Assembly (NCBI GenBank): GCA_003116995.1
Contig: BDSL01000043.1
Coordinates: 248,001 to 312,000 of the forward strand
DNA from: Yamagishiella unicocca
Lineage: Eukaryota; Chlorophyta; Chlorophyceae; Chlamydomonadales; Volvocaceae
Length of the DNA stretch: 64,000 nucleotides
Direction: 5' to 3'
Shown: positions 1-64,000 of the stretch, piece after piece
How the letters are laid out: each line of letters begins with the position of its first letter
Numbering within the stretch: the first letter of the stretch is position 1
Program-made: the position numbers and the translations under genes
The notes under the pieces: generated by a model
The model's input: only the letters and a program-made list of their open reading frames with translations
Told to the model about the DNA's origin: nothing
Database searches by the model: none

Positions 1-2581
1 ATGTCCGCCCACGTGTCGGTGAAGTCCATGTAGTAGCTGTCGTACTGGGGGCTGTACGAGATCGTGCTGAAGGCGTAGTTGATGTGCGTCAGCTTTGCCG
101 CGTAGGCGGTCAGGCTGGGGGGCACGCCACCTTGGTTGTACCTGCGCATCATGGATGTTGGGCAACGGCCCGGACAAGCTTGACATTAAAAACCTGCCCA
201 GCTTCGTTGGGGTAAGAGGAACACAGGGGATGACAACGAATACAGTTGCACAATGGTTTGGGATTTGACCTTCTGAACGGTATCTAGCCCATCCTAGCTA
301 GCTTGTAAGCTAACCCACCAGCGCCAATTCTCCAGGTATCCGATGACCTTGTGCGAGCTGGGAGACGCCGGGGACGGGGGCGGCGGCGGTGATGAAACGG
401 GGGAGGGAGAGGACGAGGGCGCCGGCGACGCGCTGGGGCTCGGGCTGGGGCTCGGACTAGGGCTGGGCCTTGGGGGAGGAGGGGAGCTGCTCGCCGAGGG
501 ACTGGGTCTGGGGCTAGGGCTGGATGTGTTGGGCTGGGGGTTGGGGGAGGGAGATGCGGTTCCGGAGCTGTCACCGTTGCTGCCGCTGCATTGGACGTTA
601 GCGGGCCAGTCACAGTACTTTCCTGAGGCGCTGAAGACGAGGCCGCTGGGGCAGCTCTGCACGTATGTCACGCCGTTGGAGCAGGTAATGTACGAGCCGC
701 AAGTCGCGTCGCATGGGTTGGGGTACATAGCGTTGGCTTTGCCGGAGCACCAGTTGGTGGTGGTGCAGGTTGTGGGGCTGGGTGAGGCACTGGGGCTGGG
801 GCTGGGGCTTGGCGAAGGGGAGAGGCTGGGGCTAGGAGAAGCGCTGGGGCTGGGAGAAGCGCTAGGGCTGGGCGGGGTGGGGCTGGGCGGGCGGGGACTG
901 GGCGGGCGGGGACTGGGCGAGGGAAGAGGAGAAGGGCTGGGCTGGGGGGTGGGTGACGGCGAGGCGCCGGACCTGGGCAGGATGCGGACGTCCGCACAGT
1001 TCCAAAACTCCTCCGGAAAGAGTGCCGCGGTGGCGCCACAGAAGCCCATGCCGATCTTGTCGCAGCTGGTGGGACCGGCTGCGGGGGTGAAGTCCGGGTC
1101 CTCCTGCACAAGCAGGATCAGTCCGACGGGCGACAGTCAAGGGACGACCAAGTAATAAGTAAGGCACACAGTGCAACGAAGCAAGGAAGATGTACGATGG
1201 TGATGGTGTAAATCATCCGTCTGATGATGCCACTAGTTGCTTGGTTGCCCTGTTCCTTTCGTCCAGACGGCTCGTCACCCTGTGCACATCCCCCCTCGCG
1301 TCCGCACCCAGCCACCCACCTCTACACATGGCAGCGCGCACGAGTTGGCAGTAGCATACCACCACTGCAGCACACAGTTGTCGCACGTCACGCCGGTCGG
1401 CAGCCGGTACTTCAAGCCGTACGTGTTGACGCCGGCGTAAGGCCCAATGGTCTGCTGGTAGACGCGGGCGCTGCCGTCGTTCTTGGCCGTGAGGTACCAG
1501 TAGCGGTCACCCGGGCGGACGGCGTCGGCGCGGGTGAGCCAGTGGGCGTCCAGGCAGGCCTCAGTCACGTCGGTGCTGGGGCACAGCCGGAAGGCGAAGC
1601 GGCCCCGGTGGTCGGCGGTGATGCTCACGGAGATCTCGATCTGGATTCGGACAGTTCCAAATCGTGGCAGTTGGGAAGGAGGTGATGGGGGGGCCTCTCA
1701 GGGTTGCTGATGGCTGGGCGGCATCGGACGGAATGGACGGAATGCCGTATCGTACACGCTACCCTATCCAACGAAAGGAGCATGGAAAAGAAATCGTAGG
1801 AAGGAAGAGCAAGGCGCAGATAGATGGGCAGGACCTGCAGGACCCACCACGTCGCCCTCGGTGTAGTTGGCCTGGATGGGGCGGGGCGCCATCCAGCGGG
1901 GGTTCGGGTCGTCGGCGCGGTTGCCGCACACGCCGAACGCGCCATGTGGCCAGAAGCGCGTGAAGCTGCCGCTCACCACGCCCACGCCTGCAGCGGAACC
2001 ATGTACGGTACGAATGGAGAGATGTCAATGGTTAGTGACGTACGCCGACCGAGGAGAAGGGAAGCAGACATGCGTGGGACGGGGATGGACCAGGAGAGAA
2101 GTACGGTTATCAGTTCGCAAGAGCTCGCAGGTAGTTGAGACAGGGACTCGTTCCTTAAAGTTGCTGAGGCAGCCGATATCCGAATCCAACATTTGAGTGC
2201 AAAGCAGACGTGTCATGTTATTCCCTAACCAATGACAACGCGTTGCAAGTAATCATGGTCAAAGCATTAGTAGTACGGTGGCCCCTGGTGGCCCCATTCT
2301 TCACCAACAACTCCGATTTGAGCTCCTATGTAAACATTGTTTGCACAACATGCAAGCGAATACGATGCATGCATCGAGCTGAATCCAGCCAGACATTCAT
2401 CGCAGTCTTACATACCTCCGGCGCTGAGCTCATTGGGGCTGTACTCGGTGTACGGGTCGGGGTCGTACAGGCGGGAGTGCATATTTCGCGACAGCGGGGC
2501 CGCCAGGAAGCCGTGGCCCATCACGATGGTGGGTGCGGCGGCCGCGAGGACCGCAGCCACAACCAGCAGAGCTCGACACAT
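1..2581 (-). CDS. Secreted AA15 LPMO-CBM14-GH18 chitinolytic fusion, left copy (3' part off window)
   Basis: This is the minus-strand twin of the complete gene at 6564-11019. Exons read complement(2416..2581), (1848..1987), (1320..1640), (319..1103) and (<1..141), all with GT-AG borders and the same phases as the other copy. The first exon encodes a signal peptide followed by HGFLAAPLSRN, so the mature protein starts with His, as LPMOs require. The next exons carry the AA15 signatures ADHRG and LPTGVTCDNCVLQW. The fourth exon holds the end of the LPMO domain (EEFWNCADV), a Pro/Ser linker, a six-Cys CBM14-like domain, a second linker and the start of GH18 (VIGYLENW). Every exon in view is open, so this copy looks functional rather than a pseudogene. 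Compared with the right copy, exon 4 is 9 nt longer and the linkers differ. The remaining GH18 exons lie outside the window, so completeness cannot be judged. Confidence 0.85.
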
Positions 2582-2973
2582 GATGTGCGATGATCTGCAG
2601 CGGTGGAGATGGATTGGTGGATGGGTTGGGTGAGGGGACAGGTGAGTAGGTGGATGGGCGATGCACGGGCAGATACAGTAAGTATGTGTAAGCCGATCGG
2701 TAAGAGCGATAGACAGATCGAACGGTCCTCACATACAGACGCTATGAGACGCAGTCTCTACTTTGTCTTACCGTGTCGCTTAATTGCAGAGGCCTCAGCA
2801 GATAGGAACTGCAGTTTAACTAAAAGCAGGTACGTTTTTGTTGGGCCAGCAGGTTGGGTGACGACGGAGAGCAGATAGATTAGTAGGGATTCTTAGCACT
2901 TCCTTAAAGAGTACAATCGGTAGCGTTTGACATGTGACTTTGCTTGGTAAACCAATAATCCAGAACCAATGAG

Positions 2974-2981
2974 CTTTTATA
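2974..2981 (-). promoter_or_regulatory. Candidate TATA box of the left chitinase copy
   Basis: TATAAAAG on the minus strand lies about 390 nt before the start codon at 2581. The same octamer and its flanks are kept in the other arm at 6177-6184, while neighbouring upstream sequence has drifted. The long distance implies a long 5' leader or a leader intron. Confidence 0.45.
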
Positions 2982-3540
2982 CCACATCCAGAAGGCAACA
3001 GGCGGCTTGATGCCGGACATTGTACGGCAGGCTGTGGTCACTCCTCACTCGAGGAGAGTGAGAACGTAGTCGTCAGCACCCGTACGGCAGCTAGACTATT
3101 GCTGCGACCGCTGCCCGGCGAAGTGACAGATCCTGACAGCAGCTGCCTTGCCATATCAATGTTAGTTTTGGTGATGGTTCCTACGCACGGCGCTGCCCCA
3201 TACATCGCCTGAATGCGCAGCGCAGATGACGCACAGGCCTTTGCTCCGCCTGTGTTACAGCAATCACTTTAGCCAGGGAAAGTCAGAACTGGTCATCACC
3301 TTTATCACACTTAGATACATCACAGTGAGGCTTGAGCCATGCGGGCTTGTATAATTCGCCATTTTACTCGGCTTCAAGAAAAAATGGTTTAGGTTGGCGC
3401 TTCAAGTAGTTTAATGCTGACCTGGTGTACAGCGGTAGCCGCACACCGCCACCGCCATGTCGACCAGTCGGACATACTGCTGCTGCGCGACCGTTACGAA
3501 GCCGTCGCCCACTGGCGCATTGCTCAATTTCCCAAACGTA

Positions 3541-5609
3541 ATGCCAAGTAAACGTAGCATATAGAATGATATCTGATCAGCTGGAACTATAGCATTGATT
3601 GCTGTTGATTGATTACAAGCTCTAAGGCCCAGACGAGCCAGGAGGCTCATGCATGGACCGCTAACCGAGCAATTCGCAAACAAGGATAGAAAACATTTAC
3701 GTAAACATGCCCAAGTAACGCTGCTGTAAACCAACAAACTCAGGCTGGCTCCCCCCGGGCCCCCGGGCTTCCTGCATTACGAAGGCGGGGCGCCACGCCG
3801 TACGGTGGGTTCCCCTTCGCGTCCACTCTGGCACGCCTCGTCCCTACCATGCCAGGCCTCGCCTCGCATGGGTTTCTCTCACTGGGCAGCCGCGGCCGCC
3901 GCCGTGACCACGGGTCGCACCGGCCGGTTCTTTCGTGCCGGCATCCAGTTCTGCCCCCATAGGACTATCTATAGGCTCTACCATGGCCAGCTCGCCCTCG
4001 GCGCCGACGCCATGCTGGAAGTCGCAGCGGGACTTATCGCACGCCAGGTGGAACGGCCCATTAGAACACCAGCCAGGGTATCGCACGCCAGGTGGAACGT
4101 TATAACACCAGCCAGGGCGCACGCCCTGGACCATCATACGCATCCCTTCCTCGGAAGCGAAAGCCGGGATGTAAGCTCACCACCGCTAACTAACGCCGCC
4201 TCGATTTGGGCCCGCAGCCTGGGGACACGTATGCCCGGCGGCTCGAAGGGGGGCGCTTCCACCCCTCCTCCCGGCGGCGCTGCCAATTCCGTTCCCGGGT
4301 GCGCCACGCACCGCTCCTGCCCTTGGTGCCGTCGCCTGCCATGCTGCCCCGCCCGGAGCCAGAGGTTGCCGACCGCCCAGCAGCCGGTGCCGCTCGCCCA
4401 ACGGGCTCCTGCTGGGTCCGGAGCAGCTGCTTTGCCACCAGGAGGGACACCTGGGAGGTGAACTGCGCGATTGCCTGGAGCAAGCGGGCGGGCCCCGCCA
4501 ACTGGGGGCCACGGTACCGGCTGCAAGCCTCCCTCCGCCAGCCCGCCATACATACACGGCAGCTGCCTTGATAGTGGAGCACCACGAGTGCTCGGGAGTG
4601 AGGCAATCCTAAGCCAGCCGTGAATTGTCCGGGCGTTAGGCACTGCGCGAGTTGCGCGCGGCGGATTGCGAGTGCGTCGGCGCTCAATGCATGGTGTCTG
4701 CCGGATTGCTGGCGCGTCGGCGCTCAGTGAGTGGCGTCTGCCGGATTGCTAGCGCCGCTCGGCTGGGTCGACCCACCACTGGGCCCGGGCGGTAGTCCTA
4801 CTGCTTGGGGTCCAGTGCGCTCAAGAGCGCTCCTACGGGCAGCCTGCACTCAGGGGATTCCCAAATTTCTTGGTGATATCTCAAACAAATAACTGCCCTT
4901 CGTGTGCAGTGGATGCGCTGCAGCAGGTGAAGGGGATGCTGGGTATTTTGGGAGAGGGGTACGACGCGGTCCTGTACGACCGAATACGGCGGTAAAGTCA
5001 CAGCAGGGATGTGGGTGCGGTAAGATGGGGGCGGGGACAGCAGGCGAGCCCCGGCCCCGGGGCCCGGGGAAGCGAGATGGGTCGAGCGAGAGGCAGCAGG
5101 TCAGGGTTCCTCGAGGTGCCTCGATGGTCGTCCAAGAGGATCAAAGGCTCTCCTTGCGGGTTCTCAACTGAAAACGTTTCACTAAACCACTCGGGGCCCT
5201 TGTATGTTGGAGTTCGTCTAGACATAGCAGCCAGGGGCGGCGCTTGGCCTCCGGCTTAACTCACACAAAAAAGGGAGTGTACTTTCGAGTCGTTTTTACC
5301 CTTCCGTGCCGTCCTTCGGGTTTCTTCGCTTGTTCCCCGGAGCCACAGAAATAGGGCACACAGGTAACGGGTGGTGCGGCAGACGACGGAAACGTGTCGT
5401 GCGGCAGACGACGGAAACGGCTACTGCCCTGGCTCGCCACAGGATTCATAAGTAACCGTGCGGATACTGTGCCTCACAGTTGCAAGCGTAATTCAGTAGT
5501 GGTGGCCAAAGGTACGCAACATATAACAACACGGGTCCTGGCAAGCTGGATGCCATCAGGCTTGCTAAAGTTCCAGCTTAACGAATGTCACTCCACCTGA
5601 TAAAGTTCA
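3541..5609. other. Spacer between the inverted-repeat arms, no gene recognised
   Basis: Open frames here (for example 3805-4461 plus and 4134-4643 minus) overlap one another on opposite strands and resemble no family I know. Short tandem duplications are visible: a unit of about 44 bp at 4036-4118, a 39 bp unit at 4661-4755 and a 27 bp unit near 5371-5422. The shared promoter region of the two divergent genes flanks this spacer. Confidence 0.5.
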
Positions 5610-8600
5610 TTTGGCTTCATGTTTGGGAAATTTAGCAATAGCAATGCACCCACAGGCGACGGCTTCGTAACGGTCGCGCAGCAGTATGTCCGACTGGTCG
5701 ACATGGCCGTGGCAGTATGCAGCGACCGCCTTACATCATTCGATAAATGCAAGTGCCAATTTGAACCAATATTTGTTCATAAACTCGTTTGCGAGCCGAG
5801 TAAAATGGCGAAGTTCTGGGAAGCCGGCATGGTTCAAGCCTTAACGTGGTGTAATAAAAATGTAAGGTGCTGACATGTTCCCCAGCTAAAGTGATTGCTG
5901 CAGCAGCGGAGCAAAGACCTGTGCGTCGTCTTGGCATTCTCGGGCATTCAGGCGATGTATGGGGCAGCGCTGTGCAGAGGAACCATCACCAAAACATACA
6001 TTGCTATGGCAAGATGGCTGCTGTCAGAACCTATCACTGTCCCGGGCAGGTGGTCCAGCTGCGGTACGGGTGCTGACTTCGGTTCTCACTCGAGTGAGGA
6101 GTGACCACTGCCTGCCTCGGCCTGCCGTACAATGTCCGACATCAAGCCTGTTGCCTTCTGCACAAGCTGGATGTGGTATAAAAGCTCATTGATCCTGAAT
6201 AACCCTTTATCAAGCAAATTCACATGTCAACCGCTACCGATTGTACTCTTTGAGGAAGTGCTAAGAATCCCTATTAATCTGCGCTCCGCTGTCACCCCAC
6301 GAAAGCGTACCTGCTTTTAGTTAAACTGCAGTTCCTATCTGAAGCCTCTGCAATTAAGCGATACGGTAAGCAAGACAAGTCAGCGGCTGCGTCTCATAGC
6401 GTCTGTGAGAACCTTTAGATCTGTCTATCGCTCGTACCGATCGGCTTCGGCTTCTACATATGTATACTGTATCTGCCCGTGCATCGCCCATCCACCTACT
6501 CGCCTGTCACCTCACCAAACCCATCCACCAATCCATCTCCACCGCCGCAGGTCATCGCACATCATGTGTCGAGCTCTGCTGGTTGTGGCTGCGGTCCTCG
6601 CGGCAGCCGCACCCACCATCGTGATGGGTCACGGCTTCCTGGCGGCCCCGCTGTCGCGAAACATGCACTCCCGCCTGTACGACCCCGACCCGTACACCGA
6701 GTACAGCCCCAATGAGCTCAGCGCAGGAGGTATGTAAAACTGCGATGAAATGTCTGGCTGGATTCAGCTCGATGCATGCATCGTATTCGGTTGCATGTTG
6801 TGCAAACAATGTTTACATAGGAGCTCAAATACGAGTTGTTGGTGAAGAATGGGGCCACCAGGGGCCACCGTACTACTAATGCTTTGACAGTGATTAGTTG
6901 CAGCGCGTTGTCATCGGTTAGGGAATAACATGACATGTCTGCTTTGCACTTAAATTTTGGATTCGGATATCGGCTGCCTCAGCAATTTTGAGGAACGAGT
7001 CCCTGTCCCTCTTAACTATTTGCGAGCTCTTGCGAACTGATAAACGTACTTCTCTCCTGGTCCATCCCCGGCCCACGCATGTCTGCTTCGTTTGTCCTCG
7101 GTCGGCGGTTACGTCACTAACCATTGACATCTCTCCATTCGTACCGTACATGGTTCCGCTGCAGGCGTGGGCGTGGTGAGCGGCAGCTTCACGCGCTTCT
7201 GGCCACACGGCGCGTTCGGCGTGTGCGGCAACCGCGCCGACGACCCGAACCCCCGCTGGATGGCGCCCCGCCCCATCCAGGCCAACTACACCGAGGGCGA
7301 CGTGGTGAGTCCTGCAGGTCTGCCCATCCATCTGCGCCTTGCTTGTCCTGCCTACGATTGCTTTTCCATGCTCCTTTCGTTGGATAGGATAGCTTGTACT
7401 ATACGGCATTCCGTCCATTCCATCCGATGCCGCCCAGCCGTCAGCAACCCTGAGAGCCCACCCGTCCCATCACCTCCCTCCCAACTGCCACTATCCCAAA
7501 CTGGCCGGATGCAGATCGAGATCTCCGTGAGCATCACCGCCGACCACCGGGGCCGCTTCGCCTTCCGGCTGTGCCCCAGCACCGACGTGACGGAGGCCTG
7601 CCTGGATGCCCACTGGCTCACCCGCGCCGACGCCGTCCGCCCGGGTGACCGCTACTGGTACCTCACGGCCAAGAACGACGGCAGCGCCCGCGTCTACCAG
7701 CAGACCATTGGGCCTTACGCCGGCGTCAACACGTACGGCTTGAAGTACCGGCTGCCGACCGGCGTGACGTGCGACAACTGTGTGCTGCAGTGGTGGTATG
7801 CTACTGCCAACTCGTGCGCGCTGCCATGTGTAGAGGTGGGTGGCTGGGTGCGGACGCGAGGGGGGACGTGTGCATGGTGATGAGCTGTCTGGACGAAAGG
7901 AACAGGGCAACCAAGCAACTAGTGGCATCATCAAACGGATGATTTACACCATCACCATCGTACTTCCTTGCGCTGTGTGCCTTACTTATTACGTGGTCGT
8001 CCCTTGACTGTCGCCCGTCGGACTGATCCTGCTTGTGCAGGAGGACCCGGACTTCACCCCCGCAGCCGGTCCCACCAGCTGCGACAAGATCGGCATGGGC
8101 TTCTGCGGCGCCACCGCGGCACTCTTTCCGGAGGAGTTTTGGAACTGTGCGGACGTCCGCATCCTGCCCAGGTCCGGCGCCTCGCCGTCACCCACCCCCC
8201 AGCCCAGCCCTTCTCCTCTTCCCTCGCCCAGTCCCCGCCCGCCCAGTCCCCGCCCGCCCAGCCCCACCCCGCCCAGCCCTAGCGCTTCTCCCAGCCCCAT
8301 CGCTTCTCCCAGCCCTAGCCCCTCCCCTTCGCCAAGCCCCAGCCCCAGCCCCAGTGCCTCACCCAGCCCCACGACCTGCAGCACCACCAACTGGTGCTCC
8401 GGCAAAGCCAACGCTATGTACCCCAACCCATGCGACGCGACTTGCGGCTCGTACATTACCTGCTCCAACGGCGTGACATACGTGCAGAGCTGCCCCAGCG
8501 GCCTCGTCTTCAGCGCCTCTGGAAAGTACTGCGACTGGCCCGCCAACGTCCAATGCAGCGGCAGCAACGGTGACAGCTCCGGAACCGCATCCCCCTTCCC

Positions 8601-9125
8601 CAGTGCCCAGCCCAGCCCTAGCCCCAGCCCCAGTCCCTCGGCGAGCAGCTCCCCTCCTCCCCCAAGGCCCAGCCCTAGTCCGAGCCCCAGCCCGAGCCCC
8701 AGCGCGTCGCCGGCGCCCTCGTCCTCGCCCTCCCCCGTTTCATCACCGCCGCCGCCCCCGTCCCCCGCGTCTCCCAGCTCGCACAAGGTCATCGGATACC
8801 TGGAGAATTGGCGCTGGTGGGTTAGCTTACAAGCTAGCTAGGATGGGCTAGATACCGTTCAGAAGGTCAAATATTCCCAAACCATTGCGCAACTGTATTC
8901 GTTGTCTTCCCCTGTGTTCCTCTTACCCCAACGAAGCTAATGTCAAGCTTGTCCGGGCCGTTGCCCAACATCCATGATGCGCAGGTACAACCAAGGTGGC
9001 GTGCCCCCCAGCCTGACCGCCTACGCGGCAAAGCTGACGCACATCAACTACGCATTCAGCACGATCTCGTACAGCCCCCAGTACGACAGCTACTTCATGG
9101 ACTTCACCGACACGTGGGCGGACAT
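5610..9125 (+). repeat. Right arm of the large imperfect inverted repeat
   Basis: This is the counterpart of 1-3540 in the opposite orientation. It contains the first five exons of the complete chitinase gene and its upstream region. The right end given here is set only by the window edge on the other arm. Confidence 0.85.
6177..6184 (+). promoter_or_regulatory. Candidate TATA box of the right chitinase copy
   Basis: TATAAAAG lies 387 nt before the start codon at 6564 and is conserved with the minus-strand copy at 2974-2981. No transcript start is known, so this is an inference from position and conservation. Confidence 0.45.
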
Positions 9126-11019
9126 CGGGGCCTGCCTCACCGGCTCTTGCCCTGCGGTGAGCGCCGTGTTTTGCGGAGGCAGAGGGATGGGATGAAGAAC
9201 TTTATGAGCCCCAGGGGTTACCAAAATCGTCGGGCCGGTCCAATCACATTGGATACTGGCCTAGTGTGCGCTGAACTTTGGACTGACGGGTAGCCACCAG
9301 CCAGTGGGATAGCCAACCACATTTCACCAATCGACCAACTAACTGGCGCCTACCCTGCCCGCCGCCAACTCCGCCCGCTTGCCCTCTGCCTGTCCTGCCC
9401 AATACGAAGACCTGCATCGCCCTCAACTCCACCTGCCCGGGCGACAACCTGGCCATGATCCCAACCACCAAGACAGCCGCCGCGGCCTGCCCGTCCACCT
9501 GCTTCAACAGCGGCGGCGCGCCCGGCTACAGCCGCGTGTGCAACACCGTGGCCAAGGACATGTCGGTGCCGCTGCGCGCGTGCGGCCACTACGCCTACGT
9601 GAAGCAGTTCATCGCCAACTCCGCGCCACACGTCCGCGTGCTGATCTCCGTTGGCGGTTGGTACGACAGCAACCTCTTCTCCATGGCGTCCGCCCCTGCG
9701 TACCGCAGCCGCTTCGTGGACTCGGTGCTCGACTTCCTGGACACCTTCGGCTTCGACGGCGTCGACTTCGACTGGGAGTACCCCGGCTTCGAGCACGGCG
9801 GCCAGCCGCCGTACGGCAAGACCGACGGCGGCAGCCCTGACGACGTCCGCGACTGCACGGCGACGACCTGCACGTACGGCGGTCGTAGTACAGACGGCGC
9901 CAACTTCGTCGCGACGCTCAAGGAGCTGCGTTCGCGCCTTGCCAGCCGCCTCAGCCGCCGCGGTGAGACCTACCTGATGACCATGGCGGGCCCAGGCGGC
10001 AATGACAAGCTGGAGAAGATGCCTCTGTCGTCCATCTGCTCGGAGCTGGACTGGATCAACATCATGACCTACGGTGAGCCGGATGCGTGGGTGAGGGCTC
10101 AGGGCGGTATGGCCGCAGCAGCATGTTCGTAGTCAGCGATGGTAGCTGGTAGGTGGCGGGGCAGGTAGGCCTGACTTGGCTTTTCTACCTCCCAAGATGC
10201 TTCGAATAATGCCCATCGTGCCACCGTCAAAACTAAACCCGTTCCTGCATGGCCCTTGACCCAACTACCCATCAGACCTGCACGGCGCCTGGGACTCAAC
10301 GACCAACCACCAGTCCGGCCTGGCCGATCCCTCCGGTGACCAGCTGACCGTGAGCGCCATCGTGGCCGAGTACGTGGCGCGAGGCTGCCCGCGGTCCAAG
10401 CTGGTGGTGGGGGTGCCGTTCTATGGAAGGTGGGTGCGGCGGCGTTGATCGTTGGGGACGAACGAATGAAGGGGGCGGAGGGTCACACTCATACATGCGT
10501 ACCGGGCACGACCTGCTGCAAGGTCGGGATCGACAGTGGACGGGTTGCGAGGGGCGGCAGCCGCGGCGGACAAGCAACGAGCGTGGGCGGTGCCAGGAGC
10601 GACATGGTAGTAGTTTTGAAATGCGCAAATAAATGCCCAAAACGTCGTCGTCACACCATCCCTACCGTGTGCTGCTTGCTTACAGGAGCTTCAAGGGCGT
10701 GCAGGCCGGTCCGGACACCTCACTGCCGGGCTACCGCCAGCCCTTCTCCGCCACCCTGACGGCGCAGCAGGGCTCGACTGTCGCCATGCCAACGCAGAAG
10801 GCCGTAGCGGGCCTGGGATACCGCACCATATACGACTCGGCGCGCAACGCGTCGTACGCGTACGACGCTGCGTCACAGACCTTCATCTCGTACGACAATG
10901 AGGCCGCGGTTGCTGCCAAGGCGGACTTCATCCGCCGCGAGGGCCTGGCGGGAGCCATGGTCTGGGCGCTTGGGCAGGAGACGCCCTCGCTCTGGTCGGC
11001 ACTGACCAGCGGGCTATAA
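6564..11019 (+). CDS. Secreted AA15 LPMO-CBM14-GH18 chitinolytic fusion, complete copy
   Basis: Eight exons (6564-6729, 7165-7304, 7515-7835, 8041-8816, 8985-9156, 9410-10073, 10276-10429, 10686-11019) join in phase to 908 aa. Residues 1-22 form a signal peptide; cleavage exposes His23, the N-terminal ligand of an LPMO copper brace. AA15 marks are ADHRG with His113 (mature His91), LPTGVTCDNCVLQW and NCADV near 244-248. A Pro/Ser linker follows, then a CBM14 (peritrophin-A type) domain at about 320-385 with YPNPC, CPSGL and CDWP, a second linker, and GH18 from about 457. GH18 carries the DxxDxDxE motif FDGVDFDWEYP (acid Glu648) and MTYDLHGAWD. The expected roles are oxidative and hydrolytic cleavage of chitin outside the cell or in the wall; substrate is inferred from the families. 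Each domain reads as intact. The divergent neighbour at 1-2581 is a near-identical duplicate. Confidence 0.9.
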
Positions 11020-12211
11020 TAAACTCGAGGGAGTCGCGGCCCGTTCATTCGAGTATGGATAAAATAACCGAAGGAATTGCCGAATGTGAGTAGTACACGT
11101 TAAGTATTAAAGTACGAAGTGATGCGCGTGGTGAACGACGCATTACTTCTCATGTTTTAGGGAAATAAAAGTCGACGTCTGCTTGTCGCTGCCCCTATGC
11201 CCACGTGCATGCGGCGAACGGACAATTTTGAGCCGCCGTCCTTTCGTCCATTATTCATACCCGGCCCTTTACCTCGGCCACAGAGGAGAGTGCGCCTTGC
11301 CTGCTGCAGAGATTTCGCAGCACTCGACGTAGGTATTGGATATGCAGCTGATTCTCGGGTGGAGGCATGCGAGCACTGTTGAGGGTGCCGCAGATATTGC
11401 TATCTAGGGTGTGACGCCTTGGGTTAGGACAGTAATAGACAGGGTGCAGTATATATGTAGGCAGTCACCAGCAATTCGTACGGAGCGATGGGTATGCGTG
11501 TGGGTTGTGGCCCATCTGCTGAGTGCATGTTAGTGTCATATCCGAGCACCCTGCGCACACACCACGCACAACTCCCCTTGGGGTGGTGGCTGCTGCTACT
11601 TTTGCCTGTACGACCCCGACTGTTCTTGACTGGTGTCTTGATGGTTTTGCCATTGGTGCGGTTGGGCTGGGTTATTGGCTCTTCTCCTTTAGTGTCCGGC
11701 ATGCGGGTGCCCTGAGGTGCCAAGCCAACACGACGATTGGCTGGCGGGCATGTGTTCGTATATAGCAGCAATAGCGGTGGTGTTGCGTCGTTGTTTGTAG
11801 AATGGCAACGCAGGCAAGAAGTTCTGGGTCAAGGTTTCTTGTCGAAACCCTTTGCGGTGCCCCTAGAACCTCATTCCTAGCTTGTTGAGAGGTTCATATA
11901 AGACATATAGGTCCGGTAACCTTAAATGAGCTGGTACTACTGTACATAAAATGGACCAACTGATATTGTTTCGGCCAGATATCACTGTTGCTATTCAAGA
12001 GCGAGTTGGAGGTACGTAACTGGCTGGCTGGGGATGATGTCCTGCTGTCAACGGGCTGCCTTTTACATTTATTGCTTGGCGCCTCGTTGCTTGCTTGGCG
12101 TACTATTGCATTGCACATGAAAGCTGTAACGCGTTATCGTTCTCCTTGTCGCTTGATCCACTGATAATTTCCAGTCGAAGGGACGGGGAGACAGTAGTAT
12201 GGGTAATAATT

Positions 12212-12275
12212 GTTACAGTGGCCCCAAACCTTAAGGCAGAGCCATCGGGCGCATCGCCTGACCATCAGGGTGCCA
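12212..12275 (+). repeat. Dispersed GTTACAGTGGGCCCC element, short copy
   Basis: It shares the opening string GTTACAGTG, an AGAGCCATCGGGCGCATC block and spacing with five other sites in the window (14804, 25397, 29038, 32660, 58655). All copies read on the plus strand as given. It has no coding potential and the family is not recognised. Confidence 0.7.
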
Positions 12276-14803
12276 ATACATGTCGTCGTGGCCTCGGTTA
12301 ACCTCGCAAAAACGCAAGCCATGCATACTTAAGAACAACTAGCCTGTGATCATCTGCGTACGATGCGTTCGGTATGGTACGGCATACCCAGGTATCCGAG
12401 CGAAGTTGCGCCCTAGGTAGACGACGGGAGCCCACCACTGGGAAGATGCATATCTGGATGTTTGACCCCGCCCTTGGACCCCGCCCTTAACCAACTGACT
12501 TCATTCGCTGCCCTGCGCCCCAGGGGCCCCACCCACCCATTCCTTTACTCCAACATTCCGGTGGCGTTTGATCCATGTTGAGACTTGTTGCCATCCAAAC
12601 CTTCCTGGCTTGTTCCGTTCTGGCCGTTTATAAACCTCTAAAAAGCCGCGAAAACCCGGGAGAGGAAGCATTAGGAGGCCCACTCGATAGGCACCAGATA
12701 GGCCAACATGTCCAGCCTCACATCAAATCGTGTTTTCCACCGTGCAGCTCGAAACGGGTCCTGAGATTGCGGCCAGCTGCATGATGCTGGAGTTCCGTCA
12801 CTGTAACGTTACTTCATCACTCATTAGAGGGCGCGCGTTCTTTGGTGCGTTAATCTGCGGGTGTTTGCGACGGGCCCTCCTTCGAATGCGATAGGAGGTA
12901 GGCAGGTAGTGTACTCATTCGTTGCGTGTGCAGTGTTATTTGCTGAATGCAGTGAAGTAGGCGCTGCCTCGTTACGCAAGCCTCCAGAAGCGCCCACGCG
13001 CGTACCTTTGTATATAACTGCAGCAGGCGAGCCGAGAGGGAACCGCAACGGCACCCACCTGTCACCGGCAGCCGCAACCAACAGCAGGGCCAGCGGCTCC
13101 GTCCCCCGCGGGTTCCTCAGTGTGTAGCTAGAGGCCGCTTGTCATATCAGGCCTACCTCAGGAATATGTGTGCGTGCGGTGCTGCTGAAAAACTACCCGT
13201 CGCCGCCTTCCCACCTATCGCCAAAAGACGTTGGATCTGTCGTGATGACCCGTGGGTGCACCTGGTGGCCCCCGACACGTCACTCGCGTCACTCTGACAT
13301 GTTTCTTAGCAGTGGGTCTTGCAGGGCTCCTAAGAGAGTCCCCCGCCTACTGCTGGCCTTGCCTACGCAGCAGCGTAGCTTGTGTGCCATTCCCTTTGCC
13401 ATCCCGAATCCGGCCATCAACCATCCGATGTGCGCAGCGCGCACCTGCGTGTAGCTGGCGTGGCGCTTGCGAAGCAGTGCCTGCGTGCGTGGTGCTTGGA
13501 AAACAGGCCGTCAATGCGCCCCGCCACGGGCCGTCCTATTGAAACAGGACGTGTACAAAGACGACGTATTGTATGTGCCATTATTCGCTCGCTAGCCATT
13601 TTCCCTCTTTCTATTCGACGCAGCGGCGGCGAGCGATGGCGGGATGGTGGATGGCGGGATTGTATGGAAGCGATGCAGGGCCTGCGCGCGGAGGTTGGGC
13701 AGAACTAGGTTTGGGCAGAACTAGGTTTTCAATTTCGGAACAGGCTGGTTGACCAACCTCGTGCTTGAGAAGGTAAATGCAGTGATTCAAGAAGATAACA
13801 AGATCGCTGCAAATGATGGCTTTACAGGCGAATGGTGGGTCAGTTGCCAGGCTATTACGACTGTGATTATAATTGGAGAGCGGGGCAACCGTCGACGGGG
13901 CCCCGCCACGCGGATCGCCCGCACATCATAGCTCCTTGCTTGGCTGGCTTCACAGCCTCTTCCAGTTGGAGATTTACTAGGGCGCTTACGAATTAGGTTT
14001 GGGAACGAGCGGAACCACCGTTACCATGATGTTGGCCCGGCCTGGATCTTGAACGGTGGACACGCTGGAGTCAACCAAGATGTATCGCTAGAAGCGCTGC
14101 CGTGGACGAGGCTGGTTAATGCGAAGGGAGGACCCGACGGCCATCTAGGCCAAACCTGCTCTGCTGATATACCGCGTAGCACGCACTATGTGGCGCTGAT
14201 GCGGTTCAGGCCAGGTTGCTGGGACCTTGAAGCCAACCGCCCCGGGGCCGAGCTCGAGCGGAGTGAGTCTGATATGTTTGCGCGACTTAAGGAAAACGGA
14301 CAGTCGAGGATGAGTACGCTTGAATGGTACTGCTTGAATGCCCAGCCCATGCCGAAACGAGGGCCACATCGGGAACAAGGGATGCTGAAGGCCATGACGA
14401 CAACAGTTACAGTGAAAATAGCGTGCTTACTTTACCAAATCGTCGCCCATCGGAACGGCACCTGAAAAGGTGGAGCCGATGGAAGTCCCCCCGTTGACCG
14501 CACATGAGAATAATATAACTTAGTTCATCTCTCCCTTGCTGGTTTTTGGCGCGCCCCCTGCGCCCCCTGACTGAACGGTTCATGGGGATATGGACAGGAC
14601 CAGGGAGGGCCCTACGTCTGTAACGTGCCCATGCTAATGAATAATTAGCGAGTCTGGGCATGTTACACCGCTGCGTCCAGTTTGTACCCACCTTTGTCTG
14701 CACCGCTGCCGCCTGTTTCTTTTGCCATCAGCGGCCAGTGGTGACTTGTTGGTTCTGGCCTGTGTTGTTTGTGCGTTACTGGTCGGCCCTTTCGCTAGTA
14801 ACT

Positions 14804-14925
14804 GTTACAGTGGGCCCCAGACCATAAGGTAGAGCCATTGGGCGCATCCCTGGCACTAAAAGAGACGCAGGAAGAAGAATAAACCAGTCGACCGAGATAT
14901 GGCAAACCACCATAAAACCAGACCA
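14804..14925 (+). repeat. Dispersed GTTACAGTGGGCCCC element, longer copy
   Basis: This copy matches the units at 25397, 29038 and 32660 for about 110 bp, through a purine-rich GCAGGAAGAAGAA stretch and CAGTCGACCGAGAT, before the match is lost. Confidence 0.75.
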
Positions 14926-15327
14926 AGGGGCCAGAGAACAAACAGCGGCACCAACCTCCCAGGGGAAAGTAGCCTAGCTAAACGGCCCCCCTATTAGCAA
15001 TACGCCAACTGCAGCCCAAGCAGTCCCTCGACCAGAACAACCAGCAGAGCATTTTAACAAGTCGAGCAGAAGCCCCCCACCTGAGACACAAGAAGATTCC
15101 GACGATCGGCACCAGTAGGCGGGTTAAGATGGATCACTAGTAATAAGTAAACAGTAAACGAAGTAGTGAATATTCATTTTGCGCGTCTCCCGTCATACGT
15201 TAGTCCGACTGAACGGTACTGTGCAAGTCCGACGCAACCTTCAGCGAGCTTTCTTTTGATCGCCCATAACCTATCAGAATGCCAGCAACGTGGATCGAGC
15301 AGAACCCTTCCAGCGGGCTGTCTTCAA

Positions 15328-18300
15328 CTACTCGAAGATCGGTGAAACCTTAAAACCACCAAACCTGTCCGCATCTATCAGATGCAATACGATTAGGTCG
15401 CACACACCAATAGTAATGGACACAGCCGACGTAACTGCACTTTGCACAAATGTGGAGGTTGGTGCTAGGGCCGACCCGTTGACCCACATAACCGTTTGAG
15501 CCACAGCAATTGCAATGTCTTCGAATGCCACTTCGAATAAAGTAGCTAAGGTGAAGCCCACCGGAATCTCATCACACTTTTCGGCATTTTCACGTTCCCA
15601 GAGCATGCATGTCACGTGGATAAAATTGATCAGCATTCCACAAAATGAACCTGCCAAGAACATGTTGCGCGCATGAACAGCCAAGTTATCAGTAAAGGAC
15701 GCTGAGTCTGCTACATCCAGTTGTTTGAGGTAGGATGTCCCAGCACCACAGACACACAGGGCAATCACCTGTCCCAATAACAATCCTGGACCCAATACGG
15801 CTTTCAGTTCGGGCGATATTATATCGTCCGTCGAGGTGGAAAAAATGTACAGGATGGGTGCAATGGTGCATTTTGCCAAATATATCCATCCAATTGAGAT
15901 GACAACATTGACGTTGCCGTACTCCGCGACCTCACTAATGAAGATCCAGTTTGACACTTCATCGTAAATGAGGAGGCCACACCGTGCCAAAAACAGAAGC
16001 ACATTCACCACCTTGTTTTTCTCATCCCCAGAAACCCTAGTTACGTACGCACTCAATGGTTTCCTGCAGCAGATGTAATATATCATGTTCAAGGCAAAGA
16101 CAGTGCCCACAGTTGCCCCCCAGGCTACGTCGGCGACATGTTTCCTGAATGACTTCCCATCGGGGCCGCAAAGGAAGCTCTTGTCGACGTCTCCGATGAA
16201 TAGATTGTATTCATCAATCCTGAGCGCAGCAGAGAAGACATCCAATGTGTAAACAACCCTGGAAAGACAGTGGTTGGAGGCCGTAGATGGCTTGGTAAAG
16301 ATGCTGCAGACGGTCTTGGAGTCATCTATACGACCAAACCAGCCAGAAGTCAACTTTCCATTCTCGAGCAAGGCGCATACTTTTACCGCATCGCCTAAGT
16401 TCAAAGGACCTGCCAAATTATAAGACATAACATCCAAGCCTAACGGGCCGTGTACCGTCTTGATGACGAAGTCCCGGTCGTCTTCTGACAACTCCCTAAG
16501 CGAGAGCTGCACCTTAGAGTTACGTAGGTCATACGTGGTGTTTGGCTGATATTGACGAGAAATCAGTCCGCATAGCTGCGGATTGTCTCGGAAAATAGTT
16601 ATGGGCGCCGCTTTGAAACTGTCCGGGAGGACGCCCACAAGTCCTTGGCCTCTGTAGTCAATCTCCGGTGCAGCGCAACAATCAGCGAACTCCAGAAGCA
16701 CATTGGTACTGCAAACCTGGCCAATGGCCACATCTCTTATTGCCTCCATCACGTCCACAGTAGACGAGCATTTTGTGCGGTTTCCGCCGTCGCCATCACC
16801 AACAGCAAGATCCATCAGCGATAGGCCCATGCAATACTCCGCTGCTTCTGCTGAGCGCCGCAAGAAGGATGCCATGTCTCGAATTGATGAGCCCGCTGCA
16901 AGCCCGTTGTCCATTGTCAGCGTTTCCACGAAATCAGTTTGCGCGGTTCTAATCGAGGTTTGGGCCTGCGCCCGCAGCAGCATCTGCGTACACCAAATGT
17001 ACACGCATGCATGCACGCACACATACAGTCGTACGTTAGCGTGCTAGTTTTGTTTTTGAAATACGCGCGCTCACAATAGAAAGGAGCCAATTGAGATGTA
17101 ACGTAATGGTGCTTGGGCCTATCTGCTGTCTGATGGCGTGGTAGCTCGTGGAGGTCAGCAGGGCACGCACGCATGCTAGAAAGGTCAGCACGCAGCAGCC
17201 AGCAGCCAAGATATATCGATTTTATTGGACCTCCCGTCCGTCACAAGCAACGCCTTTCCCTTAACATAAGCGATGGCTTACTAGCACCGGCATACCCGTA
17301 ATGTAGTGTGTATTGTTAATAAAATAACATAGAACAATAATGTACACACATACAACGCACGCACGATGGATGACCGGCACGCAGATTACCTGGCTCATCA
17401 GCAGGTTTCGGAACTCTGATGCCCGGCTTATGATTGCTTGTGAGCCAAGGAACGAGTCGGTCATCTGGAGCACACCAGCTGCTGCTCGACCGTCCGCGGT
17501 ATCTTGAAGAACAATGGGGAGCATACTTATCTCGGCATTTGGGTACTGATTGGATGCTGGCAGACCTTTAAACCATCGCTCAGTGTCCTCCAGCACAGCA
17601 TCGGCAACATTACCCGACAAAAGCAAGCGGACGATCATTTCCGTGGAGTAGCTTTGAGACATGCACCCCTGAAACCGAAATGCGCATATACTACTGATGT
17701 TGTTCGTACCGTCATATTCCGCAGCAGTAAGCGGCCGTGGCAAACTGACCCCTGTTGTTCGTGCTCCTTGGGTGACGGACATGTTCCAATGGATGCTGAA
17801 CATAGACTCAAGGCGATTTCTGAAATTCGTAGTGCAGTAAACAGCTGCTGTCGGAGATGTGTAGTAGAGAGTGACTGGTGTTCCCCTGTCTATGGTTACG
17901 TTTGTACCATTGCTCCCATACTGAAGTAAGATGTCAACAGCACCACAACCTGCCGTGCACATGATCGACGATGATGTATTGTTAGAAGGCGTATTTCGGG
18001 ACTGCAAAAACGGCAGCGCAGGATTACTACTGCTCGGGCTGTACCAACTGCTAGTAAATGTCTCCAAAAATATGACACCCGGATGTTCAATTGTGAACCG
18101 AAGTTTGTTACTGACGAATGGTGCCGATTGGTAGCTATGGGTCCACGTGAAGGAAAGGGTGGAAGCTCCAGCAGAACAGTATAGCTGCTTCCTGGCATAG
18201 GTTGACAAATCTTTTAGCGAATCATAGTGGCGCGCCAGGAAAGCTGGAGTGTCCAATGTGCACATGTTAGCTCCTTCCGTGCAATCAGTCGTGTCCTTCA

Positions 18301-21300
18301 CAGTTAGGAAGTCACTTAGTGCCTGCACCCACATTTGCAAGCACGCATGCACAGGTAGGTCCATCGATCCATTATGTCGCCATCACACATACACGTCGCA
18401 TGTAACTGTAGCAGGTATATATATATACGATGATTGTAGGGCCCTTGCGAACACTGCCTAAGAGGCACAGAGCGCTCTCGCAGCATCTCGAGAAGTCTAC
18501 CTTTGGCTGCTCGCCTGCCACAATATATAATAAAGACATACCAATACAACACATGCGGAGGTAGGAGTACAACATGCATGCATGAACATATGTACCACTC
18601 ACGCGTTAGCTAGTTCAGTTCTTTCTGCCGGCTCCATCTAATAATTCACGGACATTTTTACTACAACCATTATTGCTAGCTAACGCTGATAGTCAGGCAC
18701 ACACGCACTTTATTAGAACGAGCACTTATAATAACAACATAGAACGCATGAAGAATACCCACCAGTGTTTTTTGTGCCTTGTAACTTGGTGTCATCTCTG
18801 CAAGTAATAAGTATGTGAATGAGCAAGGTTAGTTGGTTGCTTGCTTAGGGTTTCGTTCGTCAGTAGTTAAATGGTGCTGATTTTGGGATCTAAATGTAAT
18901 AATATATTGTAAATCTGGAAAAACCGCCGCTTCCTTTCAGCACGTTATTCGTGTATGCCCTATGCACTACCGGTATTTGAACTTTGTAAGAAACACCGAA
19001 ATTATATCATATATACGTATACAATGACTGCCGTGCGCATAGGTTACGTCTGGTATGTTTCGGTCAAAGAGGAGATCCGCCGTAGGTCTACGTACTTGAG
19101 GAAGGCGAGGCTAGGGGGCAGGTAGGGAGCACAGCACGCAGCAGCGTAGCGCCCCGTAAAGTGTATGGCTATGCGTGGCGAGTATAGCTAGATAGTTATT
19201 GACGCTTATTATTTACCAACAACCTACCGGTATATACCTACCTACCGCGCGATCATCGCTTTATCACAAAACGGAACACCACTCGCTTACATAGCGGTTA
19301 AAACTCTATCACGTTATGTAGCCAGGTACGTATCGGTGTAGCTCAATTGGGAGAGCCCGAAAAATCCAATCCTTGTGGCCTGGGAGATCCCAGCAGGTTC
19401 AATTCCCACAAGGTGCGGCACAGGAGATGCAGGTTCGAATCCTGCCACCGATCCCGATGGTGCGGGCAGCCAATGGACATCGGTGTGGTTAGGGAGGACT
19501 AACTCTAGTATGAGTAGTTGGGGCTTAGGCCAGAGACGGGAGCATGTGCGTCCTACGGGCGGCTCAACCATCAAGTACACTCAAGTACACCAAGCATGGC
19601 GGCATGCTGGACATGGAGCTGGCGGAAGACCGGTTTCCGGAGAACGCTTGAATCTCAATAATTGATACAAATATGAGTTAGGGATGTGGCAGGAGCACCA
19701 GCCTCCGGCGAGTTGCTTGCACTAACTGGTCGTGTTCCACAGCGACAATGTGGCGTGGGCCTTAGCGATATGAGGTGGATTGGTACTGGTGGCGCGAACG
19801 TATAGGGTGTACTGATGCCCTCACCGCCCCGCCCCCTTAACACATGCCAGGCCTAGTGCCGGCGTAATGTAATACTAATAATAATAATAGCTAGGTACGT
19901 GTAGCTAGCTCACCGTTATCGCAAATGACAGCTGCTATGTAAGCGCACTCATCCACGGAGTACCCGCCGCCAATGGATTGCTTGCCGGCCATGAAATCTC
20001 CTGAGCACTCCTCCAGCTGGGAAAGGTTGGTCACCAACGGACATGAAAGGTTGAAGATGCCACCGGATACCAACTTGCTGAGCAAGGACGACGTCGAATT
20101 AAGGGCGCGCTTCCGATACAGAAGGGATACATTGGTCCCCACTCCGTAGCCAGTTCGGAAGCCAGCTTGTTTGCAGGCTGCGGCTGCGGCCCCATTCCAC
20201 AGAAAACCATTATTGCTCGGAGATGTTCCTTGACGTAGGCAGACAGGGTACACAGGCGTGTCGGGAACATTCTTATTCACCGCCCAGACGAACGCTACTT
20301 CACCCGCAGCAGGTCGGATTCCGGACGACGACAGTGGGTCCAAATGCGCGAAGGGCTGGAAACCTTGTACTTGTCCAGGAATACCAGTGATGACACAGCG
20401 CCCTGCGGATAGACGCGTGCCCAGACATATTCAAGCGATGTTCATTTTTAATACGCAAGCAATCAAGCAATATCAAGCAACAACCGCGGAAGAAACATAC
20501 AGGCAGCGGGATCTGACCTAATCGTAATTAGCGGCTATATATTTACATGCATGCATCATATATATGTTAGTTGATAGCCGGCGGGTTAGTTCGTGGAGTC
20601 TCCGCCGCAGCTGCTAGCTAGTCGCTTTTTCGCCACTTCCCCTTTCCTCGCTCCGAGTACCAGCTGGTAGGTGTTGCTTGGCTAGCTGGACTCCTCCGTG
20701 CGTGCCCGACCTCAGCGAGCCTGCTGCAGCCCCATCCACCTTCATTCGGTGGGGGTTGGGTCAAGCGAGCCCTACACGCTGCTGGATATTATGGTTCTCA
20801 TGTATGCTGTGGTGCTGCTGTTCATCACGCACGCGCGCACTGCATGCCGCCGGTGCAGCAGGTGCAGCAGGCAGAACCAGCGTACCGGCGGCCTGGGTGT
20901 AATCGTTGCCCCCATCGATCTTTCCGTCCGACCTTGGTGAGGGGGGGCTTGTGCGTGCTGGCTGGTGATGACGGATGGTAATAAGCTACGCATACAGCAG
21001 GGGTACGTAAAAGCTCGATGCCATGTACATACTTCTTACATACGTACCCGTACATGCATCCATGCATGGCATGCGCGCACGCACTTGCATCGGTCCGTTG
21101 CTTGCTAGCTAGCGCTACGGGTTAATTATGTTCTGCTTCAAGTAAGGTTATTAGCGAAACAACTGTTTAAGTACTGACGCTGGCGGTGAGGCACTACCAA
21201 GCTGCCCCCTGCTCCGGAAGAAACGGTTGCACGCCAGGCATACAGGTGCGTGGGTGTTGCGTGAGTGCCTGCTGCTACCGGCAAGTACGTATTTTATTTC

Positions 21301-21698
21301 GCATTTTCGGTTCGACATAGCCATAACTAACTGGGCATTAAGCATACTCGTAAAACATGTTTTACTATAGTTTCGTAAACAGCAAACATTGAACTGGGCC
21401 CCAGCTCCATCATTTCGCGGTCCCATGCTAAATTAGGCAGCATCAGTAAGGGACTCGGGGGGAAAATGGGCTCTGACCCAACATTTCGCTTTTAAAAGCG
21501 TCGAGCTGCATCAGACAATACTGGGTTCTTTAGCGGTGCCGGCAACAGCAAGTCTTGCTCGGTCTTGCTAATGGCGACATACCATGTATGAATGCTGCTG
21601 ACAGCAACTGCGCTCGCACCCGGCATCAGCCTCGCCATCCGCTCACCTTGTCTGCTGAATAGCGCTATAACCAGAATCAGGGAAAGTTGGAGCCGCAT
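15328..21698 (-). CDS. SRCR-domain, seven-pass membrane receptor-like protein
   Basis: Five exons join in phase on the minus strand: 21647..21698, 19914..20402, 18763..18797 (35 nt), 17390..18322 and 15328..16983, giving 1054 aa. Exon 1 encodes only MRLQLSLILVIALFSRQ, a signal peptide. Exon 2 encodes an SRCR-like domain: GEVAFVW, a W-to-CKQAGF block, LEECSGDF and AAVICDNG. Exon 4 and early exon 5 form a large ectodomain with many N-glycosylation sequons and Cys pairs. Exon 5 includes VGVLPDSF followed by DNPQLCG, which resembles the capping segment of a plant-type LRR. About seven hydrophobic segments follow, starting near HVADVAWGATVGTVFALN and ending near ITIGVCDLIVLHLI, with a short tail. 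The layout suggests a surface receptor or adhesion protein, but ligand and signalling are unknown. The ATG at 21698 was chosen because it begins the signal peptide and because the GTGAGC donor in exon 1 gives the exact phase exon 2 needs. Confidence 0.72.
19332..19453 (+). repeat. tRNA-derived (SINE-like) element in an intron of the SRCR gene
   Basis: ATCGGTG at 19332-19338 pairs perfectly with CACCGAT at 19446-19452, as in an acceptor stem. TAGCTCAATTGGGAGAGC gives a good D-arm and A box (GCTC/GAGC), and GCAGG-TTCGAAT-CCTGC at 19429-19445 gives a perfect T-arm and B box. The element is 122 nt long, too long for a plain tRNA, and I can draw no proper anticodon arm. A second B-box-like string (GGTTCAATTCCC) lies at about 19396-19407, and ATCGGTGTGGTTAGGGAGGA just downstream (near 19479) looks like a second, degraded 5' part. 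It is antisense to the host gene. A tRNA-derived SINE or tRNA pseudogene fits best. Confidence 0.6.
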
Positions 21699-22830
21699 GA
21701 TTCCGTGGCGAGTTGCGGTAAACCAGTGCAATCCCGCCAGCCAGAAGCTTTATAGTGCGCGGTCTCAAGAGGTCATCCCACGGTGATAACCTGTATCATG
21801 ACAGAACGTAAAGTTTGGAGAGAGCACTCATATGTGCATATGAAATTGTATTGCTGTTGGCACGTGGCTGCTGCTGGCTTTTGGCGTTCCAAACTCTGGT
21901 CGTTGAGCATTCGCATCTAGGGCTGGTCGAGCCGTTATAAAACACTGACCTCATATAAGCTAGGATTCGGCGAGTGTTGAGTATACACATTTTAGCGAAG
22001 CGAACATCGGCGGACGAAACTGCAAAATGGCGGCGAGCGCAGCCGTACCAACCTCAAAGCGCGAATTATGATAATTTACACTTGAAGTCCTGGTTGTAGA
22101 TGAGCCTTCAGCGCGGATTGTGTTCGATGCTTGTCCGGTCCAACTCAGGCATACATTGCTGGCGCCTACTGGACGAATAAACCCCTGCGGGTCAGAATGC
22201 CAGTGTTGTATAGTGGTTACAGGCTGCACAACGTTGTGATTGGAAGGACTACACGCTGTTGGAACTCGCAATAAGGCCCATTCACGCCAGGAATAATGGA
22301 ACGCGGCCCCACCAGGTGGCGCTAACGCAAACGAAAAGGGAGCAGACGGTGACGTTTCGGACCCAGTAATTGCTTCATTGCTGTTCGCAGGTACGTGCGA
22401 GCGATGCAAAATGCTCGCTGAACCCCGGGCCCCGCGCGTTTATTCCCTTTCGTCATGTACTGATGCAGCACATACAGTGGCGCCTGCTGGTGTACGTGAT
22501 ACCTAACCTAACTCTCAGAGCTCCGCACAAAGGCGGTTGCACGTTGGATTCTACCGTACGCGCCGCACGCGCGGTACAGCTAGCCCTTGTGCTTTATTAG
22601 ATTTGTGCGCACGCGGCGTGATCTGTCGGAGAGCGTGACCTGCGGAGAGCGCAGGTGATTGACTGGTTACCTCGTGTCCCAACATACGTACCTCGTGTCC
22701 CAACATACGTGGTCATGCATTCAGGACGCGTGCGGGCAAAAGGTAGGGGGCACGTTCGTTGCTGCTGTCGTAACCTAACCCGCGTCCGAGTAAGTAAGCG
22801 CCTCCACATATCATAGTGAAACAAATGTGC
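21699..22830. other. Region upstream of the SRCR gene; possible isolated exon at 21960-22409 (minus)
   Basis: This holds the presumed promoter of the SRCR gene. A 149-codon open frame on the minus strand (21960-22409) reads protein-like around WREWALLRVP and IRPVGASNVCLSWTG. It has a possible acceptor near 22390 and a possible donor after NSRFE (GAG followed by GTTGGT near 22050). I cannot link it to a start, a stop or another exon, and no family is recognised. A 20 bp direct duplication (cctcgtgtcccaacatacgt) lies near 22670-22710. Confidence 0.3.
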
Positions 22831-25396
22831 GACGACGTGTGTGGTTACCCGGCCAGAAACAAACTAGGGGGCGTCCGGGGGCGTCCTCGCAATATTTACT
22901 TTCGGAAAAGCCTAGGTTACACCTGGATCCAGGCAGCAGCTATTCGCCTTTAGATCATTTACTCTGGTTGCGTGCTTCATCTTTTATTTGCAACGGCGCC
23001 CTGCCCAGCCGCACCCACCGGCGGGCTGCCGTCCACTCCACCATGGCCGGCCAGGGTAACCAGCGGGGCGGCGTGACTGTATGCTATCGGTAATTCCCGC
23101 AACGCACACAGTACGTACCCCTAGGCACGTAAGGCGCTCTGCTGCACGTTAGTTCCACGGCGCCGGCGCCTCAGCACTCCCAAGGGCCTCGTTACAGCAG
23201 CGTTTCCATGCGAGCACTGCCGCGTGCTTTCAGCCATTTTCATAACTCCTGCCGGTCAGTGTGAGGTACTTTGCCGTGGGCCAGGAGGACGACGTCACGG
23301 GCCCGCAAGATGCGGCTGGGGCCTGCTTGAGCACCTTCTGGGTGATATACACGATCACTATTGGGGCAGCTATCTTACCCCTAGGCCCCAGACACAAAGT
23401 GTGCAGTGTTGACGCAAATAAGCCTTGGCGTCGATGGGCCCATTGCTTTGGTCTTTCTGCGCGCGTGCTCACATACGCGTACGGGCATGCCAGCAGACCC
23501 TCTCACCTGCTGGTTTAGTCCCGTCCGACGGCGGAGGCTGAATACTCCACCCGGTTACCTCCGCATCTGTTGTGTGTTAATGTGGCGTCGGCCCTACGCG
23601 TGTTGTGTAGTCATGTGACTTGCCATGTACCGTGCGGCCTCCTGGCGCGCCGCTGGGCGCCCGCTGCAGCGCCTGATGGCGTTCCCGGCCGTGGAGCTAC
23701 ATGAACTCCTTACACTGGTTGAAGCGGTGGCTGCTGTCTCCTAGTAAAACAGGCGTTGCCATACTTACTGCCGTCCTTGCCATCGCAGCCGCCGCAGCTG
23801 ACCTCTTGCGATGGATCATTGCCCGCGACACTAGACGTTGTACGAACATATGTGATATCGACTATCTAAGCTACGGCTATTGGCAGACGTGGCGGGAGGT
23901 ATTAATTTATACTTTCTTGGTTTCGAGTTGCTCGACGGCTTTTCGACCGCGAATCTAGCAAGCAACGATACAGGTATGCACTGTACTACTTACAGTGAGC
24001 TAAAATGGATGCTGTAGAACTGATCACCAGTGGCGGGAACGACTACAGTACTAGGTGCCAACAGTAGGCCGCGGGCTACGTGCCAAACACTGTCAAGAGA
24101 TATTGGTGGCAAGAACATCATAGTCTGGTCCGTAAAGGTTATCGCCCATGTTTGAGGGCACGCCGTACAGCTATTGGATCCTGTACTCATGAAGCATTTT
24201 CCATACCTTTTCGTAATACACCGGCACATACAGCTTCACATTAAGTTCCGCTACGTCGTCAAGTATTCACTTGGGTTTGATTGAATGGTGTAGTGCAGTA
24301 TACTCGCCAGTCCACGCCAGTCCATGCCGGTCCCTGTTGGTTCTCGGCACTCATGGCCTGCCGCATCGTGGTGTAACCGACTAAGCCCCATATCTTGTAA
24401 CGTAGGCCAATGTACACTGGACATTCGTTTTGTGGTGCTTGGCGACCGTGGAGTCGGTTGGCTTGGTTTGGGTTGTCGGAGGCGGCGGGTAGTATATGCG
24501 TGACCCTTGTCCAAGTTGATCAACGCTCAAATACCTCCGGGAATAGATCAGCAACAATGCGACCCCAGGGGACGGGCGCTTTGCTGGTTTCGACAACCCT
24601 GCACCTTTCAGCCGCCTGACCGAAGAAGAAAAACTGGCATAGCACATACGGGGACGTTTTTGGCATCCAAAGCACAATTGGGCCGGCAACAGACGGCATT
24701 TCGTTGGCATCTCGCTCAGTGCGCCTTTTCGACGTCGTCACACCGTCTGCCTGTCGCTGTCTTACCAATCCACCTTGCTGTCACGACGGCTCCTGATAGC
24801 CGTCCCCGGCTCTCCTCCCCCCAAATGCGGGTAGTCTGGAACCTCATATGGCCTCAGGGATCCGTAAGGCGCATCACCGTCGGATCTCCTTGCTTTGCTT
24901 GTATCTTTCAGTGTCAGTCGATACGCCCGTTTGGCTCTACCTTTGAAGGTCTGGAGCCCACTGTATCGAATACTACTACTGCCGCTGTGCTGTGGTGGCT
25001 TTCGGCGTTTGAGGGTGTATGTACCGTTGATCGCGCGCCCCAGGGCTTTGGTTTCGGGGCACGCAACTGGCGATCATTGCCCGGGCATCTTGTCATGCAC
25101 CTGCTGCAGTGCATGTGCGGTGGATGCGAAACAGCAGGATGAGCTGCATCGCGTCCCGCCTCCCGCCGTCCACGCATCCGTCCGTTTCCGTCCGTTTCCG
25201 TCAAATTCAGGCGGGCCGGAAGGGAATCTGCAACAGCAGCCGCAGCAGGAGGCTCCGAGCGGCTTCCTCGGTACGGCAGACAGAAGCGCTGCCGCGGCTG
25301 CGACGGTTAGGACGAGCGCGGTGCAGCTGGAAGAAGAGTACGTCGCACTCCCAGCAGCCGCCAGAAGGAGGATGAGGGTGGCCAGTAGTGGTGACC

Positions 25397-25512
25397 GTTA
25401 CAATGGGCCCCAGACCTTAACAGGTAGAGCCATCGGGTGCATCTCCTGCCACTGAAGAAGAGGCAGGAAGAAGAACAAACCAGTCGACCGAGATCCGGCA
25501 AACCACCAGAAA
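25397..25512 (+). repeat. Dispersed GTTACAGTGGGCCCC element inside unit A
   Basis: This is the longer form of the dispersed repeat (here GTTACAATGGG). It has the same purine-rich AGAAGAGGCAGGAAGAAGAA tail as the copy at 14804. Confidence 0.75.
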
Positions 25513-26862
25513 CTCCGATAGTGGCTCCACGGGACTGGACGCCGTACTACCGCAGCCCGTTGCAACTGCACGTACAGGAGAGGACGAGCATGGACACGAT
25601 GTGAAGCTGCTGCTGCTGCCGCTGCTGCCGCCGGTTGCCCCCCCTTTAAAAACGCCTCACGATCGACACTGCGGTGGGTCGGACGCTGGCAGGGATCTCA
25701 TCCATCTTCGCAAAGGACGCAGTAAGCTACCGGCCGGCCAGAGCGCAGAGCCGTTTCAAAAAGTCCCTCGCCTGCAAAACGACCCCAACAACCAACTACA
25801 GGAACCTGAGTGTACAAACGCCTGTTTTACGTTTGGCGAGGCGAGGAGCCGCACGGCTCGTTTAGTCTGTTACCACCTGGGCTACACCCCCAGTCACGTG
25901 TAACACATCATCATCAACAGTGCCAAGGACCACCTCATAATAATCAGGCGCACCCCGCCAAGCTGCTTCTTGCACTTGCCGCCGGGATAGACCAATCCCG
26001 CCGCCAATGATTTCACCTCAAACAAGCAGCGAAGGTACATGTCGAACCGCGCAGCAGCACACAGCAGCATCGGCAGCATCAGGCTTCAAGGTAACCTGTC
26101 TTGGGCCTTGGCTCGGCTGGGCTTGGCGTTCGTAACTTGGGTCAACACATAGAATCCTTGGCGCCCAAACCACGGCGCAAACAACACGCCCGCCAAGCAA
26201 TACGCAGGCACGCCTGCCGAGAGCATATACCGGCACGCGCCTGGGTGGCGCGCACCGGAGCAGGAGGTACGACAGGAAGGAGGTACGACAGGAAGGAGGC
26301 ACAACAGGGCCTTCATTTATGCGCGAGCCGGGGCAAGCAACAGGGCCTTCATTTATGCGACACGTACACAAACACGTACGGTAGTCCCCCGCCAACCGAA
26401 CAACGAAATGAACGGGCTCACCGCCCGTTGCAACCAACGCCAGCCTCAATTGGGACCTCCTTCAGAACAACAGTAACGACCAACCGACTACGGCAGCGCG
26501 AAGGGACACCTGATCTGCCAGTCCCAGCCCCAGGCCAATGGAGGCCCGTATACTCGCCGCCCGAGGCGCCGGCTTCCCCTTACCTAAGAACCTAACAGAC
26601 CGCCGACCCAACCCGTTTCCGCGGCCCTCCAGCAGCCATTCCTACCAGAGCACCACATGGCACCAAAACACACCACACCACGCGCCCTTCCACACGGCAC
26701 GGAACAGCACGTCATTTCTGCAGCCGCAGCCGCCTCCTCCTTTCCGTCCATCCATTCACGACTACCAACCACCAGGATGAAGATGAATAAGCCCCTGGGG
26801 ACATAACCTAACTTAGAAGCTGTAGTCGCTTCTCTCCTGCCGCTCCTAAGTACAAATATATG

Positions 26863-27000
26863 TCCACATCGACGCACCACCTCCACTCCATGGACGCGTC
26901 CACCTTACACTGGTCAGGGACACCGCACCAACCCAGTGCGGTATCCCTGACCAGTGTAAGGTGGCAGCGTCCATGGAGTGGAGGTGGTGCGTCGATGTGG
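26863..27000. repeat. Long near-perfect hairpin at the unit A/B junction
   Basis: An arm of about 64 bp beginning CCACATCGACGCACCACC is followed after a very short loop by its inverse complement, ending GGTGGTGCGTCGATGTGG. Only a few mismatches are visible around the centre and near the ACGCGTCC/GGCAGCGT stretch. Unit B starts about 12 bp after it. Confidence 0.85.
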
Positions 27001-29037
27001 ACGTATGCATGCGACGACGTGTGTGGTTACCCGGCCAGAAACAAATTAGGGGGTGTCCTCGTAATATTTACTTTCGGAAAAGCCTAGGTTACACCTGGAT
27101 CCAGGCAGCAGCTATTCGTCTTTAGATCATTTACTCTTGTTACGTGCTTCATCTTTTATTTGCAACGGCGCCCTGCCCAGCCGCACCTACCGACGGGCTG
27201 CCGTCCACTCCACCATGGCGTCGGCCCTACGCGTGTTGTGTAGTCATGTGACTTGCCATGTACCGTGCGGCCTCCTGGCGCGCCGCTGGGCGCCCGCTGC
27301 AGCGCCTGATGGCATTCCCGGCCGTGGAGCTACATGAACTCCTTACACTGGTTGAAGCGGTGGCTGCTGTCTCCTATTAAAACAGGCGTTGCCATAGTTA
27401 CTGCCGTTCTTGCCATCGCAGCCGCCGCAGCTGACCTCTTGCGATGGATCATTGCCCGCGACACTAGACGTTGTACGAACATATGTGATATCGACTATCT
27501 AAGCTACGGCTATTGGCAGACGTGGCGGGAGGTATTAATTTATACTTTCTTGGTTTCGAGTTGCTCGACGGCTTTTCGACCGCGAATCTAGCAAGCAACG
27601 ATACAGGTATGCACTGTACTACTTACAGTGAGCTAAAATGGATGCTGTAGAACTGATCACCAGTGGCGGGAACGACTACAGTACTAGGTGCCAACAGTAG
27701 GCCGCGGGCTACGTGCCAAACACTGTCAAGAGATATTGGTGGCAAGAACATCATAGTCTGGTCCGTAAAGGTTATCGCAAGTTGCCCATGTTCGAGGGCA
27801 CGCCGTACAGCTATTGGATCCTGTACTCATGAAGCATTTTCCAAACCTTTTCGTAATACACCGGCACATACAGCTTCACATTAAGTTCCGCTACGTCGTC
27901 AAGTATTCACTTGGGTTTGATTGAATGGTGTAGTGCAGTATACTCGCCAGTCCACGCCAGTCCATGCCGGTCCCTGTTGGTTCTCGGCACTCATGGCCTG
28001 CCGCATCGTGGTGTAACCGACTAAGCCCCATATCTTGTAACGTAGGCCAATGTACACTGGACATTCGTTTTGTGGTGCTTGGCGACCGTGGAGTCGGTTG
28101 GCTTGGTTTGGGTTGTCGGAGGCGGCGGGTAGTATATGCGTGACCCTTGTCCAAGTTGATCAACGCTCAAATACCTCCGGGAATAGATCAGCAACAATGC
28201 GACCCCAGGGGACGGGCGCTTTGCTGGTTTCGACAACCCTGCACCTTTCAGCCGCCTGACCGAAGAAGAAAAACTGGCATAGCACATACGGGGACGTTTT
28301 TGGCATCCAAAGCACAATTGGGCCGGCAACAGACGGCATTTCGTTGGCATCTCGCTCAGTGCGCCTTTTCGACGTCGTCACACCGTCTGCCTGTCGCTGT
28401 CTTACCAATCCACCTTGCTGTCACGACGGCTCCTGATAGCCGTCCCCGGCTCTCCTCCCCCCCAAATGCGGGTAGTCTGGAACCTCATATGGCCTCAGGG
28501 ATCCGTAAGGCGCATCACCGTCGGATCTCCTTGCTTTGCTTGTATCTTTCAGTGTCAGTCGATACGCCCGTTTGGCTCTACCTTTGAAGGTCTGGAGCCC
28601 ACTGTATCGAATACTACTACTGCCGCTGTGCTGTGGTGGCTTTCGGCGTTTGAGGGTGTATGTACCGTTGATCGCGCGCCCCAGGGCTTTGGTTTCGGGG
28701 CACGCAACTGGCGATCATTGCCCGGGCATCTTGTCATGCACCTGCTGCAGTGCATGTGCGGTGGATGCGAAACAGCAGGATGAGCTGCATCGCGTCCCGC
28801 CTCCCGCCGTCCACGCATCCGTCCGTTTCCGTCCGTTTCCGTCAAATTCAGGCTGGCCGGAAGGGAATCTGCAACAGCAGCCGCAGCAGGAGGCTCCGAG
28901 CGGCTTCCTCGGTACGGCAGACAGAAGCGCTGCCGCGGCTGCGACGGTTAGGACGAGCGCGGTGCAGCTGGAAGAAGAGTACGTCGCACTCCCAGCAGCC
29001 GCCAGAAGGAGGATGAGGGTGGCCAGTAGTGGTGACC

Positions 29038-29153
29038 GTTACAATGGGCCCCAGACCTTAACAGGTAGAGCCATCGGGTGCATCTCCTGCCACTGAAGAA
29101 GAGGCAGGAAGAAGAACAAACCAGTCGACCGAGATCCGGCAAACCACCAGAAA
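29038..29153 (+). repeat. Dispersed GTTACAGTGGGCCCC element inside unit B
   Basis: This is an essentially unchanged copy of the element at 25397, carried along by the tandem duplication. Confidence 0.75.
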
Positions 29154-30503
29154 CTCCGATAGTGGCTCCACGGGACTGGACGCCGTACTACCGCAGCCCG
29201 TTGCAACTGCACGTACAGGAGAGGACGAGCATGGACACGATGTGAAGCTGCTGCTGCTGCCGCTGCTGCCGCCGGTTGCCCCCCCTTTAAAAACGCCTCA
29301 CGATCGACACTGCGGTGGGTCGGACGCTGGCAGGGATCTCATCCATCTTCGCAAAGGACGCAGTAAGCTACCGGCCGGCCAGAGCGCAGAGCCGTTTCAA
29401 AAAGTCCCTCGCCTGCAAAACGACCCCAACAACCAACTACAGGAACCTGAGTGTACAAACGCCTGTTTTACGTTTGGCGAGGCGAGGAGCCGCACGGCTC
29501 GTTTAGTCTGTTACCACCTGGGCTACACCCCCAGTCACGTGTAACACATCATCATCAACAGTGCCAAGGACCACCTCATAATAATCAGGCGCACCCCGCC
29601 AAGCTGCTTCTTGCACTTGCCGCCGGGATAGACCAATCCCGCCGCCAATGATTTCACCTCAAACAAGCAGCGAAGGTACATGTCGAACCGCGCAGCAGCA
29701 CACAGCAGCATCGGCAGCATCAGGCTTCAAGGTAACCTGTCTTGGGCCTTGGCTCGGCTGGGCTTGGCGTTCGTAACTTGGGTCAACACATAGAATCCTT
29801 GGCGCCCAAACCACGGCGCAAACAACACGCCCGCCAAGCAATACGCAGGCACGCCTGCCGAGAGCATATACCGGCACGCGCCTGGGTGGCGCGCACCGGA
29901 GCAGGAGGTACGACAGGAAGGAGGTACGACAGGAAGGAGGCACAACAGGGCCTTCATTTATGCGCGAGCCGGGGCAAGCAACAGGGCCTTCATTTATGCG
30001 ACACGTACACAAACACGTACGGTAGTCCCCCGCCAACCGAACAACGAAATGAACGGGCTCACCGCCCGTTGCAACCAACGCCAGCCTCAATTGGGACCTC
30101 CTTCAGAACAACAGTAACGACCAACCGACTACGGCAGCGCGAAGGGACACCTGATCTGCCAGTCCCAGCCCCAGGCCAATGGAGGCCCGTATACTCGCCG
30201 CCCGAGGCGCCGGCTTCCCCTTACCTAAGAACCTAACAGACCGCCGACCCAACCCGTTTCCGCGGCCCTCCAGCAGCCATTCCTACCAGAGCACCACATG
30301 GCACCAAAACACACCACACCACGCGCCCTTCCACACGGCACGGAACAGCACGTCATTTCTGCAGCCGCAGCCGCCTCCTCCTTTCCGTCCATCCATTCAC
30401 GACTACCAACCACCAGGATGAAGATGAATAAGCCCCTGGGGACATAACCTAACTTAGAAGCTGTAGTCGCTTCTCTCCTGCCGCTCCTAAGTACAAATAT
30501 ATG

Positions 30504-30641
30504 TCCACATCGACGCACCACCTCCACTCCATGGACGCGTCCACCTTACACTGGTCAGGGACACCGCACCAACCCAGTGCGGTATCCCTGACCAGTGTAA
30601 GGTGGCAGCGTCCATGGAGTGGAGGTGGTGCGTCGATGTGG
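30504..30641. repeat. Long near-perfect hairpin at the unit B/C junction
   Basis: Identical layout to 26863-27000: two arms of about 64 bp in inverse orientation with a minimal loop, ending about 12 bp before unit C. No such hairpin closes unit C. Confidence 0.85.
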
Positions 30642-30653
30642 ACGTATGCATGC

Positions 30654-33600
30654 GACGACGTGTGTGGTTACCCGGCCAGAAACAAATTAGGGGGTGTCCT
30701 CGTAATATTTACTTTCGGAAAAGCCTAGGTTACACCTGGATCCAGGCAGCAGCTATTCGCCTTTAGATCATTTACTCTTGTTACGTGCTTCATCTTTTAT
30801 TTGCAACGGCGCCCTGCCCAGCCGCACCTACCGACGGGCTGCCGTCCACTCCACCATGGCGTCGGCCCTACGCGTGTTGTGTAGTCATGTGACTTGCCAT
30901 GTACCGTGCGGCCTCCTGGCGCGCCGCTGGGCGCCCGCTGCAGCGCCTGATGGCATTCCCGGCCGTGGAGCTACATGAACTCCTTACACTGGTTGAAGCG
31001 GTGGCTGCTGTCTCCTATTAAAACAGGCGTTGCCATAGTTACTGCCGTTCTTGCCATCGCAGCCGCCGCAGCTGACCTCTTGCGATGGATCATTGCCCGC
31101 GACACTAGACGTTGTACGAACATATGTGATATCGACTATCTAAGCTACGGCTATTGGCAGACGTGGCGGGAGGTATTAATTTATACTTTCTTGGTTTCGA
31201 GTTGCTCGACGGCTTTTCGACCGCGAATCTAGCAAGCAACGATACAGGTATGCACTGTACTACTTACAGTGAGCTAAAATGGATGCTGTAGAACTGATCA
31301 CCAGTGGCGGGAACGACTACAGTACTAGGTGCCAACAGTAGGCCGCGGGCTACGTGCCAAACACTGTCAAGAGATATTGGTGGCAAGAACATCATAGTCT
31401 GGTCCGTAAAGGTTATCGCAAGTTGCCCATGTTCGAGGGCACGCCGTACAGCTATTGGATCCTGTACTCATGAAGCATTTTCCAAACCTTTTCGTAATAC
31501 ACCGGCACATACAGCTTCACATTAAGTTCCGCTACGTCGTCAAGTATTCACTTGGGTTTGATTGAATGGTGTAGTGCAGTACACTCGCCAGTCCACGCCA
31601 GTCCATGCCGGTCCCTGTTGGTTCTCGGCACTCATGGCCTGCAGCATCGTGGTGTAACCGACTAAGCCCCATATCTTGTAACGTAGGCCAATGTACACTG
31701 GACATTCGTTTTGTGGTGCTTGGCGACCGTGGAGTCGGTTGGCTTGGTTTGGGTTGTCGGAGGCGGCGGGTAGTATATGCGTGACCCTTGTCCAAGTTGA
31801 TCAACGCTCAAATACCTCCGGGAATAGATCAGCAACAATGCGACCCCAGGGGACGGGCGCTTTGCTGGTTTCGACAACCCTGCACCTTTCAGCCGCCTGA
31901 CCGAAGAAGAAAAACTGGCATAGCACATACGGGGACGTTTTTGGCATCCAAAGCACAATTGGGCCGGCAACAGACGGCATTTCGTTGGCATCTCGCTCAG
32001 TGCGCCTTTTCGACGTCGTCACACCGTCTGCCTGTCGCTGTCTTACCAATCCACCTTGCTGTCACGACGGCTCCTGATAGCCGTCCCCGGCTCTCCTCCC
32101 CCCCAAATGCGGGTAGTCTGGAACCTCATATGGCCTCAGGGATCCGTAAGGCACATCACCGTCGGATCTCCTTTGCTTGTATCTTTCAGTGTCAGTCGAT
32201 ACGCCCGTTTGGCTCTACCTTTGAAGGTCTGGAGCCCACTGTATCGAATACTACTACTACCGCTGTGCTGTGGTGGCTTTCGGCGTTTGAGGGTGTATGT
32301 ACCGTTGATCGCGCGCCCCAGGGCTTTGGTTTCGGGGCACGCAACTGGCGATCATTGCCCGGGCATCTTGTCATGCACCTGCTGCAGTGCATGTGCGGTG
32401 GATGCGAAACAGCAGGATGAGCTGCATCGCGTCCCGCCTCCCGCCGTCCATGCATCCGTCCGTTTCCGGCAAATACAGGCGGGCCGGGAGGGAATCTGCA
32501 ACAGCAGCCGCAGCAGGACCGGCGGCTTCCTCGGTACGGCAGACAGAAGCGCTGCCGCGGCTGCGACGGTTAGGACGAGCGCGGTGCAGTTGGAAGAAGA
32601 GTACGTCGCACTCCCAGCAGCCGCCAGAAGGAGGATGAGGGTGGCCAGTAGTGGTAACCGTTACAATGGGCCCCAGACCTTAACAGGTAGAGCCATCGGG
32701 CGCATCTCCTGCCACTGAAGAAGAGGCAGGAAGAAGAACAAACCAGTCGACCGAGATCCGGCAAACCACCAGAAACTCCGATAGTGGCTCCACGGGACTG
32801 GACGCCGTAATACCGCAGCCCGTTGCAACTGCACGTACAGGAGAGGACAAGCATGAACACGATGTGAAGCTGCTGCTGCTGCTGCTGCCGCCGGTTGCCC
32901 CCCCACAAAAAACGCCTCACGATCGACACTGCGGTGGGTCGGACGCTGGCAGGGATCTCATCCATCTTCGCAAAGGACGCAGTAAGCTACCGGCCGGCCA
33001 GAGCGCAGAGCCGTTTCAAAAAGTCCCTCGCCTGCAAAACGACCCCAACAACCAACTACAGCGCCAACGACCACCTCATAATAATCAGGCGCACCCGCCA
33101 AGCTGCTTCTTGCACTTGGCCGCCGGGACAGACCAATCCCGCCGCCAATGACTTCACGTCCAACAAGCCGCGCAGCTAAAGGTACATGTCGAACCGCGCA
33201 GCAGCACACAGCAGCATCAGGTTTCAAGGTAACCTGTCTTGGGCCTCGGCTCGGTTCGGCTTGGCTCGGCTTGGCGTTCGTAACTTGGGTCAACATAGGA
33301 TCCTTGGCGTCCAAACCACGGCGCAAACCACCACGCCCACCAAGCAATACGCAGGCACGCCTGCCGAGAGCACATACCGGCACGCGAACCCCAAGAGGCC
33401 GGCGCCATGTCACCCGCGACACGTACACAAACACGTACGGTAATCCCCCGCCAACCGAACAACGAAATTAACGGACGCACCGCCCGTTGCAACCAACGCC
33501 AGCCTCAATCGGGACCCTCCTTCAGAACAACAGCAAAGACCAACAGGCCACGGCAGCGCGAAGGCGCCCGCTTCCCCTTACCTAACGGACCACCGACCCG

Positions 33601-33791
33601 ACCCGTTTCCTCGGCCCTCCAGCCGCCACTCCTACCAGAGCACCACATGGCACCAAAACACACCACACCACACCACGCGCCATTCCACACGGCACGGCAC
33701 AGCACGTCATTTCTGCAGCCTCCTCCTCCTCTCCGTCCATCCATTCAAGACTACAACCACCAGGATGAAAATGAATAAGCCCCTGGGGACC
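30654..33791 (+). repeat. Tandem repeat unit C (3.14 kb, diverged right part)
   Basis: The left part is almost identical to unit B. From about 32170 onward there are substitutions and deletions, for instance a 4 bp loss near 32172 and about 110 bp missing near 33060. The match to A and B stops at about 33791, after AAGCCCCTGGGGAC, so the hairpin-bearing end is missing. The DPE2 stop codon lies only about 100 bp beyond. Confidence 0.85.
32660..32776 (+). repeat. Dispersed GTTACAGTGGGCCCC element inside unit C
   Basis: The copy within unit C keeps GGGCGCATC where units A and B have GGGTGCATC. It thus matches the copies at 12212 and 58655 better and looks closest to the ancestral unit. Confidence 0.7.
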
Positions 33792-33890
33792 GTGAGGCCC
33801 ATACATATGGGGGGGAGCAGCTGTTACTGGGTCGGCGGCAGGGTCGGCCGCGGCGGCGGCGGCGCCTTCCCAAGCGCGCGGAGGCGTACG

Positions 33891-36800
33891 TTACTGGGCC
33901 GGCGGCGGCGACGACGACGACGGCAGGCACGGCTGCTGCTGCTGCTGCATGCACGGCGGCGACAACCCGTTGGCGTCCGGCGCCGCCATGGGCGGTGTGG
34001 GCATGATGAGCACCGCCGGGGAGGCCCGCTCCCCCAGCACCAGCATCTCGGCGATGGTTGCCAGCCAGTCGGTGTCCGCGATGAGGGCCTCCAGGGTGGT
34101 GTGCATCCTGCGGGGGGGAGGGGGGAAACCGGGGGGGAGGGGTGACGGGGGAACCCAGGGGGAGGTTCTCCATCTCCCTCCCCACACACATACACATTTG
34201 AGCCGGGTCTTCTCTCTTCTCTCTCCCCCCCACACACATACACATTTGAGCCGGGTCTTCTCTCTTCTCTCTCCGCCCCCCACACACATACACATTTGAG
34301 CCGGGTCTTCTCTCTTCTCTCTCCCCCCCCACACACATACACATTTGAGCCGGGTCTTCTCTCTTCTCTCTCCCCCCTACACACATATACACACCTGAAG
34401 CGCCAGTAGTGCTTTGCGACCGTGGGGTCGTTGATGATCTCCTCCTCCGCCGGCCGCGTCGCGTACTCCGCGCTGAGCGCCATGAGGTCCTGAATAGGAA
34501 ACACCGACAGCATGGACTGGCAGTTGATGTGCTGCTGCAACACCGCGCGGACGACGTTGGGGTTGCAGGCGGGGGGCGGAGGGCCGCAGCCGCCCAGCTG
34601 GTGGTAGTAGAAGCGCTCGGCGCGATCCGGATCGGACTCGAACCTGCGCGGGTGAGGGAGTTGGCGGGCGGGCGGGCAGGCGGGAGGGTGTGTGAGTTAC
34701 GGTTTCCATTGAGGCGGGTAGCTAAACGCCGCGCCTACCAACATCGCAATCATCGTACACGCCAAAACACCGAGCCACGCGCCCTCCCCCGCCCTCTCCC
34801 GCCCTCCCCCGCCCTCTTCCGGACCCCCCCCCATCTCCACAAGTTCCTCGGCAGTCAATCCACGTGCGCCAGCATGCGCTCGCAACCAGGTGTCCGAAGC
34901 CTGTGCGCCCGACTACACTGCTCACGTCGAGTTAACGGTTCCCTTTTGCAACCCCCCTCCGGACCCACCATGCTCGCAGCGGTGTCACGTCGTGGCAGGA
35001 GGGTGACGCCACCGTCAGGTAGGGGTAGGCGGCAGGGTTGTTGAACTCGCCGCCCTGCTCGGTGGCCATACGCTGGATGCGCAGCCCGATCAGGCCCAGC
35101 TCCTGCGTTGCGGCCGTGCAGGCAGCGGCAGCAGCGGCAGCAGGTAAGGCATATGTCGGAGTTACAGGGCACGGCAGTACGCGCTGCGCGGGCTGCAAGA
35201 ATGCTCGCTTGATAGCTGCTTACACGCGGCGTCCTCCTTCCCCCCCACACAGTGCATCAGAGTCCAGCCGACCGCCGGCATCCGCGGGCTGAAGCTCGGC
35301 GTCGGAAATAATGTAAGGCGCTGGTGCATAAGTTTTGAAATGGCTGGCGGGGCCAAACATGTGCGTCACGTAACCGGTTTTTACGCCACCCACCTCACAC
35401 ACAAACACCCAGTTTTCCTGCATGCGCACTCCACCACGTGTCGGGAAACTATTCGCCGGTTGGGTTTTGCTCTCGGCTTCGCATGTCGTGTAACCTGGTC
35501 TTCTCGCCCCCCCACACACCCCTTACCTTCATGACCGGGGGCACGCATGCCGGCACGAAGCCCAGGTCCTCCCCGCACACCAACATGTCGCTGGCGGCCT
35601 GCAGCGCCGGCAGCTTGGACATGGCACTGGCGCGCCACACGTCCTCCTGCCGCCTGCAGACGCACACACGGAGCACACACGGGCAGGCAGGGGAGGGACG
35701 GCATGGTAACACATAAAGACACAAAGCACACGCTCAGGCAGGGGATGGCGTGAAAACCGTGGACACGAAGACGACAGGACAGTGGGATAGGGGCAGGCAG
35801 GGGGCGAGGCGGCACAGTGACACACACAGACGGCGGCGAGTCTGACGTTTCGCCGCTGGCTGTCGGTGGCGTCTGGTTGGGACACGGCAGCGCGGGCGGG
35901 GGGTTTCGAGGAAAAAACCGGGCGGATGCCAGAAAAAACCGTTTAGGACAGACGTTTTGGGCGGGGTGAGGGCGGGGTGCGGGGCATCGGCTAGATGCCA
36001 TGAAGAGGACATCGGAGGGCTGACAGGAGGGCCAGCATCAGTACCAGCGCCAGCACCAGCATCAGGACCAGGCGCATTCAGCGTTCCAGGACGGCGCGCG
36101 GTCGAGGCTGAGGACGCGGCCGCTCGAAACACGGACCAAGCCGCCCGGTCAAAAAACGCTCAGGAGCTCAAAAAAACGCGAGCCTGCCCCCCACCGCTTC
36201 ACCCGGGCCCGCTGGCAGCCGCGCGCAGTCCTTCGCGGTATCCTCGCCGCCCCCTCGCGAGGTATGCGGCCGCTCTCTCACCAGGCGGCGTTGTGCCCCG
36301 CCGGCAGTGCGCCCTCCGCCCCCACACCAGGAGCTATTTTACCCATGTCGTGTGACCCGGTCCTTATGCCACCTGGGTCTTATGCCACCAGGGTGCTTAT
36401 GCCACCAGGGTCTTTATGCCACCAGGGTCTTTATGCCACCAGGGTCTTTATGCCACCAGGGTCTTTATGCCACCAGGGTCTTTATGCCACCAGGGTCTCC
36501 TAAAACCCTCAACCCCCACACCTGAAGAAGTAGTCGTCGTGCATATGACGCAAGGTGGCGCGCCAAGGGGCCGGCAGCGCCGCATAGCTGCTGGTGCTCA
36601 TCAGGTTGAACCTGGGGGGGGGAGGGGGAGGGAAGGGGGGATGGAGGAGGGGTTTCAGAGGTGACCCATGGGTCGGCAAGGACGAGGAAAACCGAATGGG
36701 AAGCAAATGGGTGCAGTCGTCCGGAAATGCGTGATGGGAGGCTTCGTTCAGGGACACTAAGCCGGGGGGGGAGGGGGAGGGGGGCAGGTGTGTAAAACCC

Positions 36801-39800
36801 TAAACCCCCTACATACACAGATTTCCCCCCGCCCCTTCTCCCCCGGCCCCCCAAAACACACCCACCTGGGGTGGAAGGCGTCCGGGTCCTCCGGGTCCTC
36901 CAGCAGTACGACATTCTGGCGCAGCTTCATAAGGCCCGCGCGCGTCTCTTCCACTTCCCGCACCAGCCACTCGGGCGAGTCGGCGCGCACGGGGATGGCG
37001 GCGATGGCGGCCTCGCTGCCGTACGCGGCCCGCAGCCTGTTAAGTTGAGGTGGGTCGGCCAGGGGGGGAGAGGGGTTATAGGAGGAGGGGGCGTGCAGGG
37101 GGGGGGAGGGTGCAAGGAAAAAACCCGTGTACCCGGGCAAGGGGGTGGCGTGAAAACCGTTGACCGAGCAAGGGGGGGAAGGAGGAGGAGGGGGCGTGCA
37201 GGGACGGGGAGGAGGGGTGAGGCGGGTAGGGGCTCCGGGGCGCCAGGACGGGGCTGTATGTGTCGCAAAACAGCTGGTGGACGTGTCGTAGCGTTCTAGG
37301 GTTTTAGGGTTTATGGCACGGCGCAGTCTGCCTGGGCGACGTTACGGACTCGCACCGCATATGACAGGATAGCCCTTGGGTTGGCACTGAGTAGGAAACA
37401 GATCAGGAAAACATTTGGTACACACGTTTGGAGATGCACGCCGGAGAACCTGGTTGAGGAGACGAAATCCGGAGGGGCGGGGGGCGCAGGTGGGGGCCCG
37501 GGGGGGGGGGGGCGGACGCCCAAGAGTCAGGTGTTTCGTATGCCCCTCCCCCTCCCCGTTTGTCCCCCCCCTCCCTCCCTCCCTTCCTCGAAACCCTCCC
37601 TCACTTGTATCTCCCCTTGCCGTCCTCCAGCATGTAAGTGGCGGCCACCTCCGCCGACCGCTCCGCGCCGAAGAGCTGCTTCAACATGGCGTCCGTGATG
37701 TACGGCCGGGTGAGGCGCTCCAGGTCCCACACGCTTCGCTGCTCCAGCTCCGAGCGCATCAGCGGCCGGGAGGGCCGGAAGTAGCCCAGCAGGCCTGGGG
37801 GGGGGGGAAGAGGGGGTTGCAAAAACACACCGGTTACTCGACGTGGGAAGGGTAGCTGGCGCCTGGGGCGCGGTGGGGGGAGGGAGGGTGCGGAAACTCG
37901 TTTGTACGGCATAGGGAGACGGGGGAGAGAAACTAGGCGGCGAATGGGTTTTGGGATACGACACGCGGTGTTTGGGTTTGCAAGGCAGGAGACTTGGCTT
38001 GGCTGGGGTGGGGGAGTGGCGGGGCGGCGGTGTGGGCGGGGGTGTGGGGGCGGTGTGGACAAAGGCAGGTAGTGTGTTTGTGTGCCGACGGCGCTAGTTG
38101 CGCTCCCGCCTCCAATGCTAGGAAGGGTCCCCAGCCCATGTGGCCACCGACTGCGGCCCCCCGAACACACCCCACCCCCATCCAAGCGCGTGCTAGAACC
38201 GTTCTCCAACCCGTCTTTCACCCCCCTGCGCGCCTACATACGCACTGCCCACTGCCCACCATCACGCGGCTACCAAGCATCCCCACCCGCCCCGTCAGCA
38301 GCCCCCCCCCGCCTCTACAGGTTTGCCGATAGTCAGTTCCAGTGCTCCAGCATGCGCCCACAACATTGATGTCCGACGACCATGCGCCAATTATCCTGTC
38401 CCGTTGCGTAAAACGGTTTTTATACACTCCCTCCCCCGTTGCTTCACCGGTTTGCTCCCTACCTCACCCCCCTCCGCCCCATGTCGAGTAACCTGGCCGG
38501 TCTCCTGTGTCGCCTAACCGCCTCTTCTCGCCAACCGCCCCCGTCCGCACCCACCCACCGCGCCCCGCACCCACCACCTCCCCCTACCCACCCCTCCGCC
38601 TTTTTTCTCGGCCCATCCACGGGCCTTCCATCGCCCCCGTCCGCACCCACCATCGCCCCCTACCCACCCCTCCGCACCCACCATCGCCCCCTACCCACCC
38701 GTCCGCACCCACCACCTCCCCCTACCCACCCCTCCGCCTTTTTTCTCGGCCCATCCACGGGCCTTCCATCGCCCCCGTCCGCACCCACCATCGCCCCCTA
38801 CCCACCCCTCCGCACCCACCATCGCCCCCTACCCACCCCTCCGCACCCACCACCTCCCCCTACCACCCCTCCGCACCCACCATCGCCTCCCCTACCCACC
38901 CGTCACGCAGTCCCCCGGCACCTCCCAGATGCGGAAGAAGCCCAGCACGTGGTCAATACGGTAGGCCGTGAAGTACTGCGACAGGTGGTGCAGCCGCGTG
39001 CGCCACCAGGCGTACCCGTCAGCAGCCATGGCCTGCCAGTTGTAGGTGGGGAAGCCCCAGTTCTGACCTGTGGGGAGGGGTGGGGCGGGGAGGGAGGGAT
39101 GGGGCGGGGGAAGGATGGGGCGGGACCGGGTTGGACAGCGCGGGGAGGAGGGCGGGGAGGAGGGCGGGGAGGAGGGCGGGGAGGGATGGGGCAGGGAGGA
39201 GGGCAGGGAGGAGGTGGTGGTGGTGGTGGAGGTGGTGGCGGGTGAGAGAGTTACGTCGGAGGCGTGGTGGGGTGGACGAGGGAGTTGGGGTGGAGGGGAA
39301 GGGCAGGGCAGGGCGGGGCAGCGAGGGGAGGACGTTCAGACTGAGCGCTCAAGTGGGGCGGTCACGGTGGCCCAGGCGGAGGCGCCTGCCGCCCCACGGG
39401 CCGCGAACCAGGATGAGGCATGTAAGGCCTGAGACAGGCCATGGCGCAGGCGCACGGCGGCTCGGAGGCGACTCGCTGCTTGCTGCCCCCGCGCCGTCCT
39501 CCCTCCCCCGCCTCTACTCCTCTGCCGGCATAGCGGCTCTCCCTTTCGCACGCCTTATCCGCTCTCCGCAGACCAGCACCCCTGCCCCTACGGCTCCAGC
39601 CCCCTGTCCCGCACCCCCCGTCCTGCACCCCCTGTCCTGCACCCCCTGTCCCCCTCCCCCTGTCATGCACCCCATGCCCCACAACCCATGCCCCACACCC
39701 CCTGCCCCTCCCTGGCGGGGTCCCAACCCTCACCGGTGGGCGAGAAGGCGTCTGGCGGCGCCCCCGTGCTCTTGTCCATGCGGAACAGCTGCGGCGAGCA

Positions 39801-42800
39801 CCAGCTGTCCACACTGCGCTTGTCCACGCCGATGGGCAGGTCGCCCTTGAGCACCACACGCCGGGAGGCAGCGTACTCGGAAGCCTGCGGGAGGAGAGGG
39901 GTGGGGGGGGGGCGGGGGAGGGGGGGGTTGGAGTTTGCCTTTGTTGTAGCGTGAACCCGACAGAACCACGCAAAACATCAGCCGTTACTTTGCAGAAAGG
40001 CTGATTAACTACTCGCAGAAATAATGCGGAGAGCCACGTCCGGAGAGCGTTCTGGAAGGCTGATGACGCTTGTACGGCATGGCTGCCGAACTTTCCGTGC
40101 CGGCCCTTAAATCTCTGCCGTCCAGTAGACGGTGACTCCGAATGATTACCAGCCGAATACCAGAAAATCTGCACTCATTTACACCTCACGTTGCACACGG
40201 ACTGGCACTACAGCAGTTCTCCCCTCCCCTCCCTCAACCCAGTTCTCCAGCATGCATCTCACAACATCTGTTCTTAACGGTTTTTCTCGCGTCCACGGGT
40301 CTTCCTCGACCCCCCCCCTTCCACGGGCTTCCTCTCCCTCCCCTGCCACCCCTCCCACTCGTGCCCTCCCCTCCCCACGGTTTTTTCGGGCATCCACGGG
40401 TCTTCCTCGAAACCCTCCCTTCCACGGGCTCCCTCTCCCTCCCCTGCCACCCCTCCCACTCGTGCCCTCCCCTCCCCACGGTTTTTTCGGGCATCCACGG
40501 GTCTTCCTCGAAACCCTCCCCACACACACCTTGAGCAGCTGCCTGTGCAGGTGGTACTGCACGTAGTAGGTGAGCTGCATACGCGGGTGGAACTCGCCGC
40601 CCGGCCGCGTGAGGCGGTCCACCACCTCCTCGGTGCCGGCGGACATGCAGCCCCAGCGCCAGTGCTCGGCAGTCTGTTTGGGAGGACACAGGAGGGGGAG
40701 GCGGCGGCGGCGGCGGCGGAGGGTGGATTAAGGGAAAAAAAGGACGGGCGGGCGGGGTTTTAGGGTTTTAGGAGGTCTCGGCTCGGGCGGCAGCACGTGG
40801 CGGCTGCACTACACGACACAGATTTGAACATTTGAGACGGAAATTGTCATAAGACGTAAGACAGGAAGTTAGCACCGCTGTCATAAGGAGGCGCGCTGGT
40901 TGGGGGGCTCTGGGGGCTCCCCCCTCAGGTCCTGCCTGCATGGGGAACCTTGCAGGGCTCCGCCGAGGTTACTCCTCCTCTTCCCCCTCCCTCCACACAA
41001 AACACACACACACACGTACACAACGCACACACACATACACACACACGCGCCCCGCCGCCCCGGCTTTCGGCTCTCCCACCGCCTGAGCCGCCACGCCCGG
41101 GCCCCCTTGCTTTGCCTGCCTCCCCCTCCACCCGAGTCCCTGTCCCTGTCGCGTAAACGGTTTTTATGTCTCCCCCCCCACCCGGGTCCTTACGTCACCC
41201 CCCCACCCGGGTCTTCTTGCTACCCCCCCCCCCCCACACCCCCACACCCACACCCACACACCCACCTGGAAGATATCCCGCAGGAAACAGAAAGCCGCGT
41301 ACGGGCGCAGCCAGCTGGCACTGGACTCGAACCAGGCCAGGAAGCCGGGGGACTGCAGCGTCGCCTTGCCGTACCGGTCGTACACCTGGCGAGGGCGGGG
41401 AGCGGAGCGGCGCGGAGCGGAGCGGGGGTTTTGAGCCGGAGACTGCGATGGATTCCCCCGAGCGCCGCCTTCCCAGAAGGGAAAGGCAGGCCGGGCCGGG
41501 CCGGGCCACAGCCACACCCCTCCCTGCACGATGCGGCCGGGGGGAGGGCATGACGCTGAGACGGCGGTGCCCCGACGAGCTGGGGGCACCTCCACGCACC
41601 ACCACCACCACCATCACCGCCACCACCGCACACTGCACAGGTAATTAACACACACGGCCGGCCCGACGGCTACGCTCCGGAACCCAACTCCGCCTGACGG
41701 CTACGCTCCGGAACCCAACCCCGCCCCGCCCCGCCCCACCTTCTTGACGAACGCCCTCTTGAAGGCCATGGTGGCCACGTAGTCCACTGCGGGGCCGTCC
41801 AGGTCGCGACGGGCCTTATGCAGCTGGCGGGGTCGGGGTGGGGCAAGGGGGGGGAGGGCGTTGGCAACATTGGCAGCGGTGGCGGTGGCAGCGGTGGCGG
41901 TTGAATCCACGGTATTCTGCTGCCGAGGCAGTCAGGTCAAAGCTGTGAAACCCGCTGCTGTGCTGGTCAGTGAGGGAAGCAAGTCGCTGGGAGCACTGAG
42001 GCGCTCCTGTCGTGCCACGTAGGCACGTGGCCTATCCGGTGCAGTCATCCTCATGCTCCAGCCGTAACCCCACCATCACCACCACCACCATCGCCATCGC
42101 CATCGCCATCACGAAGCCACCTCTCTTACCCAACCCAGCACGTCTGGCCCCCCGCCCCCGCACACTAGCAAGCCCTGCCTAACCCCTCGCATGGTCCTTC
42201 TCCTAGTGCCGTCTAAACGGGTTTTCACGCGCCCCCCACCACACACACACACATACACCCGGCCATGCCCTCACGACCCCCCCCCTCACACACATACACA
42301 CACGCACCTCCGCCGCCAGGTCGTGCGGCAGCTCCTGCCCCTCCTCGCCGAGCAGGTCGCGCAGCGCCAGGTACTGCGGGTGCAGCGCGTGTACGGACAG
42401 CGTCGAGTACGGGTACGAGTCCCACCAGGTGCCGTACACGCACGTGTCGTTGACGGGAAGCACCTGGATCATGCGCAACCCACACCTGCGTTCCGAGGGG
42501 GACCGGCGGGGGGGGGACAAGGGAAGGGAGGAATCCAGGGAGGGAGAGAGTTCAGGGTTTCGGGGTTTTAGGGCCTTTTAGGGCCTTTACGGGTCTTTTA
42601 GGGCCTTTTAGGCCTCCTGATGCCTCCCCCTCCACCTCCTTGCCTATCCAACTTCCCCGCCACTTTCACGTCTGGTGCCCTCGCCCTCGCCCCCCCTCCA
42701 ACCAGCCCGTATCCGAGTTAACGCAACCCGATTGGTGCCGGCCGGCAAGCCGAAAACCCACCCCAGCCCGTCCCCAGCCCGTCCCCGACCCACTTGTCGG

Positions 42801-45800
42801 CGAGATCCACCAGCGGAATCAGATCCAGGAACTCGCCCACGCCCACGCTTTCATTGGTGCGCAAGCTGAACACGGGCACCGCGATGCCGGCACCGCGCCA
42901 GTGGCGGTCGCGCCTGCCAGGACAGCCAGGGGGGGGGGTTGATGAGAGAATCCGCGAATCCACGGCCGACAGCGGGGGGGAGGTCGGGGGGTTGGGGTTG
43001 GGGAGGGGGGAGGTTGGGAGGGGAGAGGTCGGGAGGGGGTTGGGGAGGGGGTTGGTCGCGGCGTGAGCCGTGAGCACTCCGCAGTGCGAGTGGGGCGAGT
43101 GGGTTTCGGAGACGGTTGGACGGGAGGGGGAGATGGGAGGGTGTTTTTTGCGCGCGGGCGGTTTCGGAGCCCCAACAACGGCCGGACCCCGGCCCAGCAG
43201 GCCGGCCGTACCTGAAGTAACCGTCGTGCCGTACCATGACGGTTGGCGCGCCAACCGACGCGGAGGAGGGCAGGCAGGCCAGGCGGGGCTCGCCGACCTG
43301 AGGAGGGAGCGCGGCGGCGGCGGGTTGCAGCAGCAGCAGGTTGGAGCAGCAGCAGGTTGGAGCAGCAGCCGGTTGGGCAGCAGCAGCAGCGACGGATGGC
43401 TGGTTGAGGACTGCAGATTGAGGGTTGAAGTCGACGGATGGCAGGTTGAGGACTGAAAACTGCGTGTTGCAGTTGGCGTGTCACCGTGTCGAACGAAAAC
43501 TGGACTAGCGGCATTCTGTAGGAGAATAGTACAGTTCAACGGATACGGGCGGACCCTAACGTGTGTTTTGAGTGTACCTGCTGGCCCGGCCTGTCAGGCT
43601 ATAAGCCCGCCTGCATCAGCTGCCCTCGGATTACGGTCAGGGCCTTACAGCACAGCCCTCAGCCCCTGGCCCACCTTGCCCCTGGTCCACCCGGGCAAGA
43701 CCTCCTCTCCCCTGCCCCGTAGAGCTCGCAATCGTGCACACACACAACCTGCAAGCTATAACGCATCCACGCCTCCATCCCTGGACACTCATTTCCCTCC
43801 CCCCCCTCCTTTCCCTGGGCCCACGGCTTCCCCCCCTAACCCCCCGGGTATTCCTTCTTCTCCTCCCCTCAGCTGCTTCCCTGAGTCCCCGGCTTTCCCT
43901 CCCCCCCTTCCCCCCCTGGACCTCACCTCCACCTCCCCCCCCTGGACCTCACCTCCAGCACCAGCCCATCCGCCGTCTGGATGGCGTACTTGTAGGTGAA
44001 GGGAAAGCAGCTGTACGGCACCCGCAGCTCCGCCTCCCAGAAGGGCGTGTGCGTCTCTGCACCCGGGGAGGGGGAGGGGGGGTATTGAGAGGGACGCCGC
44101 GGGGTGGAAGGAGGGTATTGAGAGGGACACTGGGGGGGAAGGGGTATTGAGCGGGACACCCCTGCCAGGTCCCCATCCGCTGCTCCTTAGTGGGGCCCGT
44201 GTGCCGCGCACCGCGTTGTGCGGGAGGGAAGGTAACGCCCCCCCCCCGCCCCCCCGGGCCGCAACAGCCCCCACCCCGGACCTCCCACCAAGCCCACGCC
44301 CATTCATCGCTCCGCTTCCGCCACCTAATGAGAGGCGGCCGCCTCCGTCCCGGCCTTGGAAGTCCCCCGGCCTCTGCGCCTGCGCCTTCGACCCGCCCCT
44401 ACCAACAAATACACGTGCAGGCCCGCGCCCCCCCCAGGGACCCATCCCACCCGCCCACTCCATCCCCACACTGCGCCCGCTGCCGCGGCATCCCTCCTGC
44501 GCACCTCCGGCCCTGCTCGCTGGCCCACCTGACACCCCCGGGCACAACGGTGGTGCATCCCCCCGCAGCATCGCTCTCCTCCCCCCGGCTTCCCCCGCCC
44601 CTCCCCTTCGCCCTCCGGTTTACGCCCGCAACCACGCCCCACTGCCCAGCACGCAACCTCCACTGCTCATATTTGCCGCCACCCTCCCTCGAGTAACGTC
44701 ATGCCTCCTCTCCTATGCCGCTCCACCGGTTCTCTCGCTCCCCCCGGCCCCCAACCCTCAACCCGCGCCTGCCGCACCCCTTTCGGCCCCACCCCTGCCC
44801 GAACACCACCACCCCCGGCAGCCCCCGCCCCTGCCCTCCCCTGCCCAAACCCGCCCCTCCCGCCCTTCCCCACCTGCCCTATCTCCCCCCAACCCGCCCC
44901 TCCCGCCTCCCCAACCTGCCCTTACCCCCCTTCCCGCCTCCCCAACCTGCCCTTACCCCCCCTCCCGCCCCTCCCCCCGACCCCTCCCGGCCCCCCTCCC
45001 TCCCCCCTCACCCGTCAGCCTCAGCATCTGGTCCGGCTGCCAGTTCCCCAGCTGCGGTATGCCCCCCGTCACCAGCAGCGCCTCGCCTCCCTCCAGCTGG
45101 AAGTCCGCCACCTCCAGCCGCACCACCGTCTCCCCGGGTGCGGGGCAGCACAGCTCGGAGGCGGGCAGGCCGCCGCTGCGGACCAGCGGCTTGTGCGCGA
45201 AGAGCACCTGGCAGCAGGCGGGGGGGGGGTGCAAACGAAAATAAGGAAAACCCGGTGTACGAAAGGAAAACACCCGTTTGGAATGTGGGGGGAGGGGGGC
45301 AGGCGAGGACAAGGACACTGTGATGCAGTGAAGCGAGAGGCGGCAGGTAAAACATACTTGGGAGAGAGGCAGCATGGGGAGGGGGAGGGGCGGCGGGACG
45401 TGAATGGCGGCGGGAGGCGAGTGGCGGTGCGGAGTGGGCGTCAGGGGGGATGGACCCAGTGGTGGTGGTTGGGGGTTACAGAGAAGGACCCAGTGGTGGT
45501 GGTTGGGGGTTACAGAGAAGGACCCAGTGGTGGTGGTTGGGGGTTACAGAGAAGAACCCAGTGGTGGTGGTGGTGGTGGTGGTGTGGTGGGGGGGGACTG
45601 AAGACCGGGATGCGGGTGGCGATTCCGTGGAGGGAGGAGTGGTTTCGGGCCAGGCGGGAGCGGCGCGCGTTGCGGGTGGGGTGTGGGTTGCGGCGGCGAG
45701 GGCCCCAGCCCGACGACCGGTGCGGCGGGGCCCGGCCCGCGGGGGGGGGGGTCAGCAGCAAGGCCCCCCGGGGGTGCGCTGGGGGCCTGAGGCCTGACGC

Positions 45801-47205
45801 CTGAGACCTGGCTGCCACAAGAGGACTGAGGTCAGGTCCGGCGTCCTGCCACGTCGTCGCCGCCGCGTGCCCGCGGCCAATCCTGGCACAGAGACGACCC
45901 CGCCCTGCCTCGACCAGCCCCAGGTAGCCGCACAGGCAGCCGCACAGGCAGCCGCACAGGCAGCCGCACAGGTCCCACTGCCCTCCCTCCCCCCACCGGG
46001 TTTTCCTGGCATCCACGGGTCTTCCTCGAACCTCCCCCCACCGCCTCCTCCCGTGGCTGCGCCCTCCGCACAGCCCCGCGCTCCCTGCGCCACCGCTTCG
46101 TCCGCTGCCCCAGCGGCCACCGAAGCCTTCCACGCCCTGCCCCCGCCGCACCCCTCCCCCCGGACCTTTCATTGCCGACCCACGGGTCTCCCCTCATGCC
46201 CGCCCCCCGCCCCTCCGGGGACGGAGTCCACGATTCCAAACCGCCCCGGCCCCCCCGAGACCGGCCGTGCCGCGGCTTCCGCCGCTCGACTGACCAGCGG
46301 CGGCCGCTTGGAACCCCCCCACTGACCGGCGGCGGCGGGCCTCACACATACACATACACATCTATAAAACACATACACACACGCTCCAAACCACCCCCTC
46401 CAGACCGGCCGTGGCGGCTCCTGCTGCTGGCGCTGCCAGTGCTAGCTTGGCGCACCTTTGTGAAGGCCGCGCTGGCCATGAGCGCCGCCGGGTGCGACTT
46501 GTCGATCCAGGTGTCCGACACCTCAACCAGCTCGCTGCCCTGTGCCCCAGGGAGGTGAGGGGTGAGAGGCGGGGAGGGTCCCGGGAGGTTGGGGATGAGA
46601 GAGGCGGGGAGGGACCGGGGAGAGAGGGAGGCCGGACGTGAGGGTCCGCTGGGGGCGGCGCGGGTCGGCTGGCGGTGGCACTTGGGAGGTCCGGATAAAA
46701 GAATGACACCCCCCCCCGGTCTTTACTTGTACCCCCCCCCACACACACACACACACATATACACACCCAAAGCCCACCTGCAGCCCCTCTGGAAGCCAAA
46801 CAGTGCGCTCGCCGGCTGCGTCCTCCTTCTCGATCGCCCAGTTGCCGTGCACGTTGGGCCCCGCAGCCGTGTCGTCGTCTTTTTGGCGTGCCTGGCCCGA
46901 CACCGTTGGTGGGTCAGGAAAAGCCAGCGCCAGCCGACAGGGACAAGGTCCAGCCAGCTCAGGCTCACCAGGGCGTACTTATAAGTATAGAATGGCTTCC
47001 ATGGCAATAATATGGTTGCCTCCCAGACCAAAACGTCCTTCTCATGGTGGCACGACATCTGCCGAGCCTGTGACCATTGAAGGCTGCCCAGCAATGCTCC
47101 CGATCCAGATAGCAAAATGGACTGGCCCCATTGCGTAGGATATGAAACTGTGAAGTGCAAGGTGACGGAGGCCTGCTGCCACGGCTCCCTTGCACCACTT
47201 GCCAT
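33891..47205 (-). CDS. DPE2: 4-alpha-glucanotransferase DPE2 (disproportionating enzyme 2)
   Basis: Twenty exons join in phase to 987 aa, close to plant DPE2 (about 955 aa). In order on the minus strand: 46969-47205, 46778-46891, 46456-46539, 45012-45207, 43953-44056, 43212-43297, 42794-42913, 42308-42485, 41740-41823, 41266-41385, 40530-40673, 39734-39884, 38900-39067, 37605-37794, 36866-37036, 36522-36611, 35527-35653, 34969-35102, 34395-34643, 33891-34107. Two starch-binding CBM20-like domains come first (YPTQWGQSILLSGS; LVTGGIPQLGNW), then WRGAGIAVPVFS and the GH77 core. Catalytic residues are visible: nucleophile Asp near 578 (FTAYRIDHVLGFFRIWE), acid/base Glu near 774 (CGEDLG) and Asp near 826 (SCHD). 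DPE2 moves a glucosyl unit from maltose to a glucan acceptor in the cytosol during starch breakdown. No transit peptide is seen, as expected. An in-frame TGA precedes the ATG at 47205. The C-terminal tail is Gln/Pro-rich. Confidence 0.95.
34185..34375. repeat. 48-50 bp minisatellite in DPE2 intron 19
   Basis: There are four copies of a unit containing ACATTTGAGCCGGGTCTTC at about 34194, 34242, 34292 and 34341, joined by C-rich tracts. Confidence 0.9.
34890..34960 (-). repeat. Shared intron module B in DPE2 intron 18 (sense, next to donor)
   Basis: On the minus strand, the sequence just after the GTGGGT donor (34968) reads GGGGGGTTGCAAAAGGGAAC, then CGTTAACTCGACGTGAGC, and ends in GCTTCGGACACC. 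The same order recurs in introns of the FKBP, PACRG and aldo/keto reductase genes. Confidence 0.65.
36362..36500. repeat. 17 bp minisatellite in DPE2 intron 16
   Basis: About eight head-to-tail copies of TATGCCACCAGGGTCTT lie close to the donor of exon 16. Confidence 0.9.
37797..37865 (+). repeat. Shared intron module B in DPE2 intron 13 (antisense, next to acceptor)
   Basis: On the plus strand, GGGGGTTGCAAAAACACACC is followed by GGTTACTCGACGTGGGAAG, immediately behind the acceptor of exon 14. A sense copy (GGTTACTCGACATGGGG on the minus strand, about 38478-38495) lies nearer the donor of the same intron, so one intron carries the module at two places in inverted orientation. Confidence 0.6.
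38560..38890. repeat. C-rich minisatellite in DPE2 intron 13
   Basis: Repeats of CCGCACCCACCATCGCCCCC and CTACCCACCCCT with interspersed CTCGGCCCATCCACGGGCC blocks fill this interval, ending ten bases before the donor of exon 13. Confidence 0.85.
40275..40522 (-). repeat. Three copies of shared intron module A in DPE2 intron 11
   Basis: On the minus strand, GTTTCGAGGAAGACCCGTGG followed by ATGCCCGAAAAAACCG occurs at 40479-40520 and 40378-40420, and a variant occurs at 40278-40318. The first copy begins within 10 bp of the GTGTGTGT donor of exon 11 (40529). The two complete copies are embedded in a direct repeat of about 100 bp. Confidence 0.8.
45450..45590. repeat. 33-34 bp minisatellite in DPE2 intron 3
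   Basis: There are four copies of a GGACCCAGTGGTGGTGG unit joined by TTGGGGGTTACAGAGAAG. DPE2 intron 3 is 1.25 kb, the largest in the gene, and also holds one module A copy at 45995-46035. Confidence 0.9.
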
Positions 47206-47983
47206 CCCGCCTATTCAACTCAATATTAGCTGGACTTCACTGATTTTACGCAATCAAAGAAGGTTCTTCATTTCAATGAAATAGCGCGGCAACTTTGCCA
47301 GTCAGGTGTTCGGAAGAGGCGTTCCGGAGGTTCCAACACCGCACGAAGCAACTCAAGTCCATCCGGGTGCCCTGTGCTGCACCTGCCTAGTAGTTATTAG
47401 GAACGCAAGCGTTACAGAAGTCCTTGGCGTCTGGACTCGCGTGTCGCGTCCACTCTGGCTGCCGTACAGGTTGCCGAAGCTGGCGGGACAGCGGCTCACC
47501 ACAAAGCTCAAAACCGATGGACAACCTAGTTACTGTCACAAAAAACGTCATTTCGCATTACCTCCACACTTGGTCCGGGGGTACCGTGGGCTGGCTTGGT
47601 TGACCCTTCAAGCAGACCGCTTGCGGCGTCGAGCATACCACCCGTCGGTCGTCATTATTGACCATAACAGCACCGCGGGCCATCACAGAACCGCGGGCCA
47701 TCACAAAACCGCGGGCCATCACAGAACCGCGGGCCATCGTCTCAAAACATGCATCGTCAATCAGCGGTGCGGGCCAACGGGTCTGGTCTCCTAGGCCATC
47801 GCCCTTTCACCTGCCTACTTCGGGGCTCCCCTGGGCCTCCTCACATCCTCCTCCCTCCCCCCCCTGGAGCCCCAACGCCCCAAACCAAGGCCCACATCAC
47901 CGTCCGCGCACGCCCATCTCTTCCAGCAGCCACATACTTCCGCACCTGCCGCCTCCTAACCTGCCTAATCCTATCCGGCCGCA
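47206..47983. other. Intergenic region between the FKBP gene and DPE2
   Basis: Both neighbours are on the minus strand, so this interval must hold the FKBP 3' end and the DPE2 promoter. Four copies of ACCGCGGGCCATCACA lie near 47682-47740. A TGTAA on the minus strand near 47415 could be a polyadenylation signal but is far (about 570 nt) from the FKBP stop. No TATA box is obvious before DPE2. Confidence 0.5.
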
Positions 47984-50900
47984 TCACGCGCGCGGTTTGC
48001 GCACTGCCAGCAGCTTGATGTCGAACAGCAGCGTCCGGTTGAAGTCCTGGAGCGTTTGGTTGTCCAGCACGAAGTCCAGCGCGCGCTGACCCCCCAGCTC
48101 CGATGGCTGCGGGCCGTACCTGCTCGGACAGGGCAGGGTAAACCAAACAGGATCAGACAGGATTAGGCGAATCAGGAGCCACAGGACGCACACAACACAA
48201 CCCCACCCTCTTCCCCGCCTTGACACTCACCCCCACCCCCACCTGTACCGCGATGACCGCGATGGCCGCTCTCCCATAGCGCACCAACTCCCACAGTTTT
48301 CCTGCTAGCGCCCAAAACCGATTCTGCGAAAACTTTACGTGCGTCGCGTGGGGTCCTCGCTTCTTTTCGTCTCGGGGTCCTCGCCGTAGCCGATATAGCT
48401 TAGCCGCCAAAGGTCATCTTACGACCTTCGGCTTTCGTATCCCCAACCCAGTTCTCCAGCATGCATCTCAGAACTGCTGTTTTTAAACGGCTTTTTTCGG
48501 ACATCCACGGGTTTCCCTCGAACCCCACCTGTACTTGTAGATCTTCAGGTCCTGAGAGAAGAACTCCGAGGTGAAGCGCTGGCTCCTGTCCAGAGGGTAG
48601 CCCAGCTCTTGCAGCTCGCCGGGGACAACCACGCGCACGATGCCTGTGTGCGTGTGTATGCGTGCGTGTGCGCGTGTATGTGTGCGTGTGCGTGTGCGTG
48701 CGGGGGGGAAGGGAGGGGGCGGGGGGTGGGGGGGGCCAAAGAAGACCCGGTTACACGACGTAGGAAACGGAGGGCAGAAACGGAGGGCAGGGGATGGTGA
48801 GAAGACCCGGAGGGGCTGGGGGGGGTTGCAAGAAGACCCGAGCGGGGGGGCGCGGCGGTGGGGAGGAAGAGCGCACGGCCCTGACAACCAGGCTAGGTGC
48901 CGTCACGCCAGTGGAGGAGGGAGCCTACGATGCCCGCACCAAAGCCGCTCCGCCGCTGCTGCGCACCAGGCAGGCGGCTTGCGGTCGCATCGCGAGTTGC
49001 GCCCCAGCGCCCACAATGCTGGCGAGATCCCGTTGGCTTCGCGGCTCCCTCACGTCATTTCCGCCAGAGGGTTTTCCCCCGCCCCCTCCCCCCCACGGCT
49101 ATTCCCCAGCAGCACCAGCCCCCCTCCCCCGTCCGGCCGGAGTATCAGCATAAGGCCCTTCCGCTCAAGCCACTGCCCGACCGCGCACACATCCGTACGT
49201 ACGTTCCCGCTCATGCCACCCGCCCCGTCGAACCCCATCTCCGGCGCTCTGCGCGCTCAACCTCGCATCGCCCCCAAACGGTAAACACAAGCCAGGTCGC
49301 CAGCCATCGCCGCACGCGTCTCCCCCCTTCCCCGTACTCCACGCATCCCTCCCCCGTGCTCCACGCGGCGCGCATACACCTTTCCTTCCCTCCCGCCCCG
49401 CCGGCCCACCTCCTGCGCGCATGTTTTCCACCGCCAGCTCAAACGCCTTGATCGCCTGGGGGAGCGACAGGCCCGGGGGGGAAGGGCCGGGGAGGGGGTT
49501 TGAGGAGAATCCGCGAATCCACGGCCGACAAACCAAGGCGGTGGGAGCGGGGTTGTGGTTGGAGTGCGACTGGGTGGCTGCGTTCCGATTCTCTAACGGA
49601 CGAACCGACGTGTCATTGCCTAGATAGGAAAGCCAGCGCGGGGGCGACGAGTACGACGTCACCATGCTGGTGTCATCCCCGCTCCCTTCCCTGCTTTCCC
49701 TGGAGCCGGTCCCCCGCACCCAACGGCCCACCGGGTGTTGCGAGTAAAAATAACCCCTGGAGACCTAAGTTGGAATCCCTTTGCCAGCTTTGGATCTGCC
49801 AGGTCAGGTCACGACGGATCTCCTTGCGAAGCCCTCCCGAGCTGCCTACAGCCCCAACCACATCCTCTCCGCACTCCACGCACCTGCCCGGCCCCCAGCT
49901 TGAACTCGTACGGCTCATCCCGGACGCTGGTGTTGTCGATGCGCTGGAGAGGGCGCGGGGGCGGGGGGGAGGGGGTTTTGCAGGCGGGCGGGGGGAGGAG
50001 GGGTTTTGCAGGCGGGCGGGGGAGGGGGGAGGTGTGTTGGTGCGGGGCTGGGGGCGTGAGAGCGCAGGGCGCGAGGGCCCCTGTCTGGGGAGTGCGAAAC
50101 GTGCGGCCGCGGAGGTGGTTGCGGGGGGGGGGCCGTATAGGGCCCGGGTGGGGGGCCGGCCGGCCACCCGGAGGAGCCAGGGCAGCGAGCGAGCATCTGC
50201 GAGGGTCCAGCGGTTGCGCTTCAAGAGCCCAAGTGCTTCAGCCTGTCGTGTGCACGGTGCTTCCTATGTCGTTTAACGGGGTCTCCTTCTCGCCCACACA
50301 CCCCCCTGAACATCTGCCCTCCGTTTCCTATTTCGTGTCACGGGGTCTCCTTCTTGCTCCTCCCCCAACCGCGCGCCCGACTCCCACGTGCCGTCCGCGG
50401 GCCGCGGCTGCTCGTGCAGCAGCCCGGGGAGGAGGCGGCTCGCGACGGACTGGCCACCGCCCCACCAACGGACTGGCCACCGCCCCACCAACCTTGCCTG
50501 CATCACGGCACGGGAGCGGTAGGGTGGCGGGGTATGGGGGGGGGTTGCGAAAATGAACATATACGCGACGTGAGCAGTATAGTGGCGGGTTATTGAGGGG
50601 GGATGCAAGGCATGTAAGCGAGGTGTGATCCACCAGGTGGGGAGCTCACGGAGCTGTCTCCCCTGGCTGCCAGCAACCTCGTCGGTGTAACCCCCCCGCC
50701 CCTCACCACCTCCCCGCCCCTCACCACCTCCCCGCCCCTCACCACCTCCCCGCCCCTCACCACCTCCCCGCCCCTCACCACCTCCCCGCCCCTCACCACC
50801 TCCCCGCCCCTCACCACCTCCCCGCCCTGACAAGTGTGCGTTTCATACCGTAACCGGCCTTTCCGCCCTGCCCCCCGCCCTGCCCCCCCCTTGCTCTCCG

Positions 50901-52640
50901 CCCTGCCCTCCGCCCTGCCCCCCGCCCTGCCTCCGCCCTGTCCCCCGCCCTGCCTCCGCCTTGCCCTCCGCCCTGTCCTCCGCCCTGTCCTCCGCCCTGC
51001 CCTCCCCCTTGCCCCCCTCCTTGCCCCCGCCTTGCCCTCCCCCTTGCCCCCTCCTTGCCCTCCCCCTTGCCCCCGCCCTGCCCTCCCCCTTGCCCCCTCC
51101 TTGCCCCCGCCTTGCCCTCCCCCTTGCCCCCTCCTTGCCCTCCCCCTTGCCCCCGCCTTGCCCTCCCCCTTGCCCCCTCCTTGCCCCCCTCCTTGCCCCC
51201 GCCTTGCCCTCCCCCTTGCCCCCTCCTTGCCCTCCCCCTTGCCCCCGCCTTGCCCTCCCCTTGCCCCTCCTTGCCCCCCTCCCTGCCCCGCCTTGCCCTC
51301 CCCCTTGCCCCCTCCTTGCCCTCCCCTTGCCCCCGCCCTGCCCTCACCCTTGCCCTCACCCTTGCCCCCGCCCTGCCCTCCCCCTTGCCCCCGCCCTGCC
51401 CTCCCCCCTGTCCCCGCCCTGCCCTCCGCCACCCTGGCCGCCCCCCCGGATGTGCGCGCGACCAGGTGCCCGAAGCTTACGCACCAGCTACACTTCCCGC
51501 GTCGAGTGTCCGGTTCTTTTCTGCCCCGCCCCGCCACCCATCGGACCCACCTTGGTAGCCCTTCGTGAACCCGGCCCAGTGCACCGCCACCGTGTCGCCG
51601 GGTTGCGGCTGCGCGCCCTCACCCTCCCTGCAGCACCACGCGTCAAGATGTACGGCAATCACACGTCGGCGCGTTTGCTGGTGTGCTACGGGGAAGGCTG
51701 CTGCTGGCCGTACGGGAGGAAGGTGCTCCCGCGGCGGCGGGTGAATGGGGGCATGTGCCGGGCGGAGGTTTGGGGGGGGGCCGTGGAGCATGGGAATGTG
51801 TTTTTCGGCTTTGGGCCCCGCCGGTGGGCGGGGAGGGGGAGGGGGAGGGGTGGGTGGGTGTCACTGGGATGAGGACCGGCGGCGGTGCCCCCTATGCTGC
51901 AGCACGTGGGTGAGAAGGGGGGAGGGGGACAGCGCCGGCGCCACCGTCCGGGCCCGGCTTGGTGGCTTGTTGGCGAGCAGCCCAACAGCAGAACAGTAAA
52001 CAGGAGCTACTGTAGGCGCACACGGTGTAACGAAATATACCTAGTAGCTTAACCGCCACCCGACAAACCAAGCTTCAAAGCTATGCCTGCAAGGAAAGCC
52101 ACGTCCGCAAAGCCACATCCACAAAGCCACACCCGCATAGCCACGCCCGCCGTACTTGCCACTTATCATTTTGGCCCCTCTCCAAACATCCCCGAAACCA
52201 AACACCGCCCGCATCCGGAGCTGCATTCCATCCCCGCCACGGCAGCACCACGCCGGAGCCCCTGCCAAGCAGGGTGCCCCGATCCCGACCCCGACCCACC
52301 GGATGGTCAGGACCTTGATCCCGGACGGCAGCGTCACGAAGTCGTCGGGGATCGCGGATGCCGGCCGCACCGCGGCAGCTGACAAGGACGCAACTGCTCC
52401 AGCCAGGAGCTGCAGCGCGCCACGGCGACTATTTACATTATGGCGCTCGAGGGCCGCACCGTCCTTGCCAGTAGCTGACGAAGAGGGATTAGTATCTTCG
52501 GTTTTCAAAGCATGGCGAGGGATGTTTTTTCGGGACTGGACGCTGGCGGCAGCTAGGTGAGCCCTTGCCGGCCTGGCATCGGTGAAGGGCCGCTGGGCCC
52601 GCGTTGTTACGCCAGCGCGTGGGCTACAAAAAGATTGCAT
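47984..52640 (-). CDS. Thylakoid-lumen FKBP-type peptidyl-prolyl isomerase
   Basis: Seven exons on the minus strand (52300-52640, 51551-51627, 50370-50407, 49884-49943, 49410-49455, 48529-48643, 47984-48119) give 270 aa. Exon 1 encodes a chloroplast transit peptide followed by NSRRGALQLLAGAVASLSAA and PASA, a twin-arginine lumen signal with an AxA site. The isomerase part reads QPGDTVAVHWAGFTKGYQ, EPYEFKLGAGQ, FELAVENMRAGGIVRVVVPG, GYP and GPQPSELGGQRALDFVL, ending LLFDIKLLAV. That last block is typical of the plant lumenal FKBP16/17 group. It would assist folding of lumen proteins or photosystem assembly; the client is unknown. The 38 nt third exon is assigned because the total only stays in phase with it and because its borders are good; its encoded residues are not obviously conserved. 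Confidence 0.85.
48484..48530 (-). repeat. Shared intron module A next to the donor of FKBP exon 6
   Basis: On the minus strand the donor GTGGGGTTCGAGGGAAACCC runs straight into CGTGGATGTCCGAAAAAAGC, a module A variant, beginning at the splice site itself (48528). Confidence 0.75.
48730..48775 (+). repeat. Shared intron module B near an FKBP acceptor (antisense)
   Basis: GGGCCAAAGAAGACCCGG followed by TTACACGACGTAGGAAACGG reads on the plus strand, opposite to the gene, about 90 bp from the acceptor at 48644. GTGTGCGTG-type simple repeats fill the space between. Confidence 0.6.
50694..50826. repeat. 18 bp minisatellite in an FKBP intron
   Basis: Seven or so exact copies of CCTCACCACCTCCCCGCC lie in the large intron between exons 2 and 3. 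Confidence 0.9.
50870..51425. repeat. Pyrimidine-rich minisatellite in an FKBP intron
   Basis: This stretch of over 500 bp is built from CTTGCCC, CTCC and CCTTGCCCCCGC variants with strong C/T strand bias. It creates long spurious open frames on both strands (for example Gly/Gln/Lys-rich at 50590-51537). Confidence 0.9.
51455..51530 (-). repeat. Shared intron module B next to the donor of FKBP exon 2 (sense)
   Basis: On the minus strand, AGAAAAGAACCGGACACTCG, then ACGCGGGAAGTGTAGCTGG, then TGCGTAAGCTTCGGGCACC follow about 20 bp after the donor at 51550. This is one of the most complete copies of the module. Confidence 0.75.
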
Positions 52641-53847
52641 CGTGAGTTATAGATTAATCAATCCAATTGCGCTGTGGTGTCAGCTAGGCAAAGCGTCTGC
52701 TTCCATGCTGGGCCCTACGCTCCGACGTCCCACTGACGCACAGTAACTGTAAAGCAGGGTGCAACAACCCTGTGGCGCGGCTGGAACATATTTTATACTG
52801 TGAAGGGTTAATTGTTGACTCGCCCCACATGGCAATCCTTCTTGGCGACCGTGGCGGTTGGTGGGCGTTAGACTCCTCGCCTTCCACCTTTTGGTCCGGC
52901 ATGATGAAAGCCCCCCCACTTTGCGATTTGGTTAGCGTCCGCTCAGAAATTTTCGGTAGATCGAGCATTACACAGCAGTCTTCCCGGGCTACCACTGCCG
53001 GTAACGAAGTGGACGGTATACCGGGTACACCAGGACAGAGTATGCGCCCCTTTTTGGACCGTCTGCAACAGCGTGTGAATATTGATGAGGCAATTCCGTA
53101 ACCCGTCCTGCCCCATCTTTATCAACAAGGCTGCGCTTGGTACGTGTTTGGGGGCTGTGGCCGTGTGTGGCGGCCATATGAGACAGAAGTAAGGCGGATC
53201 GTCCTCCGGGCTTGTCCGCAATGGCGTTGCCAACGTTTGCAGAACTATTGTCGAAGCATTTCTCCTATCTGAAAGGGTGCTGCTTGCCGGCAAGGCGCTG
53301 GTTGTTGGTCGTTGACACAGGTGTGCAGCCTGGCATTGGACCTAACACTGGCACACATCTTGCATAAGCCGTGCCGTGAGCGTTCCTTGGCCATCTAACC
53401 GTCTGCTGGAAACAGCTGGAAGTCTCAGGGCCGGACGGACATCAAGGGCACAAGGTGTCATGCGATACGGTGCTGAACGATGCACGAACGGCAATGCATG
53501 TACGGCAACACTGTACGGCAATGCTTCAGGCCGTGGCCAATACTAGCAATTGCATAGCTTCAGCGCACACAACGGTTTGCCTCTGAGTATTCGGCTTGCC
53601 TCCTTAGGTTCAGTCCTTAGTGATCCAGTTTAAATGTTCTGGACTGGTGGCTATGACGGTTGCTTTGCGCGAAGAGCCGCTTAGAAGCGCATATTATGGG
53701 CTGCAGTGTTAGAGCGATGCTTCTTACGCCCACGATGCTGGCGATATGAGCTATTTTGCCGAACGGGCAACCGTTCTATACTTTGGAGGAGACAGAACCT
53801 TGCTGCGATGACAATCCAAACTGAACATGGCAGCCACTGTGAAGTAG
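52641..53847. other. Shared upstream region of the divergent FKBP and PACRG-family genes
   Basis: The two genes are transcribed away from each other across 1.2 kb. Open frames inside (52684-52995 minus, 52772-53101 plus, 52943-53293 minus) overlap each other and resemble no family I can name. I see no repeat of the dispersed family and no clear TATA box. Confidence 0.5.
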
Positions 53848-56800
53848 ATGGCAGAAATTACTTACACTGGCCGGGGAAGCCGCGGTGCGCCGTCTGCTTC
53901 GCCCGGTCCGCTCCAGCGGCAGCAGCAGCAGCAGGCAGCACAAAGGCCGTCCACCGCTTCTCCTCGAATCCAAGGTCACTTTTCAGGAGCACAGGATGGG
54001 CGGTCTCCTGACAAAGGGCAGCCGTCAGCGCAGCGAATGTTGGCATTCCTTGACTCGGCGGAGCGCGCTGCGGGGGAGCCGCAGCCCATGTTCCCGGCTT
54101 CGGGGTCCATACCTAGCGCCGCTCTAGGCCATGGGGTGCGGCAGGCAGCTGGCAGTGGGCGGCAGCGGCCACAGTCTGCCGCGCAATTGCGTGCATCGGG
54201 CGGGCCTCGGCTCCAGGGCGGGGCGCAGGATGCCGCACAGCCCCCTCCTGCACGTCAGTTTGGCAGGGCGTCGTTGTTCGATCACGATACCGCCGAGCGC
54301 GCCCCACACGAAGTCCCCGGTGGGTGGCTGCTGGAACTGGTGGTGGATGTGGTGGTGGAACTGGTGGTGGCTGCTGGAGGTGGCGAATGTAGTAATGGTG
54401 ATGGCTGACATAGTTCGTGTTCGGCGCGCCCGTCTGTCGCCCACGGCCTCTGCCCTGATTGCGTTTGTCAAGCACGGCGAAGGCGGGTCACGAGCCGGGA
54501 GGGGAGGCGGGGCCGGCGGTGGGGGAGCAACCGGGCGGGTGCGGGCTCGGCGGGAGCGGGCCGAACAGTGCAACGAGAGGGGTATGAAGAGGAAGCCCAC
54601 CGACAGTAAAATGGAACCCGTGAACACTAAAACCGATTAGGAAGCGATGAAAGGACGTATGAAGATCTAGCCTGTGGGTCGGCATTGAACAGTAAAATCG
54701 GTCAGGAAACGACGAGAGGGGTGGGCAGGCGTTTTCATGGGCGGCCTGCCTTAGACTGATCAGCCTCGCACGTGTGTGTGTGCGCGTATGTGTGTCATGA
54801 CACGCGTATGTGTGTATGACACGCGTATGTGTGTATGACACGCGTGCTGTGCCCACCCCGCAGGCCCCAAGGTCCTCCGCGACCTGGACAAGCCGCGCAT
54901 GGGCTTCCCCTCCCGCCCCCCGGAGGAGTTCCTGCGCGCCGGCGAGGGCCTTACGCTGCGGCAGCGCAACAAGCTGCGGGAGCACCTGCGGAGCAACCCG
55001 GTGAACACGTGAGTGCGCTGAGCTGTCGCTTGTGGCCGCAAAGAAATTCCTCCATGGTGGGCGTCTGCTGTCGATCTGCTGTCTTGCAGCGGCGGCGGCG
55101 GCTAGCTTAACTTACGACGGCGGTAGCTGTTCCTGTCAACACGTGGCTCCATTCGTCCTGCGCTGTTGCTTGCCTATCAACACGTGGCTCCATTCGTCCT
55201 GCGCTGTTGCTTGCCTATCAACACGTGGCTCCATTCGTCCTGCGCTGTTGCTTGCCTATCAACACGTGGCTCCATTCGTCCTGCGCTGTTGCTTGCCTAT
55301 CAACACGTGGCTCCATTCGTCCTGCGCTGTTGCTTGCCTATCAACACGTGGCTCCATTCGTCCTGCGCTGTTGCTTGCCTATCAACACGTGGCTCCATTC
55401 GTCCTGCGCTGTTGCTTGCCTATCAACACGTGGCTCCATTCGTCCTGCGCTGTTGCTTGCCTATCAACACGTGGCTCCATTCGTCCTGCGCTGTTGCTTG
55501 CCTATCAACACGTGGCTCCATTCGTCCTGCGCTGTTGCTTGCCTATCAACACGTGGCTCCATTCGTCCTGCGCTGTTGCTTGCCTATCAACACGTGGCTC
55601 CATTCGTCCTGCGCTGTTGCTTGCCTATCAACACGTGGCTCCGCTTGTGCTGCGCTGTTGCTTGCCTATCAACACGTGGCTCCATTCGTCCTGCGCTGTT
55701 GCTTGCCTATCAACACGTGGCTCCACTTGTGCTGCGCTGTTGCTTGCCTATCAACACGTGGCTCCATTCGTCCTGCGCTGTTGCTTGCCTATCAACACGT
55801 GGCTCCACATGGGTTGGGTGTATGCGGAGGCTGGCCGGAGGGGCTGGATTGCTTGGCAGGGGTGGGTAGGCGGGTGATAGATGGGTCGCCCCCGCCTCTA
55901 GCCTTCGTATCCCACCCCACCCCAAATAACCCCCGCCCTGCGTCGCCGACCCCACACACCCCGGCCGCAACCCGCCGAAATCCCGCTCCGCCCTCCCATC
56001 GCCCCGCATACCGCCCCGCCCGAAGTTGATGTGCCCTTGGTGTCCGAACCCTATGCACCAGCCAGCCGGTCATGTGTCCGAAGCCTATGCGCCAGCCACT
56101 CTGACTCCAGGTGTCCGAAGCCCTACGCACCAAGCTACACATCCCACGTCGAGTAACCGGTCCTTCCTTGCAACCCCCCCCCCCCGGGCCCCCGGGTCTA
56201 CCTCGAAACCCCTCCGGGCACCCAGCGAGGCACCCTTCATCCCCGGCACCGGCGGCGTCCGCATGTCGCTGCAGTCGGCTCCGCCGCTGTCCTGGTCCTC
56301 CCGCCAGCCACTGCCTCAGAGCCTGCTGCGCGTCTACTACGACAACGGCACGCTGGACTTCGTGGCGGTGCGATGGCGAGGCAACAGGGAGGATGCGCTG
56401 GTGTGGGCGCGGTCCGTCAGCAAAGGTGGGGGGTATGAGGACGAGCAGGACGTGCACGCTGATCCGACAGCAAAGGCGGGGGGTGTTGTAACATAAAAAC
56501 CCAGAGGTGAGGGGGGAGGAGGAGGAGCACATGCACGCTGATCCGTCAGCAGAGGTGGGGGGGAGGAGGAGGAGGAGGAGGAGGATTCTAATGCCAGCCG
56601 CCATCAGCTGCAGTCCCCAGTTCGATCCTCGGACCGTGTGTACCTCTCCCCCCCGGTGACTGACTTCCCGCCCCTCCGTGCATCAGGTCCCGAGGACGGG
56701 CCCCACAACCGCAGCTACACGGCCTGGGCCCCCGAGCCGCCCTCCGAGGTGGACGCGCGCACGTGGCTGCCCATCTTCTTGGATGGTGTACGAGAGTACG

Positions 56801-58487
56801 AGGAGCCGTACAGGTTCCTGGCGATCCGCGGGGCTGAGGAGTTGCTGCTGAAGACGGGCGATAAGTAAGCGATGCAGGGGTAGAGATGTGGGGAATGGTG
56901 TTTCGCTGAGTCGGACAAATTCCGTCCATACGACGAGGACGCACAATTGATGTCACTGTGACACTTTAAGAGTGTACGTTCCCCAAACCTGCTGCGTCGG
57001 GTACGGGCTTGGTGTTCTGTGTGTGTGTGGGGGGGGGGTATACAATAAATCCGCGAATACCCGTGTGTGTGGGGTTACAATAAAAGAACCTGTAACTCGA
57101 CTGAGGAAATGGAAATGTAGTGTGTGGGGGGGGGAGTGTAGGGGGGCGTGACGGGGGGTGCCGGGTGTGTGGGGCGAGGGATGTATGAGAGGGAAACCCG
57201 TGTATCGGCACTGGACATTGAAATTTGGGAGGGGGATGCGGTGAAGGGGGGAAAGGTTTGACCAAGCTGAAGGCCACGCGGTGCCAAAAGCTGTACCCCC
57301 GCTCGCCCCTCCCCTTCCTCCTCCCTCATGCCCTCCGCGGCTCCCCTTCCCTCATGCTCTCCCCGTCCCCCCCGTCCCTCATACCCCTCTCTTTCCCCCC
57401 CGACCGTGTGCGCCAACTATCGCGTCCACGGTTTTTACGCCACCCCCCCAGCCTGCACACCTTCGCTGACGCCCTGGTGTCGCCGTTCAAGTCCGTGCTG
57501 GACACCCGGGAGCCCACCACCGTGGCGGTGGCGCTTCAGCTGATGATGACGACGCTGGCGGTCGACCCACGGGTCGCTGTCGAGTGGGCGCCGCACTACT
57601 GGCAGTTCGCGCAGGTGCGGCAGCTCAAGGGGGCCCTGGCAGCAAAGGGGGGCGCGGGTGCGGCGGCTCAAGGGCCGGGAGCCTGGCAGCAAAGGGGGGC
57701 GCAGGGCAGGGCGGTGTGGCCATGGGGGGGCAGTCCATGACATGCTTGGATGTGTGTTTCCCTTTTTTTCAACCATTCGGAAGGTTTGTCCGTCGTTTGT
57801 GTGTTTTAGTGTTGCTGTGTTGGGGTGGCGAGGAGATGGAAGGGGGGAGACCGGGAGGGAGCGAGGGTGGGCGGGTGGGTTGACGTAGGAAGTGAGCCAC
57901 CGCATGGGGAGCGCGCGAGGGGGTCCAGGGCGGGCGGGCAGAGTGGGGCGGAGTGGGGCGCTAATGTCGCCATGCATAGCGTGGCTTCTTCACTCCAGGG
58001 TATCGTATATAATGGAACGAGAACCCTGACCCTGTGAGCATCTCAACAGTGGCGGGAGCAGTTGATCACCACAGCCGACCCTATCCTCCTCCATCCCTCC
58101 CCCCCCTCCTGGGGTTCACCCATACCACAACCACCACCGCCATCAGCCCATCAGGCCCACGTGCCCCACAACCACCACAACCACCATCCCACGCACCCGG
58201 CGTCGCAGGTGCTCAACCTATTCCGCTCCAGGGGTGGCGCCCTGGTGGTGGACATGGGCTACAACAAGCGCGAGGTTGCTTCCTGCCGCCAGCTGGCTAA
58301 CTCCTTCATGACGGAATTTGAGCTGGCGGGGGGACACATAGCCACCGCCGCTGTACGGCGTTACTCACCGGGGCACGACCCCGCCGTCACGGACGTGAGC
58401 ATGGCGCGCGCGGCGGCCAAGGCGGCGGTGAAGGCCACTGAGGCAGGGCTCGATCCGGGGACCTTCAAGCCGTTCACGCTGTTCTGA
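53848..58487 (+). CDS. PACRG-family (parkin co-regulated) ciliary protein
   Basis: Six exons (53848-54319, 54864-55008, 56226-56425, 56687-56864, 57452-57614, 58209-58487) join in phase to 478 aa. The conserved C-terminal half reads LRVYYDNGTLDF, TWLPIFLDGVREYEEPYRFL, a HEAT-like helix pair (FKSVLDTREPTTVAVALQLM) and WQFAQVLNLFRSRGG. This follows the order of PACRG: FYxRGDxP, LPxFFDGL, PYxFxAxxG, NxRxxxVxxxLKxLQ, LPVLNxFK. PACRG proteins sit at the inner junction of ciliary doublet microtubules; the related PACRGL branch is less understood. The first exon is a low-complexity, Gln/Ser/Pro-rich extension of about 157 residues, unusual for PACRG. The ATG at 53848 directly follows an in-frame TAG, which supports it as the start. 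Which of the two branches it belongs to I cannot tell by eye. Confidence 0.78.
55128..55808. repeat. 41 bp tandem array in intron 2 of the PACRG-family gene
   Basis: About 17 head-to-tail units of 41 bp each carry CAACACGTGGCTCCATTCG, CGCTGTTGCTTGCCTAT and similar strings, with only a few variant units near 55640-55740 and 55720-55760. Each unit contains the palindrome CACGTG. The array is open in several frames, so it yields overlapping repetitive ORFs of 220-287 codons that are not genes. Confidence 0.95.
56030..56215 (-). repeat. Shared intron modules next to an acceptor in the PACRG-family gene (antisense)
   Basis: GTGTCCGAAGCC occurs at three or so places, followed by CGTCGAGTAACCGGTCCTTC and TTGCAACCCCCC, the inverse of module B. 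CGGGTCTACCTCGAAACCCC, the inverse of module A, then ends about 10 bp before the acceptor at 56225. The modules read opposite to the gene. Confidence 0.7.
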
Positions 58488-59713
58488 GGCGAGGGGCGTG
58501 GTGCAGTGGCGGGTCGGCGAGGGTGAGGGTGATGCTTGAGGGGTGAGGGCGAGGGTGATGCTTGCTGCGCGGGTTTGGCTGGGAGAGCGGTCGAGCCATG
58601 AGAGCGGCCGAGCCCAGGTGGCCGGGGTTGATTCGCCGGCGGGTAGTAGTCAGTGTTACAGTGGGCCCCAGACCAGAAGACAGAGCCATCGGGCGCATCT
58701 CCTGACACTGAAAGAGACGTGTGTAAGGTGCATCCACTCCATTAGAGGAGTCCGCGCATGGTCATACGGTATTACTGTAAGCGACGTTTTCCTTTCATCG
58801 TATGCCGGCATCGGTGCTCCTGGTGGGGAGGGGCCGCAGTGGCGGCCCTCGCGGCGTTTGATGTGCGATGTGATGCCTCTGGCGAATAATAATTCCGGTC
58901 GTCGCTGCTGGCCGCCGGTGGCATGCATGACGTAGGCCAGGCCTGGCGCGGCGTGGGCCGTCGACATCCCCCGCGGCGGCATGTGTGCGCGCCGGGTGTA
59001 AAAGAGCGTCGGGCAGCGGCGGGTGCTGTTGCAAGGCGGTGCCTTGCAAAGTGTGCGCAACGAAAGAGTACAGGAAGCACCGCTTACAGGCCGATCGCCG
59101 ATTAGCATGAGAAGCAGCTCCGATACCCCTTGCCCGCGACTCAAACGTTATGTCTCTGCCATTAGCAGGTCAGATGAAGGGGATATCAAAGGAGCCCTCC
59201 CTGATCTATCTTCCAGCCCCACTAGCTAGCTGCGCATGTGTGCATCGCCTTCATCAACCCCCTCCTGACGATCCACGGAAGACAGCGGCTAGCTAAGCAG
59301 TACGTTGGTTCGGGGAAACGTTCCTTGTCCCCCAGCCTTCTGGGCTCTGTTGAGCATTACATACAACACCTAAGTGCGGAATCCAAACGACCCATGGGCG
59401 AGCTGGCAAGGTGTAGGGCAGCTAGAGACCATAGAAGCCATATTTGGTATAAATTTAAATTTGACGGAATGAATTGTTGAAGGGTTGCCGATAGAAGAAG
59501 CTTGACTTGTCTTAATCATGCAAGGCCTGCGGCAGGGCAGTGACACGCTAAGTTCTCCTTTATATTTGACAATACTTAAAAGTATATCCTAACGAAATTG
59601 AACAAACACCGCGATGAGGGAAGGAATTACCTCGCACTACCGGTATTGGTAAAGGCTCAAAGGTTCCGGACATAATACAAACCATGCTTAAGGAGTAATA
59701 CATAGTTACTTGT
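58488..59713. other. Intergenic region, with dispersed element at 58655-58725
   Basis: It holds the 3' region of the PACRG-family gene, with a possible TGTAA polyadenylation signal at 58776-58780, about 290 nt after the stop, and the promoter of the aldo/keto reductase gene. Nothing else is recognised. Confidence 0.5.
58655..58725 (+). repeat. Dispersed GTTACAGTGGGCCCC element
   Basis: This is the sixth copy in the window: GTTACAGTGGGCCCCAGACC, AGAGCCATCGGGCGCATCTC and CTGACACTGAAAGAGACG. The match to the longer copies ends after about 70 bp. Confidence 0.75.
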
Positions 59714-60543
59714 GTGTATACCAAAAGCTGGAAAGTCACATTACAACAAATCCATTTGGTGCCGGCGGCAGGCGCGCCGACGATGCGGACGCAGCGGCCT
59801 GCCTGCACTCCGCGCAGCGACGCTTCCCAGCAGTTGTCCGCAGGCATGCTGCACCGCGCTCCCAGCTTGCGATCGCCACCGCCGCTACACAGCTTCTCGC
59901 GGTCGCCGCCGCCCTCGCACAGCCGACCAGCCGGCCCCACCTCGCCAGCAGTGCGGTCCCCGCGCCGCCTCACCCTCACCGCCACCTGCATTCCGCCCCC
60001 CTCCTCCCATCTCCCACTCTCTGAAAGCCCCACCAGCTGCCTCGCCACCGGCGTCGCTCCAAGCCCCCCCTCACCGCCAGGCGCCGACAGCCAGGCTCCG
60101 AAACCACAGGACTCGCCTCCGTCGCCCCACCACCCCAACCCCGCTGCCCCAGCCTTACTCCACCTTGCCGCCAGCAGCGACCACTCCAGGGGGGTCGTGT
60201 CCCAGGTCGCTGATGGCCCCACCGCCGGGCCCAGCTCATCCGCCGCCGCCGCCGCTGCACTCGGCGCCCCCCGCAGCCCCGACTCCGCCATCACCAGCTC
60301 CCCCGAGCTCGCACCCCCCAGCCGGCGCACCATCCTCACGTCGTACACCGACATCGGCGGCGGGTGCAGCAGGCGGCTGGCGGCCCTCTCTCTCACCGCC
60401 GCCGCCGCCGCCGCGTCCCTGGCAACGGCAACCCCGGCGGCGGCGGGCTCTTGGTCAGGCAGTAGTGCGGCTGACGCCGCCGCCGCCGCCGCCGCCGCCA
60501 GCAGTCGTTTCTCCGCACAGGCCACGTCCCCTATGGCCGGGTC

Positions 60544-60604
<61 letters not shown>

Positions 60605-63600
60605 GTCGGAGGAGGTGCAGCGGGGCCAAGACGGGAGCGGCGGGCGTGGGGGCTCGTGCCGCTGGTGCCGATAGCTCCGGGGCTGCGGGTCAGCAAGGTG
60701 AGTTGGGTGGGTTACGATCGTAACACCGGCGGGGTGGGTTTTGAGGAAGACCCGTGGATGCCAGGAAAAACCGTTACAATCGGCGGGGTGGGTGGGTGGC
60801 GTACAGACCCTGTTACACCACATGGGCAGTGCAGCGATGTGTTAGGATGGGGGCTGGGGGAAAGGGGAGGGGGAGGGAGGGGGGGAGTTGCGTCAGCCTG
60901 CTGGCGGGAGGGGAACCCAGACGAATCAGGAGCTGCTGCGGCGGTCGGGAAGCCGCGGCGTGGCCGTGCCCCTGACCTACCTCGCCTACGTTAGGCCTCC
61001 GTTGCTGTTGAAGGTTTTGCGCTTCGTCCTCGTCCTCGTCTTGGGAGATTCCGTGGGGTCTCCCGCCGCCTAATGGCGTTGGCTGCTTGGCTCGGTCCCT
61101 CGTTGCATCGGTCCCGCCTATGATGGCGGCGCCGTCTCCCGGGCCCCGACACCGACACCGTGTGGCTCGCTTCACCCCTGTGTGCGCCTCCCACCTGCCA
61201 CCGGACTGTTGCTGCTGCTGCTGCTGCTGCTGCCCCCCGTACCGCTGCTGCCCCCCGCTGCAGGTCATTCGCGGCTGCTGGCAGCTCAGCGGGCGCCACC
61301 GGGGGGACACGGCGACGGGTGCGTGTGAAGGGGGGGGGGCGGTGGCGGTTGTCAGCTTGGCCGTGGTGGTTGTCAGCTTGGCCGTGGCGGTTGGCAGCTT
61401 GGCCGCGCCGGTTGGCAGCTTGGCCGTGGTGGTTGGCAGCTTGGCCGTGGCGGTTGGCAGCTTGGCGGTGGCGGTTGGCAGCTTGGCGGTGGCGGTTGGC
61501 AGCTTGGCCGTGGCGGTTGGCAGCTTGGCCGTGGCGGTTGGCAGCTTGGCCGTGGCGGTTGGCAGCTTGGCTGTGGCGGTTGGCAGCTTGGCTGTGGCGG
61601 TTGGCAGCCTGGCCGTGGCGGTTGGCAGCACAGAGGGGAGGCGTACAAAAGGAACAGTTCGGCCATGCCGAGTCATGGGGATGCGGGGGTTGAGCGGAAA
61701 AGCGCTCCCGCCAGCCTTACTCCACCTTGCCCCCAGCATCTCCACTCCCATCAGGCAGTACGACCCTGCCCCGGGGAGAGGGCAGGTGCTGGGCTACATC
61801 GCGGGGCAGGACCCCGATCTGTACGACCGACTAACCGCCGGCTGCCCGGCTCCCAACTCCCAACCGCCGCACGCAGATCGTACCGCCGGCGGCGACGCGG
61901 TGTCCGACATGGCGGCGTTCCACCGGGCAGGTGTCACTACGATGGACACGGCAGACAACTACGGCCCGTCGGAGTCGCTGGTGAGGAAGCCGGGCGCCGC
62001 ATGCTGTCATACGTTGCCCTATTATGCTGTCGTACGTTGCCGTACATCTGAGGGGGGAGGGGTAGATACGGGAGGTAGGTGCTGTGACAGGGAGTGGCCG
62101 TATCGGCGGGGCGCGTAAGAGGGGGGCTGTGGCGTCTGCGCCCCCAAGTCCCCGGGTTTGCTCCCGTGAATGTTTCCAATACTGCTACTGCCTGACCCCG
62201 CCCCTCCCCGCTACTGCCTGACCCAAACCCTCTGAAGCACCCCCCCCCACCTGGCCAGTACCGGTTCTTTTACTGTAACCCCCACCCCGCCCCACCCGTC
62301 CCGGCAGGTCGGGCAGTACCTCCGACTGCACCCGTGGAACTCCCCCACCACGAGAGTGGCCACCAAAGTGTCGTACTTGAGCGAGGAGGATATGGCGGGC
62401 GCCAGCCGTACGCTGGTCGAGCTGGTGGGTACAGTGTGTGCGTGTGCGTGTGCGTGTGCGTGTGCGTGTGCGTGTGCGTGTGCGTGTGCGTGTGCGTGTG
62501 CGTGTGCGTGTGCGTGTGCGTGTGCGTGTGCGTGTGCGTGTGCGTGTGCGTGTGCGTGTGCCGGTGTATCCGTTATTTGCGTGTGCGTGTGTGTGGGGGG
62601 GGGGGATGATGCGCCCATCGTGTATGGTGGTGGGTGGTGGTGGCGGGCGGTGGTGGTGGTGGTGGTGGGTGGTGGTGGCGGGCGGATCGCGGTAGCGATG
62701 AGGTTAGTTGGTGGTTTTATGGTGGTGCAGTGGGTGGGAAGTATATTATCTGCTCATGCGGTGTGTGAGAAATGTTCCTCTTGTGTTTCGGCTCCCTTGG
62801 CGAGTCCCTTGGCAGGAGCTCCGTCCCCCTCTCCTCGTGCGCCTTCCCCCAAACCCCACTCCTCCCTTCCCCCCCCAAAAACCCTACTTTCCTCTTCACC
62901 CCCGCCCCAAAACCCTGGCCCAAACCCTTCCCACCCGCCCCTCGAAAGGCCGTCCGCAGCTCCCTGGTAAGGCAGGGCCGCCAGCGACTCGACCTGGTGC
63001 AGCTGCAGTGGGCGGATCCCGTACGGCACCGCCGCTGGCTGGATGTGCTCAAGTGGCTGGCGGTGGGTGGGTGGGTGGGTGGGTGGATGGGTGGCTGCGC
63101 GGGGGGGTTCCGTAAAAGAACCGTTGACTCGACATGGGAAGTCACGCGGCCGGGGGTGGGGCCACCCGAGGCGGGCGTCCCAAAGCAGCCCTGCCTCCCG
63201 TCCGTGGAGTCTTGCCACTTTAGGACCCACCATCTCCCCCTCCGTCGTCACCCGAGCCTCCGCGCCACACGTGCGCGGTGCGTGCGATTCAGAACGCTTG
63301 CAGCGGACACGTCAGCAAGTCCACTGTCGTAGCAACGAGTGCTTGATACGCGGGAAAGGGAATCCGAAGGCCTGGCCTCGGGATGACACGGGGGATGCGA
63401 TGTATGGTCCGGGGGGAGGGGAAGGCGCGGGTTTCGGTGTGTTTTGTTGCCGTACGCAGGCAGCACAGCGGCCGGCGCCGCAGCTACTTCCCCCCCCGGG
63501 CGACCCCTCCGCTCCCTCCCCTTTGTGCCAGGGCTTACACCACACCACACGCCGCCAACCGCGTTCGGCTCTCCAAACAACTGACTAACGAACTAGCAGC

Positions 63601-64000
63601 AACCAACCGCAACCGACTGCAACCCACCCCGGCCGCAGGACCTGCGCGAGGAGGGGCTCATTGGTCACGTGGGGGTTTGTAACTTCGGAGTGGCTCAGCT
63701 CGCAAAGGTGAGGGTTCGAGGAAGACCCGTGGATGCCCGAAAAAACCGAAAATACCTGGGGGGGGGCGGGGGAGGCGGGGAGGGAACCCGTAGGGCGGCT
63801 GGGGGGTACAGAAAAGAACCGGTTACTCGATACGGGAAGTGTAGCTGGGGCATAGCCTTCTGGAACTTGGACGCGCACGCATGCTACTGGGAAAAGAGGG
63901 GAAAGACGGGGACGAGGGGGGAAGGCGAGGGATGAACGGGCGTGTGTATTGGGAGGTGGGGCGGCTGGGGAGGTGACTCCTGACCACCTGGTTCTGGTCC
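59714..64000 (+). CDS. Aldo/keto reductase family protein (3' part off window)
   Basis: Exons 59714-60697, 61264-61318, 61877-61980, 62308-62424, 62949-63062 and 63639-63707 join in phase; the last intron runs off the window. AKR marks are APGLRVSKVIRGCWQLSGRH, MDTADNYGPSE (Asp and Tyr of the catalytic tetrad), VATKVS (Lys), LDLVQLQWADP and EEGLIGHVGVCNFG. At the tetrad His position the codon is CAG, giving Gln (LQW rather than the usual xHW). The first exon adds a Ser/Pro/Ala-rich extension of about 310 residues with a run of 19 Gln just before the reductase. It may include an organelle-targeting peptide; a segment starting CSRRLAALSLTAAAAAASLA resembles a twin-arginine lumen signal but lies far from the N-terminus. 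The start is uncertain: ATGs at 59714, 59786 and 59846 are all in frame. The substrate is unknown. Confidence 0.8.
60545..60601 (+). repeat. CAG repeat encoding polyglutamine
   Basis: Nineteen uninterrupted CAG codons lie in exon 1 of the aldo/keto reductase gene, just before the catalytic domain. Confidence 0.95.
60735..60832 (+). repeat. Shared intron modules A and B in aldo/keto reductase intron 1 (sense)
   Basis: TTTTGAGGAAGACCCGTGG then ATGCCAGGAAAAACCGTTAC (module A) is followed by GGCGTACAGACCCTGTTAC then ACCACATGGGCAGTG (a module B variant). Both are in the direction of transcription and begin about 40 bp after the donor at 60698. Confidence 0.7.
61345..61630. repeat. 21 bp minisatellite in aldo/keto reductase intron 2
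   Basis: About 13 copies of GGCGGTTGGCAGCTTGGCCGT are present. Because 21 is a multiple of three, the array is open in the reading frame of the flanking exons and would encode repeats of VAVGSLA. Confidence 0.95.
62430..62565. repeat. GTGTGC microsatellite in aldo/keto reductase intron 4
   Basis: About 21 uninterrupted hexamers begin within 10 bp of the donor of exon 4. Confidence 0.95.
63708..63865 (+). repeat. Shared intron modules A and B at the donor of aldo/keto reductase exon 6 (sense)
   Basis: The donor itself starts module A: GTGAGGGTTCGAGGAAGACC then CGTGGATGCCCGAAAAAACC. Module B follows at about 63808: GGGGTACAGAAAAGAACCGG, TTACTCGATACGGGAAGTG, TAGCTGGGGCATAG. This intron shows the two modules in order and complete. 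Confidence 0.8.

Follow-up and report, generated by a model that had tools for sequence, protein, structure and literature searches.

Does the locus at positions 6564-11019 of this stretch of Yamagishiella unicocca DNA (64 kb in all, hereafter the window) encode a single polypeptide in which an AA15 LPMO, a CBM14 module and a GH18 chitinase are joined, and, if so, is such a protein new, where do its parts come from, and on what chitin might it act?

Gene model and domain architecture

Gene A was rebuilt from the DNA as a frame of 908 codons, with GT-AG borders at 7/7 introns and every junction in phase (Table 1). The earlier note had described exons joining in phase and key residues in every domain, and both descriptions are borne out: eight GT-AG exons were recovered, and His1, ADHRG, and DGVDFDWE were located. 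The domain check proposed for the 908-aa model, run against Pfam with curated cut-offs, returned three domains, and all three exceed their cut-offs: LPMO_10 (PF03067; residues 23-248, E 9.4e-14), CBM_14 (residues 328-381, E 8.2e-12; 45.5 bits vs. a cut-off of 22.1), and Glyco_hydro_18 (residues 458-895, E 3.8e-71). Exon 4 sits in an open reading frame (8008-8841) that runs uninterrupted from the end of the LPMO domain into GH18; because this exon is open across the junction, the join between AA15 and GH18 involves no splicing guess. By its sequence, gene A is confirmed as one real gene encoding an AA15-CBM14-GH18 polypeptide, as had been claimed, including its signal-like start.

Between the catalytic domains, with CBM14 counted in, Ser and Pro each make up 31% of residues. 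The N-terminal segment resembles a signal peptide, and the protein is probably secreted; the -3/-1 rule is the basis for placing the predicted cleavage in front of His1. Elsewhere in the 64-kb window, 10 of the longest open frames were compared with Pfam, and none scored above a curated cut-off.

Table 1. Features of gene A and of the surrounding inverted duplication (positions are those of the window).
Feature	Position	Strand	Basis and remarks
Gene A, 8 exons, start codon to stop	6564..11019	+	908 aa plus stop; GT-AG, in phase
Signal-peptide-like segment, 22 aa, ending directly before His1	6564..6629	+	Gene A translation; cleavage predicted from sequence
Exon 1 (6564-6729), AA15 part opening with mature His1 (6630-6632)	6630..6729	+	Gene model
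Exon 2, AA15	7165..7304	+	Gene model
Exon 3, AA15 core: Ala89-x-His91 (ADHRG), CDNCVLQW motif	7515..7835	+	Gene model, alignments
Exon 4: end of AA15 including the axial Phe (8137-8139), then CBM14 with a Ser-Pro linker on either side, then the start of GH18	8041..8816	+	Gene model, Pfam
CBM14 (peritrophin-A) module plus a few preceding residues	8374..8556	+	Pfam residues 328-381
Exon 5, GH18	8985..9156	+	Gene model
Exon 6, GH18: ISVGGW segment, DGVDFDWE (9755-9778), start of MTYD	9410..10073	+	Gene model, Pfam
Exon 7, GH18	10276..10429	+	Gene model
Exon 8, GH18 C-terminus plus stop	10686..11019	+	Gene model
Gene B, near-copy of gene A in head-to-head orientation; the window covers exons 1-4 and most of exon 5, and the remainder extends beyond it to C43:246118	1..2581	-	911-aa frame intact
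Stretch around gene A matching the surroundings of gene B, inverted, in four pieces (outer limits)	5563..12449	+	blastn
Spacer separating the two inverted arms; lies upstream of gene A and of gene B alike	3595..5562	.	blastn coordinates

Catalytic residues and family assignment

The residues expected of both catalytic domains are in place. His23 corresponds to mature His1 (codon 6630-6632), and His113 to mature His91 inside ADHRG (codon 7545-7547); the GH18 motif DxxDxDxE occurs as DGVDFDWE (residues 641-648), with Glu648 encoded at 9776-9778. Together, the domain and catalytic-residue matches are far beyond chance.

Pfam PF03067 by itself cannot tell AA10 from AA15, and the AA15 assignment comes from the best solved relative, the Thermobia domestica AA15 structure 5msz (E 6e-14 with the single sequence, 1e-24 with a profile), which was the best of the three PDB sequences listed in both searches alike. 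His1 and His91 are invariant in 7/7 aligned AA15 domains and, like Ala89, align to 5msz. The Thermobia protein shares this domain with gene A but consists of the LPMO domain alone, according to a passage in PMC5823890, and TdAA15A has an axial Tyr where gene A has Phe. His1, His91, and the axial Phe are kept in all three fused genes of the genome (A, B, and C; see below). Most chitin-active AA10s, as well as TdAA15B, have been associated with an axial Phe (passages in PMC5823890), and its presence in gene A favours chitin as the likely substrate.

For the GH18 half, a sequence search matched a solved chitinase at E 1e-80. Structure prediction was made on an orthologue, Astrephomene gubernaculifera Agub_g8935 (P0001), rather than on gene A: in AlphaFold model 1 the GH18 domain is mostly confident, weaker near residues 711-780, and the AA15 half is poor, and the best 50 of the 229 matches (E <= 0.001) that this model gave in a PDB structure search are GH18-type enzymes, a listing that bears on the GH18 half and not on AA15. 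Model 2, built with 62 aligned sequences, reaches pLDDT >= 70 in 18 of the 24 ten-residue blocks of residues 41-280. Judged by domains and residues, the product of gene A appears to belong to the AA15 LPMO, CBM14, and GH18 families.

A small gene family with and without the LPMO

Three fused genes, each with an intact frame, occur in the genome: gene A; its near-copy gene B, which the earlier note does not mention; and gene C, which lies on another contig (within C29:355019-365578) and has two CBM14 modules. The exon borders of gene A recur in gene B and also in gene C, whose GH18 part holds one further intron. Between genes A and C, dN/dS is 0.17 in AA15 (dS 0.38) and 0.20 in GH18 (dS 0.44), and the AA15 parts of genes A and B differ by six synonymous and no nonsynonymous changes; purifying selection acts on the AA15 half and on the GH18 half.

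The neighbour of gene C, gene D, encodes two CBM14 modules and GH18 without an LPMO. Since genes C and D share a contig, with about 1.7 kb between them, and their GH18 domains are 95% identical, the effect of an attached AA15 domain is directly testable, and this adjoining pair is the most useful new point to come from the locus.

Comparison with known fusions

The joining of AA15 with GH18 in green algae is not in itself new, having been known since 2018 from a paper whose first author is reportedly Sabbadin. Passages in the literature state AA15-GH18 fusions for Chlorophyta, Bacillariophyceae (diatoms), and tunicates, and AA15-GH19 fusions for Oomycota and Haptophyta (PMC5823890); AA15 is also described as joined to GH9 or GH18 (PMC8615602). 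The novelty implied in the earlier note therefore falls away, given the 2018 statement and a deposited three-domain protein of Astrephomene. The same evidence qualifies its view that AA15 LPMOs are mostly single-domain or CBM-linked, which is true but incomplete, because fusions to GH18, GH19, and GH9 have been published.

The fusions named in PMC5823890 have the same catalytic family pair as gene A, in one chain and with the same phylum named; the passage gives neither sequence nor module order. By its sequence, gene A is a further instance of the published Chlorophyta type, with AA15 and GH18 in one green-algal polypeptide. Astrephomene P0001 (1098 aa) has the same three Pfam domains in the order LPMO_10, CBM14, GH18, with 70% and 72% identity to the two halves of gene A, but it has two CBM14 modules, matched as two stretches, and longer linkers, whereas gene A has one CBM14. 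The bacterial enzyme Jd1381 (AA10-CBM5-GH18), whose host we take to be Jonesia denitrificans, likewise has an N-terminal LPMO, a chitin-binding module, and a C-terminal GH18; it differs from gene A in carrying AA10 and CBM5 in place of AA15 and CBM14. LPMO-chitinase fusions have received little study: passages of a 2023 review give Jd1381 as the only bicatalytic LPMO-chitinase fusion characterised, and report that it performs better joined than as separate parts, through intramolecular synergy (PMC10154629). The genome considered here supplies a eukaryotic counterpart to Jd1381, and with it a natural comparison of paralogues with vs. without an LPMO.

Relatives and origin of the two halves

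The nearest named algal relatives of gene A are from Astrephomene and Edaphochlamys, both Chlamydomonadales. In the AA15 tree, the gene A half groups with sequences from Astrephomene and Scenedesmus and a single EukProt protein (98/95); in the GH18 tree, the neighbours of the gene A half are an Astrephomene sequence and an Edaphochlamys GH18 protein (P0016) that has no LPMO domain. The algal GH18 group falls in a clade common to chytrid fungi and metagenome proteins (100/98), and the closest named non-algal relatives of this half are mostly chytrids (lineages confirmed for seven names). We do not claim that the GH18 half was acquired from chytrids: the algal sequences fall outside the main chytrid clade, the one chytrid placed close by, Spizellomyces, sits on a long branch, and monophyly of the chytrids was not rejected (p-AU 0.168, in a run that left out 9/48 tree rows as long, animal, or oddly composed).

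The LPMO domain of gene A is not of the AA10 kind that defines the Jd1381 type, its best PDB match being AA15 and its tree neighbours including Scenedesmus. These placements support the view that gene A was built from eukaryotic parts, and is not a bacterial AA10-GH18 gene; the AA15-GH18 fusion is likely to be independent of the bacterial AA10 fusions.

Proposed function and alternatives

We infer from the sequence that gene A may encode what the earlier note called a "self-contained chitin-degrading machine". On balance, we think it probable that this one real gene specifies a modular chitinolytic AA15/CBM14/GH18 enzyme, belonging to a small algal family near Astrephomene and acting on foreign chitin. 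Removal of the signal-like start would free His1 to bind copper; the Ser-Pro linkers, if glycosylated, could anchor the protein within the extracellular matrix; the CBM14 module would hold it on chitin, where the AA15 domain would nick the crystalline polymer by oxidation; and the tethered GH18 domain would hydrolyse from the new chain ends, as measured for bacterial Jd1381. The most likely target would be foreign chitin, chiefly in the walls of attacking fungi, for instance chytrids. A single sentence of PMC9818292 (citing Amon et al., 1998) calls the chitinases of the Volvox matrix "against fungi", and this sentence is the source for a defence role. A literature search on Volvox, chitinase, and LPMO found nothing, searches on chytrids and algae yielded nothing of use, and a passage search found the word "chitin" absent from the main text of a Volvox RNA-Seq paper (PMC5704591).

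Three other explanations have to be weighed. The alga might instead feed, degrading environmental chitin and taking up the amino sugars: gene A has the parts required for crystalline chitin, and a GH20 place in the genome, with three matched pieces on contig C3, could complete the degradation and is also compatible with such a use. Defence is, however, the only role given for volvocine chitinases in the passage of PMC9818292. Antifungal defence is favoured over feeding, which we consider unlikely. Alternatively, the enzyme might remodel the wall or matrix of the alga itself, at hatching for instance, by acting on an endogenous chitin-like polymer. The Ser-Pro-rich linkers do recall matrix glycoproteins, but the Volvox matrix is said to consist mainly of glycoprotein (passage in PMC9818292), and an exon-by-exon search of the alga's own genome for Chitin_synth_2 (PF03142) gave zero candidates, making foreign chitin the simpler target. 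Because the search was made exon by exon and its control matched only prokaryotes (4/14 named genomes), this does not prove absence; genome searches for Chitin_synth_1 (PF01644) and GH19 (PF00182) gave no match, nor any control match, and so carry no weight. We regard remodelling as very unlikely.

A gene model that wrongly merges an AA15 LPMO gene with an adjacent CBM14-GH18 chitinase gene would fit the stand-alone CBM14-CBM14-GH18 arrangement of gene D in the same genome and the LPMO-less GH18 of Edaphochlamys P0016. The junction nevertheless lies within one open exon, and is kept in three genes here plus one in Astrephomene; because exon 4 passes through it and the same junction recurs in copies B and C, two separate genes are rejected, and we assign this reading a negligible probability.

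Returning to defence against foreign chitin, the coexistence of a tethered LPMO-chitinase and an LPMO-less sister (gene D) admits a bolder conjecture, which we hold to be quite unlikely: the fused form might be an extracellular antifungal weapon whose AA15 domain is powered by photosynthetic oxygen or peroxide against chytrid walls, with the LPMO-less form serving for soluble or amorphous chitin. If true, this would amount to a eukaryotic defence in which an LPMO-chitinase is linked to light. The paralogue pair also bears on the wider matter of whether green algae deploy the fusion against fungi.

Gene structure and domain organization

The exon joining proposed for gene A in the earlier note is borne out: with the seven introns, all GT-AG, removed, its eight exons yield 908 codons followed by a stop. 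Exon 4 forms a single open frame (ORF 8008–8841): the LPMO ends in it (EEFWNCADVRILP) and is followed by a Ser-Pro linker and the CBM14, after which another linker leads into the GH18 (SHKVIGYLENWRW). Because this exon is open across the LPMO–GH18 junction, the two halves join without any splice site, and it is the best single evidence that gene A encodes one polypeptide.

Gene models, domains, and other features (plain coordinates count from the window start; C43 is the window contig, and C29, C121, and C55 are other contigs of the assembly)
Feature	Location	Strand	Description
Gene A	6564–11019	+	AA15-CBM14-GH18 fusion gene
Gene A, exon 4	8041–8816	+	LPMO–GH18 junction
LPMO_10, gene A product	residues 23–248		Pfam, 52.9 bits (cut-off 23)
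CBM_14, gene A product	residues 328–381		Pfam, 45.5 bits (cut-off 22.1)
Glyco_hydro_18, gene A product	residues 458–895		Pfam, 240.8 bits (cut-off 29.6)
Gene B	C43:250581–246118	-	Head-to-head copy of gene A; 911 aa, frame intact, same eight exons
Gene C	C29:360364–365578		Nine exons, 1042 aa; AA15, two CBM14, GH18
Gene D (L025)	C29:355019–358619		Six exons, 730 aa; two CBM14, GH18
Distant GH18 place	C121:59669–60436
Distant GH18 place	C55:613993–614823
Oxidored_molyb match	17264–18382	-	Pfam, 17.1 bits (cut-off 24)
PPRPSP open frame	50691–51869	+
Repeat open frames	55005–56026	+

The AA15–GH18 gene family

The assembly (133.4 Mb, 1415 contigs; window at G000:C43:248001–312000) was searched exon by exon for Pfam domains, and the resulting counts are lower bounds: at least 3 LPMO_10, at least 15 GH18, and at least 6 CBM14 matches. 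These were read out as four genes (A–D), so that the analysis adds to gene A its place as one of four, two of which form a near-identical inverted pair. Gene B, the second fused gene of that pair, is absent from the earlier note; only its first 2581 bases fall inside the window (1–2581, minus strand).

Synonymous and nonsynonymous differences were counted by the Nei–Gojobori method. Between genes A and C, dN/dS is 0.166 for the AA15 part (dS 0.377) and 0.196 for the GH18 part (dS 0.436); the AA15 parts of A and B differ by 6 synonymous changes and no nonsynonymous one, their GH18 parts by 8 and 5, respectively. Such counts are as expected under selection acting on each half. Introns 4–6 of A (window 8817–10275) are 98–99% identical to those of B, closer than introns 1–3 and 7 (89–95%) and the flanks (84–88% over aligned columns, gaps left out, for as much as 1000 bases of upstream and 1500 of downstream sequence), which suggests a recent local gene conversion tract between the two genes.

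The analysis also adds a paralogue without an LPMO: the exon-by-exon LPMO_10 search of the genome gave no match in gene D, the start codon of which is the least certain part of the gene models. Gene D lies ~1.7 kb upstream of fused gene C, and their GH18 parts are 95.1% identical (dN/dS 0.224, GH18 only). The two share an intron, placed after MAGPG in the GH18 part, that is missing from A and B, and they are sisters adjoining A and B in the GH18 tree (98/98 in the 48-row tree; 94/99 in the rerun). Since genes A, B, and C and Astrephomene all carry the LPMO, the simplest reading is that gene D would have lost it. The two more distant GH18 places lie on contigs in which the exon-by-exon searches found no CBM14 or LPMO_10 match.

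Relatives and origin of the fusion

The nearest named relative, at 70–72% identity, is Astrephomene gubernaculifera Agub_g8935 (P0001; Chlamydomonadales), the only one of five AA15-half matches with all three Pfam domains (7994 proteins scored, limited to about 500–1589 aa); it is on this kinship that the host is described as volvocine-type. The GH18 half gave 1804 matches; among the best 120, PF03067 occurs in P0001 alone, P0006 ranks second (41%), and the top-ranking named matches below P0001 are mostly chytrid fungi, at about 37–42% identity. Chytrids make up most of the closest named GH18 relatives outside green algae within these 120. Among them stands an Edaphochlamys debaryana protein (P0016, 39%), for which GH18 but no LPMO domain is shown. 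An AA15 profile search, with a length limit that shuts out fusions of gene A's size, gave 424 matches, 120 of which were listed.

In the 48-row GH18 tree, genes A–D group with P0001 in a single clade (100/100), to which Edaphochlamys attaches (96/95; 92/89 in a 39-row rerun), and this algal group falls within a larger clade with chytrids and metagenome sequences (100/98); chytrid monophyly is not rejected in the rerun (p-AU 0.168). The 55-row AA15 tree comprises genes A–C, 7 hand-picked proteins, and the first 45 motif-fitting proteins among the 120 listed of 424; it unites genes A–C, Astrephomene, P0155, and Scenedesmus P0002 (98/95). From these two trees, the AA15 and GH18 halves seem to have separate histories, and the simplest reading, for the sequences in these trees, is that the fusion would have arisen within green algae; an older fusion, shared with diatoms or tunicates, would be the alternative. 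P0002 (Scenedesmus sp. PABB004) is deposited as Mutyh and has a C-terminal AA15 with a signal-like stretch just before it; it is probably two genes merged in annotation.

The earlier note saw the three-domain protein rightly and read it well, and its interpretation holds in kind; the novelty it implied does not, since the AA15–GH18 fusion was already reported in 2018, for Chlorophyta, diatoms, and tunicates (PMC5823890). Multimodular AA15 proteins with GH9 or GH18 are mentioned in a 2021 paper (PMC8615602), and a 2023 review covers CBM14 attached to AA15 and the bacterial AA10-CBM5-GH18 enzyme Jd1381, the joined form of which outperforms its separated parts (PMC10154629). Among the papers listed by literature searches, which covered open-licence publications, none was seen on such a fusion in a volvocine alga.

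Catalytic residues and predicted function

His1 and His91 are invariant in all seven aligned AA15 domains and match those of the solved Thermobia domestica TdAA15A structure (5msz), with Ala89 two residues before His91. The axial position, Tyr184 in TdAA15A, is Phe in all three fused genes; axial Phe is noted for most chitin-active AA10s and for TdAA15B, the latter treated under a heading of chitin-specific LPMO (passages in PMC5823890). All four genes have DGVDFDWE in GH18. The predicted GH18 structure of the orthologue P0001, mostly of high confidence and weaker around residues 711–780, matches solved chitinases.

The safest statement is that gene A encodes an enzyme, probably secreted, that is predicted to bind chitin and to cut it both oxidatively and hydrolytically. 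Its target is more likely to be foreign chitin than chitin made by the alga itself, since the genome gave no Chitin_synth_2 match, in a search whose control matched in prokaryotes only. The enzyme might serve feeding on such chitin, which a GH20 place on contig C3 would fit; defence is nevertheless favoured, since Volvox matrix chitinases are described, in a passage of PMC9818292, as acting against fungi.

Other features of the window

The PPRPSP open frame, which has these repeats at its start, resembles a hydroxyproline-rich matrix protein or a simple repeat, and has no Pfam match. The Oxidored_molyb match is weak and below its cut-off. The long open frames of the repeated stretch LLAYQHVAPFVLRCCLPINTWLHSSCAV... 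look like a minisatellite.
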